The notes under the pieces are model-generated. The model was not told the DNA's origin, ran no database searches, and worked only from the letters and a program-made list of their open reading frames with translations. A stretch of 64,000 bases of DNA, from NCBI RefSeq assembly GCF_019634845.1, contig NZ_JAHCAQ010000006.1, forward strand, positions 62,001 to 126,000. The letters run 5' to 3'. Below are positions 1-64,000 of the stretch, piece after piece. The position numbers were made by a program, and so were the translations under genes. The stretch's first letter is position 1. Each line of letters opens with the position of its first letter. The DNA is from Dokdonella sp. (GTDB taxonomy: Bacteria > Pseudomonadota > Gammaproteobacteria > Xanthomonadales > Rhodanobacteraceae).

Positions 1-778
1 CGCGTTCCACGCGCAGCGGCAGCGTCGGCAGGCCGCGATGCAGCAGCCAGGCAGCCAGCGGATGCAGCAGCGCACCGGTCGCGGCGCGCACCGTGCGCAG
101 CGCCGTCGCACGCGATTGGTCGCAGCACACGACGCCGGCGATGACATCGCCATGGCCGCCGAGGAACTTGGTCGCACTGTGCAGGACCCAGCTTGCGCCA
201 TGCCGCGCCGGGCGTTGCAACACCGGGGTGGCGAAGGTCGAGTCCACGAGCACGGGAACCGGGCCCGCGGCGGCAACCACGGCGCCGATGTCGACGAGGT
301 TGAGGGTCGGATTGGACGGCGTCTCGATCACCACCAGGCAAGTGTCGGCGCGGCGCCGCGCGGCGATCTCGTCGGCCGCGACGAACTCGGCCTCGATGCC
401 GCACAGGCCACTCGCGAGCAGGTGGTCGGAGGTTCCGTACAGCGGTCGCACCACGAGCACATGCTTGCCATGCTGGCTGCGTTCGAGCAGCACGGCGGTC
501 AGCGCGGCCATGCCCGAGGCAAACGCCACGCAGGCCTCGGTGCCTTCGAGCGCGGCGATGGCCGCTTCGGTGCGCGCCACGGTCGGGTTGTGCAGGCGCG
601 CGTAGATCGGGTTCGCCGCCTGCGCCGCACCGGCGACGAGGGCGTCGAAGCTGGCGGTGCCGGTGTCGAGGTCGTGAATCGGATAGGTCGTCGACAGGTC
701 CAGTGGCGGGGCATGCACGCACAGCGTGGCGAAATCGTCGCGGCCGGCATGCACGGCCATCGTGTCGAAATGAGGCAT
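1..778 (-). CDS. Cys/Met metabolism PLP-dependent enzyme (cystathionine gamma-synthase / methionine gamma-lyase family), partial
   Basis: This frame starts at ATG 778 and runs off the left edge, so only the N-terminal 259 codons are present. It reads as a fold-type I trans-sulfuration enzyme: an N-terminal segment with NPIYARLHNPTVARTE and FASGMAAL, and near the edge the PLP-lysine segment HSATKFLGGHGD. The family makes or breaks C-S bonds at the gamma carbon of homoserine esters, cystathionine or methionine. The segment normally used to separate synthases from lyases reads YGTSDHLL here and matches neither textbook form, so I leave the reaction open. A divergent Lrp-type regulator starts 97 bases upstream, which would fit an amino-acid-responsive catabolic lyase, but that is inference. 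The C-terminal domain lies outside the window. Confidence 0.85.
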   Translation of the reverse strand, partial: MPHFDTMAVHAGRDDFATLCVHAPPLDLSTTYPIHDLDTGTASFDALVAGAAQAANPIYARLHNPTVARTEAAIAALEGTEACVAFASGMAALTAVLLERSQHGKHVLVVRPLYGTSDHLLASGLCGIEAEFVAADEIAARRRADTCLVVIETPSNPTLNLVDIGAVVAAAGPVPVLVDSTFATPVLQRPARHGASWVLHSATKFLGGHGDVIAGVVCCDQSRATALRTVRAATGALLHPLAAWLLHRGLPTLPLRVER

Positions 779-875
779 GACGTTCCCCCGCAGCGGCAAT
801 ATGGCAACATTGTGGAACATGATTCGGTCCCACGGCGCATGACCGAAGCCTATTTCGCAATGAGCGGGTTTGCCG

Positions 876-1343
876 ATGCTGGACCGAATCGACTACGAGT
901 TGCTGCGACTGCTGCGGAAGAATGCTCGGCTGCCCAACAAGGACCTGGCGGCGAAAGTCGGCATCGCGCCGTCGACCGCGCTCGAACGCATCCGCCGCAT
1001 GCGCGAGGCGCGCGTGCTGCTCGGCTACCACGCCGAGATCGCGCCGCAGGCGATTGGCGTCGGCCTGCAGGCGATGGTGTCGGTGCGCCTCGCGCGCCAC
1101 TCGCGCGCGCTGGTCGACGGCTTCCACCAGCATCTGCTCGGCCTGGCCGAGGTGCTGGCCTGCTACCACGTGGCGGGCGCCGACGACTTTCTGGTCCATG
1201 TCGGCGTGCGCGACAGCGAACACCTGCGCAGCTTCACGCTGGCGGCCTTCACCGAGCGCGACGAGGTTGCCCACATCGAGACGCGCCTGATCTTCGAGTT
1301 CCGGCGCAACGTCGAACTGCCGGCGACACCGGCGCCGGCGTGA
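876..1343 (+). CDS. Lrp/AsnC-family transcriptional regulator
   Basis: This protein of about 155 residues has the Lrp/AsnC layout. An N-terminal winged helix-turn-helix covers about residues 1-55 (LDRIDYELLRLL, NARLPNKDLAAKVGIAPST, ERIRRMREARVL). A C-terminal RAM ligand-binding domain follows, with the usual pattern around VLACYHVAGADDFLVHV. I chose ATG 876 because MLDRID is the standard Lrp start; an in-frame TTG lies two codons upstream. It is divergent from the Cys/Met PLP enzyme, with 97 bases between the start codons, an arrangement typical of a local regulator controlling its neighbour. MdeR, which controls methionine gamma-lyase in Pseudomonas putida, is a known parallel. The link here is inferred from position only. 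Confidence 0.9.
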   Translation: MLDRIDYELLRLLRKNARLPNKDLAAKVGIAPSTALERIRRMREARVLLGYHAEIAPQAIGVGLQAMVSVRLARHSRALVDGFHQHLLGLAEVLACYHVAGADDFLVHVGVRDSEHLRSFTLAAFTERDEVAHIETRLIFEFRRNVELPATPAPA

Positions 1344-1356
1344 GCGGCGCGCCGCG

Positions 1357-2730
1357 TCAGGCCAGCGGTGCGAAGCGGGCGGTGAAGTGGCGCAGCTGCC
1401 GCGGCTCGGCCACGATGCGGTAGCCACGCAGGGTGCCGGCCGCGGCGGCGACTTCCTGGCAGACCTCGATCACGTAGTCGATGTGGCTCTGGGTGTAGGT
1501 GCGGCGCGGGATGGCCAGCCGCACGAGGTCGAGCGCGGCCGGCTGCTCGCTGCCGTCGGGATGGCGGCCGAACATGACGGTGCCGATCTCGCAGCCGCGC
1601 ACGCCGCCGACTTCGTACAGCGCCACCGCCAGCGCCTGACCGGGGTACTGCAACGGCGCGATCTGCGGCAGCAGGGCACGCGCATCGAGATAGACGGCGT
1701 GGCCGCCGATCGGCTGCACCACCGGGATGCCCGACCTGGCCAGCGCCTCGCCCAGATACGCGGTCGAGCGGATGCGGTAGCGCAGGTAATCGTGGTCGAC
1801 GACTTCCTTGAGGCCCTGCGCGAGCGCCTCGAGGTCGCGGCCGGCGAGGCCGCCGTAGGTCGGAAAGCCTTCGGTCAGGATCAGCAGGTTGCGGCACTGT
1901 TCGGCCAGCGCATCGTCGTTGAGCGCGAGCCAGCCGCCGATGTTGCCCATCGGGTCCTTCTTGGCGCTCATCGTCATGCCGTCGGCGAGCGCGGCCATGT
2001 CGCGCACGATGTCGGCGACGGCGCGATCGTGCTGACCGGGTTCGCGTTCGCGGATGAACCAGGCGTTCTCGGCGAAGCGACAGGCGTCGAGGAACAGCGG
2101 CACGCCATGTTTGCGGCACACCGCATGGGTTGCGCGCAGATTGGCCAGGCTGACCGGCTGGCCGCCGCCCGAGTTGTTGGTGATCGTGACGAACACCACC
2201 GGCACGCGGCCTGCATTGCGGTCGAGGAAGGCATCGAGGGCAGCGACGTCCATGTTGCCCTTGAACGGATGCAGGTTGGCCGGGTCGCGCCCTTCGGCGA
2301 TCACGAGATCGACCGCCTCGGCGCCGGTGTACTCGATGTTCGCGCGTGTGGTGTCGAAGTGGGTGTTGCTCGGAATCGTGCGGCCCTTGCCGCCGAGCAC
2401 GGTGAAGATGATCTTCTCCGCGGCGCGGCCCTGGTGGGTCGGGATCACGTGCTTGAACGGGAACAGGCCCTGCACCGCGTCGCGGAAGATCTCGAACGAA
2501 GGACTGCCCGCGTAGGACTCGTCGCCGTGCTGGATCGCCGCCCACTGGTCACGGCTCATCGCACCGGTGCCCGAGTCGGTCAGCAGGTCGATCATCACGT
2601 CGTCGGAGTGCAGCCCGAACAGGTTGTAGCCGGCGGCCTCGATTGCGCTGCGGCGCTGCTCGGGCGTGGTCATGCGCAACGGCGCCACCGACTGGATGCG
2701 GAACGGTTCGATGATGGTGCGAAAGGCCAC
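1357..2730 (-). CDS. tnaA: Tryptophanase (L-tryptophan indole-lyase)
   Basis: This 457-residue protein is a full-length member of the tryptophanase/tyrosine phenol-lyase family and should cleave L-tryptophan to indole, pyruvate and ammonia. The PLP lysine is K257 in MSAKKDPM. Other family blocks are LLTDSGTGAMS, IPTHQGR, GGQPVSLAN and EGFPTYGGL. Three positions that separate the two enzymes all read as tryptophanase. D126 (HFDTT) matches Asp137 of E. coli TnaA rather than Thr. I382 replaces the phenol-binding Arg381 of tyrosine phenol-lyase. H448 (LRHFTARF) matches TnaA His463 rather than Phe. Much of the remaining sequence looks closer to tyrosine phenol-lyase. The start is GTG, preceded by a GGGAG ribosome site. 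No tnaC-like leader or tnaB permease is adjacent. Confidence 0.93.
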   Translation of the reverse strand: MAFRTIIEPFRIQSVAPLRMTTPEQRRSAIEAAGYNLFGLHSDDVMIDLLTDSGTGAMSRDQWAAIQHGDESYAGSPSFEIFRDAVQGLFPFKHVIPTHQGRAAEKIIFTVLGGKGRTIPSNTHFDTTRANIEYTGAEAVDLVIAEGRDPANLHPFKGNMDVAALDAFLDRNAGRVPVVFVTITNNSGGGQPVSLANLRATHAVCRKHGVPLFLDACRFAENAWFIREREPGQHDRAVADIVRDMAALADGMTMSAKKDPMGNIGGWLALNDDALAEQCRNLLILTEGFPTYGGLAGRDLEALAQGLKEVVDHDYLRYRIRSTAYLGEALARSGIPVVQPIGGHAVYLDARALLPQIAPLQYPGQALAVALYEVGGVRGCEIGTVMFGRHPDGSEQPAALDLVRLAIPRRTYTQSHIDYVIEVCQEVAAAAGTLRGYRIVAEPRQLRHFTARFAPLA

Positions 2731-2767
2731 GGTGATCTCCCATGCACAGCCGGCTGCAAACCTTGCG

Positions 2768-2776
2768 ACTCTAGCA
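2768..2776 (-). promoter_or_regulatory. Possible extended -10 promoter of tnaA
   Basis: On the minus strand the bases read TGCTAGAGT, an extended -10 form (TGn followed by TAGAGT), ending 37 bases before the tnaA GTG. No convincing -35 hexamer is visible. This is a pattern match only. Confidence 0.3.
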
Positions 2777-2838
2777 CGCAGCCCGTGGCACGGCGGCCGC
2801 TGGCGATGAGGGCTCGGCGGCGCGCGCGTGGTTGCCGG

Positions 2839-4533
<1,695 letters not shown>

Positions 4534-4808
4534 CGATCCATGGGCGGCCATGCGGCAGGCATTGGCCAGAAGGGGGGCTGCCCGGCAAGGATGCAATTAG
4601 CCTGCCAGCACCGGGCGAGGCAGTTGCCGGCGTTGCCATGGCCTGATCCGCCGCGAACTGACACCATCTGTTCGAAATGCACCGGCGCTGCGCCAGACGT
4701 GACAGCGACGGTTGGCAGCGGACGCCAGCGCGTCGCCGCTGGTTACTGCCGCCGCAGCCACCGCCAGCGACGGCGTGGCTTGCGGCGTAGGTTTTGAGCC
4801 GGCGCCGG

Positions 4809-6014
4809 TCAGTGGCGCAGCGGATGCGGGTAGGGAAAGGCCTGGTATCCCGGCGGCTGCTGGTCGAGGTGCCAATCGCTGCCCTGTTCGAGCAGGGTCG
4901 GACAGGCGATCCACACCTTGTCCGGGTTGTAGCCCGGGATCGCCCGCCAATCCTCGCTCCAGTGGTCGGACCAGATGTAGGCCGCCGTGGTCTGGTAGGG
5001 CTGGGGCCGGCTGCCGCTGCAATCGTCGTCGTCGAGACTGGCCGCATAGGGCACGTAGTCCTTGACCTTGTTGTTGTAGATCACGCCGTCGCCGCCGCGC
5101 AGCGCGATGCCGTCGCCGTAGCGGTTGCCGGACGCGCCGTCGCCGTGGATCTCGTTGTCGTAGATTTCCCAGCTGCGCGAGCCGGGATGGCGCACGCCGT
5201 TGTTGTCGCGACTGGGCCCGTGGGCATCGATCTGGCCGTAGTCGCGGGTGCGCGCGGTGCTGACGAACAGGTTGTGGCGGGCCACGTACACCGAACCGCT
5301 GTTGGCGGCAATGCCGTGGCGGTTGTCGTAGAAATAGTTGTCCTCGACGAAAACGGCCTCGGCCGTGCCCAGTTGCAGCGGCGGCCAGGCGTCGCTGTCG
5401 TCGCCGTACACCGCCACGCCATAGCCCCAGCAGCCCGGCACGCACTTGAAGTTCGACAGGAACGAGTTGTCGTGGATCACGCCGCGCTGCTGCGGCCCGC
5501 GCACGGTGAGGCCGGCGTTGGAGAACTTCTCGAACACCATGTCGTGGACGCGGAAGTCGCGGCAGCGCTCGGTGAGGCCGATGCCCGCATCGAGATCTTC
5601 TTCGACGCCGTTGCCGACCACGCGCAAGTCGGCCAGCTCGACCATGGCACCGACCCCGCACTTGAACTCGATCATGTAGTCGTACCAGTTGGTCATCGTC
5701 ACGTTGCGCTTGATCACGGTGCCGCTGCCGTCGGTGGCCGTGCCGGCGCCGCGCACGGTCACGCGCGTCTTGCGGTTGGGAGCCGAGCCGCCGCCCCAGG
5801 TCAGCCGTGCGTTGCCCCAGTTGCAGGTGCCGGCACGGATGCGCACGGTACCGCCGTCGGGCACGGCGTTGAGCGCTGCCTGGACGGACGCGGGATCGCA
5901 ATCGGCGAAGATCGGGCCTTCGAAACTGTCGGCGAAGATCGGCGGCTCCCAGGCGGCCTGTGCCACGAGCGGCAGGGCGAGAGCAATCAGCAGCAACATG
6001 CGGGCGTGGCGCAT
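4809..6014 (-). CDS. Secreted right-handed beta-helix protein
   Basis: This 401-residue exported protein begins with a clear signal peptide (MRHARMLLLIALALPLVAQA). Just after it comes a duplicated element, IFADSFE then IFADCD. The body reads as a parallel beta-helix, with short recurring units such as GVIHDNSF, VFVEDNYFYDN, VYVARHNLF, WEIYDNEIHG and GVIYNNKV, the pattern of NosD/pectate-lyase-like right-handed helices. No catalytic residues can be assigned with confidence. Proteins of this shape bind or cleave polysaccharides, but the substrate here is unknown. The start at 6014 is fixed by the signal peptide, although the frame is open further upstream. It is divergent from the lipoate-ligase genes, with 188 bases between starts. 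Confidence 0.8.
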   Translation of the reverse strand: MRHARMLLLIALALPLVAQAAWEPPIFADSFEGPIFADCDPASVQAALNAVPDGGTVRIRAGTCNWGNARLTWGGGSAPNRKTRVTVRGAGTATDGSGTVIKRNVTMTNWYDYMIEFKCGVGAMVELADLRVVGNGVEEDLDAGIGLTERCRDFRVHDMVFEKFSNAGLTVRGPQQRGVIHDNSFLSNFKCVPGCWGYGVAVYGDDSDAWPPLQLGTAEAVFVEDNYFYDNRHGIAANSGSVYVARHNLFVSTARTRDYGQIDAHGPSRDNNGVRHPGSRSWEIYDNEIHGDGASGNRYGDGIALRGGDGVIYNNKVKDYVPYAASLDDDDCSGSRPQPYQTTAAYIWSDHWSEDWRAIPGYNPDKVWIACPTLLEQGSDWHLDQQPPGYQAFPYPHPLRH

Positions 6015-6045
6015 CGGTGGGCTCGGCGTCGGGATCGGCGCGCAA

Positions 6046-6054
6046 CCTATAGCA
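6046..6054 (-). promoter_or_regulatory. Possible extended -10 promoter of the beta-helix gene
   Basis: Minus-strand bases TGCTATAGG match an extended -10 element and end 31 bases before the ATG at 6014. No -35 is obvious. Confidence 0.3.
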
Positions 6055-6202
6055 AGGTGCCCCGCTTCTGGCATCATCAAGTTTGTGGAGCCACAGTCGC
6101 CGCGGACGCTGCCATCGCGTCGTCGTGGCGCACGTGCGCCGGGCTGCGGCGATGGCGTATCGTGGCGATGGCATGATGCGGTTGATGGCACAGGATGGAC
6201 GC

Positions 6203-6499
6203 ATGCACAGGCATGGTGAGTACAAGATGCCGGGCGGCAAGCTGACGGTGGTCGATCTGCAGATCGTCGACGGCCGTCTTGTCGATGTGGTGGTGAGCGG
6301 CGATTTCTTTCTCGAACCCGACGACGCACTCGCCGCGATCCACGCCGCCGTGGAAGGCCAGCCCGCCGAGCTCGACGAGAGTCGCCTGGCCCAGTTGATC
6401 GAGCACGCCACGCCGGCCCACACGCGCATGTACGGCGTCGACGCGCAGGCCATCGCGCGCGCACTGCGGCGCGCCATCGACGCCGGACGGCCGGCATGA
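6203..6499 (+). CDS. lplB: LplB-like lipoate ligase accessory (C-terminal) domain protein
   Basis: This 98-residue protein matches the domain that forms the C-terminus of one-piece lipoate ligases and exists as separate LplB in Thermoplasma. The diagnostic stretch is GEYKMPGGKLTVVD near the N-terminus, followed by the small alpha/beta body (SGDFFLEPDDAL, HTRMYGVD). LplB is needed with LplA to adenylate lipoate. I chose ATG 6203 because it has AGGATGG upstream and gives the usual LplB length; upstream in-frame starts add sequence unlike the family. It ends in an ATGA overlap with lplA, so the two are probably translationally coupled and act as one enzyme. Confidence 0.85.
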   Translation: MHRHGEYKMPGGKLTVVDLQIVDGRLVDVVVSGDFFLEPDDALAAIHAAVEGQPAELDESRLAQLIEHATPAHTRMYGVDAQAIARALRRAIDAGRPA

Positions 6500-7269
6500 A
6501 GACGCAATGGCGCGATCACGATTGGCAGCTCCTGCACGGCGCGCCATGCTCGCCGGCGCTGCACATGGCGCTGGACGAGGCAATCACCGACGAAGTCGCT
6601 GCCGGGCGTCGCGCGCCGACGCTGCGGGTATGGGAGTGGGCCGCCTCGGCGGTGGTGATCGGGCGCTTCCAGTCGCTGCGCAACGAAGTCGATCCCGACG
6701 GCGCGCAGCGCCACGCAATCGAGGTCGTGCGCCGCGTGACCGGCGGCGGCGCGATGTTCATCGAACCGGGCAACACGATCACCTATTCGCTGTCGGCGCC
6801 GGCGAGTCTGGTCGAAGGCATGAGCTTCGAGCAGTCCTACGCGTTCATGGACGCGTGGGTGCTCGATGCACTGCGCACGCTCGGCATCGAGGCCTGGTAC
6901 CAACCGCTCAACGACATCGCCTCGCGCAGCGGCAAGATTGCCGGCGCGGCGCAGATGCGGCGCGGCAAGGCCGTGCTTCACCACGTCACGATGGCCTACG
7001 ACATCGATGCGACGAAGATGCTCGAAGTGCTGCGCATCGGCCGCGAGAAGCTGTCGGACAAGGCCACCCAGAGCGCGGTCAAGCGCGTCGATCCGCTGCG
7101 CAGCCAGACCGGCCTGCCGCGCGAAGCCGTGATCGCACGCATGGTCGAGACGTTCCGCGCGCAGCACGGCCTGCATGAGGATCAGCTGCGCGCCGATGAA
7201 CTGGCGCGCGCGCAGGACCTGCTGCAGGACAAGTTCGCTACGCGCGAGTGGACCGCACTGGTGCCGTGA
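6496..7269 (+). CDS. lplA: Lipoate-protein ligase A, catalytic subunit lacking the C-terminal domain
   Basis: This 257-residue biotin/lipoate A/B ligase-fold protein would transfer lipoate to E2 and H-protein lysines in the cytoplasm. Family marks are the N-terminal helix HMALDEAI, WEWAASAVVIGRFQ, the ligand loop VRRVTGGGAMF, and SGKIAGAAQMRRGKAVLHH, which carries the conserved SGrKI(A/S)GsAQ-type lysine. It is shorter than E. coli LplA (about 338 residues), exactly because the C-terminal domain is encoded by the upstream overlapping gene. Its last 32 bases overlap the convergent FTR1 gene. Confidence 0.92.
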   Translation: MKTQWRDHDWQLLHGAPCSPALHMALDEAITDEVAAGRRAPTLRVWEWAASAVVIGRFQSLRNEVDPDGAQRHAIEVVRRVTGGGAMFIEPGNTITYSLSAPASLVEGMSFEQSYAFMDAWVLDALRTLGIEAWYQPLNDIASRSGKIAGAAQMRRGKAVLHHVTMAYDIDATKMLEVLRIGREKLSDKATQSAVKRVDPLRSQTGLPREAVIARMVETFRAQHGLHEDQLRADELARAQDLLQDKFATREWTALVP

Positions 7270-8116
7270 ACGCGGCCGCGCCGCGCGCGGGCTGCGGCGC
7301 GGCACCGGCATGGCCGCCGGCGAGATGGCGTTTGCTGTACCACATGCCGAGCACGAGCAGGCCCGCCGTGGCGAGATAGAACGCGAGCATCATGCCCGAC
7401 GGTCGCGCGTCATAGCCGATCAGGATGTGCAGGATGCGGCCGGGCAGGGAAGTGTCGGTCAACAGCCACGAACTGTCCCATACCTGCGCCTGCCAGCCCG
7501 GCAGCAGGTCGGCCTGCGCCAGATAGCGCGCCGCATTGGCGGCAAGGCCGGCGGCGAGCAACACGAGCATCCAGTTGGTGGCGGTGAAGAAATGCCGCAC
7601 CGGGATACGCAACAGGCCGAAGTAGAGCGCGAAGCCGAGCGCCGCGCCGCTGCTGATGCCGATCGCCAAACCCGCGTAGAGGCCGTCGGCGCCGCCTGCC
7701 AGCATGCCGTACAGGAACAGCACGATCTCGGAACCCTCGCGCAGCACGGCCAGCGCCACCACCGCCAGCAGCATCGTCAGCGAACTGGCGCCGGTGCGCA
7801 CCGCGCTGCCGACCTGTTTCATGTGTTGCGCCAGCTCGCGCGCGTGGCCCGACATCCACACCACGTGCCAGCCGATCATGAGCACGGCGGCGAGCAACAC
7901 GCCGGCGTTGAAGACCTCCTGGCCCATGCCGCTGGCCATGTCGGCGATGCCGCCAGCGAACGTCGCCACCAGCAACGCGCCGACCACGCCGAGCACGATG
8001 CCGCCGCCGATGAACCAGCCGCGGGCCTGCACGCCGCGCGTGGCGGCGGCGACGATGGTGACGATGAGCGCGGCCTCGAGCACCTCGCGAAACACCAGCA
8101 GTGCGATGCCCCACAT
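7238..8116 (-). CDS. FTR1-family iron permease
   Basis: This 292-residue inner-membrane protein belongs to the FTR1/EfeU iron transporter family. Two RExxE iron-coordinating motifs sit in separate membrane helices: REVLE near residue 10 and REGSE near residue 124. About seven hydrophobic segments can be counted. FTR1 permeases take up iron together with a periplasmic or membrane oxidase partner. The two genes immediately upstream encode a cupredoxin and a c-type cytochrome, which plausibly play that part. The gap to the cupredoxin stop codon is 3 bases. The C-terminal tail overlaps the end of lplA on the other strand by 32 bases. Confidence 0.92.
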   Translation of the reverse strand: MWGIALLVFREVLEAALIVTIVAAATRGVQARGWFIGGGIVLGVVGALLVATFAGGIADMASGMGQEVFNAGVLLAAVLMIGWHVVWMSGHARELAQHMKQVGSAVRTGASSLTMLLAVVALAVLREGSEIVLFLYGMLAGGADGLYAGLAIGISSGAALGFALYFGLLRIPVRHFFTATNWMLVLLAAGLAANAARYLAQADLLPGWQAQVWDSSWLLTDTSLPGRILHILIGYDARPSGMMLAFYLATAGLLVLGMWYSKRHLAGGHAGAAPQPARGAAAFTAPVRSTRA

Positions 8117-8119
8117 GGC

Positions 8120-8485
8120 CTACTCCGCAATCAGGCGACCTTGCGCCGTGTCCTGGTGAAAATCGCCGAAGAAGCGGTAGCTGCCGGCTTCGAGCGGGCC
8201 GATGTAGACGCTGATCTGGCCGCCCGGCATGACGATCTTCTCGCGCTTGAGGTCGACGCTCTCGAATTCCTCGGGCGTGCCGTCGCGGTTGGTGACGACG
8301 AGCTTGAACTTGACGCCGGCCGGCACCCTGAGCTCCTCGGGCTGCCAGCGGTGGTGCTCGATGGCGAGCTGGAACTCGGGCAGGTCGGCGGCCAGCACCG
8401 GTGCGCTGCCGGCCGCGAGCATGAGCAAAACCGGCGCGAGGCGTCGCCGCAGGGATGACATGGGGCGTGACATGGGTTGGCTCAC
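8120..8485 (-). CDS. Periplasmic cupredoxin-domain protein of the iron-uptake operon
   Basis: This 121-residue protein has an N-terminal signal peptide (RRRLAPVLLMLAAGSAPVLAA) and one cupredoxin-like beta-sandwich of the type found in the N-terminal part of EfeO. Visible elements are VPAGVKFKLVVTNRDGTPEEFES, KREKIVMPGG and a GSYRFFGDFHQ tail that lacks the full Cys-His-Met ligand set of classical blue copper proteins. In FTR1 systems such proteins bind metal or pass electrons in the periplasm. The start overlaps the stop of the cytochrome gene by 4 bases and the permease follows after 3 bases, so one transcript is likely. Confidence 0.85.
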   Translation of the reverse strand: MSQPMSRPMSSLRRRLAPVLLMLAAGSAPVLAADLPEFQLAIEHHRWQPEELRVPAGVKFKLVVTNRDGTPEEFESVDLKREKIVMPGGQISVYIGPLEAGSYRFFGDFHQDTAQGRLIAE

Positions 8486-9048
8486 GGTTGCGGCGTGCGC
8501 GTCACCGGGGCGGGCGCGTAACGCAGGTTGTCGAGCAGCGGCGTACGCGGCCGCTGGATGTGCAGGAAGTCGATCCCGGCGCGCTGGTGGCAGGCCGTGC
8601 AGGCCGCCGACAGCGCGTCATAGGCCTTGCCGAACGCGGCTTCGTCCTTCTTCTCGAGTGCCTGCTGCAGTTGGCCGAGTGCGCCGTTCATCATCGCCGG
8701 CATCACCGCGGACAGCTGGTCGGGTTGCAATTCGGGCGCCTCGCCATTGCTGGCTTCGATCGCGCGCAGGGCCTCGCCGAGTTCGCCGACCATGTAGTAG
8801 GCGAGGTTCCAGTTGCGTGCATGGCCAGCCCACCACAGTCGATCGTGGCGGATCTGCAGTTCGAGCATCTGCTGGCCGAGCTCGGGCGCCTGCAGCTTGC
8901 CCTCCAGTTCGGCCACGCGCGCCTTGAGCGCCGCCAACCCGGCCGCATCGGTCGCGGTCGCGGGCGGCTCGGCGGCAGTCAACGCCCATGCCATGCCGGC
9001 CAGCCAGCCGCAGCTTGCAAGCAGCATGCCGCGCAGTGACAGTCCCAT
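8482..9048 (-). CDS. Exported mono-heme c-type cytochrome, first gene of the FTR1 operon
   Basis: This 188-residue exported protein has a hydrophobic signal segment (LSLRGMLLASCGWLAGMAWA), a predicted helical bundle (VAELEGKLQAPELGQQMLEL and HARNWNLAYYMVGELGEAL) and a single heme-attachment motif CTACH near residue 152. It probably exchanges electrons with the cupredoxin and supports iron oxidation or reduction during FTR1 uptake; that role is inferred from the operon. ATG 9048 has GGAG at good spacing and is followed by the signal peptide, so I prefer it to upstream frame extensions. A Fur-box-like site lies just upstream. Confidence 0.85.
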   Translation of the reverse strand: MGLSLRGMLLASCGWLAGMAWALTAAEPPATATDAAGLAALKARVAELEGKLQAPELGQQMLELQIRHDRLWWAGHARNWNLAYYMVGELGEALRAIEASNGEAPELQPDQLSAVMPAMMNGALGQLQQALEKKDEAAFGKAYDALSAACTACHQRAGIDFLHIQRPRTPLLDNLRYAPAPVTRTPQP

Positions 9049-9060
9049 GCGCTCGGCTCC

Positions 9061-9080
9061 AAATGAGAACAATTCGCATC
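9061..9080 (-). promoter_or_regulatory. Candidate Fur box in front of the cytochrome-cupredoxin-FTR1 operon
   Basis: The plus strand reads AATGAGAACAATTCGCATC from 9062. It contains a 7-1-7 near-palindrome (TGAGAAC-A-ATTCGCA, 9064-9078) that resembles gammaproteobacterial Fur boxes of the AATGAGAATnATTCTCAT type. It is 16 bases from the start codon of the first iron-uptake gene, where Fur binding would block transcription or initiation. Confidence 0.55.
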
Positions 9081-9314
9081 CGCGATCATCCACCCAATGC
9101 CTGCGCGATGCAAGGCGCCCAGCCACCATGCGTTCACCTGCGCGCGAGCCAGTGAACACGTGGCAGGTCGTTGCGCCGACGCCGGCGCGCCGCCATGGCC
9201 GCTTGCGCCGGCGTCCGCGTTCCAATACAAGCTCGGTTGCAGCCTCACCGACGGGACCCACCGATGAACCCAGCAGTTGTCGCCTCCACCTGGCGCCCGG
9301 TGGCTTGAGTCGCG

Positions 9315-10520
9315 ATGGCACGCGCGATCTGGCTCGTTCTTGATTCACTCGGCATCGGCGGCGCGCCCGATGCCGCCAGCTATGGCGATGCCGGCGCCGA
9401 CACCTTCGGCCACATCGCCGCCGCCTGCGCCGCCGCCGCGCGTGGGCCGCTGCGGTTGCCCAACCTGACCCGGCTCGGCCTGCCGCACGCGCATGCGCTC
9501 GCCAGTGGCCAGGTCGCGGCCGGTCTGGCACCGCTGCCCGCAGCGCAGGGGCAATGGGGCTGCATGATCGAACGTGCCTGCGGCAAGGACACGCCTTCGG
9601 GGCATTGGGAAAGCGCCGGCGTGGTGCTGCAGCAGCCGTTCGGCCTGTTCGCGGCACCCGAGCAGAGCTTTCCGCCCGAGCTGCTCGCCGCCCTCATCGA
9701 GCAGGCGCGCCTGCCCGGCGTGCTCGGCAACTGCCATGCCTCGGGCACCGAGATCATCGCGCGCCTGGGTGCCGAGCACATCGCCAGCGGCAAGCCGATC
9801 GTCTACACCTCGGCCGACTCGGTGTTCCAGGTCGCCGCGCACGAGCAACACTTCGGGCTCGAGCGGCTGTACGAGGTCTGCCATCTCGCGCGCGAACTGC
9901 TGGCACCGTGGAACATCGGGCGCGTGATCGCGCGGCCGTTCATCGGCGAGCCGGAGACCGGGTTCACGCGCACCGGCAACCGCCACGACTATGCACTGGC
10001 ACCGCCGGGGCAGACCCTGCTCGATGCGGTCTGCGCCGCCGGTGGCGAGGTGTTTGCGGTCGGCAAGATCAGCGACATCTTCGCCGCGCGCGGGGTCAGC
10101 CACAGCCTGCTCGCGAGCGGGCACGACGCGCTGTTCGACGCCACGCTGCAGGCGCTCGCACGCGCCGAGTCCGGCGCGCTGGTGGCGACCAACTTCGTCG
10201 ACTTCGACAGCGTCTACGGCCACCGCCGCGACGTGCCCGGCTATGCGGCCGCGCTCGAGGCCTTCGATGCGCGCCTGCCTGAATTGATGGCCGCGATGCG
10301 CGCAGGCGACATCGTCGTGCTCAGCGCCGATCATGGCTGCGATCCGACCTGGCCCGGCAGCGACCACACGCGCGAGTGCGTCCCGCTGCTGGCGTGGGGG
10401 CCCGACCTGGCGCCGCGTGCGCTTGGTCGTCGCGGCAGCTTTGCCGATCTGGGCCAGGGCCTGGCCAGCCACCTGCGCCTGCCGCCGCTCGCGGCCGGCG
10501 TTTCCTTCCTCGAGGACTGA
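9315..10520 (+). CDS. deoB: Phosphopentomutase
   Basis: This 401-residue protein is close to the E. coli DeoB length (407). It interconverts ribose or deoxyribose 1- and 5-phosphate in nucleoside salvage. Alkaline-phosphatase-superfamily metal sites are visible: LVLDSLGIGGAPDA at the N-terminus, the catalytic-threonine region GKDTPSGHWE, and the C-terminal DIVVLSADHGCDPTWPGSDHTRE. The substrate loop GNCHASGTEII is also present. It is followed 4 bases later by the purine nucleoside phosphorylase gene, so ribose 1-phosphate made by that enzyme feeds directly into this one. Confidence 0.96.
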   Translation: MARAIWLVLDSLGIGGAPDAASYGDAGADTFGHIAAACAAAARGPLRLPNLTRLGLPHAHALASGQVAAGLAPLPAAQGQWGCMIERACGKDTPSGHWESAGVVLQQPFGLFAAPEQSFPPELLAALIEQARLPGVLGNCHASGTEIIARLGAEHIASGKPIVYTSADSVFQVAAHEQHFGLERLYEVCHLARELLAPWNIGRVIARPFIGEPETGFTRTGNRHDYALAPPGQTLLDAVCAAGGEVFAVGKISDIFAARGVSHSLLASGHDALFDATLQALARAESGALVATNFVDFDSVYGHRRDVPGYAAALEAFDARLPELMAAMRAGDIVVLSADHGCDPTWPGSDHTRECVPLLAWGPDLAPRALGRRGSFADLGQGLASHLRLPPLAAGVSFLED

Positions 10521-10524
10521 TGCG

Positions 10525-11241
10525 ATGACGACACCCCACATCGATGCCGCCGTAGGCGACATCGCCGCCGATGTGCTGTTGCCGGGCGATCCGCTGCGCG
10601 CGCGCTTCCTCGCCCATCGCTTCCTCGACGCGCCGCGCGAGATCAACACGCGCCGCAACATGCTCGGCTACACCGGCCACTGGCAGGGGCGGGCCGTCAC
10701 GATCATGGGCGGTGGCATGGGCATCCCGTCAACGGCGATCTACGTCACCGAGCTCGTGCGCGTGTACGGCGTGCGCCGCATCATCCGGGTCGGCACCTGT
10801 GGCGGACTCGGCGACGTCGCGCTCGGCGACGTGCTGCTGGCGCAGTCGGCCAGCACCGACTCGCGCTTCAACCGCCTGCAGTTCGGTGGTCACGATCTGG
10901 CGCCCTGCGCCGACTTCGCGCTGCTGCGCGCCGCGGTCGATGCCGCCGCGGCGCAGCAGGTGCCGGCGCGCGTGGCGCACGTGTTCAGTACCGACAGCTT
11001 CTACGATGGCGATCCGCAATTGCTGGCGCATCTGCAACGCCACCACATCAGTGGCATCGAGATGGAGGCGGCCGGGCTGTATGGCCTGGCCCTGCGTGAG
11101 CGGTTCCAGGCCTTGGCCATCCTCGCCGTCAGCGACCATCTGCAGAACGACGTCCACATGCCGGCGGCCGAGCGCGAGCAGGGTCTGGCACGCATCGCCG
11201 GCATCGCTTTGGCTTGCGTGGCCGCAGCGGACCCACGCTGA
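10525..11241 (+). CDS. deoD: Purine nucleoside phosphorylase, DeoD type
   Basis: This 238-residue protein matches the hexameric DeoD class (239 residues in E. coli) that splits purine nucleosides with phosphate. Visible motifs are LLPGDPLRARFLA, the phosphate-site MGGGMGIPSTAIY, IIRVGTCGGL, and the ribose/base site GIEMEAAGLYGLA. The normally conserved Asp appears in AVSDHLQND. ATG 10525 lies four bases after the deoB stop codon. The pair forms a two-gene salvage operon without deoA or deoC in this window. Confidence 0.95.
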   Translation: MTTPHIDAAVGDIAADVLLPGDPLRARFLAHRFLDAPREINTRRNMLGYTGHWQGRAVTIMGGGMGIPSTAIYVTELVRVYGVRRIIRVGTCGGLGDVALGDVLLAQSASTDSRFNRLQFGGHDLAPCADFALLRAAVDAAAAQQVPARVAHVFSTDSFYDGDPQLLAHLQRHHISGIEMEAAGLYGLALRERFQALAILAVSDHLQNDVHMPAAEREQGLARIAGIALACVAAADPR

Positions 11242-11336
11242 AGCGGTCGCCGCGCCGCGCCGGCGCGGCCTGCGTGGTTTGCAGGCGTTGGGCACATGCG
11301 CGAGGATCGGTTTTCCGCAGACCGAAGGATGCCGCC

Positions 11337-11570
11337 ATGGCCGATACCTGGTTGACCAGCCTCAAGACCGCAACACCGCAGGATGGCTTCGAACTGGCCA
11401 TCAAACTTTCACGCATGGGCGTCAAGTACACCCAGCCTTCGGCCGAGGCCCGCGATCGCCTGCGCCCGCAATACGCCGAGGACGCCAACGCGCTGATCGC
11501 CTCGTCGCAGGTGGTCGCGATCAACTTCCAGACCATCGCCGCGGCCAACAACTATTGGCGCGGAGCCTGA
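11337..11570 (+). CDS. Hexameric tyrosine-coordinated heme protein (HTHP)
   Basis: This 77-residue protein closely follows the small HTHP family known from Silicibacter. It shares a start of the type DTWLTSLKTATPQDGFELA, then KLSR..VK.TQP, then a DANALIA segment, and ends with the block NFQTIAAANNYW. The family forms a ring-shaped hexamer with one heme per chain bound by a tyrosine; Y46, just before AEDANALI, corresponds to that ligand. Peroxidase and weak catalase activity are known for the family. An AGGA ribosome site precedes ATG 11337. Two genes possibly linked to nitrogen-oxide or redox metabolism follow after 242 bases. Confidence 0.9.
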   Translation: MADTWLTSLKTATPQDGFELAIKLSRMGVKYTQPSAEARDRLRPQYAEDANALIASSQVVAINFQTIAAANNYWRGA

Positions 11571-11812
11571 CAGCCTCGCAGGCGCCGGCGTCGCGGCCGC
11601 GTGTTCGCGCCTGCGCAAGGTTCGATCAGGCGCTGCCCACGGCGGCGGTGGAGCGCCAGTTTCCACCGCGGGTGGCGACCGGCGCCGGGGTGCGGGCGCG
11701 CGATGAGGCTGTCGCCGCCGCAGCCGCCGCGTGGCCGCTTGACGTGGGTCAGGGCGGGAGCGACATGGCGGCGTAGCATGACTCGGGTTTGTTGCAAATC
11801 GGAGTCATTTCC

Positions 11813-12079
11813 ATGTCGCTGCAGCTCGATCCCGAACCCAACGTCCACGTCTTCGACGCGCGCGGCATCGCGCGCCGCTTCCGCCATTCGGCGATCTTTG
11901 GCGCGCTCGGCGCGCTGCGCAACGGCGAGACGATGCGCTTCATCAACGATCACGACCCGATCCCGCTGCTGGGCCAGCTCAACCAGCGCTTCGGCGAATA
12001 CCTCAGCGTGACCTATCGTCAGCGCGACGCCGAGGGCGTGGTCATCGACTTCGGCATCGACGGCCTGCCGGACGAATAG
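11813..12079 (+). CDS. DUF2249 domain protein
   Basis: This 88-residue protein has the DUF2249 pattern: an acidic N-terminus, a segment LGALRNGETMRFINDHDPIP, then GEYLSVTYRQRD. The family is often encoded near denitrification, nitric-oxide or hemerythrin genes, but no biochemical function is established. ATG 11813 is supported by GGAG eight bases upstream; a TTG at 11789 is in frame. The next gene begins two bases after the stop codon, so the two are surely cotranscribed. Confidence 0.8.
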   Translation: MSLQLDPEPNVHVFDARGIARRFRHSAIFGALGALRNGETMRFINDHDPIPLLGQLNQRFGEYLSVTYRQRDAEGVVIDFGIDGLPDE

Positions 12080-12081
12080 GC

Positions 12082-12702
12082 ATGGCGCTGCAGGATTTCT
12101 TCGCCGAGGCGCCGCGCATCCGCGTCCACGATGCACTGGCGCAGTTCCTCGGTGCTGCCGACGACGGCATGATGGAGTACGGCTACGCCGACGCGGTGCG
12201 GCTGGCAGGGCATTCGTGCCCGACCGTGGCCGGCGCATTCCTGATGGCGCGTGCCGCGCTGCGCGCGCTGTATGCCGAGCAGGCGGCCGAGCGCGGTGCC
12301 ATCCGCGTCGACATGCGCGATGGTGAAGGCGACGGCACCACGGGCGTCATCGCACAGGTGTTCACGCTCGTCACCGGTGCCGCGGCCGGCAACGGCTTCC
12401 ATGGCATCGGCGGGCGTTTTGCACGCCAGGGCCTGTTGCGCTACGCGCAGCACGAGGTGCGCGGCATTGCGCGCTTCACCCGTGTCGACGACGGCCACGC
12501 GGTCGAGGTCTGGCTCGACGTGTCGGGCCTCGCGCCGGCGCCGCAGATGCGCGCGCTGATGGTGCGCGCGATGGCGGATGACGCCAGCGCCGCCGATCGG
12601 CATGCGTTCGGCGCGGTGTGGCAGGAGCGCGTGCGCCGCCTGTTGCTCGAGCACGCCGACGACCGCTCGGTCATCATCGTCGAACGTCTCGGCCCGCCGT
12701 AG
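12082..12702 (+). CDS. FmdE-like domain protein
   Basis: This 206-residue protein carries the N-terminal pattern of the formylmethanofuran dehydrogenase subunit E (FmdE) domain: GHSCPTVAGAFLMARAAL, a small and hydrophobic helix, then an acidic segment RVDMRDGEGDGTTGVIAQVF, and GNGFHGIGGRFARQ. FmdE-domain proteins outside methanogens are thought to bind metal or molybdopterin-related ligands, but their roles are mostly unknown. Here there is one clear Cys (CPT). It is tightly coupled to the DUF2249 gene. The proximity of HTHP suggests a redox or nitrogen-oxide setting, which is inference. Confidence 0.65.
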   Translation: MALQDFFAEAPRIRVHDALAQFLGAADDGMMEYGYADAVRLAGHSCPTVAGAFLMARAALRALYAEQAAERGAIRVDMRDGEGDGTTGVIAQVFTLVTGAAAGNGFHGIGGRFARQGLLRYAQHEVRGIARFTRVDDGHAVEVWLDVSGLAPAPQMRALMVRAMADDASAADRHAFGAVWQERVRRLLLEHADDRSVIIVERLGPP

Positions 12703-12771
12703 GCGCAATGGCCATCGCGGGCGGTTTTCCGCGACAATCGGCCCACCTGTTGCCCGCGGATCCCACCGCCC

Positions 12772-13686
12772 ATGCATGTCCTGCGCATCGCGCTGTTGCT
12801 GCTGCTGGTCATCGTGCCGAGCACGATCGTGCACATCGTGCCGCTGCTCGCGGTGACGCTGTTGAAGGCGCTGCTGCCGGTGGCGGCCTGGCGCCGGGCC
12901 TGCAACCCGCTGCTGACCGGTCTCGCCGAGAGCTGGGTCGGCGTCAACAATTTCCTGTTCGACCACTGCACGAACACGCGGCTGCGCGTGCAGGAGCAGG
13001 CATGCCTGCAGCGCGACGGCCACTATCTCGTGTTCGCCAACCACCAGAGCTGGGTCGACATTCTCGTCTTGCAGAAGGTGTTCAACCGCCGCATTCCGCT
13101 GCTGCGCTTCTTCCTCAAGCGGCAACTGTTCTGGGTGCCGCTGCTCGGGCTGGCGTGGTGGGCGCTCGACTTCCCGTTCATGGGTCGTTACACGGCGCGC
13201 CAGATCGCCCGCAATCCGGCCCTGGCGCGCCGCGACATCGAGGCCACGCGCCGCGCCTGCGACAAGTTCAGCGCGATCCCGGTCGCGATCATGAACTTCG
13301 TCGAGGGGACGCGCTTCACGCCGGCCAAGCATGCGGCGCAGAGTTCGCCGTACCGTCACCTGCTCAAGCCGAAGTCCGGCGGCGTCGCCTTCGTGCTCGG
13401 CGCCATGGGGCAGGGCCTGCATTCGATCCTCGACGTGACGATCGCCTATCCCGGCGGTGCGCCGAGCCTCGCTGACTTGCTCGGCAACCGCATCGGCGAG
13501 GTGTGCGTGGACGTGTTGCAGCGACCCATTCCACCCGAGCTGGTGCAGGGCGACTATCAGAACGACCGCGCGTTCCGGGTCAGGTTCCAGCACTGGATCA
13601 ACGAGGCGTGGAGCGACAAGGACGCCGCGATCGCGCGCATGTTGGCGGTGCCGCCGCAGGTTGCGGACCACGCGCCGACTGCGTGA
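12772..13686 (+). CDS. PlsC-family 1-acylglycerol-3-phosphate acyltransferase (YihG-like)
   Basis: This 304-residue membrane-associated acyltransferase has an N-terminal hydrophobic anchor (about residues 5-30). The family catalytic motif NHQSWVD (the NHxxxxD motif) sits near residue 91, and the substrate motif FVEGTRFT near 180. Length and the motif spacing fit the YihG group of lysophosphatidate acyltransferases, which act on the cytoplasmic face of the inner membrane. It is preceded and followed by unrelated genes at 70-110 base gaps, so it may be transcribed alone. Confidence 0.88.
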   Translation: MHVLRIALLLLLVIVPSTIVHIVPLLAVTLLKALLPVAAWRRACNPLLTGLAESWVGVNNFLFDHCTNTRLRVQEQACLQRDGHYLVFANHQSWVDILVLQKVFNRRIPLLRFFLKRQLFWVPLLGLAWWALDFPFMGRYTARQIARNPALARRDIEATRRACDKFSAIPVAIMNFVEGTRFTPAKHAAQSSPYRHLLKPKSGGVAFVLGAMGQGLHSILDVTIAYPGGAPSLADLLGNRIGEVCVDVLQRPIPPELVQGDYQNDRAFRVRFQHWINEAWSDKDAAIARMLAVPPQVADHAPTA

Positions 13687-13800
13687 AGCGCGCGTCGACC
13701 TTGGTCGTATGGCGCGGCCCCTGCCGCCTGTCCAACAGTCTCGCCATGGTCGCGCGTGCGCTCGGGCGTGCAGCGACGCACGAGTGGATGGAGCGGAACG

Positions 13801-14544
13801 ATGCGCATCGGACTGTTGGCCGACCTGCATGCCAATCGCGAGGCCACCGAGGCCTGTCTGCTGGCACTGGCCGACGCCGGGTGCACGCAGTTCGCGTTTC
13901 TCGGCGACCTCGTCGGCTACGGCGCCGACCCGGGCTGGGTGGTCGACTGCGTGCGCGAGCATGTCGCCGGTGGCGCGGTGGCGGTGCAGGGCAACCATGA
14001 CGCTGCCGTCGACGGCGATCTCGAGCCGGCGATGAACGAGCAGGCGCGCGTCGCGCTGCAGTGGACGCGTGATGCGCTCGACGCCGACCAGCGCAGGTTC
14101 CTGCGCGAGCTGCCGCTGCAGGTGGTGGAGGAGGATCGCCTGTACGCGCATGCCAACGCGTTCGCGCCGGGACGCTGGGCCTATGTGTACAACCCGCTGG
14201 CGGCCGGGCAGAGCCTCAAGGCCACCCCGCAGTGGCTGACGCTGCTCGGCCATGTGCACGACCAGGCCGTCTACTACACCGGCGCCACTGCGCAGGCGAT
14301 CCATTTCCAGCCGGTGCCCGGCGCCACCTTGCCGCTGCTGCCGAGCCGACGCTGGCTCGCCATCGTCGGCAGTTGTGGCCAGCCGCGCGATGGCAATCCG
14401 GCGGCCGCCTGCGCCTGGCTCGACACCCAACGGCGTCAGCTCGGCTTCCTGCGCGTGCCCTATGACCACGAGCGCGCCGCGCAAAAGGTCATCGCGGCAG
14501 GTTTGCCCGCGGTTCTGGCGCAGCGGCTGCTCAGCGGGAGATAG
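13801..14544 (+). CDS. Calcineurin-like metallophosphoesterase
   Basis: This 247-residue protein has the two-metal phosphoesterase motifs in order: GLLADLHANREA (D8, H10), FLGDLVGYG, VQGNHD, and LLGHVH near residue 156. ATG 13801 has GGAGCGGAA upstream and gives the standard MRIGLLADLHAN start. The family includes protein phosphatases and cyclic-nucleotide phosphodiesterases. Its stop codon is two bases before the start of a Ser/Thr kinase-UspA gene, and PPP-type phosphatases are frequently coupled to such kinases. It may therefore reverse the kinase's phosphorylations, which is inference. Confidence 0.88.
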   Translation: MRIGLLADLHANREATEACLLALADAGCTQFAFLGDLVGYGADPGWVVDCVREHVAGGAVAVQGNHDAAVDGDLEPAMNEQARVALQWTRDALDADQRRFLRELPLQVVEEDRLYAHANAFAPGRWAYVYNPLAAGQSLKATPQWLTLLGHVHDQAVYYTGATAQAIHFQPVPGATLPLLPSRRWLAIVGSCGQPRDGNPAAACAWLDTQRRQLGFLRVPYDHERAAQKVIAAGLPAVLAQRLLSGR

Positions 14545-14546
14545 CG

Positions 14547-15974
14547 ATGCCGGTGCGGCTCGAAGCGGGCATGGTGCTGGGCGGCTTCACGCTGATCGAG
14601 GCGCTGCACGAAGGCGGCATGGCGACGCTGTGGCGCGTGAGCCATCCCGCCCACGCCCAGCCACTGCTGATGAAGCTGCCGCGCATCGCCTATGGCGAGA
14701 GCGTGAGCCAGGTGGTCGGCTTCGAGGTCGAGCGCATGCTGCTGCCGGTGCTCAGTGGGCCGCATGTGCCGCGTTTCATCGCCACCGGTGACGAGGATGA
14801 CCAACCGTGGCTGGTGATGGAGCAGGTCAGCGGCCACACCCTGCGGCCGCTGCTCGACGACGCGCCGCTCGCGCCCGCGCAGGTGGCGCGACTGGGCGCG
14901 CTGGCCGCGATTGCGCTCGACGACCTGCATCGCCAGCAGGTCGTGCATCTGGACATCAAGCCGAGCAACCTGCTGCTGCATCGGAGCGGCGCCGGCCAGC
15001 AACGCATCGTGCTCATCGACTTCGGCTTGTCACGCCATGCGCAGTTGCCGGACCTGCTCGCCGAACAGTTCCACATTCCGATGGGCACGGCGCCATACAT
15101 CGCGCCCGAGCAGGTGCTCGGCCTGCGCAGTGACCCGCGCAGCGACCTGTTCGCGCTCGGCGTGACGCTGTACCACCTCGCCACGGCGCAGCGTCCATTC
15201 GGCTTTCCGGGCAGTGAACGCGGCTTGCGGCGACGGCTCTACCAGGACCCGCTGCCCCCGCGCAGCCTCGTGCCGGCGATTCCACGCTGGTTGCAGGAGA
15301 CGATCCTGCGCTGTCTGGAGGTCGATCCCGAGCAGCGCCATCCCAATGCGGCGCAACTGGCCTTCGATTTGCAGCATCCCGAGCAGATCAGCCTGACCGA
15401 GCGCGCGCAGCGGACGCAGCGCGCGGGCCGCCTCGAGCGTACGCGGCGCTGGTGGCGGTCGCTCGGCATGGAGGCCGACCGTCTCGGTGCCGGTGCCGCC
15501 AGTGCCGCGCGGGCACCGCTGATCATGGCCGCGCTCGACCTCAAGCAGCCCGACCCCGAGCTCGACGTCGCGCTGCGCGACACCGTGCAGCGCCTCGTCG
15601 CGACCGCGCCCGGCGCCCGGCTGGCCTGCGTGACGGTGCTGCGCACTGCGCGGGTCGGACTCGACAGCAATATCGATGCGGAAGGGCGCAATCGCCACGT
15701 CAAGCGTCTGGTCGGCCTGCGCGACTGGGCACGCACGCTCGACCTGCCCGGCAATCGCATCACGTTCCATGTGCTCGAATCGCCCGACATTGCCGATGCG
15801 CTGATCGAATACGCACGCAGCAATGCGATCGACCACCTCATCATGGGGGCGCGCGGCGTCACCGGCGTGCGCCGTCTGCTTGGCAGCGTCTCGGCTCGTG
15901 TGGTGGCCGAGGCCGGCTGCACCACCACCGTGGTGCGCGCGCGTGGCATCGACGCGGCGAGCGACCAGGCCTGA
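14547..15974 (+). CDS. Ser/Thr protein kinase fused to a universal stress protein (UspA) domain
   Basis: This 475-residue protein has an N-terminal Hanks-type kinase domain (about 10-280) and a C-terminal UspA domain (about 325-470). Kinase residues visible: a glycine loop LHEGGMATLW, K43, a helix-C glutamate near 60, the catalytic loop HLDIKPSN (D136, N141; the usual R is L), IDFG (D158) and GTAPYIAPEQ. The Usp part has the nucleotide-binding signature MGARGVTGVRRLLGS. No transmembrane segment is obvious, so it is probably cytosolic. It is coupled to the phosphoesterase gene upstream (gap 2 bases). The Usp domain could make kinase activity respond to ATP or stress, an inference. Confidence 0.92.
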   Translation: MPVRLEAGMVLGGFTLIEALHEGGMATLWRVSHPAHAQPLLMKLPRIAYGESVSQVVGFEVERMLLPVLSGPHVPRFIATGDEDDQPWLVMEQVSGHTLRPLLDDAPLAPAQVARLGALAAIALDDLHRQQVVHLDIKPSNLLLHRSGAGQQRIVLIDFGLSRHAQLPDLLAEQFHIPMGTAPYIAPEQVLGLRSDPRSDLFALGVTLYHLATAQRPFGFPGSERGLRRRLYQDPLPPRSLVPAIPRWLQETILRCLEVDPEQRHPNAAQLAFDLQHPEQISLTERAQRTQRAGRLERTRRWWRSLGMEADRLGAGAASAARAPLIMAALDLKQPDPELDVALRDTVQRLVATAPGARLACVTVLRTARVGLDSNIDAEGRNRHVKRLVGLRDWARTLDLPGNRITFHVLESPDIADALIEYARSNAIDHLIMGARGVTGVRRLLGSVSARVVAEAGCTTTVVRARGIDAASDQA

Positions 15975-16025
15975 GCTCGCGCAGCGCAGCGCATCGCCTC
16001 GTGGCGGCGCCACTACCACACCTGC

Positions 16026-16057
16026 GGCGGCTGCGGATCGCGTGATCCGCAGCCGCC
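16026..16057. terminator. Perfect 14-bp inverted repeat between convergent genes
   Basis: The arms GGCGGCTGCGGATC (16026-16039) and GATCCGCAGCCGCC (16044-16057) are perfect complements around a 4-base loop, in the 91-base gap between the kinase-Usp gene and the small exported-protein gene. No T-run follows on either strand, so it is a bidirectional stop or mRNA-end protector rather than a classic intrinsic terminator. Confidence 0.55.
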
Positions 16058-16065
16058 CGACACCC

Positions 16066-16371
16066 TTACGGCCAGAAGTCGTTGAAGCCGTCGCGGAAGA
16101 TCGTGTCGCCGTAGCAGACCATGGGCGACACGCTGAGCGAGGCCGTCAGCGCGTGCGTCGTGCCGAGTTGGACGAGGCGTTCGGCATGCACCGGTTCGAG
16201 GCGCGCCTGCAGCGCGTAGCCACTGCCGTGCTGGGTCGCCGCACTCGGTGCGAGGCTCGCGCGCAGGTCGATGCGGCCGGCCTGCGCCGGCAGCACCGCC
16301 AGCGCAGTCGCCAGCGTAACGCCGGCGAGCGCCATGCGCAGGCGCGGGTCAGATGGGAATGGACGGTTCAT
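16066..16371 (-). CDS. Small exported protein with C-terminal IFRDGF motif
   Basis: This 101-residue protein has a signal peptide (RMALAGVTLATALAVLPAQA) and a short mature region of about 65 residues with no recognised domain. Its C-terminus reads MVCYGDTIFRDGFNDFWP, sharing the IFxxxF element seen in two other exported proteins of this window. ATG 16371 is preceded by GGAG; a GTG at 16380 would overlap the stop of the upstream S74-domain gene. The 5-base gap to that gene shows they form one operon, so this could be a partner of the S74 protein. Confidence 0.65.
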   Translation of the reverse strand: MNRPFPSDPRLRMALAGVTLATALAVLPAQAGRIDLRASLAPSAATQHGSGYALQARLEPVHAERLVQLGTTHALTASLSVSPMVCYGDTIFRDGFNDFWP

Positions 16372-16376
16372 GGCGC

Positions 16377-17732
16377 TCACTCCGCTCGATTCGACAGTGC
16401 CTCGACCTTCGCTGCCAGTGCATCCAGGCGCTGCCGCAACTCGGCATTCTCGGCTTCGAGCTTTTGATTGAGGCCCTGGATTGCCGCGAGCGCGACACCG
16501 TTGGCATCCACGGTCGAGATGTGCTGGGCATCGTTGCCCAGGCCGAATGCGCCCGCGAAGTCCTCGGCGACCGGACCCATGTGGCGACCTTCGCTTTCGC
16601 CGCCAAGGTAGGACCAGGTTTGCAGCGGCATCGCCACGAGCCTTGCCAGCACCTGTGTGGTGTCGACATCGCTGAAGCCCTGCTTGAAGAAGCGGCTCGA
16701 CGCATTGGTCCAGGTGCCGCCGGGGGTCAGGTAGGCGCCATTGCCGTTGCTCGAATTGTTGCCGACGACGAACGGCTTGGCGGCGGTTGGAATCACACCA
16801 TTGAATCCGACGGCCTGGGCGTTGGCGCTGACGAACATCGCGATGCCGCCTCCGCTCGTGGCGGCCTTGCTGATGGTGAAGGCCTCGATGAAGTTGCCGA
16901 GATCCCAGCTCTTGTCGCTCGCGTACTTGAGGCTCAGGTTGACTGCGCTGGATCCAGCGACTGGCGCGATCGTCACGGTCTTGTTGAGTGCGCCGCCGCT
17001 GTTGTTGGTGGCGGTATTGATGCCGACGCCACCCTTGGCACCGATGATGAACTGGTCCGTGGCGGTATCTTGATAGGTACCCGTGGAGGTGTAATCACCC
17101 CAGACGATGGAACCGTTATAGTTGGCCTTGCTGTTGAAGCCGCCAGCGATCGAGTAGTCGCCGGCCGCGCCATTGGATAAGGCGAGACTCACGGCGCGCA
17201 GGCCAGGCGCCGCAGCGTTGAGCCAGGGGGCCAGTTCCACGCTGCCGTTGCCGCGTGCGCGCAGGACGTTGTACGCGTTGCGTTTGATCCAGAATTCCTC
17301 CGTGTCGGCGACGCCCAGATAGCTGCCCGACGGGATGCCGGCATTGCCATCGAGCGTCCATGCGCCTGGACAGGCGCTGCCCATCGGCGCCACCGCACTG
17401 CGGCCGTCGAGCGCTTCCCAGCCGGCGTTGCCCGATTTGACCGCGACGGCCAGCCAGGTCTGCGCGGCGGTGGCGAGGCTCGCGCCGAAATCGACGGGAA
17501 CGCTGAAGCTGCCGTCCTTGACCGTCACGCCGTAGACGTCGATCGGGCCGGCCACGAGGTTGCCACCCTCGGCTGCCGAATACAGGGTCAGGCGCAGGTC
17601 ATAGGAGCCGTTGGCCGGCTCGCCGGCCGCGCTCAACGACCCGTGGTAGTTGAAGCTTTCGGCGCGTGCATCGGCGCCTGCAGCCGTTGCGATGGCAAGG
17701 GCTAGAACGATGGCCGTGGTGCTTGCTTTCAT
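16377..17732 (-). CDS. Exported tail-fibre-like protein with C-terminal S74 intramolecular chaperone domain
   Basis: This 451-residue protein starts with a signal peptide (MKASTTAIVLALAIATAAGA). The middle is Gly/Asn/Thr/Ala-rich repetitive beta sequence (for example SIAGGFNSKANYNGSIVWGD), like trimeric fibre proteins. The last 110 residues form a peptidase S74/endosialidase-chaperone domain: the region ASSRFFKQGFSDVD with the Ser and Lys used for self-cleavage, then LQTWSYLGGESEGRHMGPVAEDFAGAFG, and a closing coiled coil (LNQKLEAENAELRQRLDAL). This domain drives trimer folding and then cuts itself off. A surface or secreted fibre is likely. GGGGAGT precedes the ATG at 17732. Confidence 0.88.
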   Translation of the reverse strand: MKASTTAIVLALAIATAAGADARAESFNYHGSLSAAGEPANGSYDLRLTLYSAAEGGNLVAGPIDVYGVTVKDGSFSVPVDFGASLATAAQTWLAVAVKSGNAGWEALDGRSAVAPMGSACPGAWTLDGNAGIPSGSYLGVADTEEFWIKRNAYNVLRARGNGSVELAPWLNAAAPGLRAVSLALSNGAAGDYSIAGGFNSKANYNGSIVWGDYTSTGTYQDTATDQFIIGAKGGVGINTATNNSGGALNKTVTIAPVAGSSAVNLSLKYASDKSWDLGNFIEAFTISKAATSGGGIAMFVSANAQAVGFNGVIPTAAKPFVVGNNSSNGNGAYLTPGGTWTNASSRFFKQGFSDVDTTQVLARLVAMPLQTWSYLGGESEGRHMGPVAEDFAGAFGLGNDAQHISTVDANGVALAAIQGLNQKLEAENAELRQRLDALAAKVEALSNRAE

Positions 17733-18094
17733 GGTCTGGGTACTCCCCGCGTGATTGCGGGCTTCTGCCCGCAGAGTCATTTTCACGCAATTTGGCGGCG
17801 CTTGGGGACATGGCGCGCGCAGGCCGAAGGGACCGGCGGCCGCACGCGGCACGGTCGGTCCGGCCGCGCGCTTGGCCGCTGGCGGCAACGCGCCGGCCGG
17901 CGGGCGGCAGAGGCGGGCGGCGATCCGCAAGGCAAGCGCCGCGGCGACCGACTTGCGCAAATTCCGCGATGCGGGCGCAGGAAATCGGCAAGACCGCGCC
18001 AGGTGCCGATGCGAGGCTGTGCACGGGGGTCGCGCAGTCGATACCTGCAGTGGCCGATACGCGCAGGGTCGATCCAACAACGGGAGAGAACGAT
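17733..18094. other. Divergent intergenic region between the S74-domain and collagenase genes
   Basis: These 362 bases separate two divergent genes for exported proteins and must hold both promoters. I see GGGGAGT next to the left gene and GGGAGAG next to the right gene as ribosome sites. No convincing operator, repeat or small gene is visible. Confidence 0.5.
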
Positions 18095-20458
18095 ATGAAC
18101 AGCAGCAGCCGGCGGTTGCTCCAGGCAGGCCTGGGCGGGCTGTGCGCATGCGTGATGGCGGCGGCGCAGGCGGTGGCGCCACGGTCGCCACCGCCACCCA
18201 CGGCGGCGTCGATCGATGCGGTCGCGCCGCACCTCGGGCGCGATGTCGCGCACGTGCAACAACGTGTGCTCGATGCGGCCGAGCGGCCACCGCTGCCTGC
18301 CACCCGCGTCCATCTGCGCATCGACTACGACCAGCCGGCGCGAATGCTGGCCAAGGCCGGCATGGCCACCTGCGATGCGGCCACGTTCGCCAACGCCAGT
18401 GGCACCGCGCTGGTCGCGGCCGTCACCGCGGCCACGGTCGACTGCATCAACAGCCTGTTCTCGGTCAGCGCCAGCGTCGGCGCGCAGGTGTTCCCCGAGG
18501 CCAAGATGGTGACGATCGCCAATGCGATGGCGGCAGGCGCGGCGGCGTATCCGGGCAACAATTCGACCAGCATGCTGCAGCTCGTCGTGTACTTGCGCGC
18601 CGGCTACTACGTGCAGTGGTACAACCCCGACGAGGTCGGCGACTACGGGCCGGCGCTGACCGCGGCGATCCGTCCCGCGCTCGACGGCTTCGTCGCCAAC
18701 GCGCATTTCCAGGACGTGAGCGACAGCCACGGCGCGGTTCTCGCCGAGTTCGTGACGCTGATCGACAGCGCCGGCGAGAACGCGCACCAGATCGGCACCA
18801 TCCGCGGCATCCTGAGCCGCTATGGTCCGAGCCACCAGTCGTACGGGTACATGCAGGCGGCAGTCAACAACGTGTTCACGGTGCTGTTCCGCGGCCACTA
18901 CCTCGACGATTTCCGCGCTGCCGTGCAGACGGCGCCCGACTCGGGCCTGCTCGATACGCTGGCCGATTTCGTCACCAGCAACAAGGCCGCCGACGTCGGC
19001 ACCGATCGCGAGTATCTGCTGCAGAACGCGGCCGGCGAGCTCGCGCGCTTCCTCAATCCGGGGCCGTGGTATGGCTACCCGAGCGCGTTCCACGCCAGCG
19101 TGCACCCGAAGGCCAAGGCCGTGCTCGACCAGTTCGCGCTGACCGGCGCCGGTTCGGGCATCTACGTGCGCATGGCCGGCGTGATCGACTACTACGACCA
19201 CGTCCATTGCAGCTACTTCGGCCTGTGCAGCTTCGCCGACGACCTCGAGGAGGTCGTTCTGCCGCCGGCCAATGCGCGCGACTGCAGCCCGACCCTGCGC
19301 GTGCGCAGCCAGGCGCTCAATGCCGCCCAGCTCGACTGGGTCTGCGCGCGCGTGGGCGGCGAGGAGAGCTATTTCCACACCCAGGCGCAGACCGGCAACG
19401 TGCCGGTGGCCGACGACTACAACACCAAGCTCGAGATGGTGATCTTCCATTCCAGCACCGACTACGAGACCTACTCGGGCACGATCTTCGGCAACGACAC
19501 CAACAACGGGGGCATCTACCTCGAGGGCAACCCTTCCGATCCGGCCAACCAGCCGCGCTTCCTCGCCTACGAGGCCGAGTGGCTGCGTCCGACCTTCGAT
19601 GTGTGGAACCTCACCCACGAATACATCCACTACCTCGACGGACGTTTCAACTGGTACGGCGGCTTCGGCGACTATCCGCTCGATGCGCCCAACGCCGCGG
19701 TGTGGTTCATCGAGGGCTTCGCCGAGTACATGTCCTATTCCTACCGCGACCTGGTCTACGGCTCGGCAGTGGGCGAAGCCGCCAATCCCGACAAATTCAC
19801 GCTCGCGCAACTGTTCGATACCGAATACAGCACCGACTACGCGCGCACCTACCAGTGGGGCTATCTCGCGGTGCGTTTCATGTTCGAACGCCATCGCGAT
19901 GACATCAGCGCCCTGTTCGGCGTGACGCGACCTGGCACCTACGTGCCCGGCTACGGCAACTGGCTCACACCGCTGCGCAGCAGCTACAACGCCGAGTTCC
20001 GCGCCTGGGTTGCCTGTTTCGCCGCCGGCAATGGCAACACCGCGGCCTGTGGTGGCACGTCGCCGCAGGTCGACGCGATCTTCGCCAACGGCTTCGATGG
20101 CGCGGTGCCGGTCGAACTGCCCGAATGCGCGCAGGCGGCCGACGGACGGCTCGACAATGGCTGCCGCATCAGCAGTCTGGCGGCCGCGCGCGAGGTCGAC
20201 CGGGTCTGGCTCACGATCCTCGTGCCGGCCGGCAAGAGCTCGCTCACGTTCACGATGAGCGGCGGCAGCGGCGATGCCGACATCTACGAGAAGGCCGGCG
20301 GCTGGCCCGATGCGACCAGCCACGACCACGCCTCGACGCTGCCCGGCAACGACGAGACGATCACGGTGTCGAGCCCGGCCGCCGGTTGGCACTACCTGAT
20401 GCTCAAGCCCAAGTCGACCTCGTTCGCCGGCGTCACGGTCGCTGCGGCCTGGCAATGA
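18095..20458 (+). CDS. Secreted microbial collagenase (peptidase family M9) with C-terminal PPC domain
   Basis: This 787-residue exported protease has a signal peptide (LLQAGLGGLCACVMAAAQAV), an activator-type helical region (about 60-400), and a zinc peptidase core. The zinc motif is HEYIH (H508, E509, H512), with the third ligand probably E540 in IEGFAEYM. The 28-residue spacing is the same as in clostridial ColG. An element DAIFANGFDG (about 661-669) links to a pre-peptidase C-terminal (PPC) domain (about 680-787: TILVPAGKSSLTFTMSGGSGDADIYEK). Such enzymes degrade collagen or similar substrates outside the cell. ATG 18095 has GGGAGAG upstream. It appears monocistronic and ends in a strong terminator. 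Confidence 0.92.
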   Translation: MNSSSRRLLQAGLGGLCACVMAAAQAVAPRSPPPPTAASIDAVAPHLGRDVAHVQQRVLDAAERPPLPATRVHLRIDYDQPARMLAKAGMATCDAATFANASGTALVAAVTAATVDCINSLFSVSASVGAQVFPEAKMVTIANAMAAGAAAYPGNNSTSMLQLVVYLRAGYYVQWYNPDEVGDYGPALTAAIRPALDGFVANAHFQDVSDSHGAVLAEFVTLIDSAGENAHQIGTIRGILSRYGPSHQSYGYMQAAVNNVFTVLFRGHYLDDFRAAVQTAPDSGLLDTLADFVTSNKAADVGTDREYLLQNAAGELARFLNPGPWYGYPSAFHASVHPKAKAVLDQFALTGAGSGIYVRMAGVIDYYDHVHCSYFGLCSFADDLEEVVLPPANARDCSPTLRVRSQALNAAQLDWVCARVGGEESYFHTQAQTGNVPVADDYNTKLEMVIFHSSTDYETYSGTIFGNDTNNGGIYLEGNPSDPANQPRFLAYEAEWLRPTFDVWNLTHEYIHYLDGRFNWYGGFGDYPLDAPNAAVWFIEGFAEYMSYSYRDLVYGSAVGEAANPDKFTLAQLFDTEYSTDYARTYQWGYLAVRFMFERHRDDISALFGVTRPGTYVPGYGNWLTPLRSSYNAEFRAWVACFAAGNGNTAACGGTSPQVDAIFANGFDGAVPVELPECAQAADGRLDNGCRISSLAAAREVDRVWLTILVPAGKSSLTFTMSGGSGDADIYEKAGGWPDATSHDHASTLPGNDETITVSSPAAGWHYLMLKPKSTSFAGVTVAAAWQ

Positions 20459-20509
20459 GCACCCGGCGCGGTTCCTGATCCCACCCCCAGCGCGAACCGC
20501 GCCAGTCGC

Positions 20510-20547
20510 GGGCGCCGTCCGGCAACGGACGGCGCCCTTTTTTTTTT
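20510..20547 (+). terminator. Rho-independent terminator after the collagenase gene
   Basis: The arms GGGCGCCGTCC (20510-20520) and GGACGGCGCCC (20527-20537) pair perfectly around a 6-base loop and are followed by ten T residues. This is a textbook intrinsic terminator, 52 bases after the stop codon. Confidence 0.95.
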
Positions 20548-20719
20548 CCGCAGGCCTGCCTGCGGCGCCGGGTCTGCTCGGCTCGCGCGGCGGCGCCTGG
20601 CACGCCGCCGCCCCCGCGATGGCCGCTGCGGGCTGTCCGTCGCGTCGCGCTTCGTGAGACGCTTGCGTGTCATCGTCGATGCTGGCGGTGGCGCGGCGAC
20701 AACGGGGGGCGGAGTGGGG

Positions 20720-23700
20720 ATGGAGGCAGTCGACAACGGACTCGTGGTGTATCGCGCCAGTCGCATCGAGGCGCTGCTGGCGCCGCTGTTCGAACTGCTC
20801 GCTGCAGCGCCGCCCGCGCATCTGCTGGCGCCGCACGAGCTCATCGCCGCCCATCCGGGCATGCGCCACTGGCTCGGCCGCGAACTCGCGCGGCAGGCCG
20901 GCGCGACCGGCATCGCCGCCAATCTGCGCATCGAACTGCCGAGCACCTGGCTCGACGCCCTGGCGCGCGAACGGCTCGGGGCCGAGGCCGTCGCGTTGCG
21001 GCCCTATCGCCGCGAATTCCTGCGCTGGCGCATCCACGAGCGCCTGGCCGCGCCCGACGACGCGGCGCTGGCGGCCTGGCTCGACAGCGTGCCGGCCACG
21101 CGCGCGCAGCGCCGATTCCAGTTGGCGGACCATCTTGCGCGGCTGTACTCGCAATATCTCGTCTACCGGCCCGACTGGCTCGATGCCTGGGCCAGGGGAC
21201 GCAACGAGGTGCCCGAGGCGGCTGCGCTGGCGGAGCTGTGGCGGCAACTGCGCCGCGAGATCGGCGTGCCGCACCGCGGCGAGCGCATCATCCAGCTCAT
21301 CGCCGCGCTCGAGCGTGGTGCCGGCCCGGCGCAGGAGCCGCTGCACGTGTTCGGCATCGCCCATCTCGCCCCGGCCGAGCTCGCCGTGCTGCGCGCGGTG
21401 GCGCGCCATCGCCTCGTGGTGCTGTACGTGCCCGATCCATGCCGCGAGCATTGGGACGGACTGGGCAGTGAGCGTGCTGCACTGCGCGAACTCGTCGCGC
21501 GTGATCCACTCGGGGCAGACAGCGAGGCGGCCTTCCTCGAACAGGGCCATCCGCTGCTCGGTGCCTGGGGACGCATGGGCCAGCACTTCGTGCTCGCGCT
21601 CGACGAGGTCGGTGCGGTGTTCGACACGCGCCACCACGAGGACGGCACGGTGGTGCAGCCGGTTTCGCGCCTGCAGGGCGTGCAGGAGAGCATCCGGCGA
21701 TTCGATGCGAGCCTGATCGGCGAATGGGCGGATTCGCCGCGTGCCGATGCGAGTCTGCGCGTGCACGCCTGCCACACGCGGCTGCGCGAGCTCGAGGTGC
21801 TGCGCGATGCGCTGCTGCAGGCGCGCAGCGACGACCCGACGCTGCAGCCTGCCGACATCGCGGTGCTGATGCCCGACATCCACGCCTACCTGCCGTTGCT
21901 GCCGGCCGTGTTCGGCACGCCCGGCAGCAACGAGGGACCGTTGCCCTACCACTGCGCCGATGTCGCGCTGCGCCATGCACACCCGTTGTTCGAGGCGTTC
22001 CGGCGCCTGCTCGAGCTGCCACATTCGCGCTTGACCGCGCCCGAACTGGCCGACTTCCTCGCGCTGGCGCCGATCGCGGCGCGGCTGGGCCTGCAGCCTG
22101 GCGATCAGGCCGTGGTCGAGCGCTGGCTCGAAGCGAGCCGCGCGGCGTGGGCGCTCGATGGCGAATTCCGCGCGCGTTTCGCGGTGCCGCCGATCGAGGA
22201 GCACACGCATGGCTGGGCCGTCGATCGCCTGTTGGCCGGCTATGTGCTCGGCGCGCAACCGCTGGCCGACGCCGTGGTGGAACTGCCCGACGCCGCGCGA
22301 CTGGCGCCACTGGAAGGAGTCCATGGCACGCAGGCCCCCTTGCTCGGCGCGCTCGACCGCCTGCTCGTCGAACTGCGCGAGGCATGCCGCGATGCGCTGT
22401 CCCCGCGCCGCGCCAGCGAGTGGAGCGCGCGCCTCGAGGCGCGCATCGACCGGCTGTTGCGCGTCGAGGCCGACGCCGCCGCCGGGCTCGACGCGCTGGC
22501 GCGCGTGCGCGACATCGTGCGCGCGATCGCGCTCGAGCCGGCCGATGCCGGCCTCGACCCCGAACTCGAGTTCGCCGTCGTGCGCGAGGTCCTGCTCGCG
22601 CAGCTCGACGGCGTGCCGGCGCGACAGCCGTTCCTGTTCGGCGGCGTCACCTTCTGCGGCATGGTGCCGCAACGGGCGATCCCGTTCCGCATGATCGCCG
22701 TGCTCGGTCTCGACGATGGCGCGTTTCCGCGCGCGCCGCGCGCCGGCAGCCTCGATGCGATGCGTCAGCATCCGCGGCTGGGCGACCGCGATGTGCGCAG
22801 CGATGACCGCTACCTGTTCCTCGAGACCGTGATGGCGGCGCGGTGGCGCCTGCATCTGTCCTGGATCGGCGAGGGCGTGCGTGACGGCAAGCCGCGCAAT
22901 CCGGCCGCGCCGCTGGCCGAGCTCATGGCCGCGCTCGACGCCGGCCGCACCGGTGCCGACGACAGCGCCGGGCAGCCGGCGTCGCGGCAGCAGCCCTGGC
23001 TCGTGCGGCATCCGCTGCAGCCGTTCGATGCGCGCTACTTCGACGGCGCCGATCCGGCCCTGTATTCGTATCGGCACGTGTGGGCAGCGCTGCAGGGCGC
23101 GGCGACCGCGGCCGCGCCGGTACCCGCCTTCGTCGCCGGCGCTGACGCCGCCGGCACGGCGGCGGACGCCACGCCGGACGCGCCGGCCGTCATCTCGCTG
23201 GGCATGCTGCTGGCCTACTACCGCGATCCGGCGCGGACCCTGCTCGAGGACGTGCTCGGCCTGCGGCTGGACGCACTGCGCGAGGACCGGTTGCGCGAGA
23301 GCGAGCCCCTGGCCGCGGCGACCGAGGCGCTCGACCGCGTCGCCGCGCGCGTGTTCGTCGAGCAGCTGGCACGTGGCGAATACGCCGCGCCAACGCTGGC
23401 GCCGGAGTGGCTGCGGCTGACCGGCCTGCTGCCGCCGGGGCGGGCCGGCGAGGAGGCATGGCGCGGCGAGGCCGACAAGGTCGCGGCGCTGTTCGCCGCG
23501 CTCGCCGACCCCGCCCATGCCGCGCACGCGCTCATCGCGCAGCCGCTGCCGCCGGCGCGGCCGATCCGAGTCGAGCTCGCGCTCGGTCGCCGCGTGCTGC
23601 GCGGCGAACTGCGCGAGGTGTACGACACCGCAGCCGCGCGCTGGCTGCTGCAGGTGCGCCCCGGCAAGCACGAGGACAAGCTCGGTTTTGCCGAGCGCAT

Positions 23701-24175
23701 CGGCGCCTTCCTCAACTGGGCCGTGCTGCGCCTGGTCACGCCGGCGACGCAGCCGGTGCGCGTGGCGTTGGCGGCGCTGCCGGCCGCAAAGCCCGCCTTG
23801 GCCTGGGCGGCGCACTGGCACGATTGGGACGCGCGCTACCTCGGCGCCACCGAGCCCGAGCGCGCGCGGTTGCGCAACGCGCTCGAAACGCGCGTGGAGG
23901 GGCTCATCGAGTTCTTCCTCGCCGCCTGTGGCCAGCCGCGCTGGTATTTCCCGCGCAGCTCGTGGGTCGCGCTCGACGACGATGCCGACGCGATCGCCGA
24001 TGCCTGGCTCGGCAGCGACCACCATCTGGGCGAACGTGATCATGCGCCCGGCTATGCGCGACTGCTCGCCGGCAACCGCGATTTCCGCAGCGGCGCCGAC
24101 CATGCCGACCTGGTGGCGCACGCGCGCGCGCTGCGCGCGCTGATCGAGCCGGTCGGCGAAGGCGCGGCGCGATGA
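20720..24175 (+). CDS. recC: RecBCD enzyme subunit RecC
   Basis: This 1151-residue protein is the non-catalytic, Chi-recognising subunit of the RecBCD helicase-nuclease (1122 residues in E. coli). Recognisable RecC segments are the N-terminal VVYRASRIEALLAPL, LLAPHELIAAHPGMRHWL, VFGIAHLAPAELAVLRAV, the dead-helicase region RMIAVLGLDDGAFPR, and DRYLFLETVMAARWRLHLSW. ATG 20720 follows GGGGCGGAGTGGGG; the frame is open 66 bases further upstream. The stop codon overlaps the recB start by 4 bases. The complex repairs double-strand breaks and degrades foreign linear DNA. Confidence 0.95.
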   Translation: MEAVDNGLVVYRASRIEALLAPLFELLAAAPPAHLLAPHELIAAHPGMRHWLGRELARQAGATGIAANLRIELPSTWLDALARERLGAEAVALRPYRREFLRWRIHERLAAPDDAALAAWLDSVPATRAQRRFQLADHLARLYSQYLVYRPDWLDAWARGRNEVPEAAALAELWRQLRREIGVPHRGERIIQLIAALERGAGPAQEPLHVFGIAHLAPAELAVLRAVARHRLVVLYVPDPCREHWDGLGSERAALRELVARDPLGADSEAAFLEQGHPLLGAWGRMGQHFVLALDEVGAVFDTRHHEDGTVVQPVSRLQGVQESIRRFDASLIGEWADSPRADASLRVHACHTRLRELEVLRDALLQARSDDPTLQPADIAVLMPDIHAYLPLLPAVFGTPGSNEGPLPYHCADVALRHAHPLFEAFRRLLELPHSRLTAPELADFLALAPIAARLGLQPGDQAVVERWLEASRAAWALDGEFRARFAVPPIEEHTHGWAVDRLLAGYVLGAQPLADAVVELPDAARLAPLEGVHGTQAPLLGALDRLLVELREACRDALSPRRASEWSARLEARIDRLLRVEADAAAGLDALARVRDIVRAIALEPADAGLDPELEFAVVREVLLAQLDGVPARQPFLFGGVTFCGMVPQRAIPFRMIAVLGLDDGAFPRAPRAGSLDAMRQHPRLGDRDVRSDDRYLFLETVMAARWRLHLSWIGEGVRDGKPRNPAAPLAELMAALDAGRTGADDSAGQPASRQQPWLVRHPLQPFDARYFDGADPALYSYRHVWAALQGAATAAAPVPAFVAGADAAGTAADATPDAPAVISLGMLLAYYRDPARTLLEDVLGLRLDALREDRLRESEPLAAATEALDRVAARVFVEQLARGEYAAPTLAPEWLRLTGLLPPGRAGEEAWRGEADKVAALFAALADPAHAAHALIAQPLPPARPIRVELALGRRVLRGELREVYDTAAARWLLQVRPGKHEDKLGFAERIGAFLNWAVLRLVTPATQPVRVALAALPAAKPALAWAAHWHDWDARYLGATEPERARLRNALETRVEGLIEFFLAACGQPRWYFPRSSWVALDDDADAIADAWLGSDHHLGERDHAPGYARLLAGNRDFRSGADHADLVAHARALRALIEPVGEGAAR

Positions 24176-27100
24176 ACGCCCCGACCTTCGTGTCCGACTG
24201 GACCGCGCTCACGCTCGACGCGGGCGGGCGCAGCCTCATCGAGGCCAGCGCCGGCACCGGCAAGACCTGGACGATTTCGGTGCTGTATCTGCGCCTGCTG
24301 CTCGAGCGTGCGCTGTCGGTGCGCCAGATCGTCGTCACCACGTTCACCGAGGCCGCCGCGCAGGAATTGCGCGAGCGCATTCGCGGCCGCCTGATGTGGG
24401 CGCTGGCGCAAGTCGGTGCTGCGACAGCCGACCACGATGCAGGCGAAGCCGCGGTGGCGCGATGGCTGCAGGCACGCGATGCCGTGGCGTCCCGCGACCG
24501 CTTGCGGCTGCGCCTGGCGCTGGCCGAGCTCGACCTTGCCCCGATCGGCACGCTGCACGGCCTGTGTCAGCGCATCCTGCGTGATTTTCCGCTCGTCAGC
24601 GGCGCGCCGTTCGAGGCCGGCATGATCGTCGACGCCACGCGCCTGCGCAGCGAGCTGCTCGATGACCTGTGGCGCCGCCTGGTGCAGTCGAGCACGCCGC
24701 TGGCGCCCGATGATGCGGTGGCGTGGCAGTTGGGCCGCAGGCGACTGGAGCAGTACCTGCGCGCGGCACTTGCGCCCGGCGTGGTGGTGCCAGCGGCCGA
24801 CAGCGCGGCCATCGAGTCCTTCCTCGCCCTGCTCGATCCGGCGCAGGCGCCCGCGATCATGGCGCTGGCGCAGGCGCCGGTCTATGCGCGCAGCAATTCG
24901 GCGCTGCGCACGCGCCTGCTTGAGGTGGCCGAGCGGATCGGCAGCGGCCGCCTCGATCGTGACCTGGCCGCCGACCTCGGCGCGGAAATCCTTGACCGGC
25001 TTGGCGCCGGTCCGCAGTCGAACTTCCATCGCGATGCGATCGCGGAGGGCCGCCACCATGCCGTCGCGGCCGAGGCGCAGCGCATCGGCGAACGGTTGTG
25101 CGCAGGCAGCCGCGCCCTGCTGCAGCGCGTGCTGGCGCGCTGCCAGAGCGAGCTGCGCGAGCGTGCCGAGCAGCGCCTGATGGCCGCCGGCGAGCTCACC
25201 TACGACGCGCTCATCACGCGTGTGCAGGCCGCGCTCGGCGACGGCAGCGACCGCCTCGGCGGCCAGCTCCACGCCACCTGGCCGGTGGCGCTCGTCGACG
25301 AGTTCCAGGACACCGACGCGCTGCAGTACGACATCCTCGATCGCATCTACCGCGCGCCCGACGGGTCGTCGCGCGGCCGGCTCATCATGATCGGCGACCC
25401 CAAGCAGGCGATCTACCGCTTCCGCGGCGGCGACATCGATGCCTATCTCGCTGCGCGCAGCGCGGCCGACGAGCAGATGACGCTCGCCGTCAATTTCCGC
25501 TCCTCGCCCGCCTACGTCGCCGCCCTCGACGAGCTCTACGCCAGCGCCGGCCGCGTGCTCAGCAGTCAGCCCGGCCACGCCATTGCCTGTGGCGACGTGG
25601 CGGCGGCGCCGGGGCGCGCGGACAGCTACAGCGTGGCGGGCCGGCGCTGCACGCAGCCCTTGCAGATCCACTACCTCGCGTCGGCACCGCCCGACGCGGC
25701 CACCTGCGAGGAGGAGGCGCTGCGTGCCTGCGCCAATCACATCGTGGCCTTGCTCGATGGCAGCCATGCGCTCGATGGCGTGGCGCTGCAGCCGCGCAAC
25801 CTCGCGGTGCTGCTGCCCGCGCATCGCCACATCGCGACCCTGCGCGAGCTGCTGCAGCAGCGGCGCGTGCCCTGCGTGTCGCGTGGCGCGGCGCGCGTGT
25901 TCGACTCGGAATGGGCGCGTGAGCTGCAGGTGTTGCTGCACGCGGCCTTGCATCCGGGCGATGCGGGCGCGGTGCGCGCGGCGCTGGCGACCGAGCTCGG
26001 CGCCTGCGATTGGCAGCGCCTGCGGACGATCGCGGCCGATGCCGACCTCGCGCAGGAGGCCAGCCGCTGGCTGCACGAGCTCGGCGAGGTTTGGCGCCGC
26101 CGCGGCGTGCTGGCGCTGGTGCAGGCGCTCATCGAGCAGCGCGGTGCCGTGCTCGCGGCGCGTGCCGACCTCGAGCGCGCGTTGACCGACCTGCGCCACC
26201 TCGGCGAGCTGTTGCAGGCGCAAAGCGAACAGGCCACCGGCCGTGACGAGCTGCTGGCCTGGTTGGCCGACCAGCGTGGCGCGCAGGCCGCCGGCCGGAC
26301 CGGTGACGAGCAGGAGCTGCGCATCGAATCCGATGCCGCGCGCGTGAGCCTGCTGACCGTGCATGCGAGCAAGGGCCTGGAGTTCGACATCGTGCTGCTG
26401 CCGATCATGTGGAAGGCGCAGCCGGCGGCCGGCGAGGTCGTCACCATCCACGACGCGGCGAGCGGCCAGCGCGTGCTTGGCTTCGATGCGGCGGCGCGCG
26501 CGCGCGACGACTGCGAGGTGCAGGACGAGCGCCATCGACTGCTCTACGTGGCGCTGACCCGTGCGCGCCATGCCTGCCACGTCTATGCGTTGCCGCCGTC
26601 GCGACCGGCGCGCCGGAACGGCAGGAGTGCCGCCACCGATCCGCAGCGTGCGCCGCTCGATGCGATGCTCGAGCGCCTGCTGGCGGCCGATGCACCGGCG
26701 CGGCTGAAGCATGTCGCATTGTCGACAGCCGGTTGGCCGTGGCCGCCGGCGCAATGGAGCGACGCGGTGGCCGCGCCATCTGCGCGCAGCGCGCGCAACG
26801 AGCCGCCGGCCGTTCCGCTAGCGTACCGCTACAGCTTCTCGGCGCTGGCGCGGCGCGCGGCGCGCACGCTCGCTGACGAGGATGCCGCCGGCGACGAGCG
26901 CGAGGTCGCTGCGGTCGAGCTGGCCGCAGTCGATGCGGCGCCCGCGGCGCAGCCCTGCGCTGCCCTGGAGCCGCTGCTCGGTGTCGTCGGCACCGCCTTC
27001 GGCAATGCCGTGCACGCGGTGTTCGAGAGCCGCCGCATCGGCGTGCCGCTCAGCGCGCAGCACGAACTCGTCGCCTGCGCCCTGCGCGATGCGCGCGTGC

Positions 27101-27729
27101 GCGTCGATGGGGCACACGGCGGCGTCGCCGCCACGGCCTTGGTGGCGCGGCTCGCCGAGCGCCTGCAGGGCGTACTCGATGCGCCGCTGCCGGTCGGTCG
27201 GCACAGCCAGCCCAGCCTCGGCGGCTTGGCGGCGCAGGCACAGCGCGCCGAGATGGAGTTCAACTTCGTGCTCGACGGGGTATCGCTGCGGGCGCTGCGC
27301 GAGGTCTGTCCATGGACGCCGGGCGAGTCGTTCGGTGACCTGCGCGGGCTCATGAACGGCAAGATCGATCTCGTGTTCGAGCACGAGGGCCGTTGCCATG
27401 TCGTCGACTACAAGACCAACCGTCTAGGCGACGGGCGCGACTTGGCGGCCTACCTGCCGGCACGGCTCGACGCGCCGATGGACGAGCACCACTATCGGTT
27501 CCAGGCGCTGCTTTACACGGTGGCGGTGGAGCGCTACCTGCGCCAGCGCAGGCGCGATTACCGCCGCGAGCATCATTTGGGCGCCACGCTGTACCTGTTC
27601 GTGCGTGCGGTCGGCATCGACCCGGCGCTGCCACAGGCTGGCATCTGGACGCATCGCTTCGACGATGACCTGCTCGATGCCGTCGATCGGGTCCTTGCCG
27701 GGCGCAAACTGGCACGGGGTGACGCATGA
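24172..27729 (+). CDS. recB: RecBCD enzyme subunit RecB (3'-5' helicase and nuclease)
   Basis: This 1185-residue protein is nearly the same length as E. coli RecB (1180). Superfamily 1A helicase motifs are in order: Walker A EASAGTGKTW, VALVDEFQDTD, MIGDPKQAIYRFRGGD, LLTVHASKGLEFD and LLYVALTRARH. The C-terminal RecB nuclease domain has D1066 in NGKIDLVFEH and VVDYKTN near residue 1078, the metal-binding D and DYK. It overlaps recC and recD by 4 bases on each side (ATGA junctions), so translation of the three subunits is coupled. Confidence 0.97.
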   Translation: MNAPTFVSDWTALTLDAGGRSLIEASAGTGKTWTISVLYLRLLLERALSVRQIVVTTFTEAAAQELRERIRGRLMWALAQVGAATADHDAGEAAVARWLQARDAVASRDRLRLRLALAELDLAPIGTLHGLCQRILRDFPLVSGAPFEAGMIVDATRLRSELLDDLWRRLVQSSTPLAPDDAVAWQLGRRRLEQYLRAALAPGVVVPAADSAAIESFLALLDPAQAPAIMALAQAPVYARSNSALRTRLLEVAERIGSGRLDRDLAADLGAEILDRLGAGPQSNFHRDAIAEGRHHAVAAEAQRIGERLCAGSRALLQRVLARCQSELRERAEQRLMAAGELTYDALITRVQAALGDGSDRLGGQLHATWPVALVDEFQDTDALQYDILDRIYRAPDGSSRGRLIMIGDPKQAIYRFRGGDIDAYLAARSAADEQMTLAVNFRSSPAYVAALDELYASAGRVLSSQPGHAIACGDVAAAPGRADSYSVAGRRCTQPLQIHYLASAPPDAATCEEEALRACANHIVALLDGSHALDGVALQPRNLAVLLPAHRHIATLRELLQQRRVPCVSRGAARVFDSEWARELQVLLHAALHPGDAGAVRAALATELGACDWQRLRTIAADADLAQEASRWLHELGEVWRRRGVLALVQALIEQRGAVLAARADLERALTDLRHLGELLQAQSEQATGRDELLAWLADQRGAQAAGRTGDEQELRIESDAARVSLLTVHASKGLEFDIVLLPIMWKAQPAAGEVVTIHDAASGQRVLGFDAAARARDDCEVQDERHRLLYVALTRARHACHVYALPPSRPARRNGRSAATDPQRAPLDAMLERLLAADAPARLKHVALSTAGWPWPPAQWSDAVAAPSARSARNEPPAVPLAYRYSFSALARRAARTLADEDAAGDEREVAAVELAAVDAAPAAQPCAALEPLLGVVGTAFGNAVHAVFESRRIGVPLSAQHELVACALRDARVRVDGAHGGVAATALVARLAERLQGVLDAPLPVGRHSQPSLGGLAAQAQRAEMEFNFVLDGVSLRALREVCPWTPGESFGDLRGLMNGKIDLVFEHEGRCHVVDYKTNRLGDGRDLAAYLPARLDAPMDEHHYRFQALLYTVAVERYLRQRRRDYRREHHLGATLYLFVRAVGIDPALPQAGIWTHRFDDDLLDAVDRVLAGRKLARGDA

Positions 27730-29531
27730 GCGGCTATCGTTTCGAACGCGCCGACGGCGAGCTCGACTGCGACGCCTGGCGTGCGCTCGACCGCGCCGTG
27801 TATCGCTGGGTGCGCAGCCACGGCGGTGATGCGCTGCTGGCAGGCGTCGCCGCCTGGACGAGCCTGGCCGAAGGGCAGGGCGATGCGGCGCTGTCGCTGC
27901 GTGCCCCGCGTTACGGCATGGCGCCACTCGACGCGGCGCACCTGGCGGCGCTGCGTGACTCGCCCTGGGTGGCGACGCGGCCCGAGCACGGCCAGCGGCC
28001 GTTTGCGCTCGACGCCGCCGGGCGCTTCCAGTTGTGGCGCAACCACGCCCACGAACTGGCGATTGCACGCCATGTCCAGGCGCGGCGCGCGGGGGCGCCG
28101 TCGGCAGCGCCGGCGGCACCTGCCAGCGAGGCCGATCTCGACGCGTTGTTCGGCAACGATCGCAGCGCCGCGGTACAGCCGCAGCGCGCCGCGGTACGTG
28201 GCGTGCTCGGTCGGCGCCTGTTCGTGCTGACCGGCGGGCCCGGCACCGGCAAGACCACGACCGTGCTGCGCATGCTGCTGATGCTGCAACGGCATGCCGC
28301 CACGCCGCTCAAGCTGCGCCTGGCCGCGCCGACCGGCAAGGCTGCGCAGCGGCTTGCACAGGCCCTGCGCGACGGCAATGCGACCTTGCGCGCCGGCACC
28401 ACCGCAGTGGCCGACGCCTGGTGGCCGCTGCTCGATGCGATGGCCGGCATCGAGACCCTGACCGTGCATCGACTGCTCGGCTTCCAGCCCTGGCGCAACG
28501 CCTTCGCACGCGGCGCCGGCGATCCGCTCGATGCCGACGTCGTCGTCATCGACGAGGCCTCGATGGTCGACCTGGGCATGTTGCGCAGCCTGTGCGACGC
28601 ACTGCGCCCCGAGGCCTGCCTGATCCTCGTCGGTGATGCCGACCAGCTCACCTCGGTGGCCACCGGCTCGGTGCTGGCCGATCTGGTCGCGGTGCTCGAA
28701 GACGACGCGCGCGGCGATCTCGTGCGGCTCGAGCACAGCTTTCGCGCCGAACAGGGGCTGGCGGCCGTCAATGCCTTGGTGCGGGCCGGCGATGGCGCTG
28801 CCTTGCGGCGGGCGGCCGCCGACGGCACGGTGCTGCGCCAGCGCGTGATCGGCGACGAGCGCAGCCTGCGCGGCGCGCTGCGCGAGTGGGCGGTTGAGCT
28901 GGCCGCCGAGCCGGCGTTGCGTCCCGTCCTCGATGCCGGTGCCGCTGCCGGCGATGCCGTCACCGCGGCGCGCGTGCGTGGCGCACTCGGCGCGCTCGCG
29001 CGGCGCCAGCTGCTGTGCGCACTGCGCGAGACGGCGTTCGGCAGCATCGTCGCCAATGCCTGCATCGAGGCGCAGTTGCGCGCGGCCTGGCAGGTCGATC
29101 CGCAGGCGACCTGGTATGCCGGGCGCGCGGTCATGGTGACGCGCAACGACCATGCGGCAGGGCTGTTCAACGGCGATGTCGGCATCTGCCTGGCCGATGC
29201 CGCCGGTCGCCTGCGGGTGTGGTTCGACACGGCGCGCGATGGCGTTGCCGGCGTGCGCGCGCTGGCGATACGCGACCTGCCTGCGCACGAAGGCGCCTTC
29301 GCGATCACGATCCACAAGAGCCAGGGTTCGGAATACGAACGCGTCGCGGTGCTGCTGCCGACCGTTGCCGACCATCGCATCCTGTCGCGGCAACTGCTCT
29401 ACACGGGCTTCACCCGCGCGCGGCGCGAGGTCGAGCTGTGGGCCAACGATGGCGTGCTCACTGCGGCGCTGCGACAAGTGCTCGAGCGCAACGGCGGGCT
29501 GGCCGACAAGCTGGTGCAGACGGCCGCGTGA
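27726..29531 (+). CDS. recD: RecBCD enzyme subunit RecD (5'-3' helicase)
   Basis: This 601-residue superfamily 1B helicase (608 in E. coli) carries Walker A LTGGPGTGKTTT (about 168-178), VVIDEASMVDLGML (about 272), GDADQLTSVATGSVL, FAITIHKSQGSEYERV (about 525) and LLYTGFTRARREVEL. It is the fast motor of the RecBCD complex. ATG 27726 overlaps the end of recB by 4 bases. Confidence 0.96.
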   Translation: MSGYRFERADGELDCDAWRALDRAVYRWVRSHGGDALLAGVAAWTSLAEGQGDAALSLRAPRYGMAPLDAAHLAALRDSPWVATRPEHGQRPFALDAAGRFQLWRNHAHELAIARHVQARRAGAPSAAPAAPASEADLDALFGNDRSAAVQPQRAAVRGVLGRRLFVLTGGPGTGKTTTVLRMLLMLQRHAATPLKLRLAAPTGKAAQRLAQALRDGNATLRAGTTAVADAWWPLLDAMAGIETLTVHRLLGFQPWRNAFARGAGDPLDADVVVIDEASMVDLGMLRSLCDALRPEACLILVGDADQLTSVATGSVLADLVAVLEDDARGDLVRLEHSFRAEQGLAAVNALVRAGDGAALRRAAADGTVLRQRVIGDERSLRGALREWAVELAAEPALRPVLDAGAAAGDAVTAARVRGALGALARRQLLCALRETAFGSIVANACIEAQLRAAWQVDPQATWYAGRAVMVTRNDHAAGLFNGDVGICLADAAGRLRVWFDTARDGVAGVRALAIRDLPAHEGAFAITIHKSQGSEYERVAVLLPTVADHRILSRQLLYTGFTRARREVELWANDGVLTAALRQVLERNGGLADKLVQTAA

Positions 29532-29592
29532 ACGGCGCGAGGTGGCGGCTGCGGCCGGTTACACTGCAACCACGACAGGCGGGAGAGCAACG

Positions 29593-30387
29593 ATGGACTG
29601 GCGCCGCGCGGGTGTGATCGGGTCGCTGCTGTGCGGCCTGTCGGTGGCGCAGGCGGCCACCGAGGTCGAGCTGCTCGAGTCGTTCCCTGCTGGTGGCGAC
29701 ATCGTGGTGGCGCCCAACTCGAACGTGTACCTGCGCGCGCGCTACTCGGTCGACTCGCCGCAGCACATCTGGCTGCGGCCGTATTTCCGCGGCAAACCCG
29801 CGCGCGCCGGCAGTGGCACCTCGCCCGAGTATGCGGGCAGCGGCGAACTGCTGGGCTGGTTTTTCCTCATGCAGGACGGTGCCGAGGTCGACGAGATCCG
29901 CGCCACCGCCGGCGATGGCAGTCTCGCACGCACGCCGCTGGTCGCCAGCTGGCCATTGCACGTGGTCGCGCGCAGCGGCGCGCCGGCAACGGCGGCCGAG
30001 CCGCCCTGGGTGGCGACGCTGCAGGCGCAACGCGAGGCGGCCGATCGCGCGGCCGCCGCGGCCCATGTCGAGCGGCCGCTCACGCGCGGTGAGCGCACGC
30101 TGGTCGGTGGCTTCATGCTTGGCGTGCCCGTGCTCGGCCTGTTCGGTCTGCTGGCACCGTGCTGGGGCCTGTGGCGTTGGCGCGGGCGCTGGCGCTTGGC
30201 GGCGGCGGTGCCGGCCGTGGTGATGGGCTACGTGGTCGCACGCATCGTGGTGGACGGTGCACGTGATCCGACCTCGCACAACCTGTGGCCGTTCGAGATC
30301 CTCATGGCCGGCGGCTGCAGTTCGGCGCTCATGATCGTGCTGTTCATCGCGCGCGCCCTCATCAAGCCGGCGCGAGCCGTCCGCTGA
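29593..30387 (+). CDS. Membrane protein of unknown function
   Basis: This 264-residue protein begins with a signal-like segment (RRAGVIGSLLCGLSVAQA), followed by a soluble region of about 150 residues (VELLESFPAGGDIVV, YLRARYSVDSPQHIWLRPYF), which would be periplasmic. Three hydrophobic stretches near the C-terminus follow (LGVPVLGLFGLLAPCWGLW, AAAVPAVVMGYVVARIVV, ILMAGGCSSALMIVLFIA). I recognise no family. A GGGAG site precedes ATG 29593, and TACACT at 29560-29565 is a possible -10. It lies just downstream of recD with 61 bases between. Confidence 0.7.
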   Translation: MDWRRAGVIGSLLCGLSVAQAATEVELLESFPAGGDIVVAPNSNVYLRARYSVDSPQHIWLRPYFRGKPARAGSGTSPEYAGSGELLGWFFLMQDGAEVDEIRATAGDGSLARTPLVASWPLHVVARSGAPATAAEPPWVATLQAQREAADRAAAAAHVERPLTRGERTLVGGFMLGVPVLGLFGLLAPCWGLWRWRGRWRLAAAVPAVVMGYVVARIVVDGARDPTSHNLWPFEILMAGGCSSALMIVLFIARALIKPARAVR

Positions 30388-30428
30388 GTCCGGCTGCGCA
30401 GCGGCGCGGGCTCGACGCGACCCGCACG

Positions 30429-30460
30429 CGCGTACCCGTGCGGCGCGGCGCGGGTACGCG
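30429..30460. terminator. Inverted repeat between convergent genes
   Basis: The arms CGCGTACCCG (30429-30438) and CGGGTACGCG (30451-30460) are perfect complements around a 12-base GC-rich loop, between the stop codons of convergent genes. No T-run is present, so function as a terminator is probable only from position. Confidence 0.45.
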
Positions 30461-30474
30461 GACGATGGCGGCGG

Positions 30475-32529
30475 TCAGCGGTTGGCTGCGCTGCGATAGC
30501 GCTCGAACCAGGCCAGGATCGCCGCCGTCTTGGCGGCCGATTGCGAGGGCCGTTCGGCGAGGCCGCCGTGGTTCGCGCCGGGCACCTTGATGAGCGCGGT
30601 CGGCACGCCACGCAACTGCAATGCCTCGTAGTACTGCTCCGACTCGCTGACCGGCGTGCGGTGGTCCTCGCCGCCGACGATGACGAGGGTGGGCGTCTTG
30701 ACGTTGCCCACCAGCGACAGTGGCGAGTGCGCCCAGTAGCTCGTGATGTCCTCCCACGGATACTTGCCGAACCAGTAGCGCGCGAAGTACGGCGTCATGT
30801 CCGAAGTCAGCACGAAACTCGTCCAGTTGATGACGGGCTTCTGCGACACGGCGGCGCGGAAGCGGTCGGTTTTGCCGACGATCCAGGCCGTCAGCACGCC
30901 ACCGCCAGAGCCGCCGGTGACGAACAGGTTGTCGCGGTCGACCGAGCCGGTGGCGATCGCGGCGTCGACCACGCTCATGAGGTCGTCATAGTCGTGGCTT
31001 GGATAGTTCTTGTCGATCTGGTCGGCGAAGGCCTGGCCATAGCCGGTCGAGCCGCGCGGGTTGGCGTAGACGACGGCGTAGCCGGCGGCGGCGTAGAGCT
31101 GGTAGTCGGTCGAGAACGCGGGGCCATAGGCGGCGTAGGGTCCGCCGTGGATTTCGAGGATCAGTGGATATTTCCTGCCGGCCACGAAATCCGGCGGCGT
31201 GACCAGCCAGGCGTCGATCGGCAGGCCGTCGAATGCGCTGACCGCGAGCGGCGTGACCTTGCCGAGCGTGCGCGCGCCGAGCAGGGCGCGGTTGAGTCGG
31301 GTCAATTGGCGCGGCTTGCCGTCGCGCACGAGCCACACGTCGGCCGGATGCTGCGCGTCGCCACCGGTGTAGGCGATGCTGCCGTCGCGCGCGCTGCTGA
31401 ACTGGCCGCCGCTGTAGGGCCGGTCGAACTCATCACCGACGAGATTGTCGGCCAGCGTGCGCAGGCTGCCATCGAGGCCGACGCGTGCCAGGCGCGTGCC
31501 GCCGCCTTCGCCGTAGGTGACGAACAGCGCGCGACCATCGGCCGCCCAGCGTGGATCGGCGACGCTGCGGTCGAGCTTGGCAGTGAGCACGCGCGACTGG
31601 CTGCCGTCGGCGCGCATGAGCGACAGCTGTTCGTTCTGGTAGCCGAGGTACCTGTCGTCGAATCCGACGTAGGCGATCGACTGGCCGTCGGGCGATACCA
31701 CCGGCGCGCGATCGGGCCCGCGCCGATGGGTGAGCGTGCGCACCGCATGGGTGTCGAGCGCGACGGCATGGATCTCGCTCTCGGCGATGTTGCGCTCCCA
31801 GTCGGGTTCGAGGTTGGCGCTGAACAGCACCTCGCGGCCATCGTGCGACCAGGCGATCTGGCCGCCTGCATTGTGGGCGCCGAACGTGAGCTGGATCGGC
31901 GCGCCGCCATCGGCCGAGGTCCAGAAGATCTGCACGTAACCGGGCTTGGCGTAGCCGCCCTCGTCGGTGCGATACACGATCTTGTCGATGACCTGCAGCG
32001 GTTCGGCCCACTGCGCGCCGGGCGGCTTGAGCGGCGCCTTGCCCAGTTGCGCGCCCTCGTCGGGCACGAACATCGACCACGCGATGCGCGTGCCGTCGGG
32101 CGACCAGGCGATTCCGCGCGGCGCATAGGGCAGGCTGGTGATGCGCGCACTGGCGCCAGTGTTCATCCAGCGCACGTAGAGCTGCATGCCCGGGCCGTCG
32201 CCGTCGCTGGAGAGGTAGGCCAGGCGCGTGCCGTCGGGCGACCAGCGCGGTTGCACGTGGGAGCCGGCGCCGGCGACCAATGGCGTCTGCACGCCGCTGG
32301 CGACGTCGATGAGCCACAGCGTCGAGCGCGCGCGGTCGTGCATGATGTCGTTGCTTTGCCGCACATAGACCACGCGCTTGCCGTCCGGCGCGATCTGTGG
32401 ATCGCTGGCGGCCTCGAGATTGAACAGGTCATCGCCGGTGAGCACGCGCGGGGCGTGCTCCGCGGGCGTGGCCAGTACCGGGCTGGCGAGCAGGATCGCA
32501 CACAGGGCGATCGACAGGCGTGACGACAT
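30475..32529 (-). CDS. Exported S9-family prolyl oligopeptidase-type peptidase
   Basis: This 684-residue protein has a signal peptide (LSIALCAILLASPVLA), then a seven-bladed propeller region of TolB/WD40-like units (SPDGTRLAYLS, WSPDGTRIAWSM, SHDGREVLFSA, SPDGQSIAYVG), and a C-terminal alpha/beta hydrolase domain. The triad is the Ser of TGGSGGG (about 539), the Asp of VGGEDHRTP (about 619) and the His of PGANHGG (about 651). Acyl-aminoacyl peptidases and dipeptidyl peptidases share this layout. It would cut short peptides in the periplasm. It starts at ATG 32529 and appears to be transcribed alone. Confidence 0.93.
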   Translation of the reverse strand: MSSRLSIALCAILLASPVLATPAEHAPRVLTGDDLFNLEAASDPQIAPDGKRVVYVRQSNDIMHDRARSTLWLIDVASGVQTPLVAGAGSHVQPRWSPDGTRLAYLSSDGDGPGMQLYVRWMNTGASARITSLPYAPRGIAWSPDGTRIAWSMFVPDEGAQLGKAPLKPPGAQWAEPLQVIDKIVYRTDEGGYAKPGYVQIFWTSADGGAPIQLTFGAHNAGGQIAWSHDGREVLFSANLEPDWERNIAESEIHAVALDTHAVRTLTHRRGPDRAPVVSPDGQSIAYVGFDDRYLGYQNEQLSLMRADGSQSRVLTAKLDRSVADPRWAADGRALFVTYGEGGGTRLARVGLDGSLRTLADNLVGDEFDRPYSGGQFSSARDGSIAYTGGDAQHPADVWLVRDGKPRQLTRLNRALLGARTLGKVTPLAVSAFDGLPIDAWLVTPPDFVAGRKYPLILEIHGGPYAAYGPAFSTDYQLYAAAGYAVVYANPRGSTGYGQAFADQIDKNYPSHDYDDLMSVVDAAIATGSVDRDNLFVTGGSGGGVLTAWIVGKTDRFRAAVSQKPVINWTSFVLTSDMTPYFARYWFGKYPWEDITSYWAHSPLSLVGNVKTPTLVIVGGEDHRTPVSESEQYYEALQLRGVPTALIKVPGANHGGLAERPSQSAAKTAAILAWFERYRSAANR

Positions 32530-32900
32530 GGCTGAGGCTCCGTGGCGAGGCCCACGCGAGGGCGCAGGCGACAGCCTGTCACGATAGCGGCGCGCACGCC
32601 GTCCGGTACCCGCCAGAAGTCGTGGTCGGGGTGGCCGCGATTGCCGGTGCGCGTCGCAGACCCGCGGCCAACCACGTGCCGCTTGCGTCGCGACCCGTCA
32701 CCTGCGCCGTCACAAGGCCGGGGTTCACGAATTGGGCGCTCGATCGGCAGCGGCCCGCGGTGACTAACCGCTATCGATGCGGGTGGCACGCACTCGCTGA
32801 TGGTCATGCCGATGACTGGGTCCGAACGGCTACCGCGGGCGCCGTGCACGACGCCGTCGACGACCAAGGGCACGGTGCAGAGCGAGTCGGCGGGCAGTAG
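32530..32900. other. Non-coding stretch upstream of the S9 peptidase, left margin of the accessory island
   Basis: These bases include the minus-strand peptidase promoter. The first part keeps the host's high GC. I see no gene that I can support here. Confidence 0.4.
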
Positions 32901-33161
32901 GTACCCGACCGCATCCGCGCGCATGCGTTGATCTGCTTCCTCGCGCTCGTGCTCCATCGCATTCTGCGCAGCCGCATGCGCGCGACCGGCAGCAAGTTGT
33001 CGCCGAGCCGCGTACTGGCACTGCTGCGCCAGGTTCAGCACATCGACCTCTCGATCAACCAACAATCCGCCGCACGCAGCAGCGTGGTCACCCCCGAGCA
33101 ACGCGACCTCTTCGCTCAAATGCGATTGCCCGCACCAACCCAACACACCATCTCGTGGTGA
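32901..33161 (+). pseudogene. 3' remnant of an insertion-sequence transposase
   Basis: After an in-frame stop at 32898-32900 the frame reads VPDRIRAHALICFLALVLHR, then ILRSRM, LSPSRVLALLRQVQ and a natural end at 33161. The string DRIRAHALICFLALVLHRLL is characteristic of the C-terminal end of IS4/IS1634-like DDE transposases. The catalytic core and N-terminus are missing, so this is a dead fragment. It marks the left side of the lower-GC island. Confidence 0.75.
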
Positions 33162-33425
33162 CAATTTCGAATTTCGTGGGCTTGCCAATCAACTACTTAC
33201 GGATGTGGCTGCGGAACTTGGGCGCGACCTACTGACGCATCCAAGTTGACCCCCCCCGAAAAGTGCCTCCTCCGAGCGGGGAGGAATGGAACTCATGGAT
33301 GGCAATTGATCGGGCGTGTATGACGAACAGGTTTCGTAACATTGCCAAACTTGGCGGGCGCTTCATATGATGCGATACACGACCTTTCAAACGAGTCATC
33401 CACCAAGCGGTGCAAGGAGCGAGCG
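33162..33425. other. Intergenic region at the left edge of the accessory island
   Basis: GC drops visibly here. Around 33240-33290 the sequence (with an eight-C run and GAAAAGTGCCTCC, then GAGCGGGGAGG) resembles the edge of an insertion sequence, possibly IS21-like, but I cannot prove it. The end of the stretch carries AAGGAG before the start of the next gene. Confidence 0.35.
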
Positions 33426-34130
33426 ATGTCCAATGGCAACACGAGCGTCTCATTGATGGAAATCGCCCGACGTTCCTGGAACGAAGGGATGTTGACAGCG
33501 CCAACGAAGGAGGCGCTCGAATCGCGGCCGCTGATGGTCTTCGCGAGCTTGGGCTATCCGTTCGAGGACATTGATTCCGAGAACAAGGACCTGGCGCAGG
33601 CGATTCGCGAAAATCTCGAACTGTGTGCCGAACGGGCGATCGAAAGCGTTGCATCCTTCAGCAGTGCCATCGCTCCCGACGACAATACTGGCGTCTTTTT
33701 CTATCTGTTGGTCAACGCAGATGGAGATGAGCAGTTCAGCACGTTCTGGGATGGCAGCACTGAATTTGCAGGCCCTCATGGCGGAAGCATCAAGGCCCTG
33801 ATGGCTGCGCATGACTTCGAGGAGATGCTTCGCGAGCATGGTGATAGTACGACTATCGAGGTGTTCACCGTACTCGTGTTGCCTGATCCGGACGAGCAGT
33901 CGGTTTCATTGGAGACGGTCCACGAAGTGACCGAGGACTATGACGGTCGCGCAGTGTTCGTGGATCCCTCCGAGGGCACGTGCACCCTGCAGAATTGGAA
34001 CAACGGGGAACTTGATTCTGGAATCCTCGTTGCTGCAGACAACGATCTGGACGAGGATGACTACATTACCGACGAGACAGCCGTTCGCGGTGTGATTCTC
34101 GAGCTGTGGAAGAAGGCCAAGGAATCCTGA
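33426..34130 (+). CDS. Acidic protein of unknown function, first gene of the accessory island
   Basis: This 234-residue protein has no recognised domain. It is strongly acidic (about one residue in five is D or E, for example DNDLDEDDYITDE near the C-terminus), lacks a signal peptide or membrane segment, and is predicted to be soluble and cytosolic. Base composition and codon use are clearly less GC-rich than in flanking genes (codons such as aat, gaa, att are common), which points to transfer. AAGGAG lies upstream of ATG 33426. The kinase-fold gene follows after 93 bases on the same strand. Possible roles such as an immunity protein or DNA mimic would be guesses from its charge only. Confidence 0.75.
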   Translation: MSNGNTSVSLMEIARRSWNEGMLTAPTKEALESRPLMVFASLGYPFEDIDSENKDLAQAIRENLELCAERAIESVASFSSAIAPDDNTGVFFYLLVNADGDEQFSTFWDGSTEFAGPHGGSIKALMAAHDFEEMLREHGDSTTIEVFTVLVLPDPDEQSVSLETVHEVTEDYDGRAVFVDPSEGTCTLQNWNNGELDSGILVAADNDLDEDDYITDETAVRGVILELWKKAKES

Positions 34131-34223
34131 CGCGCAGGTGGAACTGTTCGGAATGCGTGAGATCGCAAGGGCGCTGGATCCAGCGTCCTTGCGGGGGTGC
34201 TCGCCGAATCCCGTGAAGAGCTG

Positions 34224-34856
34224 ATGGCGTCGGCAGTGGCTCAGGTCAATGTTGAAACGGCACATGACCCGGGGCAGACCGGGGGCCTTGCCCCCTACTC
34301 GGGATACACCATCGGCGGCGATGTCAACCTGAGGGCGTTGGGTCGCGTGGGCAAGGCGGTTGCCAAGACGACGTTGGCAAGCGTCTTCCGGGTCGAGGTG
34401 GGTCAGCGCGTTTTCGCGTACAAGCGATTTCTCGTCAAGGCGCGGTCATCGTGGGCGCGTGAGGTTGCTTCGCACCTGCTTCTTCCGCGTATTGACGTGG
34501 CCGCACTCCAGGCATTCGGAATCGATGCGCAGGATCGCCCGTGGCTGATGACGCAATGGTGCGGCTGGCCAAACCTGCGCTGGCTGCTTCGTGAAGATGG
34601 TGGCAATGCGTCTAAGGAGAATGCGGGTCACCTCATTGGACGAATTTCCGAATCACTTCGTGTCGTGGGCTACGCGTGGACCGACCCGGCTACACGGAAT
34701 CTCCTGGTACCGGACCTCGCAATGACTCGCTATTGCATGGTCGACTATGCGTTGAGGCCGATCGGCAGTGCGCCGGCTTTTGAAGCGCGTATCGCAGCGC
34801 TGTTGGTCACATCAGAAGCAACGAGCTTCTGGAAGGCGGACTTCGACTCCAACTGA
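34224..34856 (+). CDS. Small protein-kinase-fold protein (WaaP/Kdo-kinase-like), accessory island
   Basis: This 210-residue protein has no close match that I recognise, but the key kinase-fold positions can be read. They are VFAYKRFLVK (K67 as the ATP lysine), SWAREVASHLLL (a helix-C glutamate), a hinge-like WLMTQWCGWPNL, a catalytic loop YAWTDPATRNLLV (D154 and N159, five residues apart as in HxDxxxxN) and MVDYAL (D174, in the DFG position). The look is closest to small lipopolysaccharide/Kdo kinases. It lies in the lower-GC island. The next gene starts 21 bases after the stop codon, so the two are cotranscribed. Substrate unknown. Confidence 0.6.
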   Translation: MASAVAQVNVETAHDPGQTGGLAPYSGYTIGGDVNLRALGRVGKAVAKTTLASVFRVEVGQRVFAYKRFLVKARSSWAREVASHLLLPRIDVAALQAFGIDAQDRPWLMTQWCGWPNLRWLLREDGGNASKENAGHLIGRISESLRVVGYAWTDPATRNLLVPDLAMTRYCMVDYALRPIGSAPAFEARIAALLVTSEATSFWKADFDSN

Positions 34857-34877
34857 AAACCGACCAAAGGGGGAGCC

Positions 34878-35663
34878 ATGGACTGTTCAAGCGCCTGGAT
34901 TCGAGGAACCGAACTCAAACGGGTGATCAATACTTACAAGCCGCGACACGACTTCGGAAGCATGAAGGAGAATGAGCGTGTCCCGCTCGACCTCGACAAA
35001 TACCGATACCTACTTGGCGAGGATCGTTGCGATCCCGTGCCATTCGTCGTTCAAGGTGACCTCTTCGTAACCATCCATGATGTCGACGTGGAGTGTGAGG
35101 TCATCGACTTCACCAACATCCGTTTCACGCGCAAAGCATTGAACAGCGCAATCCTGGATGCGCAAAGGGACGTGGATGCGGTCAAGGATGATCGTTATGG
35201 AACGACGAAGGTCAGCGAGCTGGCGCGATCCATCAACTTCGGCGATTCAGATGCGGCGGTGGGATTGAGCGAGGCAGTTTGCATGTGGGGCGGCGGCGGG
35301 CGTGTCTGGGGAAACTTGCTGCGTCACTACGACAGGAGCGAGTTGGGCAGCGAGCTGTCCAAGTGGTTCCTCAGCGCACACAAGGAGGAGGATCCCGTTC
35401 GCGCAATCGGACCTGGAATCGAAATCAAGGGGCTGGGTGTCTCATTTGCAAGCAAACACCTGCGTTTTCTTGCGCCTGAGCGTTTTGCGGTACTGGACGA
35501 CGTCCTGCACCAGGGACTTGGCTATGCGCTGAACGCGATGGGTTACAAACTCTTCCTTCGCGATCTGGACAGGCTGAGCAAGGCACACGACCTCGCCTAT
35601 TGCGTTGCCGACCTGGAGCACGCGATCTTCCTCATGGTTCGGCAAATCGTCCGGTCGATGTAA
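34878..35663 (+). CDS. HhH-GPD (OGG/MutY-like) DNA-glycosylase-fold protein, accessory island
   Basis: This 261-residue protein has in its C-terminal half a helix-hairpin-helix-GPD signature: GIEIKGLGVSFASKHL followed by ERFAVLDDVLHQ. Aligned to MutY, the hairpin glycine pair is G185 and G187, S189 falls where bifunctional glycosylases have the catalytic lysine (MutY also has Ser), and D207 is the conserved Asp, 18 residues later as in MutY and EndoIII. That predicts a base-removing but not strand-cutting enzyme. I see no iron-sulfur cluster cysteines. The N-terminal 100 residues are unrecognised. GGGGGAG precedes ATG 34878. It is cotranscribed with the kinase-fold gene. Confidence 0.6.
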   Translation: MDCSSAWIRGTELKRVINTYKPRHDFGSMKENERVPLDLDKYRYLLGEDRCDPVPFVVQGDLFVTIHDVDVECEVIDFTNIRFTRKALNSAILDAQRDVDAVKDDRYGTTKVSELARSINFGDSDAAVGLSEAVCMWGGGGRVWGNLLRHYDRSELGSELSKWFLSAHKEEDPVRAIGPGIEIKGLGVSFASKHLRFLAPERFAVLDDVLHQGLGYALNAMGYKLFLRDLDRLSKAHDLAYCVADLEHAIFLMVRQIVRSM

Positions 35664-35746
35664 GGGGTGTTCGAAAGGGGTGCCCGCGAAAATCATGTGC
35701 GGCGTTCTGGAGACATCAAGCACGGCAAAAAAGCATAGAAACCAAC

Positions 35747-36418
35747 TCAGTCATCACCATCTGCCCATGCGCTTTCTACTTCCTCTCTGAACGCCTCCAT
35801 GCGGTCCACGAGTGATTGCGCACGTTTCTGGCGTTGCCGGTACTTGGCAATGCTCCAGTCGGGATAAAGGACGGTGGGGTGTGCGTTGATGCCAGCATAG
35901 CCGCGCGAGAGCAAATCCATGACCCAAGGTTCGTCGGTGTTTCCGCCGGAGAGCATCGAGCCTTCATCATCGCGCCGTTCGGAAACGAAAATGCAGAATT
36001 GCCCGATGGCCTCTGGTTTCAAGTATTGGCAATCATTGCCCCAACCGAAGTTGAACAACTCGAACACTTCGTAGAAGTCACAGCTGGGCCGGCTTCGAAG
36101 CTTGTCGAGCATCTCCTGGCTATCCACCTCCTGCCCAGAGACGCGATCCATGTTGTCGATGATGCATGAAATGACCTCCCTGTCCCTCACGATCACCACG
36201 AACTCCTCGTGGGCAAACTCACCGCCGCCGGCATATCCGGCCAGCACTCCGAGGAAGGTTTCATCCTCGACCCGGTCAAATGCGACAAACCACCTGCATC
36301 GGGCAAAACCATCGGATTCGTCCAGTTCCCAGCAGCCATGCCATTTGAACGCGGCATCTGGCAGGCTTCCCGTGGATTCGGAGCGCAAGGCGTTCAGATT
36401 CTCCAGTGCTTTTTTCAT
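35747..36418 (-). CDS. Acidic protein of unknown function, convergent gene of the accessory island
   Basis: This 223-residue protein has no domain that I recognise. It is acidic and soluble, has several aromatic-rich segments (FKWHGCWELDESDGF, CRWFVAFDRVEDETFLG, FELFNFGWGNDCQYL) and a basic/acidic helical C-terminus. There is no signal peptide. Codon use is of the same lower-GC kind as the three convergent genes on its left, 83 bases away. The start at 36418 (MKKALENL) is the first ATG. It may be cargo acquired with the island rather than a partner. Confidence 0.7.
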   Translation of the reverse strand: MKKALENLNALRSESTGSLPDAAFKWHGCWELDESDGFARCRWFVAFDRVEDETFLGVLAGYAGGGEFAHEEFVVIVRDREVISCIIDNMDRVSGQEVDSQEMLDKLRSRPSCDFYEVFELFNFGWGNDCQYLKPEAIGQFCIFVSERRDDEGSMLSGGNTDEPWVMDLLSRGYAGINAHPTVLYPDWSIAKYRQRQKRAQSLVDRMEAFREEVESAWADGDD

Positions 36419-36515
36419 GGCATTGGGATGGATTCAAGGTCGGGGTTCTTTGGGGAACGGTACTGCGAGAATGCTGGGGCGATCCACTCATTTCCAATCG
36501 ATCTCAGAAGTGGAG

Positions 36516-36602
36516 CTATGCCGCCATGGCGAATTTTTGCATGGGGGTAATACCGCCGATGGCCATGTTGGGCCGTTTGTTATTGTTGGTCCATAGCCAT
36601 CG
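36516..36602 (-). pseudogene. C-terminal remnant of an IS3-family transposase (OrfB)
   Basis: The minus strand from 36602 to the TAG at 36518-36516 reads WLWTNNNKRPNMAIGGITPM then QKFAMAA and a stop. This is the typical tail of IS3-family OrfB transposases (the usual form is RPNMALGGITPKQRLAMAA). Upstream sequence no longer fits the family, so only the end survives. Bases down to about 36484 look like the IS terminal segment. It marks the right side of the island. Confidence 0.8.
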
Positions 36603-36666
36603 CGCTGCCGACAACTGGGAGCAAGCAGGTGGTCGTCAGGCGCAACCCGGAGCGTGGCGAGGCGGC

Positions 36667-38541
36667 TCAGTCGTGCGCGCGCACGATGCCGCGTGCGACC
36701 AGTGCCGCGACGATGGCGCGGGCGGCCTGCTCGGGTGACTGCGTGGTGGTGTCCAGGTGCAGTTCGGGGCTCTGTGGCGCTTCGTAGGGCGAGTCGATGC
36801 CGGTGAAGTTCTTGAGTTCGCCGCGGCGTGCCTTGCGGTACAGGCCCTTGGGGTCGCGCGCCTCGACCACGGCCAGTGGCGTATCGACAAAGATCTCGAT
36901 GAACTCGGCGTCCTCGACCATGCTGCGCGCGAGCGCGCGTTCGGAGCGGAACGGCGAGATGAAGGCGGTCAGCACGATGAGGCCGGCGTCGACCATGAGC
37001 CGTGCGACCTCGCCGACCCGGCGGATGTTCTCGACGCGATCGGCGTCGGTGAAGCCGAGGTCCTTGCTCAGGCCGTGGCGGATGTTGTCGCCATCGAGCA
37101 GGTAGGTGCGTGCGCCCAATGCGTGCAGTTCGCGCTCGACGAGGTTGGCGATCGTCGACTTGCCGCTGCCGGACAGACCGGTGAACCACAGCACGGCCGG
37201 GCGGTGGCCGTTCTGGCGCGCTCGCGCCTGTTTGTCGATGTCGACGGCCTGCCAGTGGATGTTCTGCGAGCGGCGCAGGGCGAAATGGATGAGGCCGGCG
37301 CCGACCGTGCGGTTGGTGTAGCGGTCGATGACGATGAAGCCACCCATGTCGCGGTTGGCGGCATAGGCATCGAAGGCGACTGCGCGATCGAGCGCGAGGT
37401 TGGCGACGCCGATGCCGTTGAGCTCGAGCGTGCGCGCGGCGAGCTTGTCGAAGCTGTTGACGTCGATCGCGTACTTGGGCGCGCTGAACGAAGCGCCGAC
37501 GGTGGTCGTGCCGAGCTTTGCGAGGTAGGGGCGGCCGGGCAGCATCGGCGCCTCGTCCATCCAGATCAGTGTGGTTTCGAACTGGTCGGCAACGCCGGCC
37601 GGATCATTGGCCGCGCACAGCACGTCGCCGCGGCTGGCGTCGACATCGTCGGCGAGCGTGAGCATGACCGATTCGCCGCGCACGGCCTGCGCCGCGTCGG
37701 CGGCGAAACCGACGATGCGCGCCACCGTGGTCTGGCGCCCCGACGGCAGCACGCGCACGGCATCGCCTGGGCGCACGCTGCCGCCGAGGATGCGACCCGC
37801 ATAGCCACGGAAATCGTGGCCGGGCCGGCACACCCACTGCACGGGCAGGCGCAGCGGATCATCGCCGGCGGCCATGTCGGGCTCGACATGCTCCAGATGC
37901 TGCAGCAGGCTCGGACCGGTGTACCAGGGCGTGTGCGCGCTGCGCGTGGCGATGTTGTCGCCGTGCAACGCGGACAGCGGAATGGCGGTGATCTGGTGCA
38001 GCGCCAGGTGCTGCGCAAACTCGCGGTAGTCGCGCTCGATCTGCTCGAAGCGCTCGCGTGACCAGTCGACGAGGTCGAGCTTGTTGATTGCCAGCACGAC
38101 GTTGCGGATGCCCAGCAGTGACACGATGTGGCTGTGGCGGCGGGTCTGGGTGAGCACACCCTTGCGCGCATCGACGAGAATGACCGCCAACTGCGCCGTC
38201 GAGGCGCCGGTGACCATGTTGCGCGTGTACTGCTCGTGGCCGGGCGTGTCGGCGACGATGAACTTGCGGCGCGCGGTGGCGAAGAAGCGGTAGGCGACGT
38301 CGATCGTGATGCCCTGCTCGCGCTCGGCCGACAGGCCATCGACGAGCAGCGCGAAATCGAGCGCCTCGCCCTGGGTGCCGAAGCGGCGCGACTCGTCGGC
38401 GAGTGCGGCGAGCTGGTCGTCGGGCAGGGCGTGGGCGGCGTGCAGCAGACGGCCGATCAGCGTGCTCTTGCCGTCGTCGACGCTGCCGCAGGTAATGAAG
38501 CGCAGCAGGTCGCCTTGCCGGTTGGCGGTGGGCGCGTCCAT
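36667..38541 (-). CDS. cysNC: Bifunctional sulfate adenylyltransferase large subunit / adenylylsulfate kinase (CysN-CysC fusion)
   Basis: This 624-residue cytoplasmic protein makes and then phosphorylates adenylylsulfate during sulfate assimilation. Residues 1-430 are the GTPase subunit CysN, with G motifs GSVDDGKST, the switch region [24 protein letters not shown] and NKLDLVD. The C-terminal 180 residues are APS kinase CysC, with P-loop GLSGSGKST (about 455), [11 protein letters not shown], and the specificity loop [18 protein letters not shown]. The start overlaps the cysD stop by one base, so the two are coupled. No cysH, cysI or cysJ is in the window. Confidence 0.97.
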
Positions 38542-39443
38542 CAGAAGTAACCTTCGCTTTTCTTGCGTTCCATCGAGGCGCCGCCATCGCGGTCGATCAC
38601 GCGCCCTTGGCGCTCGCTGCTGTGCGTGTGTTCCATCTCGGTGATGATCGCGTCGAGACTGGTCGCGTCCGACTCGATCGCGCCGGTCAGCGGGTAGCAG
38701 CCGAGCGTGCGGAAGCGCACACGGCGGATCTGGATGGATTCGCCGCTGCGCAGCGGCATGCGCTCGTCATCGACCATGATGAGGGCGCCATCACGTTCGA
38801 CCACAGGGCGTTCGGCGGCGAAGTACAACGGCACCACCTCGATGCGCTCGGCGCGGATGTACTGCCACACGTCGAGCTCGGTCCAGTTCGACAGCGGGAA
38901 CACGCGGATGCTTTCGCCGGGGCCCTTGCGCGCGTTGTACAACCGCCACAGCTCGGGGCGCTGCTGCTTCGGGTCCCAGTGATGCTGCCGGTTGCGGAAC
39001 GAGAACACGCGCTCCTTGGCGCGGGATTTTTCCTCGTCACGGCGCGCGCCGCCGAAGGCAAGATCGAACTGGTATTGGTCGAGCGCGAGCTTGAGGCCCT
39101 GGGTCTTCCACAGGTCGGTGTGCAGCGCCGAGCCATGTTCGATGGGATTGATGCCGAGCCGCTGCGCCTCGGGGTTGTGGTACACGATGAGGTCGAACTG
39201 GCCGCTGTGCGCGACGCGGTCGCGCAGCGCATACATGGCGCGGAATTTCCACGTGGTGTCGACGTGCAGCAGCGGAAACGGCACGCGGGCGGGATGGAAG
39301 GCCTTGCGCGCCAGATGCAGCAGCACCGAGCTGTCCTTGCCGATCGAATACAGCATGACCGGCCGCTCGGCCTCGGCGACGGCCTCACGCAGGATGTCGA
39401 TGCTCTCGGCTTCGAGTTGGCGCAGGTGGCTCAGGGCACTCAT
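38541..39443 (-). CDS. cysD: Sulfate adenylyltransferase small subunit
   Basis: This 300-residue PP-loop-type ATP sulfurylase subunit matches CysD in length and motifs: [20 protein letters not shown], the segment [25 protein letters not shown], and the C-terminal ERKKSEGYF ending. It forms the ATP sulfurylase heterodimer with CysN. ATG 39443 gives the family's normal start ([15 protein letters not shown]). Confidence 0.97.
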
Positions 39444-39471
39444 CGGCAGGTCGCGGTGGATGATCGCCGCG

Positions 39472-39477
39472 AGTGTA
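39472..39477 (-). promoter_or_regulatory. Possible -10 element of cysD-cysNC
   Basis: The minus strand reads TACACT 29 bases before the cysD ATG. A good -35 hexamer is not seen, so an activator such as CysB could be required; that is inference. Confidence 0.3.
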
Positions 39478-39564
39478 CGGTGCTGCCGCGCGCGCGGCCA
39501 TGACGGGGCGGCATGTGGACAGAACGCCGCGCCGTGGGGCGCGCCTGTCGCGCTCGCGCGGCAG

Positions 39565-40119
39565 TCAGCGGTAGCCGGCGCAGAATGCCGGCGCGTCCTT
39601 GCCGAGCAGATCGCAGCCGCTCTTGATCTCGTCGGTGATGAGCGCGCAGGCGTTGGCAGAATTGCACGGCGGGTGCGTGGCCGGCGACACCTGCTGGCAC
39701 TGCGCCACGTATTGTTCGGCTTTCTGCGCGCCAACTTCGGCCACGCAGTCCGCGGCCGATGGCGCCTGCGCGCTGGCGTCCTGCCTGCGCGGGACGCAGC
39801 TGGCGCCGTGCGCGTTGCAATCGAGTTCGCGCTGGAGCTGTTCGGCACGCTGCGCCGTCAGTGCCTCGATGCATGCGTCATGGGCGGACCTGGCGCTCGC
39901 CGCGTCGTGGTGTCCCTGCGCCTTGAACGCACATTCCTTGTCGCGGAAGGCCAACCAGGCACGCTGTGCATCGCGCAGACGGCCCTGATTGGCGGCGTCG
40001 AGCTGGCCCATCAGCGCACGATAGTGCTGGTTGAGCGCGGGATCGGCGCCGGACGCCATGGCCGCCGGCGCGGCCCAGGCCGTGATGCAGAGCGCAATGA
40101 TGATCGCGGGTGCCTTCAT
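39565..40119 (-). CDS. Exported LprI-domain protein
   Basis: This 184-residue protein begins with a signal peptide ([20 protein letters not shown]). Its central segment [35 protein letters not shown] matches the LprI-like domain (formerly DUF1311), a periplasmic helical module that in some proteins inhibits lysozyme. The C-terminal half is cysteine-containing ([23 protein letters not shown]) and probably has disulfides. It is downstream of the outer-membrane barrel gene with a 90-base gap and may share its transcript. Confidence 0.75.
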
Positions 40120-40209
40120 GGCCATTTCTCATCGGATGACGGGCCGCTCGCCGTGGCCTGTGGTTCCAGTGCAGCCGGCGGCGCAGGCGCCGCCGGTCCG
40201 CGACGATGC

Positions 40210-41028
40210 TCAGAACCGGAAACGCACGAAGGCGGACGGGCCCTGGAGGTCGATGTCGAAATCGAACGAGCGGTCGTTGATGAGCCTGCGGCCGAGCGCC
40301 ACGCGGGTGCCGCCGTATTCGGCGCCGAAACCGACGTTCTCCCACGGGAACCATTCCACGCCCACGCGAGCATCGACGATGTGGCCGCGCAGCGGACCAC
40401 CGCTCTTGCGCACGCCCGAGGCGATCGCATAGACGCGCAGCGAATCGGAGAATGCGTGCTTGTAGCCGAGGTCGAGCATCGGTGCCACCGCGCTCTTCTT
40501 GCTGCCGACATGGCCGGTACCTGCCGGTTGGCCGTTGACGACGATGTCGCCGGCCAGCCTGATTTCGGCCGTGTAGTAGGTGGCGCCGAGGCCGACGCCG
40601 AACACGTCCTGGTCGCCGCCGAACCACCAATGCCAAGCCAGGCTGCCTGCGCTGAAGCCGTACTTGGCGCGCAGCGTGGTGTCGACCTGGAACTCGGTGC
40701 CGTCATAGACGAAGGCATCGTGCAGGTTGTGCTGGTGGGTCCGGTTGAAGTCGTACCAGTCGAAGGTGAGGCCCTGGCGCTCGAACATGAGGAAGTCGAA
40801 GCGGGCGCGCGCGATCGTGTCGTGGCCGGCGTCGAGGTCGAGATGGGTGGGCTGGTTGGCGACTTTGCCGTAGAGGTCGAACTTGACGTCGGGGTAGTAC
40901 GCGCCGAGCCAGACGCTGATGCGGTCGAGCGCCTGCGAAGTGTCGCTGCAGCGCGCGTCACCCGACCAGGCGGCGCAGGCGAGGATGCCGGCTGCGGCGA
41001 GCGCACGCGGCAGATGCGTGAAGTTCAT
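40210..41028 (-). CDS. Outer-membrane beta-barrel protein
   Basis: This 272-residue protein has an N-terminal signal sequence (LPRALAAAGILACAAWSG) and alternating hydrophobic strands rich in aromatic and glycine residues (VWLGAYYPDVKFDLYGK, ARFDFLMFERQGLTFDWYDF, VGLGATYYTAEIRL). It ends in SAFVRFRF, a terminal-Phe signature of BAM-inserted barrels. I think it belongs to the TIGR04219-type barrels, with moderate certainty. It lies 32 bases after the ketosynthase gene, on the same strand, so it may be in its operon. Confidence 0.7.
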   Translation of the reverse strand: MNFTHLPRALAAAGILACAAWSGDARCSDTSQALDRISVWLGAYYPDVKFDLYGKVANQPTHLDLDAGHDTIARARFDFLMFERQGLTFDWYDFNRTHQHNLHDAFVYDGTEFQVDTTLRAKYGFSAGSLAWHWWFGGDQDVFGVGLGATYYTAEIRLAGDIVVNGQPAGTGHVGSKKSAVAPMLDLGYKHAFSDSLRVYAIASGVRKSGGPLRGHIVDARVGVEWFPWENVGFGAEYGGTRVALGRRLINDRSFDFDIDLQGPSAFVRFRF

Positions 41029-41060
41029 GCGATGTCCCCCTGTTGAGAATGCTTGTCAGT

Positions 41061-42275
41061 TTACTTCATCCGGCGCAGTGCCAGCACGGCGTTGAGGCCG
41101 CCGAAAGCGAACGAATTGGACAGCGCCGCGCGCACCGGCAGATCGCGCGCGGCGTTGGGCACGTAGTCGAGATCGCACTCGGGGTCGGGCTCGACGAAGT
41201 TCATGGTCGGCGGCACCACGCCGTCGCGCAGGGCGCCGATCGTGGCGACGAGCTCGACGGCGCCGGCGGCGCCGAGCGCATGGCCGTGCATCGACTTGGT
41301 CGACGACACCGCGAGGCGATCGGCATGTGCGCCGAACACGCGGCGCAGGGCCTTGGTTTCGGTCGGGTCGTTGGCCGGCGTGGCCGTGCCGTGGGCATTG
41401 ACGTAGTCGACATCGGCCGGGTCGAGGCCGGCATCGGCGAGCGCGCGGCTGATCGCCTTGGCGGTCCAGGTCTCGGACGGAAACACGATGTCGCCGGCGT
41501 CGGCGGAAAGACCGGCGCCGGCCAATTCGGCGAGGATGGTGGCGCCGCGCGCTCGCGCGTTGTCGAGCGTTTCGAGCACGAAGATCGCAGCACCCTCGCC
41601 GAGCACCATGCCGCGGCGCTGCTTGCTGAACGGACGGCAGGTGTCGTCGGCCATCACGCGCATCGCTTCCCATGCACGCACCACGCCGAGCGTGATGCAG
41701 GCCTCGCTGCCGCCGGCGAGCGCGGCGCGGGCCGCGCCGCTGCGCACGAGCATGAAGGCTTGCGCCAGCGCATGGTTGGCCGAGGCGCAGGCGCTGGAGG
41801 TGGCAAATGCCGCACCGTGCAGGCCGTGCTCGATGCAGACGTGGCTGGCCGGTGCATTGGCGATCAGGCGCACGATCGTGAGCGGGTGCAGGCGCGGGTT
41901 GTTGTCGCCGTACAGGCGCTTGGAGGCCTCGTCGTGCGTGGTCTCGCCGCCAATGCCGGTGCCGATGATGACGGCGGTGTCATCGCCCAGGCCGTCGCGC
42001 GCGAAATCGATGCCCGATTGCGCCACCGCCTCGCGCGCCGCGACCAGCGCGAACTGCGTGAAGCGGTCGTACTGGACGAGCTTCTTTTCGTCGAAGTGCG
42101 CGAGCGGATCGAAGCCGCGTACTTCGGCGGCAATGCCGTAACGCAGGCCTTCGCGCGGAAAGTTCTCGATCGGGCCGATCGCCACGCGACCTTCGCGCAG
42201 TGCAGCCCAGGTGGCGGCCGCAGTGTGGCCGAGCGGCGTTACGGCGCCGATGCCGGTGATGACGACGCGATGCAT
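41061..42275 (-). CDS. Beta-ketoacyl-ACP synthase (FabF/KAS II-like)
   Basis: This 404-residue condensing enzyme has the thiolase-fold active site: C163 in ATSSACASANHAL, the first His in VNAHGTATPANDPTE (about 299) and the second in STKSMHGHALGAAGAVE (about 337). It elongates acyl chains on ACP. It is encoded directly after a dedicated ACP (13-base gap) and away from the main fab genes, which suggests a special acyl product rather than bulk fatty-acid synthesis. NodE/NodF-like pairs and the very-long-chain ACP systems are comparable. The window contains no ketoreductase or dehydratase, so it must borrow the general ones if it elongates fully. Confidence 0.92.
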   Translation of the reverse strand: MHRVVITGIGAVTPLGHTAAATWAALREGRVAIGPIENFPREGLRYGIAAEVRGFDPLAHFDEKKLVQYDRFTQFALVAAREAVAQSGIDFARDGLGDDTAVIIGTGIGGETTHDEASKRLYGDNNPRLHPLTIVRLIANAPASHVCIEHGLHGAAFATSSACASANHALAQAFMLVRSGAARAALAGGSEACITLGVVRAWEAMRVMADDTCRPFSKQRRGMVLGEGAAIFVLETLDNARARGATILAELAGAGLSADAGDIVFPSETWTAKAISRALADAGLDPADVDYVNAHGTATPANDPTETKALRRVFGAHADRLAVSSTKSMHGHALGAAGAVELVATIGALRDGVVPPTMNFVEPDPECDLDYVPNAARDLPVRAALSNSFAFGGLNAVLALRRMK

Positions 42276-42288
42276 TGAGTGGCTCGGC

Positions 42289-42546
42289 TCAGGCGTGCGG
42301 CGCGTCTTTGGCGGCCACGAGCTTCTCGACCGCCTCGACCAGCCCGCTCACCGAGCCGGTGTCGAAGTTGGCGTCGTGGTCGGGCAGGCTGATCTTGAAG
42401 TGATCCTCGATCTCGAAAATGATCTGCACCACGTCGAGCGACTGGATCTCGAGATCCTTGAGCGTCGCCTGCGGCGTGATCTTGGCGCGATCGATGTTCG
42501 CCTCCTTGGCGATGATGTCGAACACGGTGTCCTGGACGCTGCTCAT
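42289..42546 (-). CDS. Acyl carrier protein, atypical phosphopantetheine site
   Basis: This 85-residue protein has the acidic four-helix ACP pattern. The 4'-phosphopantetheine serine is S36 in LEIQSLDVVQIIFEIE. The residue before it is Gln instead of the almost invariant Asp of the DSL motif, which is more like specialised carriers (NodF or AcpXL-type) than housekeeping ACP. ATG 42546 has GGAG upstream; an open extension of eight residues exists. It is the first gene of a transcript with the ketosynthase, and it is divergent from two transporter genes (176 bases between starts). Confidence 0.9.
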   Translation of the reverse strand: MSSVQDTVFDIIAKEANIDRAKITPQATLKDLEIQSLDVVQIIFEIEDHFKISLPDHDANFDTGSVSGLVEAVEKLVAAKDAPHA

Positions 42547-42722
42547 CGATACCATCTCCGCAAATGCCATGGGGGTGCAGCGCTACAGCCGCCTGGTGCA
42601 ACGCGCATGATCGCTGTCGGCGACGCGATGTTCAAGCCGTGCATGCGGCCGCGTGTCGGCGCTGGCGTTCCCTGCATCGTGGCAGGCGGGCATACTGCGC
42701 ACCCGCTACGCACGTTCCCGGC

Positions 42723-43082
42723 ATGTCCACGATCATCGTCCTGCTCTGGCTGGCCAACATAGTGCTCGACACTTTCGGGCAGCTTTCCTTCAAGGCCGCG
42801 GCGGTCGCCCCCGACCTGGGCGAAGGTCTCGCGCGCTGGCGCGCAATGGCGCGACGCCCGTGGATCTGGCTTGGCGCCGGAGCCTACATCGGCGAATTCG
42901 TGGTCTGGCTTGCGTTCCTGTCGCTGGTGCCGTTGTCGCAGGGCGTGCTGCTGGGTTCGATCAACATCGTCGCGGTGATGGTCGCCGGCCGCATGCTGTT
43001 CGCCGAGAAGTTCTCGCCGCTGCGCACGCTCGGCATCCTGCTGGTCGCCTGCGGCGTCGCCGTGGTCGGCATCGGAGGCTGA
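42723..43082 (+). CDS. Four-helix EamA/SMR-type membrane transporter subunit
   Basis: This 119-residue protein has four predicted membrane helices (IIVLLWLANIVLDTFGQLSF, IWLGAGAYIGEFVVWLAFL, GVLLGSINIVAVMVAG, LGILLVACGVAVVGI) and the EamA/SMR look of half-size drug/metabolite transporters. The arrangement of two tandem small subunits resembles ArnE/ArnF, which flip undecaprenyl-phosphate-aminoarabinose across the inner membrane. It is followed two bases later by its presumed partner and then by a DegT aminotransferase. Confidence 0.75.
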   Translation: MSTIIVLLWLANIVLDTFGQLSFKAAAVAPDLGEGLARWRAMARRPWIWLGAGAYIGEFVVWLAFLSLVPLSQGVLLGSINIVAVMVAGRMLFAEKFSPLRTLGILLVACGVAVVGIGG

Positions 43083-43084
43083 AC

Positions 43085-43477
43085 ATGCGTCGTTTCTACC
43101 TGATCGGATTCCTCGTGCTGGTGTGCTTCGACACCCTGGCCCAGGTCTGCTTCAAGCTCACGGCCAACCACGCGATGCCGCCCGAGGCGAATCTGGCCTG
43201 GTTGCTGCGCGTGATGTCCTCGCCCTGGGTCTATTGCGCGATCGCCTGCTACATCGGCGCCTTCGTCACCTGGATGACCCTGCTCGAGCACGCGCCGATC
43301 GGTCCGGCGTTCGCGGCGTCACACCTGGAGGTGGTCAGCGTGCTGGCGTTGTCGGTGGTGGTGTTCGGCGAGCACGTCGGTGCGCCGCAACTGATCGGCA
43401 GCGTGCTCATCATCGCCGGCATCGTCTGCCTTGCGATCAGCGAGACCGAAGGTGAGTCCGCACCCGCCGCGCACTGA
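43085..43477 (+). CDS. Four-helix EamA/SMR-type membrane transporter subunit, second of pair
   Basis: This 130-residue protein also has four helices (IGFLVLVCFDTLAQVCFKL, WVYCAIACYIGAFVTWMTLL, VVSVLALSVVVFGEHVG, LIGSVLIIAGIVCLAI). It starts two bases after the first transporter's stop codon, with GGAGG as ribosome site, and most likely forms a heterodimer with it. The GEHVGAPQLIGSVLIIAG end is typical of EamA domains. The last 26 bases overlap the DegT gene. Confidence 0.75.
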   Translation: MRRFYLIGFLVLVCFDTLAQVCFKLTANHAMPPEANLAWLLRVMSSPWVYCAIACYIGAFVTWMTLLEHAPIGPAFAASHLEVVSVLALSVVVFGEHVGAPQLIGSVLIIAGIVCLAISETEGESAPAAH

Positions 43478-44678
43478 GGTACCGCCAACGGCCGGCCTGC
43501 CGCCGCGCTGGCGCGACCTGCTCACCGCGGGGCACGAGCTGGCGGCGCCGATGGCCGATTTCCTCGGGCTGCCGGGCGTGCAGCCCACCTGCTCGGGTAC
43601 GGCCAGCCTCGTCATCGCGTTGCGCGCCCTGCACCGATTGAGCGGGCGGCGCGCCGTGGTGGTGCCGGCCTATACCTGCCCGCTGGTGGCGCGGGCAGTG
43701 GCGCACTGCGGTCTGCAACTGCGCCTGTGCGACCTCGCGCCGGATTCGATCGACTTCGACCCTGCTGGCCTGCAACGGTTGTGCGATCGCGACACGCTGG
43801 CGGTGATCCCGACCCATCTGGGCGGACGCGTGGCCGACGTCGATGCCGTGCTGGCCTGCGCGCACGCGGTCGGCGCCTTCGTGATCGAGGACGCCGCGCA
43901 GGCGCTCGGCGCGCGCATCGGCACGGCGAGCGTGGGCCTGCGTGGCGATGCGGGCTTCTTCAGTCTCGCCGTCGGCAAGGGCCTGACGACCTGGGAAGGT
44001 GGCTTGCTGGTCACGCCTGACGCGCACTTGCGCGCAGCCTTCGCCGCAACCGCGCGCGAACTGGCGCCGTCACGCCCGGGCTGGGAACTGCGCCGCTGCG
44101 CCGAACTCATCGGCTATCACGCGCTGTATCGGCCGGCCTTGCTCGGGCTTGCCTATGGGCGGCCGTTGCGCCGCGCGCTGCGGCGCGGCGATCCCGTGGC
44201 GGCTGTCGGCGACGACTTCGGTGCCGACATTCCGCTGCACACGCTCGGCCGCTGGCGGCAGGGCGTCGCAACGCGCGCATTGAGGCGTCTGCCGGCGTTC
44301 CTCGCCGCGTGCACCGAGCAGGCGCAGGCGCGCAAGACACGCCTGGCCGCGATCGCGGGCATCGCGCTGATCGACGATGCCGCCGGAACCCAGGGCACGT
44401 GGCCGTTCTTCATGCTGCGCCTGCGCGATCGCGCCCGGCGCGATGCCGCGCTGGCACAGCTGTGGGGGGCGGGGCTGGGCGTGAGCCGGCTGTTCATCCA
44501 CGCCTTGCCCGATTATGGCTACCTGCAACCGCTGTTGGGCGAGCATGTGGTGCCCAATGCACGCGCACTGGCGGCGACGATGCTGACCGTGAGCAACAGC
44601 CCGTGGCTCGACGAGGCGCGCTTCGCCCGCATCCTCGCCGTGCTCGAGCGCGTGGCCGCGCAGCCGTTGCGCGACTGA
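43452..44678 (+). CDS. DegT/DnrJ/EryC1-family PLP-dependent aminotransferase
   Basis: This 408-residue fold-type I protein matches sugar/quinone aminotransferases of the DegT class. Visible motifs are PTCSGTASLVIALRAL at the N-terminus, VVVPAYTCPLVARAV, PTHLGGRVADVDAVL, VIEDAAQALGA and the PLP-lysine region GFFSLAVGKGLTTWEGG (K176). DegT enzymes add an amino group to nucleotide-linked 4-keto sugars (ArnB is one). I chose GTG 43452, which overlaps the transporter gene by 26 bases; TTG 43431 is another option. Gene order (two small transporters, then DegT) recalls parts of the arn pathway without its other genes. Confidence 0.85.
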   Translation: MSPHPPRTEVPPTAGLPPRWRDLLTAGHELAAPMADFLGLPGVQPTCSGTASLVIALRALHRLSGRRAVVVPAYTCPLVARAVAHCGLQLRLCDLAPDSIDFDPAGLQRLCDRDTLAVIPTHLGGRVADVDAVLACAHAVGAFVIEDAAQALGARIGTASVGLRGDAGFFSLAVGKGLTTWEGGLLVTPDAHLRAAFAATARELAPSRPGWELRRCAELIGYHALYRPALLGLAYGRPLRRALRRGDPVAAVGDDFGADIPLHTLGRWRQGVATRALRRLPAFLAACTEQAQARKTRLAAIAGIALIDDAAGTQGTWPFFMLRLRDRARRDAALAQLWGAGLGVSRLFIHALPDYGYLQPLLGEHVVPNARALAATMLTVSNSPWLDEARFARILAVLERVAAQPLRD

Positions 44679-44693
44679 CGCGGGCCGGGCGAG

Positions 44694-45593
44694 TTACCGG
44701 CTCCGCCAGCGCTCGGCGGCGCGCGGCTGCAGCGCGGCCTCGATGTAGGCCAGCAGACGCAGGTTGAGTGCGTGCTGTTGCGCCTGCCATTGCGCGAGCT
44801 CGCCGGCGTCGATCACGGGTTGTTCGTCGAGCGCGCTGAGCCTGCGTTTCCACCAGGTCCGGTAGCGGTACTGCGATACCTCGCCGGTGATGTCGCTGCC
44901 GACGAGGCGGCCAGCCAGCAGGCCGATGCCACGCGCAAGGTCGGCTTCGGCGAAGCGGCCCTGATCCCAGTTGGTGCGGGCCACGTCGGCGCTCAGCACA
45001 TCCTTGTCGATGCTCAGATAGACCGGTGTGGTGGCGGCGCGCTGGCGTTCGCCGAAGGCATCGAGCAGCGCCGCCGGCGTGTCGAATGCATGGCTGGCGC
45101 GCGCCAGGCCCGCACGGCGCATCCAGCCGACGTCGACGCCGACCGTCCAGTATTCGAGCCGGCCGCGCCACAGCGGCGCAAGGTGGTTCTCCCAGGCATG
45201 CGCGAGGCCGACATCGCCCGAGCTGATGCCGAGCACATGCACCCGGCTCACGCCCGGCAGCGCGGCGACGCGGCGCACCCACGAGCCGCAGTGGATGCCC
45301 CACGGGAAGCGCATGTTGTCGGGATGGTTGTCGAAAACCACGACTTCGAGCGGACCTTGCGCCGCCCGCCATTGGATCAGCGGCCAGCTCAGGTGGTGGT
45401 AGTCGCCGCTGCCGAGCAGCACGGTGCCGTAGTCTCGCGGCAGGCGTGGCTGCAGCTCGCCGACAAAGCCGCGGAACGTGCGCAGCGTCGAGCCGAAGCG
45501 GATGCGCTCCTGCCACTGGGCGAGATCGAGCCGCGTCGCGCCAGCCAGCGTGCCGACCGAGTGGTCGAAGTCAAGGACGAGCGGCGCCGCCAT
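44694..45593 (-). CDS. Arginase/ureohydrolase-fold protein of unknown substrate
   Basis: This 299-residue protein keeps the di-manganese ligand pattern of the arginase family: H66 in GSGDYHHLSW, D88, H90 and D92 in VVFDNHPDNM, and D195 and D197 in YLSIDKDVLS. The segment GSDITGEVS is also family-like. The guanidino-binding loops do not match arginase or agmatinase, so it may hydrolyse another amide or guanidine. ATG 45593 lies inside the end of the GNAT gene (23-base overlap), which makes coupling likely. It is convergent with the DegT gene. Confidence 0.8.
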   Translation of the reverse strand: MAAPLVLDFDHSVGTLAGATRLDLAQWQERIRFGSTLRTFRGFVGELQPRLPRDYGTVLLGSGDYHHLSWPLIQWRAAQGPLEVVVFDNHPDNMRFPWGIHCGSWVRRVAALPGVSRVHVLGISSGDVGLAHAWENHLAPLWRGRLEYWTVGVDVGWMRRAGLARASHAFDTPAALLDAFGERQRAATTPVYLSIDKDVLSADVARTNWDQGRFAEADLARGIGLLAGRLVGSDITGEVSQYRYRTWWKRRLSALDEQPVIDAGELAQWQAQQHALNLRLLAYIEAALQPRAAERWRSR

Positions 45594-46677
45594 CGGCAGT
45601 CTCCGTGTGCTCGGCCCAGGCACGATCGCTCTCGAAGTGGCGCGCGAGGTGGCGCAGCGCCAAGCGCAGCAGGCGGCTGCGCGGCCGCACCGCGTGGCGC
45701 GTGAAGGTGAAGCGCGCGCCAAGATAGGACTTGATCTGCGGATCGGTCCAGCCGGCGATGTAGCAGTCCAGGCCGCGCCGCCGCGCATAGTCGAGATTGT
45801 GCAGCCAGCTGACGAAGTACAGGTTGTTGTCGCGCGCGGCCGGATAGCTGAAACCGACGTATTTGTCGACCAGCGCCTGGCCCTGCACGAAACACAGATT
45901 CCAGCCGATGATGGCGCCGTCGCGGCGGTACACGAAGGCGATGCCGCCACTGCTGGCATCCTGCAGCAGCGCATCGAAGAAGTCGCGGCTGAGGCGATCG
46001 AAGTGGATCTCGCTCTGGGCAAAGACTTCCAGGTACAGCGCGTGGAACAGCGCGCGGTTGGCGGCGTCGGCGAAGAAGGCCGCACCGGTGGCGATCTCCT
46101 CCACCTGCAATTGCTCGCGCACGCGCAGCTTGCGCCGGATGTCCTTGCGTCGCGCCGCCGACAGCCGCGCGAGGTATTCGTCGGTGGAGGCGAAGTCGAT
46201 CGGCACCCAGGCCAGGGCCTGGCCTTCGAGCAGCACGAAGCCGGCGGCGCTGGCGGCCTCGGCGACGGCGTGTGCCTGCGCGTTGCTGGCCGCATCGAGC
46301 AGCGGCGAGTCCTGCGGGATGTCCTTGATGATGAGGAACGGCTGCCCCGCATGATCGGCCAGCCATTCGTGCACGAGCGCGGTGGCGTCGGCGCCGGCCG
46401 GGAACAGCGCGTATTCGGATACCGTGGTGCCAATGAAGCAGGTGCGTGGCCGCAGCAGGCGCTGCCAGCAGCGCTGCAGCGGCAGGCGCTCGACACGCCG
46501 GCGCAGGTCCGCCTCGGCCGTGGTCAGCAGGTCGAAGCGTGCGATGAAGGCGGGCGTGCCCGAGCGCGTGAGCAGCGCGCGGAAGTCATCGGGCGGGTGG
46601 GCGAGGAACTGCGCGACGAGCGCCGGCGGCTCGAGCTGGTTGGCCAGCGCCGGTGCCGGCGCCGCGGCGGTCGTCAC
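45571..46677 (-). CDS. GNAT/FemAB-like acyltransferase
   Basis: This 368-residue protein has the double-GNAT look of FemAB/BcsL-like transferases (PF13480 or PF04339 type). Visible signs are YLARLSAARRKDIRRKLR (about 169-186), a helical LYLEVFAQSEIHFDRLSRDFFDALL, GGIAFVYRRDGAIIGWNLCFV, and YVGFSYPAARDNNLYFVSW near the acyl-acceptor site. Such proteins pass acyl or aminoacyl groups from ACP, CoA or tRNA to amino groups in envelope molecules. It overlaps the esterase gene by 4 bases upstream and the ureohydrolase gene by 23 bases downstream, so the three form one operon. Confidence 0.8.
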   Translation of the reverse strand: MTTAAAPAPALANQLEPPALVAQFLAHPPDDFRALLTRSGTPAFIARFDLLTTAEADLRRRVERLPLQRCWQRLLRPRTCFIGTTVSEYALFPAGADATALVHEWLADHAGQPFLIIKDIPQDSPLLDAASNAQAHAVAEAASAAGFVLLEGQALAWVPIDFASTDEYLARLSAARRKDIRRKLRVREQLQVEEIATGAAFFADAANRALFHALYLEVFAQSEIHFDRLSRDFFDALLQDASSGGIAFVYRRDGAIIGWNLCFVQGQALVDKYVGFSYPAARDNNLYFVSWLHNLDYARRRGLDCYIAGWTDPQIKSYLGARFTFTRHAVRPRSRLLRLALRHLARHFESDRAWAEHTETADGGAARP

Positions 46678-47531
46678 TTGGCGATCGCGAGCGGCGCGTG
46701 GTGGCTCCAGCTCGCCTCGCGATGCGCGACGATGTCGCGGAAGAACGCGATGGTGCCGTCGATGACCTTGCTGCGTTCGCGATCGATCGTGACCAGGTGG
46801 TAGCTGTCTTCGAGCAGCAGCGTCTGCACCGGTGCGCGCACGCCGCGCTCGATCAGGCGCACGTTGCGCAGCGAAGCGATGTCGTCATGCGCCGAATGGG
46901 CCACGAAGCATGGCGCGCGCACGCGACCCAGGCGTCCGCGCACGCGCGTGGACAGGCTTTGGAACTGCGCCAGCGCGGGCCACGGGAAACCGGCCAGGCC
47001 CGCTTCCTCGCTGGCGCCCGACAGCATGGCACCGACCACACGCTGGCGGATGCGCTCGTCCTTGATGCCGTAGGGCTCGGCTTCGGCGAACACGCGGCTG
47101 CGACCGATGCCGAGCGAGGTGACCAGCGGCAGCAGGAAGGCGAGACGACCGATGCCCGGCGTGGCCCAGCCGTCGTGGAAGAACGTGGTGCCGTACAGGC
47201 CAAGGCCGTCCACCTGCGCCGGGCGGTCGATGGCGAGCTTGAGTGCCAGCACTGCCCCCATCGACAGACCGGCCACGAACAGGTGGTCGACGTCCTCGCG
47301 CAGGCGATCGGCAGCATCGGCCACGCTCGCCGCCCAGTCGCGCCAGCCGGTGGCGAGCAAGTCGTCGACGCTGCCGCAGTGGCCGGCCAGATGGACGCCG
47401 AGCACGCTGAAACCGGCACGCTGCAGGCAGTTGCCGACGTAGCGCATCTCGGTGGGGGTGCCGGTCAGGCCGTGGATCAGGAGGACGCCGGCGCGACCGC
47501 CGCGCAGATGGAATTCCGAGGGTTTGATCAT
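46674..47531 (-). CDS. Alpha/beta hydrolase, Est30-like carboxylesterase
   Basis: This 285-residue serine hydrolase has an oxyanion segment LLIHGLTGTPTEM, nucleophile S90 in AGLSMGAVLAL, the Asp in VAHSAHDDIAS and the His in EDSYHLVTID, the order and spacing of the carboxylesterase/monoacylglycerol lipase group. The SYHLVTID end is close to Bacillus/Geobacillus Est30. I prefer ATG 47531 (MIKPSEFHLRGGRAGVLLIHG); an in-frame ATG lies at 47558. It is the first gene of the three-gene operon with the GNAT and the ureohydrolase. There is a 268-base gap upstream towards the divergent small gene. Confidence 0.85.
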   Translation of the reverse strand: MIKPSEFHLRGGRAGVLLIHGLTGTPTEMRYVGNCLQRAGFSVLGVHLAGHCGSVDDLLATGWRDWAASVADAADRLREDVDHLFVAGLSMGAVLALKLAIDRPAQVDGLGLYGTTFFHDGWATPGIGRLAFLLPLVTSLGIGRSRVFAEAEPYGIKDERIRQRVVGAMLSGASEEAGLAGFPWPALAQFQSLSTRVRGRLGRVRAPCFVAHSAHDDIASLRNVRLIERGVRAPVQTLLLEDSYHLVTIDRERSKVIDGTIAFFRDIVAHREASWSHHAPLAIAK

Positions 47532-47799
47532 CGATCCGGAGAGTGCCCGCCGCGCCATCGATGACGCGCAAGCCGTTGCAGATGTTGGTGCAAGCTTGGG
47601 CGTGGCGTCTTTCCGGTGGCTTTCGCGCCGGCGCGGCCGAGGCCTGGCGGCCGGCCCCGCGGTGCGCCCGATGTCCGACAGTGGGGCGCAGTGTCAGATT
47701 CGTGCAACCGTCGTCACCGCCGCCGCACGGATCGCGGGCCAGCGGCTGGCACGACACTTGCTTGTGTCCTGATGGGGGAAGCAATCCGCGAGGCAGACC

Positions 47800-47961
47800 A
47801 TGAGCTACGACATCCTGAAGAACTTGGGGCTGGATCACCTCGATACGCGTTCGCCCGACTTCATCAAGACGCTCGAGCGCATGCAGCGCGAGGCCTTGCT
47901 GCACCTGCAGGCCGACGACCACCAGCGCGAGCCCGAGCTGCACGACGCACAGGGCTTCTGA
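47800..47961 (+). CDS. Conserved-looking 53-residue small protein
   Basis: ATG 47800 is preceded by CGAGGCAG and opens a frame of 53 codons ([20 protein letters not shown] at the start, then [20 protein letters not shown]). It is helical, amphipathic, mixed-charge and without a signal or membrane segment. It lies divergently from the esterase operon and upstream of maf. I do not recognise the family. Coding is supported by the ribosome site, codon use similar to its neighbours and a complete start-to-stop frame. Confidence 0.6.
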
Positions 47962-48065
47962 GCGCCGGCGGCCGTCGGCGCCGCAATCGCCCGCGCGATC
48001 GCCGCGCGGGATTCGCGATATCTTGCACGGTCCGCGCCACCGGCGCCCGCTCGCGCAAGTCCGAC

Positions 48066-48641
48066 ATGAACCATCGCCTGTACCTCGCCTCGCGCAGCCC
48101 GCGCCGGCGTGAATTGCTGCAACAGATCGGCGTGCCGTTCGAGCTTGTCGATGTCGATGTGCCCGAGGTGCGGTCCGCGGACGAATCGCCGGCGACCTAT
48201 GTCAGTCGAGTGGCCCGCGACAAGGCGCAGGCTGGCCTGCGCGCGCTCGGCGCGCCCGCCGACGTCCTCGTGCTCGGCGCCGATACCGAAGTCGTGCTCG
48301 CCGACGAGGTGTTCGGCAAGCCGGCCGACGCCGCGGCCGCCGCCGCCATGCTGCGGCGACTGGCCGGACGCAGTCATCAGGTCATTTCAGCCATATCGCT
48401 GGCCGCAGCACACGGCGAGTTCCACGCCAGCCATGTTTCCGAGGTCACGCTGGCGGCGCTGGACGATGCCCGCATCGATGCCTATGTCGCCACCGGCGAG
48501 CCGTTCGGCAAGGCCGGCGGCTACGCGATCCAGGGCCGCGCAGCGGCCTTCATCACGCATCTGGCCGGCAGTCATTCGGGAGTGATGGGGTTGCCATTGC
48601 ATGTGCTGGCGCGCTTGCTGGCGCAGGCCGACGCACGTTGA
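48066..48641 (+). CDS. maf: Maf-family nucleoside triphosphate pyrophosphatase
   Basis: This 191-residue protein has the Maf signature [18 protein letters not shown] at the N-terminus, [16 protein letters not shown] with the catalytic Asp, and [14 protein letters not shown] followed by [11 protein letters not shown]. Maf proteins hydrolyse non-canonical or canonical nucleotides (dTTP/UTP for the YhdE type) to prevent misincorporation. In related bacteria maf stands next to rng, as here (one gene between). Confidence 0.95.
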
Positions 48642-48735
48642 ACGGCGCTGGCGCCGGTGGCGATCGCGGCGGATTTGCGCCCTCGCCGGCGCTGCGTCAC
48701 GATGCGCGCCCGTCCTCGCCGCAGCGTGCCGCGCC

Positions 48736-49668
48736 ATGAAGTCGATCCTGTTGCTGTCGGCCTGCGCGCTGTGCACGGTACTGGCGGCCTGCGCCACCAC
48801 GGGCGGCGCCGCGCATGCGCCGACCGCCGCCGCAGCGGCGGCCACGACCACGGCCGCGGCTGGACTCGAGCAATGGCGGGCACGGCGCGAGGCACAGCTG
48901 CGCGAGCCCGATGGCTGGCTCAGCTTCAGCGGTTCGGGTCCGGTCCACGAGGGCAGTGCGAGCGTGGGCAGCGCCGCCGACAACGTGATCGTCGTGCCCA
49001 AAGGGCCCGCGCATTGGGGCACGCTGTCGCTGCAGCAGGGTCAGTTGCGGTTCGATGCCGCTGCCGACAGCGGCGTGACGGTGGGCGGCCAGGCGGTGCA
49101 GTCGGCGCCGCTGTTGACCCAGCTCGACGCCGGCGGCCCGACGGCCGTGCATGCCGGTGCGCAGCGCTTCTACGTGGTGAGGACCGGCGAGATCTATGGC
49201 TGGCGCTTCCGTGATCCGCAGTCGCCGGCGCTGGCGGCATTCAAGGGCGTGCCGCATTTCGCGCCCGACCCCTCGTGGCGGATCGAGGCGACCTGGGTCG
49301 CCTATGCGCAGCCGGAAGCGATCGAGCTGGTGACCTCCAATGGCAGCCTGGAGCCGGCGCAGATCCCGGGCGAGGCGCGTTTCGAGCGCGATGGCCGCGC
49401 GCTGCGGCTGCGGCCGGTGACCGAAGACGGCGGCAAGACGATGTTCTTCATCATTGCCGACCGCACCAGTGGCCGCGAAACCTATGGCGGGGCGCGGTTT
49501 CTCTACGTTGACGCGCCGGTCGACGGGCGCATCGTGCTCGACTTCAACCGTGCCGAGAATCCGCCCTGCGCCCTCAACGGGCACGTGGTCTGCCCGCTGC
49601 CGCCGCCCGGCAACCGGTTGCCGATCCGCATCGAGGCGGGCGAGAAGACCTTTCCGCTGCAGCATTGA
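48736..49668 (+). CDS. DUF1684 lipoprotein
   Basis: This 310-residue protein has a lipobox (TVLAAC, Cys near residue 19) and an Ala/Thr-rich linker, then a DUF1684 domain. Marks are LEQWRARREAQLREPDGWLS, the repeat-like GSASVGSAADNVIVVP, and the C-terminal hallmark DFNRAENPPCALNGHVVCPLPPPGNRL followed by AGE. It is likely anchored in the outer or inner membrane facing the periplasm. The function of DUF1684 is not established. It lies between maf and rng on the same strand. Confidence 0.88.
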   Translation: MKSILLLSACALCTVLAACATTGGAAHAPTAAAAAATTTAAAGLEQWRARREAQLREPDGWLSFSGSGPVHEGSASVGSAADNVIVVPKGPAHWGTLSLQQGQLRFDAAADSGVTVGGQAVQSAPLLTQLDAGGPTAVHAGAQRFYVVRTGEIYGWRFRDPQSPALAAFKGVPHFAPDPSWRIEATWVAYAQPEAIELVTSNGSLEPAQIPGEARFERDGRALRLRPVTEDGGKTMFFIIADRTSGRETYGGARFLYVDAPVDGRIVLDFNRAENPPCALNGHVVCPLPPPGNRLPIRIEAGEKTFPLQH

Positions 49669-49752
49669 GCCGCCACCGCCGGCGCGACCGACTGCAGGCG
49701 ACGCCTGCACGAAAGACGCCGCTGCGAGCATGCCGTCGCCGCCGCGCCCCGG

Positions 49753-49782
49753 GATTCGACACGGCCCCCTGCGCAAAGCTAT
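49753..49782 (+). promoter_or_regulatory. Candidate sigma-70 promoter of rng
   Basis: TCGACA (49753-49758, close to TTGACA) and TATAAA (49777-49782) are 18 bases apart and end 32 bases before the rng ATG. The spacing and the AT-rich -10 stand out in this GC-rich DNA. Confidence 0.5.
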
Positions 49783-49814
49783 AAACCACTCAAGTTCCTG
49801 CGCGTATCCCATTC

Positions 49815-51341
49815 ATGTCGGAAGAAATCCTGATCAACGTGACGCCCCGCGAGACGCGTGTGGCGCTGGTCGAGAACGGCATGCTGCAGGAGGTGCAGGT
49901 CGAGCGCGCCAGCCGTCGCGGCTATGTCGGCAACATCTACAAGGGTCGGGTCAGCCGCGTCATGCCCGGCATGCAGGCGGCCTTCGTCGAGATCGGCCTC
50001 GAACGCGCGGCGTTCCTGCATGCGTCCGACGTGGTGCGCGTGGCGCTGCCCAGCGAAGACGGCAGCGAGCCGCCGACACCCGCGTCGATGCCGGCGATCG
50101 CCGATCTCGTGCGCGATGGCCAGGAGCTCGTGGTCCAGGTGGTCAAGGATCCGATCGGCAGCAAGGGCGCGCGCCTGACCACCCACCTGTCGATTCCCTC
50201 GCGCTATCTCGTGCTGCTGCCCTACAGCCGGGCGCTGGGCGTGTCGGTGCGCATCGAGGACGACGCCGAGCGACAGCGTCTCAAGGACATGATCGCCGAG
50301 CTGTCGGTGCCGCCGGTCGCGGCCAGCGGCGGCGATGCCGGCGCGGCCAGTCTCGACACGCGCCGTTGCGGCTACATCGTGCGCACCAATGCCGAGGGCA
50401 CCGCCCGCGAGGCGCTGGCCGAGGACATCGTCTACCTCGACAAGCTGTGGGGCACGGTACGCGACAACATCGCCCGCGCCAGGGTCGGCGAGCGCATCTA
50501 CGAAGATCTCAGCCTGCCGCTGCGCGCGCTGCGCGACCTGATGCGGCCCAGCATCGAGAAGGTGCGCATCGACTCGCGCGAGACGTTCGAGCGTGCGCAG
50601 CGCTTCGTCGCCCAGTTCATGCCCGAGTTGGCCGAGCGGGTGGAGCATTACCCGGGCGAGCGGCCGATCTTCGACCTGTACGGGGTCGAGGACGAGATCC
50701 AGAACGCGCTCAAGAAGAACGTACCGCTCAAGTCCGGCGGTTATCTCATCATCGACCAGACCGAGGCGATGACCACGATCGACGTCAATACCGGCGCGTT
50801 CCTCGGTACGCGCAACCTCGAGGAGACGGTGTTCCGCACCAACCTCGAGGCCGCGCAGGCGGCGGCGCGCCAACTGCGCCTGCGCAATCTGGGCGGCATC
50901 ATCATCATCGACTTCATCGACATGACCGACGAGGAACACCAGCGCCAGGTGCTGCGCCAGTTGCAGAAGTCGATGGCGCGCGACCATGCCAAGGCCACCG
51001 TGTATGAAATGTCGCCGCTCGGCCTGGTCGAGATGACGCGCAAGCGCACCACCGAGAGCCTCGAACGGCAACTGTGCGAGCCATGCCCGGCCTGTGGTGG
51101 CCGCGGCAGCATCCGGACCGCCGAAACCATCACCTACGAGATCTTCCGCGAGATCACGCGGGCGGTACGCCAGTTCGAGGCCGCCAAGCTGCTCGTGCTG
51201 GCCGCGCCCAAGGTGGTCAGCCGCATCCTCGAGGAAGACTCCGCGGCGGTGGCCGAGCTGGAGGAGTTCATCGGCAAGACGATCCGCTTCCAGCCCGAGG
51301 AGCACTATTCGCAGGAACAGTACGATGTCGTGTTGCTGTAG
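49815..51341 (+). CDS. rng: Ribonuclease G
   Basis: This 508-residue endoribonuclease (489 in E. coli) has an N-terminal S1 RNA-binding domain (about 35-125: GNIYKGRVSRVMPGMQAAFVEIG) and the RNase E/G catalytic domain. The metal-binding aspartates lie in TTIDVNTGAFLGTRN and IIIDFIDMTDEEH. The zinc-link CPACGGRG is near residue 425. It matures 16S rRNA 5' ends and decays mRNAs in the cytoplasm. It begins the block rng-yhdP-tldD, a conserved order in gammaproteobacteria. Confidence 0.97.
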   Translation: MSEEILINVTPRETRVALVENGMLQEVQVERASRRGYVGNIYKGRVSRVMPGMQAAFVEIGLERAAFLHASDVVRVALPSEDGSEPPTPASMPAIADLVRDGQELVVQVVKDPIGSKGARLTTHLSIPSRYLVLLPYSRALGVSVRIEDDAERQRLKDMIAELSVPPVAASGGDAGAASLDTRRCGYIVRTNAEGTAREALAEDIVYLDKLWGTVRDNIARARVGERIYEDLSLPLRALRDLMRPSIEKVRIDSRETFERAQRFVAQFMPELAERVEHYPGERPIFDLYGVEDEIQNALKKNVPLKSGGYLIIDQTEAMTTIDVNTGAFLGTRNLEETVFRTNLEAAQAAARQLRLRNLGGIIIIDFIDMTDEEHQRQVLRQLQKSMARDHAKATVYEMSPLGLVEMTRKRTTESLERQLCEPCPACGGRGSIRTAETITYEIFREITRAVRQFEAAKLLVLAAPKVVSRILEEDSAAVAELEEFIGKTIRFQPEEHYSQEQYDVVLL

Positions 51342-51365
51342 CCGGCCGCGGGAGCCACGCGCGTC

Positions 51366-54300
51366 GTGAGCATGTCGTGGCGGATGCGCCTGCGCCGACT
51401 GCGCCTTGCGGTGTTCGGCATGCTGGCCACGGGCGTGATCGTGCTCGGCGTGCTGGCCGGGCTCACCCATCTGGCGATGCCGTGGCTGGTCAGTCACCCG
51501 CAGAGCGTGGCGCGTTGGCTCGGCGAGCGGCTCGGTCGCACGGTCGCGATCGGGCGCCTCGAAGGGGCCTGGTATGGCGGCGGTCCAGTGCTGACGTTGC
51601 GCGAGGTCAGCATCGGCCAGCGCGACCCGGCCCAGCCGCCGCTGACGCTGCCCACCGCGCAACTGGCCTTCGACCTGCTGGCGCCGCTGCGCCGCGGCCG
51701 CGCGTTCTCCGAGTTCCGCATCGACGGCCTGGAGCTGCAGCTCAGCAACGAGCAGGGCCAGTGGCGCCTGCACGGCTTGGAGCCGGGCGCCACCGATGCG
51801 ACGGCGCAGGAACCGTTCTCGCTCGGCGCGCTCGGCGCGCTCGAGCTGACCCATGCCCGCTTGCGCATCGACGACGCACAGCGCGACCTGCACCTGCAGT
51901 TCGGTTCGCCGGCACTGCGCGTGCTCAATCGCGGCGACGAGCTGCGCGTGCTGGCGCGACTGTCGCCCGGCGCGGCCAGCACCGGCATGTTCGACGTGGT
52001 GGCCGACGTGAATCCGGCCACCCATTCGGGCACGGTCTACGTCGGCAGCAAGGACGTCGATGTCGCCGCCGCCCTCGGCGCGCATGCGCCGGCCGGGTTG
52101 CGCGTGCCGGCCGGACGCGGTCTCGTGCAGGCCTGGTTGCAGGTGCGGCAGGGCCGCGTCGAGGCCGTGCGCGCGCGGCTCGATCTTCGCGAGGTGATCG
52201 TCGCCGCCGCCGACCCGCTGCCGCTGGCGCCGGGCCTCGCGCCGGCGCCGCAGGCGGCGTTCGAGCGCCTGGGCCTGGCCGCGCGCTGGCTGCGCACGGA
52301 CTCGGGCTGGGCACTCGATGTGGCCGACCTCGTGGCTGGCGCGGCCGACAGCGCGCCGGCGCGGCTGCGCGTGCAGCGCAGCGGGTCTGCCGATGACGCG
52401 CACTGGGACGCCGCGGCCCGCGGGTTGGACCTGGAGCCGCTCGGTTCGCTGGCGATGCTCGCATCGCAGACGCCGGCGTCGCTGCGGCGCTGGCTGTACC
52501 AGGCTCATCCGCGCGGCAGGCTCGACACGCTCGGTCTGCGCTGGGACGGCGAGAACGATTTCGACCTGCGCGCGAGCATGCGCGGCGGCGAGATCGCGAG
52601 CGCCGGCCTGGTGCCGGGCGTGGAGCGCCTTGATCTCGACGTCGTTGGCGATGCGCAGGCGATCCTGCTGCAGGTGCCGCTACAGGCCACCACCGTGAAC
52701 CTGCCGCCGGTGTTCCGCCGGCCGTTCGTGTTTGCGCAGCTGGGCGGCGACGTGGTGCTGCGCCGGACCGACGACAACGCCTGGCGCATCGAGACCGACC
52801 GCGTCGCCTTCGAGGGCGAGGGCTACGGCGGCGAGTTGCGCGGCGCTGTCGAACTGGCTTCCGGCCGGCGCCCGTTCCTCGACCTGTATGCGGTGACGGC
52901 GCATGGCGACGTGCCGGCGGCCAAGCTGTTCTGGCCGCTCAACATCATGCCGCCGACGGCGGTGGCCTGGCTCGATCGCGCGCTCGTCGAGGGACGCATC
53001 GTCGACGGCCGCGTCGCGTTCCGCGGCGACCTCGCCGACTGGCCGTTCCGCAACCACGCCGGCAACTTCGTCGCACGCGCCGAAATCGACGATGCGACGC
53101 TCGACTATCACCCGGACTGGCCGCGCGCCCAGGATTTGCATGCAGTCGCCTACTTCATCAACGACGGCATGCAGGCCGACGCCAGCGCCGCCAGTGCGAT
53201 CGGCAACAGCGTGCAGGCCGCCAGCGCGACCATCCCCAGCTTTTCCGACGCGGTGCTCGACCTCGCGGTCAAGGGCAGCGGCAGTGCCGCCAACCTGCTC
53301 ACGTTCGTGCGCGCCACGCCGTTCGGCAAGCGCTACGCCGAGCCGCTCAAGGATCTCGTCATCGATGGCAGGGGCAACGTCGAGTTCAAGCTGACACTGC
53401 CGTTCGATGCGCTCGACGCGCTCGCGCTCGACGGCAACGTGAAGCTGCAGGCGCGCAAGCTCGACCATCTGCGCTACGACCAGCACTTCAGCGATGTCAG
53501 CGGAACGCTCCATTTCACCCAGCAGGGTCTTGCCGCCGAGGCGCTCGATGTGACCTACCGCGAGCGGCCGGCCAAGCTCTCGCTCGACATCGGCAGCTTC
53601 GCCAGCGACCCCGCGCACGCGCTCGAACTGCGACTCGATGGCCTGTTTCCGGCCGCCACCGTGTTCGCCGATGCGCCGGTGCTGGCACCGGTCGTCGCCC
53701 ACTTGCAGGGCGAGTCGGCCTGGAGCGCGCTGGTCGCGGTCGGTGCCGTCGACAGCGGCGCTGCGCCGATCCACCTGACCCTGGACAGCGACCTCGTCGG
53801 CACCACCATCGACCTGCCGGTGCCGCTCGACAAGTCCGCGACCGCGCGCTGGCCGCTGCACATCGCGCTCGACCTGCCTTATGCAGGCCAGCGTGTCGCC
53901 GTGCGGCTGGCCGACCTGCTCGCGATCAGCGCGCAATTGCCGGCCGACGACAAGCCGTTCGGTATGCGCCTGCGGTTCGGTGCCGCCGACGCGGGCATGC
54001 CGCCCGCCGGAGAAATCCTCGTCGATGGCAACCTGCCGCAGCTCGATGCCGGTGCCTGGATCGAACTCGCGCTCGCCGGCGGCGGCACTGCCGGCGCTGC
54101 CGCCCACGCCATCGACGTGCGCGGTGCCGACGTGGTGCTCGGCGGCCGCCACTTCGCCGACGTGCGACTGGCGATCGAAAACCTGGCGCAGGCCACGCGC
54201 ATCGGCATCGACAGTGCCGCGCTCGCCGGCACGCTCGACATCGCACGCGGTGGCGGCGCCGGCGGCATCGACGCGCATTTCGCCCGCGTGCACTGGCCCG

Positions 54301-55199
54301 AGGCGCCAGCGGGCAAGGACACTGCGAGCACGCTGGCCGCGGTGGCGCCGGGCAGCCTGCCGCCGATCCACCTCGTCGTCGACGACTTCCGCCTCGGCAC
54401 GGCCAATTTCGGCAGCGCGCAGTTCGACAGCCATCCGATCGCCGACGGCATGGCGATCGAACGACTGACCACCCACTCACCCAACATCGAGATGTCGGGG
54501 CAGGGCGAGTGGACCGGCAGCGCGGCCGCCAATCGCTCGCGCATGACGATCGCGCTGCGCGCGCACGACGTCGGCCGCATGATGGATGCGCTCGGCTACG
54601 CCGGACTCATCGACGGCGGCGCCACCCGCGCCGACATCGACGCGAGCTGGCCCGGCCCGCCCTCGGCGTTCGCGCTGGCCGATCTCGATGGCAGCCTGGC
54701 GATCAACATCGCCGATGGCCGCATCCCCGATGCCAAACCCGGCGCCGGCCGCATCTTCGGCCTGCTGTCGATCACCGAGATCCCGCGCCGGCTGAGCCTG
54801 GACTTCAGCGATTTCTTCAAGTCCGGGCTCGGCTTCAATTCGATCGAAGGCAAGTTCCACCTCGCCGACGGCAACGCCTGGACCGATGGCCTGCGCGTGG
54901 ACAGCCCAGCCGCCGAGATCATCGTCACCGGGCGCACCGGGCTGCGTGCGCGCGACTATGACCAGCGGCTCGTGGTCGAGCCACGCGCGGGCGCCACCCT
55001 GCCGGTGGTCGGCGCGCTTGCCGCCGGCCCGGTCGGCGCCGCGGCCGGCCTGGTCGCGCAGGGCCTGCTCAACAAGCCGATCGGCCAGGCGGTCAAGCGC
55101 CAGTACAGCGTGACCGGTTCCTGGGACAAGCCCGAGTTCACACCGATCACGGCCAGCGCGACAGATCGCAAGCCCGGTCCGGTGCGCCCGAAACGTTGA
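51366..55199 (+). CDS. yhdP: YhdP-family AsmA-like phospholipid transport protein
   Basis: This 1277-residue protein (E. coli YhdP: 1266) has one N-terminal membrane anchor (LAVFGMLATGVIVLGVLAGL) and a long beta-rich AsmA/VPS13-like body that bridges the periplasm and takes part in phospholipid movement to the outer membrane. C-terminal DUF3971/AsmA2 marks are GRIFGLLSITEIPRRLSLDF and SGLGFNSIEGKFHLADGNAW. I use GTG 51366, with GGAG 11 bases upstream; ATG 51372 is two codons later. It follows rng by 24 bases, so cotranscription is likely. Confidence 0.95.
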   Translation: MSMSWRMRLRRLRLAVFGMLATGVIVLGVLAGLTHLAMPWLVSHPQSVARWLGERLGRTVAIGRLEGAWYGGGPVLTLREVSIGQRDPAQPPLTLPTAQLAFDLLAPLRRGRAFSEFRIDGLELQLSNEQGQWRLHGLEPGATDATAQEPFSLGALGALELTHARLRIDDAQRDLHLQFGSPALRVLNRGDELRVLARLSPGAASTGMFDVVADVNPATHSGTVYVGSKDVDVAAALGAHAPAGLRVPAGRGLVQAWLQVRQGRVEAVRARLDLREVIVAAADPLPLAPGLAPAPQAAFERLGLAARWLRTDSGWALDVADLVAGAADSAPARLRVQRSGSADDAHWDAAARGLDLEPLGSLAMLASQTPASLRRWLYQAHPRGRLDTLGLRWDGENDFDLRASMRGGEIASAGLVPGVERLDLDVVGDAQAILLQVPLQATTVNLPPVFRRPFVFAQLGGDVVLRRTDDNAWRIETDRVAFEGEGYGGELRGAVELASGRRPFLDLYAVTAHGDVPAAKLFWPLNIMPPTAVAWLDRALVEGRIVDGRVAFRGDLADWPFRNHAGNFVARAEIDDATLDYHPDWPRAQDLHAVAYFINDGMQADASAASAIGNSVQAASATIPSFSDAVLDLAVKGSGSAANLLTFVRATPFGKRYAEPLKDLVIDGRGNVEFKLTLPFDALDALALDGNVKLQARKLDHLRYDQHFSDVSGTLHFTQQGLAAEALDVTYRERPAKLSLDIGSFASDPAHALELRLDGLFPAATVFADAPVLAPVVAHLQGESAWSALVAVGAVDSGAAPIHLTLDSDLVGTTIDLPVPLDKSATARWPLHIALDLPYAGQRVAVRLADLLAISAQLPADDKPFGMRLRFGAADAGMPPAGEILVDGNLPQLDAGAWIELALAGGGTAGAAAHAIDVRGADVVLGGRHFADVRLAIENLAQATRIGIDSAALAGTLDIARGGGAGGIDAHFARVHWPEAPAGKDTASTLAAVAPGSLPPIHLVVDDFRLGTANFGSAQFDSHPIADGMAIERLTTHSPNIEMSGQGEWTGSAAANRSRMTIALRAHDVGRMMDALGYAGLIDGGATRADIDASWPGPPSAFALADLDGSLAINIADGRIPDAKPGAGRIFGLLSITEIPRRLSLDFSDFFKSGLGFNSIEGKFHLADGNAWTDGLRVDSPAAEIIVTGRTGLRARDYDQRLVVEPRAGATLPVVGALAAGPVGAAAGLVAQGLLNKPIGQAVKRQYSVTGSWDKPEFTPITASATDRKPGPVRPKR

Positions 55200-55315
55200 T
55201 CGTCGCCGCGCCGACGGTCGCTGTCATTGTGTTGCGGCCGCCGCGCCCCCATTGAACCTGCGTCATACTCGCGCGGCGCCTGCCGCGCCTGCCGCCTGCC
55301 GAGTGCCCGCCGCCG

Positions 55316-56755
55316 ATGTCCGACCTGATCCTCACCGCCGAACGCCAGTTGCTTGCTCCGGGCGGGCTTGCCAGCGCCGATCTGGAGCGCGTGTTCGCCC
55401 GCCTCATGGGGCCGGCGATCGATGCCGCCGATCTGTATTTCCAACACTCGCGCAGTGAGTCGTGGGTACTCGAGGACGGCATCGTCAAGGACGGCAGCCA
55501 CGCCATCGAGCAGGGCGTAGGCGTGCGCGCCCTGGCCGGCGAGAAGGCCGGTTTCGCCTATTCCGACGAGATTGTGCTGCCGGCCCTGCTGGAGGCGGCC
55601 GGTGCCGCGCGCGCGATCGCCCATGCCGGCGCCAGTGGCGTCGGCAGGCCGCTCGCGATCGCCAAGGCGCATGCGCTGTATCCGCCGATCGACCCGATCG
55701 ACACGCTCGGCAACGAGGCCAAACTGGCCGTGCTGCGCGAGGTCGATGCGTATTGCCGCGCCGCCGATCCGCGCGTGCGCCAGGTCATCGTCAGCCTCGC
55801 CGCGACGGTCGACACCGTGCTCATCGCCCACTCCGACGGCACGCTCGCCGCCGACGTGCGGCCGCTGGTGCGGCTCAACGTGCAGGTCATCGCCGAGGCC
55901 AACGGCCGTCGCGAGAGCGGCAGCGCCGGCGGCGGTGGTCGCTATGGATTCGACGAACTCCTCGCCGGCGGCCGCGCCCGTGCCTTCGCGCAGGAAGCCG
56001 TGCGCAGCGCGCTGGTCAACCTCGACGCGGTGCCCGCGCCGGCGGGCACGATGACCGTCGTGCTCGGCCCCGGCTGGCCCGGCGTGCTGCTGCACGAGGC
56101 GATCGGGCACGGTTTCGAGGGCGACTTTCACCGCAAGGGCACCTCGGCCTTCGCCGGCATGCTCGGCGAGAAGATCGCCGCCGATGGCGTCACCGTGGTC
56201 GACGATGGCGCCATGGCCGGGCGCCGCGGTTCGTTGTCGATCGACGATGAAGGCACGCCCACCCAGCGCACGGTACTGGTCGAGAACGGCGTCATGAAGG
56301 GCGTCATGCAGGACAAGCTCAATGCGCGCCTCATGGGCCAGCGCGCCACCGGCAATGGCCGCCGCGAATCGTTTGCGCACCTGCCGATGCCGCGCATGAC
56401 CAACACCTACATGCTGCCGGGCGCGCACGCGCCCGACGAAATCATCGCCTCGGTCGATAAGGGACTGTATGCGGTCAACTTCGGCGGCGGCCAGGTCGAC
56501 ATCACCAACGGCAAGTTCACGTTCTCGGCCAGCGAGGCCTACCTGATCGAGAACGGCCGCGTCACGCGGCCGGTCAAGGGCGCCACCCTGATCGGCTCGG
56601 GTGCCGAGGTGCTCAAGCGCGTGTCGATGATCGGCAACGATCTCAAACTCGACGAAGGCGTCGGCGTCTGCGGCAAGGATGGCCAGAGCGTGCCGGTCGG
56701 CGTCGGCCAGCCGACGCTGCGCATCGATGCGATGACGGTGGGCGGTACGGCGTGA
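55316..56755 (+). CDS. tldD: Metalloprotease TldD
   Basis: This 479-residue protein (481 in E. coli) forms a heterodimeric zinc protease with PmbA that degrades or matures unfolded peptides (microcins, CcdA). The metal motif is [11 protein letters not shown] (HExxxH), near residue 261. Further marks are [15 protein letters not shown] and the C-terminal [20 protein letters not shown]. Its partner PmbA is encoded 600 bases downstream, with a minus-strand gene between them. Confidence 0.97.
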
Positions 56756-56791
56756 CGGCGTTGGGCCGGGCCCGCGCCGCCGCCGGGCACG

Positions 56792-57337
56792 CTATTCGAT
56801 TTCGCTCGCTCCAGCCGTTGCCGTGGTGTCACGCACGAGGCGAAACAGCTCGCGCTGCGCATGCGGCGGCTTGCCGGCCTTGCGTTCGGCCAGCGCATTG
56901 CGCACGAGCTGGCGCAGTTGCTGGCGGTCGGCGGCCGGGTGCTCGGTGATGAACTCGGCCAATGCCGCGTCACCTTCGTCGAGCAGGCGCTGCCGCCAGC
57001 GCTCGCTGCGGTGCAGGGCGGCGGCCTCGCGCTGGGCACGGCCGCGGTCCTCGCCGAGCACGGCGCGGATCGCGGCCAGCGCTTCCTCGTCGAGGCCGCG
57101 CAGCTGCTTGGCCAGATACTGTTCCTGGCGCTTGCGCGCGATGTGCGAGGTGACCGCGCGCGTGCGCTGTACCTCATCGCGCAACGGATCGGTGAGCGGG
57201 ATTGGCGCCAGTTGCGCCGGACTCAGGCTGGCCAGTGCCTGCGCCAGTTGGAGCACGTCGAGCGCGTCGCGGCGGCGCTGGCTGCGGCTGGGTTCGGGGG
57301 TGGCGAGCGCATCGCCCGGGGTTTCGTTATCGTGCAT
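56792..57337 (-). CDS. yjgA: Ribosome-associated protein YjgA (DarP, DUF615)
   Basis: This 181-residue protein matches YjgA, which associates with late 50S ribosomal precursors. Visible signs are SRSQRRRDALDVLQLAQ at the N-terminus, LRDEVQRTRAVTSHIARKRQEQYLAKQLR in the first helical bundle, and EFITEHPAADRQQLRQLVRNALAERKAGKPPHAQRELFRLVRD. It is encoded on the opposite strand between tldD and pmbA, as in other Gammaproteobacteria. Its start codon is only 21 bases from that of pmbA. Confidence 0.95.
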   Translation of the reverse strand: MHDNETPGDALATPEPSRSQRRRDALDVLQLAQALASLSPAQLAPIPLTDPLRDEVQRTRAVTSHIARKRQEQYLAKQLRGLDEEALAAIRAVLGEDRGRAQREAAALHRSERWRQRLLDEGDAALAEFITEHPAADRQQLRQLVRNALAERKAGKPPHAQRELFRLVRDTTATAGASEIE

Positions 57338-57358
57338 CGGAATGGATGGGGCAGTGCA

Positions 57359-58714
57359 GTGAATTCGATCGTCGCAAACAAAGATACCAGCTTGGCCGAC
57401 CTCGACCGTCTGGCGCAGATCGCGCAGGACGTGGTGGCGCAGGCGCGGCGCCAGGGCGCCAGCGCGGCCGACGCGGCCGCCAGCATCGACCTGGGCCTGG
57501 CGGTCGGCGTGCGGCTGGGCGAGGTGGAGACGGTCGAACGCACGCGCGATCGCGCGGTGTCGGTCACGGTCTACTTTGGCCAGCGCAAGGGATCGGCGAC
57601 CACGGCCGACCTCGATCCGCGCTCGATCGCGCAGACCGTCGAACATGCCTGCGCGATCGCGCGTTACACCGAGCCCGATCCGGCCAGCGGCCTGGCCGAT
57701 CCGGCCTTGCTGGCAAAGACGTTTCCCGATCTCGACCTGTGGCATCCGTGGGACATCACGCCCGAGGAGGCGATCGCGCTCGGCGTGGAGATCGAGGCGG
57801 CCGGTCGCGCGGTGGACGCACGCATCGACAATTCCGACGGCGCCGCGGTGCAGGTTGGCGCCTCGCTCACGGCCTACGCCAATTCGGATGGTTTCGTCGG
57901 CACCGAGCGCGGCACGCACCATTCGCTGTCGGTGGCGCTGATCGCCGAGGACGACGCCGGCATGCAGCGCGACTACTGGTACGACAGCGTGCGCCGGCCC
58001 AGCGATTTCGCCAGTGCCGAATCGATCGGACGCAAGGCGGCGCAGCGCACGCTGGCGCGGCTCGGTGCGCGCCGGCTGTCGACGCGGCAGTGTCCGGTGC
58101 TGTTCGCGCCGGAGGTGGCGCGCAGCCTGATCGGGCATTTCCTGTCGGCGGTCAGCGGCGGCGCGCTGTATCGGCGCGCGAGCTTCCTCGTCGACCACGT
58201 CGGCCAGCGCGTGTTTCCGTCGTGGCTGCAGATCGTCGAGCGGCCACACATCCCGCGCGGGCACGGCTCGACCGCGTTCGACAACGATGGCGTCGCCACG
58301 CGCGATTCGGACCTGGTCAGGGACGGCGTGCTGGCGCGCTACATCCTCGGCAGCTATTCGGCGCGCAAGCTCGGCCTGCAGTCGACCGGCAATGCCGGCG
58401 GCGTGCAGAACATCCTCGTCGAACCCGGCGCCGATGACTTCGCCGCGCTGCTGCGGCGCATGGGCAGCGGGCTGCTCGTGACCGAATTGATGGGGCAGGG
58501 CGTGTCGCTGATCACGGGCGATTACTCGCGCGGCGCCAGCGGCTTCTGGGTCGAGCATGGCGAGATCGTGCATCCGGTCGAGGAAATCACCATCGCCGGC
58601 AACCTGCGCGACATGTACGCCAACCTCGTCGCTGTCGGCAGCGACGTCGATCCACGGTCGCACATCCTCACCGGCTCGCTGCTGCTCGAGCGCATGACGA
58701 TCGCCGGCGAGTGA
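57359..58714 (+). CDS. pmbA: Metalloprotease PmbA (TldE)
   Basis: This 451-residue protein (450 in E. coli) is the non-zinc partner of TldD. Typical segments are ASAADAAASIDLGLAVGVRLGEVETVE, LDLWHPWDI, SDGFVGTERGTHHSLSVALI, and the C-terminal GASGFWVEHGEIVHPVEEITIAGNL and MYANLVAVGSDVD. The HExxxH motif is absent, as expected. I chose GTG 57359; an earlier in-frame GTG overlaps the yjgA start on the other strand. The two divergent genes have almost no space for separate promoters. Confidence 0.95.
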   Translation: MNSIVANKDTSLADLDRLAQIAQDVVAQARRQGASAADAAASIDLGLAVGVRLGEVETVERTRDRAVSVTVYFGQRKGSATTADLDPRSIAQTVEHACAIARYTEPDPASGLADPALLAKTFPDLDLWHPWDITPEEAIALGVEIEAAGRAVDARIDNSDGAAVQVGASLTAYANSDGFVGTERGTHHSLSVALIAEDDAGMQRDYWYDSVRRPSDFASAESIGRKAAQRTLARLGARRLSTRQCPVLFAPEVARSLIGHFLSAVSGGALYRRASFLVDHVGQRVFPSWLQIVERPHIPRGHGSTAFDNDGVATRDSDLVRDGVLARYILGSYSARKLGLQSTGNAGGVQNILVEPGADDFAALLRRMGSGLLVTELMGQGVSLITGDYSRGASGFWVEHGEIVHPVEEITIAGNLRDMYANLVAVGSDVDPRSHILTGSLLLERMTIAGE

Positions 58715-58741
58715 GGCCATGACCTCAGGCCATTGACGCCA

Positions 58742-58779
58742 CGCGTGGATGCGGCACCATGCAGGGCGACATCCACGCG
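58742..58779. repeat. Inverted repeat next to the ribosome site of the DUF4870 gene
   Basis: CGCGTGGAT (58742-58750) and ATCCACGCG (58771-58779) are perfect inverted copies separated by 20 bases. The second copy touches the GGGAG ribosome site, so the mRNA hairpin or an operator could limit translation or transcription of the next gene. Confidence 0.45.
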
Positions 58780-58790
58780 GGAGTTGATCC

Positions 58791-59207
58791 ATGAGCGAGC
58801 TCGACAACCTGACTGCGCCACCACCGCCGCCCGAGTCGGCGACACCGCCATCGAGCGAGGAGCGCACCTGGGCCCTGTTCGGCCACCTGTCGTCATTCAC
58901 CGCTTTCGTCACCGGCGGCCTCGGCGGCATGCTCGGACCGCTCGTGGTGTGGCTCATCAAGCGCGACACGATGCCGTTCGCGGGCGATCAAGCCAAGGAA
59001 GCGCTCAATTTCAACATCACGGTGTTCATCATCGGCTGCGTGCTCGTGCTGTTCTCGATCGTCACCTTCGGCATCGGCCTGCTGCTGGCCTGGCCGCTCG
59101 GCATCGCGCTGTTCGTCGGTTGGGTGGTGCTGACGATCATCGCCGCGATCAAGGCCAACGAGGGCACGGCCTATCGCTATCCGTGGACGCTGCGCCTGGT
59201 GAAGTGA
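58791..59207 (+). CDS. DUF4870 membrane protein
   Basis: This 138-residue protein has a Pro-rich N-terminus (TAPPPPPESATPPSSEE), then the DUF4870 pattern: RTWALFGHLSSFTAF, LGPLVVWLIKRDTMPF, DQAKEALNFNITVFI, and two further membrane helices. It has three or four helices in the inner membrane. Its function is unknown (the family is widespread and related to Tic20). GGGAG is at good distance from ATG 58791. Confidence 0.9.
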   Translation: MSELDNLTAPPPPPESATPPSSEERTWALFGHLSSFTAFVTGGLGGMLGPLVVWLIKRDTMPFAGDQAKEALNFNITVFIIGCVLVLFSIVTFGIGLLLAWPLGIALFVGWVVLTIIAAIKANEGTAYRYPWTLRLVK

Positions 59208-59214
59208 GCGCGGC

Positions 59215-60108
59215 TCAGCTCGCGCGCTGCGCCACGAAGCGGGCGAGATCGGCCAGGTGGCCGGCGCGCGCAGCGAGCGGTGCGATCGCGCCGAGCGCGC
59301 TGGCGGTCAGCGCGGCCAGTTCGCGACGCGAGGCCTCGACGCCGAGAATGGCCGGGTAGGTCGGTTTGTTGGCCGCCACGTCCTTGCCGGCGGTCTTGCC
59401 GAGCTCGGCGGTGGCGCCTTCGATGTCGAGCAGGTCGTCGCGGATCTGGAACGCCAAGCCGATGGCGTGGCCGTAGCGGTCGAGCGCGGCGAGCGTGTCG
59501 GCGTCGTGGCGGCCGGCGGCGATCGCGCCCAGGCGCACGCTGGCGCGGATCAGCGCGCCGGTCTTGTATGCATGCATGCGCTCGAGCTCGACCGCGTCGA
59601 GGCGTTGGCCGACCGCGGCAAGATCGAGCGCCTGACCGCCGGCCATGCCGTGCGAGCCGCAGGCCGCCGCCAAGGTGCGCAGCATGTCGAGGTGGGCGGG
59701 CGCGTCGGCGGCGAGCGCCGTGTCGGCCGCGAGCACCTCGAACGCGAGCGCCTGCAGCGCATCGCCGGCGAGGATCGCCATCGCCTCGCCGAACGCGACG
59801 TGGCAGGTGGGTCGGCCGCGCCGCAGTTCGTCATCGTCCATCGCCGGCAGGTCGTCGTGCACCAGCGAGTAGGCGTGGATCACCTCGACCGCGACCGCGC
59901 TGGAATCGAGCCGGTCGAGGCTGGCGCCGAAGGCGAGTCCGGTGGCATAGACCAGCAGCGGCCGCAGCCGCTTGCCGCCGCCGAGCACGGCGTAGCGCAT
60001 CGCGCGATGCAGCGCGTGCGGAGGCTGCGTTTCGGCCGGCAAGGCGCGCGCGAGCGCGGCGTCGGCGCGTGCCGACAGCGCGAGCAGCTCGGGTGTCAGT
60101 TCGTTCAA
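59215..60108 (-). CDS. ispA: Farnesyl diphosphate synthase (geranyltranstransferase)
   Basis: This 297-residue prenyl synthase (299 in E. coli) carries the first Asp-rich motif DDLPAMDDDELRRG near residue 85 and the second, FQIRDDLLDIEG, near 225, plus GGGKRLRP. It condenses IPP with DMAPP and GPP to farnesyl diphosphate for quinone, undecaprenol and other isoprenoids. The start has to be TTG 60108, because no ATG or GTG gives the conserved N-terminus. It follows xseB on the same strand, with a 180-base gap in between. Confidence 0.95.
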   Translation of the reverse strand: MNELTPELLALSARADAALARALPAETQPPHALHRAMRYAVLGGGKRLRPLLVYATGLAFGASLDRLDSSAVAVEVIHAYSLVHDDLPAMDDDELRRGRPTCHVAFGEAMAILAGDALQALAFEVLAADTALAADAPAHLDMLRTLAAACGSHGMAGGQALDLAAVGQRLDAVELERMHAYKTGALIRASVRLGAIAAGRHDADTLAALDRYGHAIGLAFQIRDDLLDIEGATAELGKTAGKDVAANKPTYPAILGVEASRRELAALTASALGAIAPLAARAGHLADLARFVAQRAS

Positions 60109-60288
60109 GACCCAAGACCTGTGTTGGGCGCGGCGGCGCTGGCGGTTGCCGGCGGCAGCGCGTGGCTTGCGCAGGACGGGCGGCGCCGCAGCCGGGGTGG
60201 ACGGGCGACGGAGGTGTCGCAAGCCGAGCGGCCGCCGGCGCCAAGGGCGCCGGCGCGGCACCTGCCGCGCGCAACCGTCAAGGCAGCC

Positions 60289-60549
60289 TCATGGCGGATC
60301 GCGCAGGTCCTCGTCGAACGGCTGCGCCGATCCGGGAGCGTCGGGGTCGAGAAGCTGGCTGACGCGCAGCTTGGCGCGGTCGAGCGCGCCCTGGCAGTCG
60401 CGATAGAGCGCGATGCCGCGCTCGAAGGACTGCAGCGAATCATCGAGGCTGAGTTCCCCCTGTTCCATCCGCACGACCAGTTGTTCCAGTTCGTCGAGCG
60501 ATTGTTCGAACGAGGCGGCGGGCGGCGGCGTGGCGGGCTGCTTTGGCAT
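60289..60549 (-). CDS. xseB: Exodeoxyribonuclease VII small subunit
   Basis: This 86-residue protein matches XseB: SFEQSLDELEQLVVRMEQGE, LSLDDSLQSFERGIALYRDC and the C-terminal coiled part ALDRAKLRVSQLL. It binds the large subunit XseA to make the single-strand-specific exonuclease VII; xseA is not in the window. xseB and ispA are commonly adjacent in Gammaproteobacteria. Confidence 0.95.
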   Translation of the reverse strand: MPKQPATPPPAASFEQSLDELEQLVVRMEQGELSLDDSLQSFERGIALYRDCQGALDRAKLRVSQLLDPDAPGSAQPFDEDLRDPP

Positions 60550-60582
60550 GGGCGCGAACGCTAACGCAGCGGCGCGGCAAGA

Positions 60583-61932
60583 TCAATTCGCGCGCGGTCG
60601 GCGCAGCATCGTCGGCGCATCGCCGGTGTCCCACTCGATGCCCGCGGTCAGCGGCGGCAGCAGGGCCGTCGCGGTGTCGCTGAGGTAGATGTCGGCGACC
60701 GCGAGCAGGCGGTCGTCGGCGTCGAACAGCAGCGGCAGGCGCGCACGCTGCCATGGCGGCACGCCGGCTTCCTGCAGCAGGTCGCGCAGCTCGCGGCTGG
60801 GGCCACTGCCGTGCAGGCGCAGGCTCTCGCCGCCGCGGCGGAAGCGCACCTGCAGCGGCGCGGCCAGGCGCGCCTGCGCGCTGGCGCCGCGCAGACGCAG
60901 CACGCCGAGGTCGAGCGGCAGCGCCAGTTCGCCGCCGTCGAAGCGGCCCTGCCACTCGGGCGGCGGCAACTGCAGCGGGCGCATCGCGTACAGCAGGTCG
61001 CGGTAGCGGCGCACCTCGACGCCGGGCCAGCGGACGCAGGGCTGGCGATCCTCGCCGGCCTCGCTGACCTGCCGCAGCAGTTCGCTGGCCTGGTAGTGGG
61101 TCGGCTCCGGCAGGTCGAGACCACGCAGCCACAGCCGCAGCACCGGGTCGCGCAGCGCCTCGGGCAGGTCGAGCCAGCCGCGAAAGCGCAGCGTGGCGGG
61201 GTCGGGGCCCTGCAGCAGCTCGAGCATGCGCCGCGCGTGGTCGTCGACGAACTGCGCCGCACTGCGCGCCCAGGCGGCGCTCTGCGCAATGCTGGCGCCG
61301 GCCTCGGGCCAGCGCGCGAGGATGCGCGGCAGCACCTGCAGGCGCAGGTAGTTGCGGTCGATGTTGCGGTCGTCGTTGCTCGGGTCGGCCAGCCAGTCGA
61401 GGCGATGCACGATCGCGTACTGCTGCAGCGCCGCGCGCGGCAGTGCCAGCAGCGGCCGCCAGGCGTAGCCGCGTCCGAGTGGGCGCAGTGGACGCATCGC
61501 GCCCAGACCTTCCGGACCGGCGCCGCGCAGCAGCTTGAGCAGCACGGTTTCGGTCTGGTCGTCGCGGTGGTGGGCCAGCGCGACGAATTCGCCCGGCCGC
61601 AGCAGGGCCTCGATCTCACCGTAGCGCGCCTGCCGCGCACTGGCCTCGAGGCCGAGCTCGGGCAGGCGTGTCACAGTGACCCGGCGCACGCTGAGTTCGA
61701 CTTTGAGCGAACCGGCGAAGGCCTCGCAGTGGCGGGCCCACTGGCCGCTGTCCTCGTGGATGCCATGGTCGATGTGCACGGCGCGCAGGCCGCGCGCACG
61801 AGCGGCGTCGCTGCAGGCCAGCGCGTGCAGCAGCGTGGTCGAATCGAGTCCGCCGCTGCAGGCGACGAGGATCGGTCCCGGCGCCAGTGCCTGCAGGGCT
61901 GCGTCGACGACTTCGCGCAGGCGCAGGGTCAC
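60583..61932 (-). CDS. tilS: tRNA(Ile)-lysidine synthase
   Basis: This 449-residue enzyme converts C34 of the minor tRNA-Ile (CAU anticodon) to lysidine. The ATP PP-loop is ILVACSGGLDSTTLLHAL at the N-terminus. Other marks are HIDHGIHEDSGQWARHCEAF, ARQARYGEIEALL, LAHHRDDQTETVLLKLLRG and DPSNDDRNIDRNYLR; the C-terminal TilS domain includes FRRGGESLRLHGSGPSRELRDLLQEAGVPPWQR. GTG 61932 is used as the start. It is essential in almost all bacteria. Confidence 0.96.
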   Translation of the reverse strand: MTLRLREVVDAALQALAPGPILVACSGGLDSTTLLHALACSDAARARGLRAVHIDHGIHEDSGQWARHCEAFAGSLKVELSVRRVTVTRLPELGLEASARQARYGEIEALLRPGEFVALAHHRDDQTETVLLKLLRGAGPEGLGAMRPLRPLGRGYAWRPLLALPRAALQQYAIVHRLDWLADPSNDDRNIDRNYLRLQVLPRILARWPEAGASIAQSAAWARSAAQFVDDHARRMLELLQGPDPATLRFRGWLDLPEALRDPVLRLWLRGLDLPEPTHYQASELLRQVSEAGEDRQPCVRWPGVEVRRYRDLLYAMRPLQLPPPEWQGRFDGGELALPLDLGVLRLRGASAQARLAAPLQVRFRRGGESLRLHGSGPSRELRDLLQEAGVPPWQRARLPLLFDADDRLLAVADIYLSDTATALLPPLTAGIEWDTGDAPTMLRRPRAN

Positions 61933-61975
61933 GCGCCCGGATCCGCAGGCAGCCGCCGATGCTGGCCGCGCGCGG

Positions 61976-63010
61976 TCAATTCCACGAGCACACGACCTTG
62001 CCGCAGTTGCCTGCATCCATGAGGTCGAAGCCCTTCTGGAAATCGTCGATGTGGATCTGGTGGGTGAGCACCTTCTGCAGCGGAAACCCGGTCAGCACCA
62101 TCTGCGTCATCTTGTACCAGGTCTCGTACATGCGCCGACCGTAGATGCCGTGCAGCGTGAGGCCCTTGAAGATCACCTTGTCCCAGTCGATGCCGGCACC
62201 GTTGGGCAGGATGCCGAGCAATGCGACCTTGCCACCGTGGTACATCACGTCGAGCATGTCGGCGAACGCGCGCGGGTTGCCGCTCATTTCCAGCGCGACG
62301 TCGAAGCCCTCCATGTGGAGGTCCCTGACCACGTCCTTGAGCGACTGCTGCGACACGTTGACCACGCGGGTGGCGCCCATGTCGGCGGCGAGCTTGAGCC
62401 GGTAGTCGTTGACATCGGTCACGACCACGTTGCGCGCACCGACATGCTTGCAGATGCCGGCGGCGATGATGCCGATCGGGCCGGCGCCGGTGATGAGCAC
62501 GTCCTCGCCGATCACGTCGAATTCGAGCGCGCAGTGCGCGGCGTTGCCGTATGGATCGAAGAACGCGGCCAGTTCGCTCGGAATCTGGTCGGGGATAGGC
62601 CACAGGTTGGAGGCCGGCATCGCGATGTATTCGGCGAAGGCGCCATTGCGGTTGACGCCGATGCCGATCGTGTGGGGGCACAGATGCTGCTTGCCGGCGC
62701 GGCAGTTGCGGCAAACGCCGCAAACGAGATGTCCCTCGGCCGACACACGCTGGCCCAGCTCGTAGCCGCGCACGCCGGCGCCGATGTCGACGATGCGGCC
62801 GACGAATTCGTGGCCGATCACGAGGCCGGGCTTGATCACGCGCTGCGACCATTCGTCCCACTTGTAGATATGCAGGTCGGTGCCGCAGATCGCGGTCTTC
62901 TCGAGCTTGACCAGCACGTCATTGGGGCCGATCGTCGGCACCGGCACCTGTTCCATCCAGATCCCGCGCGCGGCTTCGCGCTTGACCAGGGCTTTCATCA
63001 TCTGCGGCAT
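61976..63010 (-). CDS. tdh: L-threonine 3-dehydrogenase
   Basis: This 344-residue zinc alcohol dehydrogenase-type enzyme (341 in E. coli) oxidises threonine to 2-amino-3-ketobutyrate. Catalytic zinc site: [15 protein letters not shown] with VIGHEFVG. Structural zinc: [18 protein letters not shown] fold: [14 protein letters not shown]. The end [20 protein letters not shown] fits as well. I use ATG 63010, though the start could equally be 63001 or 62998. The usual partner kbl is not adjacent. Confidence 0.96.
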
Positions 63011-63038
63011 GGCGGGCTTCGGTCCGGGTGGGGGCGCA

Positions 63039-63044
63039 AGTATA
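63039..63044 (-). promoter_or_regulatory. Possible -10 element of tdh
   Basis: The minus strand reads TATACT (five of six bases match TATAAT) 28 bases before ATG 63010. No clear -35 hexamer is seen. Confidence 0.35.
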
Positions 63045-63175
63045 CGTCGCAGGCCCGCCGCTGGCCGCGTCGGCCCGCCCGCGGTGCGCCCAATCGCGTG
63101 CCGGCGCTTGTATGTGGTCCGGTCACGCGGGACACTAGCGGGCGCCGGCGAGGGGCACGGCAGGGGAGTAGCTGG

Positions 63176-63685
63176 ATGTTCGGGTTCCTGAAGCGATTGT
63201 TTGCGGGCAAGTCGGCGGCCAGCTTCGACGGTGCGCGTCGCCAGCACCAGCGCGTGAACGCACGCAGCGGCATGCGCGTGCTCGTGGTCGACGATTCGAC
63301 CACGATCGTCGCCACGCTGCGGCGCATGCTCGAACAGAACGGCTACGAGGTGGTCGAGGCGCTCAATGGCGAAAAGGGCGTCGAAGTGGCGACTGCCGAC
63401 CCGCCCGATCTCATCTTCCTCGACATCATCCTGCCCGGCATCAATGGTTTCGCGGCGCTGCGCCAGTTGCGCCGCAATGCCGCCACGCGCGACGTGCCGG
63501 TCATCATGATGAGCGGCAACGAGCAGGCCACCGAGCAGTTCTATGCGCAGCGCATCGGTGCCGACGACTTCATGAAGAAGCCGTTTTCGCGTGCCGAGGT
63601 GTTCTCGCGCATCGAGAAGCTGCTCGACATCTCGCTGATGCCGCGCCGCCGCCAGCATGCGGCCGACGCGCGCTCGACCGCCTGA
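63176..63685 (+). CDS. CheY/PilH-like single-domain response regulator with N-terminal extension
   Basis: This 169-residue protein has a full receiver domain (about 33-155) and no output domain. Phosphorylation-site residues: D39 and D40 in LVVDDSTT, D83 in [13 protein letters not shown]113 in MMSGNE, and K135 before P136. It is closest in style to PilG/PilH of twitching-motility chemosensory systems. Unusually, about 32 residues precede the domain ([20 protein letters not shown]), starting with a short amphipathic basic helix that might bind membrane or a partner. GGGGAG precedes ATG 63176. No kinase gene is in view. Confidence 0.88.
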
Positions 63686-63726
63686 GCGGGCTTGACCGCG
63701 CCGCCGGGCGCAGTTGCAATGCCGCG

Positions 63727-64000
63727 ATGCGCGGCAGCGATCGACGGCCACCGGCGATATTCCTGATGGGGCCGACCGCGAGCGGCAAGACGGCCCTCGC
63801 CTGCGAGTTGGCCACGCATCTTGCGCTCGACCTGGTCAGTGTCGATTCGGCGCTCGTGTACCGCGGCCTCGACATCGGCGCGGCCAAGCCCGACGCGGCG
63901 ACGTTGGCGCGCCACCCGCATCGCCTCATCGACATCCGCGAGCCGACCCAGGCGTACTCGGCAGCCGATTTTCGCGGCGACGCGCTGGCCGCCATGCGCG
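63727..64000 (+). CDS. miaA: tRNA dimethylallyltransferase, N-terminal part
   Basis: The first 91 codons of MiaA are present; the gene runs off the right edge. P-loop [15 protein letters not shown] is at residues 15-29. The DMAPP/tRNA-binding segment [19 protein letters not shown] and [20 protein letters not shown] follow in the standard order. MiaA adds the isopentenyl group to A37 of tRNAs reading UNN codons. ATG 63727 is used. In many Gammaproteobacteria miaA precedes hfq, outside this window. Confidence 0.95.

Follow-up and report, generated by a model that had tools for sequence, protein, structure and literature searches.

A putative monofunctional DNA glycosylase of the HhH-GPD superfamily encoded in a low-GC insertion of Dokdonella sp.

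Introduction

To our knowledge, base-excision immunity is known from two protein scaffolds, the HALFPIPE fold of PabI and the uracil-DNA glycosylase (UDG) type of the Brig proteins. Protection from phages that carry modified cytosine characterizes the Brig glycosylases. In the respective papers Brig1 and Brig3 are presented as relatives of uracil-DNA glycosylases (PMC11078745; PMC13160076, the latter being also the source for Brig2), and the PabI family is presented as an example of base excision acting as restriction, with a HALFPIPE fold and an AP lyase (PMC10273834). A third group is relevant by structure. According to the consulted part of PMC3397491, the aspartate of OGG enzymes serves base hydrolysis and the lysine the lyase step, and a C-terminal lysine is strictly conserved in OGG2.

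Here, we analyze four genes, encoding the proteins P0001 to P0004, on a 64-kb stretch of DNA (the window) that is part of a 201-kb contig in a genome of 3.26 Mb. A preliminary description of this DNA had seen a low-GC island between two transposase remnants and had proposed a cargo module, possibly a defense or conflict system in which a kinase-fold protein controls base excision by an adjacent glycosylase-fold protein.

The inserted segment and its borders

The low-GC region of about 4 kb is an insertion, because its two flanks are almost adjacent in two genomes of the same genus. The inserted segment (32510..36667, without strand) lies between two genes which we take to be an S9-peptidase gene (30475-32529, minus strand) and cysNC (36667-38541, minus strand). 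The aligned blocks of these flanks are only ~177 and ~171 bp apart in two stretches of the same genus (L049 and L050) versus ~4.16 kb here; in the other 12 of the 14 fetched same-genus stretches, 2 of them near contig ends, the S9 gene was not found beside cysNC. Determined in 1-kb windows, the GC content amounts to 0.56-0.59 at 33000-36499 as compared with 0.66-0.74 outside the island within 25000-45000. All four reading frames proved to be open, with alternative upstream starts for P0001 (TTG, 33342) and P0002 (GTG, 34197).

On the left the island is bordered by the C-terminal remnant of an IS1634-family transposase (85 aa, 32904..33158, plus strand; tblastn, ≤53% identity, E 7e-17) and on the right by that of an IS3-family transposase (OrfB tail, 25 aa, 36519..36593, minus strand; 80% identity to IS3 transposases, E 2e-5). 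Both are fragments. Neither has a Pfam match, and the DNA around each matched nowhere else in the genome; one of the two genome searches covered by scoring 40 of its 127 first-look candidates. Inspection for IS-end repeats or target duplications at the island revealed merely short, mostly imperfect repeats. Neither tRNA genes nor Rfam families scoring at the gathering level were detected in the window, and the promoter scan gave a single site (33342-33371), a count not above chance. Thus, the lower-GC island with its four genes and the two remnants, as given in the preliminary description, were confirmed, and mobility of the module is supported.

Fold and active site of P0003

The third gene (34878..35663, plus strand) encodes P0003 with 261 aa. 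Its AlphaFold2 model reached a pLDDT of 94 and has OGG2 glycosylases (3n0u, 3knt, 3fhg, 9o00) as closest structural neighbors, and the active-site motif can be aligned with OGG2 free of gaps. By modeled fold, hairpin and aspartate P0003 is a member of the HhH-GPD superfamily, as the preliminary description had supposed. Typical conserved residues are G185 and G187 of the GxG hairpin followed by the catalytic D207, which are invariant in all 17 aligned rows. The position of the Schiff-base lysine after the hairpin is occupied by serine (S189 in P0003), again in 17 of 17 rows. Since the aspartate is retained and the lysine is lost, P0003 is predicted to be a monofunctional, OGG2-like DNA glycosylase. 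A further invariant residue, K193, follows one helical turn beyond the lysine position and would be situated in the base pocket; it is kept even in a distant branch found on megaplasmids (see below). The C-terminus reads Arg-Ser-Met and thus does not contain the terminal lysine of OGG2.

Profile searches gave a single Pfam match of P0003, namely PF21790 (putative OGG-like protein) with 20.3 bits, below the gathering cut-off of 27, and in 4 of 17 family members PF21790 was the only Pfam match at E ≤ 0.01. In the PDB the P0003 profile matched the TorS sensor (E 0.0034; OGG2 E 0.079) in the region before the hairpin motif, which we judged to be chance. A zinc-ribbon N-terminus of the family was considered and rejected: both CxxC pairs are present in 2 rows only and the second pair in 7.

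Distribution and phylogeny

The P0003 family is rare and patchily distributed, and its members have probably been spread horizontally. The alignment (A3) excludes four interrupted or truncated sequences (L011, L015, L016, L022), and L002 represents the same place as L017. In the reconstructed tree 3 of 17 inner branches are well supported; P0003 and its relative from Lysobacter ruishenii form one loosely supported group (86/97). Literature searches on phage-defense glycosylases, on restriction glycosylases (best 10 of 3,674) and on the pQBR103 methyltransferase, which mostly covered sources outside subscription journals and included the consulted part of PMC13092281, brought up no paper that we recognised as describing this family.

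A looser search detected distant relatives in 12 Pseudomonas records (megaplasmids, including pQBR103 listed under Pseudomonas fluorescens SBW25) and in one Caballeronia record. They share with P0003 the residues WG, GxG, ASKxLR and LD, and one megaplasmid relative scored 25.8 against PF21790. In all six inspected records of the 12 from Pseudomonas the glycosylase-like stretch, unannotated in two of them, follows a DNA methyltransferase gene at a distance of 9 bp (both together at L096:3411-5399, L098:1711-3663, L099:1711-3663, L095:5411-7369, L097:2411-4366 and L101:1711-3642). The methyltransferase that was scanned contains N6_N4_Mtase and Mrr_N domains. This arrangement resembles a restriction pair without nuclease. 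Beside the Caballeronia copy an annotated methyltransferase is absent and IS elements are present. The pairing with a methyltransferase is suggestive for the P0003 family as judged from these sequences, but it is no proof for the island because the megaplasmid and Caballeronia relatives form a separate branch with a support of 100/98.

Neighborhoods of P0003 relatives

The gene surroundings were surveyed for 20 relative loci (L004-L023), where a simple caller (genes of 130-1000 aa) delivered 129 proteins within ~5 kb. PADLOC assigned matches to 194 families at E ≤ 1e-10, and NERD-UvrD, WYL, AbiEi, type I and II restriction-modification as well as reverse-transcriptase models are among the matches listed. 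JukA and JukB appear in this tally and were assigned to no protein. We compared this with a control of 92 proteins from the surroundings of cysNC and Kdo-kinase genes in the genus of the window, for which 14 stretches with cysNC were pooled with nine of the 16 Kdo loci. They matched 38 families; among the 25 listed no restriction-modification or Abi family occurs, and the listed control matches do include GajB-type helicase, pVip, RecD, ZorB and mads_3 models.

For the placement of defense genes 26 neighbors, chosen by eye, were scanned one by one. A defense-type gene was placed within 5 kb at 8 of the 20 loci, three of them from Halomonas, and none was placed at the other 12. The eight comprise an Mrr-type endonuclease with an AAA_21 ATPase (L006), a SIR2-domain protein in Lysobacter ruishenii (L008, where another neighbor has weak TnsA-like and integrase matches), a NERD-helicase (L011), AbiEi (L015), a zeta toxin (L016), WYL with PDDEXK_4 (L018) and a type I methyltransferase (L019). 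The remaining one, from Methylophaga (L010:1777-8780), contains, ahead of the glycosylase gene, a UG14 reverse transcriptase (~4.7 kb off), a type II methyltransferase, an XhoI-type endonuclease and a small gene pair that we read as toxin-antitoxin. In these single scans two neighbors each of L014 and L018 remained without PADLOC match and 5 of 10 neighbors without Pfam match.

Some loci have further peculiarities. Three Halomonas genomes (L011:2802-8762, L015:3109-8402, L016:3040-8393) have a regulator gene upstream of the glycosylase gene, together with genes for a metallophosphatase and for a NERD-UvrD helicase; WYL and metallophosphatase were placed there by our own reading of the tallies. 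None of the three glycosylase genes is intact, each being either interrupted or truncated. We read the surroundings of L007 as propionate-pathway genes. Downstream of the Halorhodospira relative a 231-aa protein with a high content of Asp and Glu is encoded (L009:4353-5048), which has neither a Pfam match nor similarity to P0001.

The suggested role in defense or conflict is thus favored by a tendency of defense genes to occur near P0003 relatives, and the 12 loci without a placed defense gene speak against it.

The other proteins of the island

P0002 (210 aa, 34224..34856, plus strand) is encoded 21 bp before P0003 on the same strand, which agrees with the preliminary description. It contains kinase-like residues (K67, E80, D154xxxxN159, D174). 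No match to P0002 was found in Pfam, NCBIfam, PADLOC or PHROG up to E 10, and no relative in 232 other genomes of the family, 273 other genomes of the class, plasmids, phages and viral contigs. Beside the 20 glycosylase-relative loci there was none either (best chance-level E 0.72 in L019; a second search gave none at E 1). The single-sequence structure model had a pLDDT of 32, and hhalign of P0002 against 16 Kdo kinases of the genus returned a probability of 0.2%; for a lone sequence the Pfam search and hhalign are both weak tests. A D-N-D kinase-core pattern is present in P0002 and in 14 of 16 Kdo kinases; none of 221 other proteins contains it, and 38 of 20000 shuffles do. This pattern is post hoc in two respects: it was designed with P0002 already in view, and the initial regular expression missed 16 of 16 Kdo kinases and was then widened. 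Matches of P0002 to nitrile hydratase in the PDB (E 0.76 or worse) were taken as chance. The searched collections thus yielded no relatives of P0002, neither profiles nor modeling confirmed a kinase fold, and only the post hoc residue pattern speaks for it; P0002 was therefore set aside as kinase partner. Of the preliminary description, the kinase fold lacks confirmation and a conserved pairing of kinase and glycosylase finds no support.

The first gene of the island (33426..34130, plus strand) encodes P0001, a very acidic protein (234 aa, pI 4.05) without relatives in 273 other genomes of the class or in plasmids. Between P0001 and P0002 a repeat search detected a near-perfect 30-bp palindrome without T-run (34164..34193, plus strand), and the region 34150-34215 folds with -32.8 kcal/mol (z -3.1). 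The palindrome may be a terminator, an operator or something else.

P0004 (223 aa, pI 4.5, 35747..36418, minus strand) is also acidic. No relatives were found in plasmids, and the 273 other genomes of the class contain one weak match (19.3 bits, E 8.5e-4). Its sole convincing relative (L008:8756-9256; E 9.3e-6 among 3690 ORFs, 8e-9 pairwise) is the next gene after the P0003 relative in Lysobacter ruishenii, where both ORFs overlap by a single base. Because of this adjacency P0004 is a better partner candidate for P0003 than P0002.

Possible function and rival explanations

We give about an even chance to the reading that P0003 is a mobile effector which acts against foreign DNA by base excision, built on a scaffold other than those of Brig and PabI. 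Glycosylase activity, substrate and anti-invader role are what we infer. The enzyme would bind DNA and flip out a base so that it enters the pocket next to the hairpin, where D207 would cut the N-glycosidic bond and generate an abasic site. P0003 itself should leave the strand uncut, since it has a serine in place of the Schiff-base lysine, and the job would be finished by AP endonucleases of the host or, in other genomes, by helicase or nuclease neighbors. Its role would be genome defense via base excision on invading DNA, the target being either a modified base or a sequence that lacks protection, and P0001, P0002 and P0004 would be cargo. The preliminary description was right about island, remnants and glycosylase fold and may be right in its conflict with foreign DNA; the kinase-controlled pair finds no support as a conserved unit.

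That P0003 is an ordinary mobile repair glycosylase for a damaged base, with nearby defense genes reflecting shared integration hot spots, we consider rather unlikely. Fold and motif are closest to 8-oxoguanine OGG2 enzymes, most of the surveyed loci (12 of 20) have no placed defense gene and some copies lie, in our reading, by IS elements or metabolic genes, but a repair role fits poorly with the rare and patchy distribution, with the loss of the catalytic lysine throughout the alignment and with the restriction-type genes near the relatives in L006, L010 and L019. It is improbable that P0003 is a restriction glycosylase that removes a normal base from a specific sequence as long as this sequence has not been methylated by a methyltransferase encoded elsewhere. 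The tandem with N6/N4-type methyltransferase genes on the Pseudomonas megaplasmids would suit such a function, whereas the island proteins have no methyltransferase domain, the paired relatives constitute a branch of their own and, within this branch, no methyltransferase is annotated next to the Caballeronia gene. Control of base excision by P0002 as kinase-fold partner appears very improbable: gene spacing and the post hoc D-N-D pattern would agree with it, but no P0002 relative was found at any of the 20 loci with P0003 relatives and support from profile or fold is absent. Least probable of all is the hydrolysis of a nucleoside or modified nucleotide instead of DNA, as in the fold-similar DUF2419 enzymes of queuosine salvage.

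Beyond the single locus, and in line with P0003 as an effector against foreign DNA, it is a tentative possibility that the P0003 family and its megaplasmid cousins provide base-excision immunity on a third scaffold which evolved independently, i.e., an HhH-GPD fold without AP-lyase lysine that acts alone or beside helicase and nuclease genes and that serves, on Pseudomonas megaplasmids such as pQBR103, as the toxic component of a restriction pair made up of methyltransferase and glycosylase. If true, this would show that repair glycosylases were repeatedly turned into weapons and would predict that more enzyme families than known attack phage base modifications. The methyltransferase-glycosylase pair of pQBR103 makes this idea directly testable.

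Comparison with known systems

With OGG2 P0003 has the modeled HhH-GPD fold, the gap-free motif and the catalytic aspartate in common. It differs from OGG2 in the serine at the position of the catalytic lysine, in the missing C-terminal lysine, in an extra N-terminal part of ~75 residues and in the defense-linked contexts found in part of its family. PF21790 is the only Pfam family that it matches, yet below the curated cut-off. P0002 shares the DxxxxN..D residue pattern with Kdo kinases (PF06293), whereas profile similarity is absent.

The PabI family, as described in the consulted part of its literature, represents restriction by base excision, and an adjoining methyltransferase occurs also in the distant megaplasmid relatives of P0003. 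According to Pfam none of the four island proteins contains a methyltransferase domain, so that the adjacent methyltransferase of a PabI-type system is missing here. The PabI family has the HALFPIPE fold by its description, and the P0003 model aligns with HhH-GPD enzymes. Among the structural matches listed for this model no Brig or UDG entries were seen, which carries no weight against a similarity to them. In the consulted parts of their sources Brig1-3 share with the function proposed for P0003 the removal of bases from phage DNA that leads to abasic sites, and Brig homologues are located in defense islands, some of them near transposases; Brig1 and Brig3 are UDG-related by description, whereas P0003 is modeled as an HhH-GPD protein.
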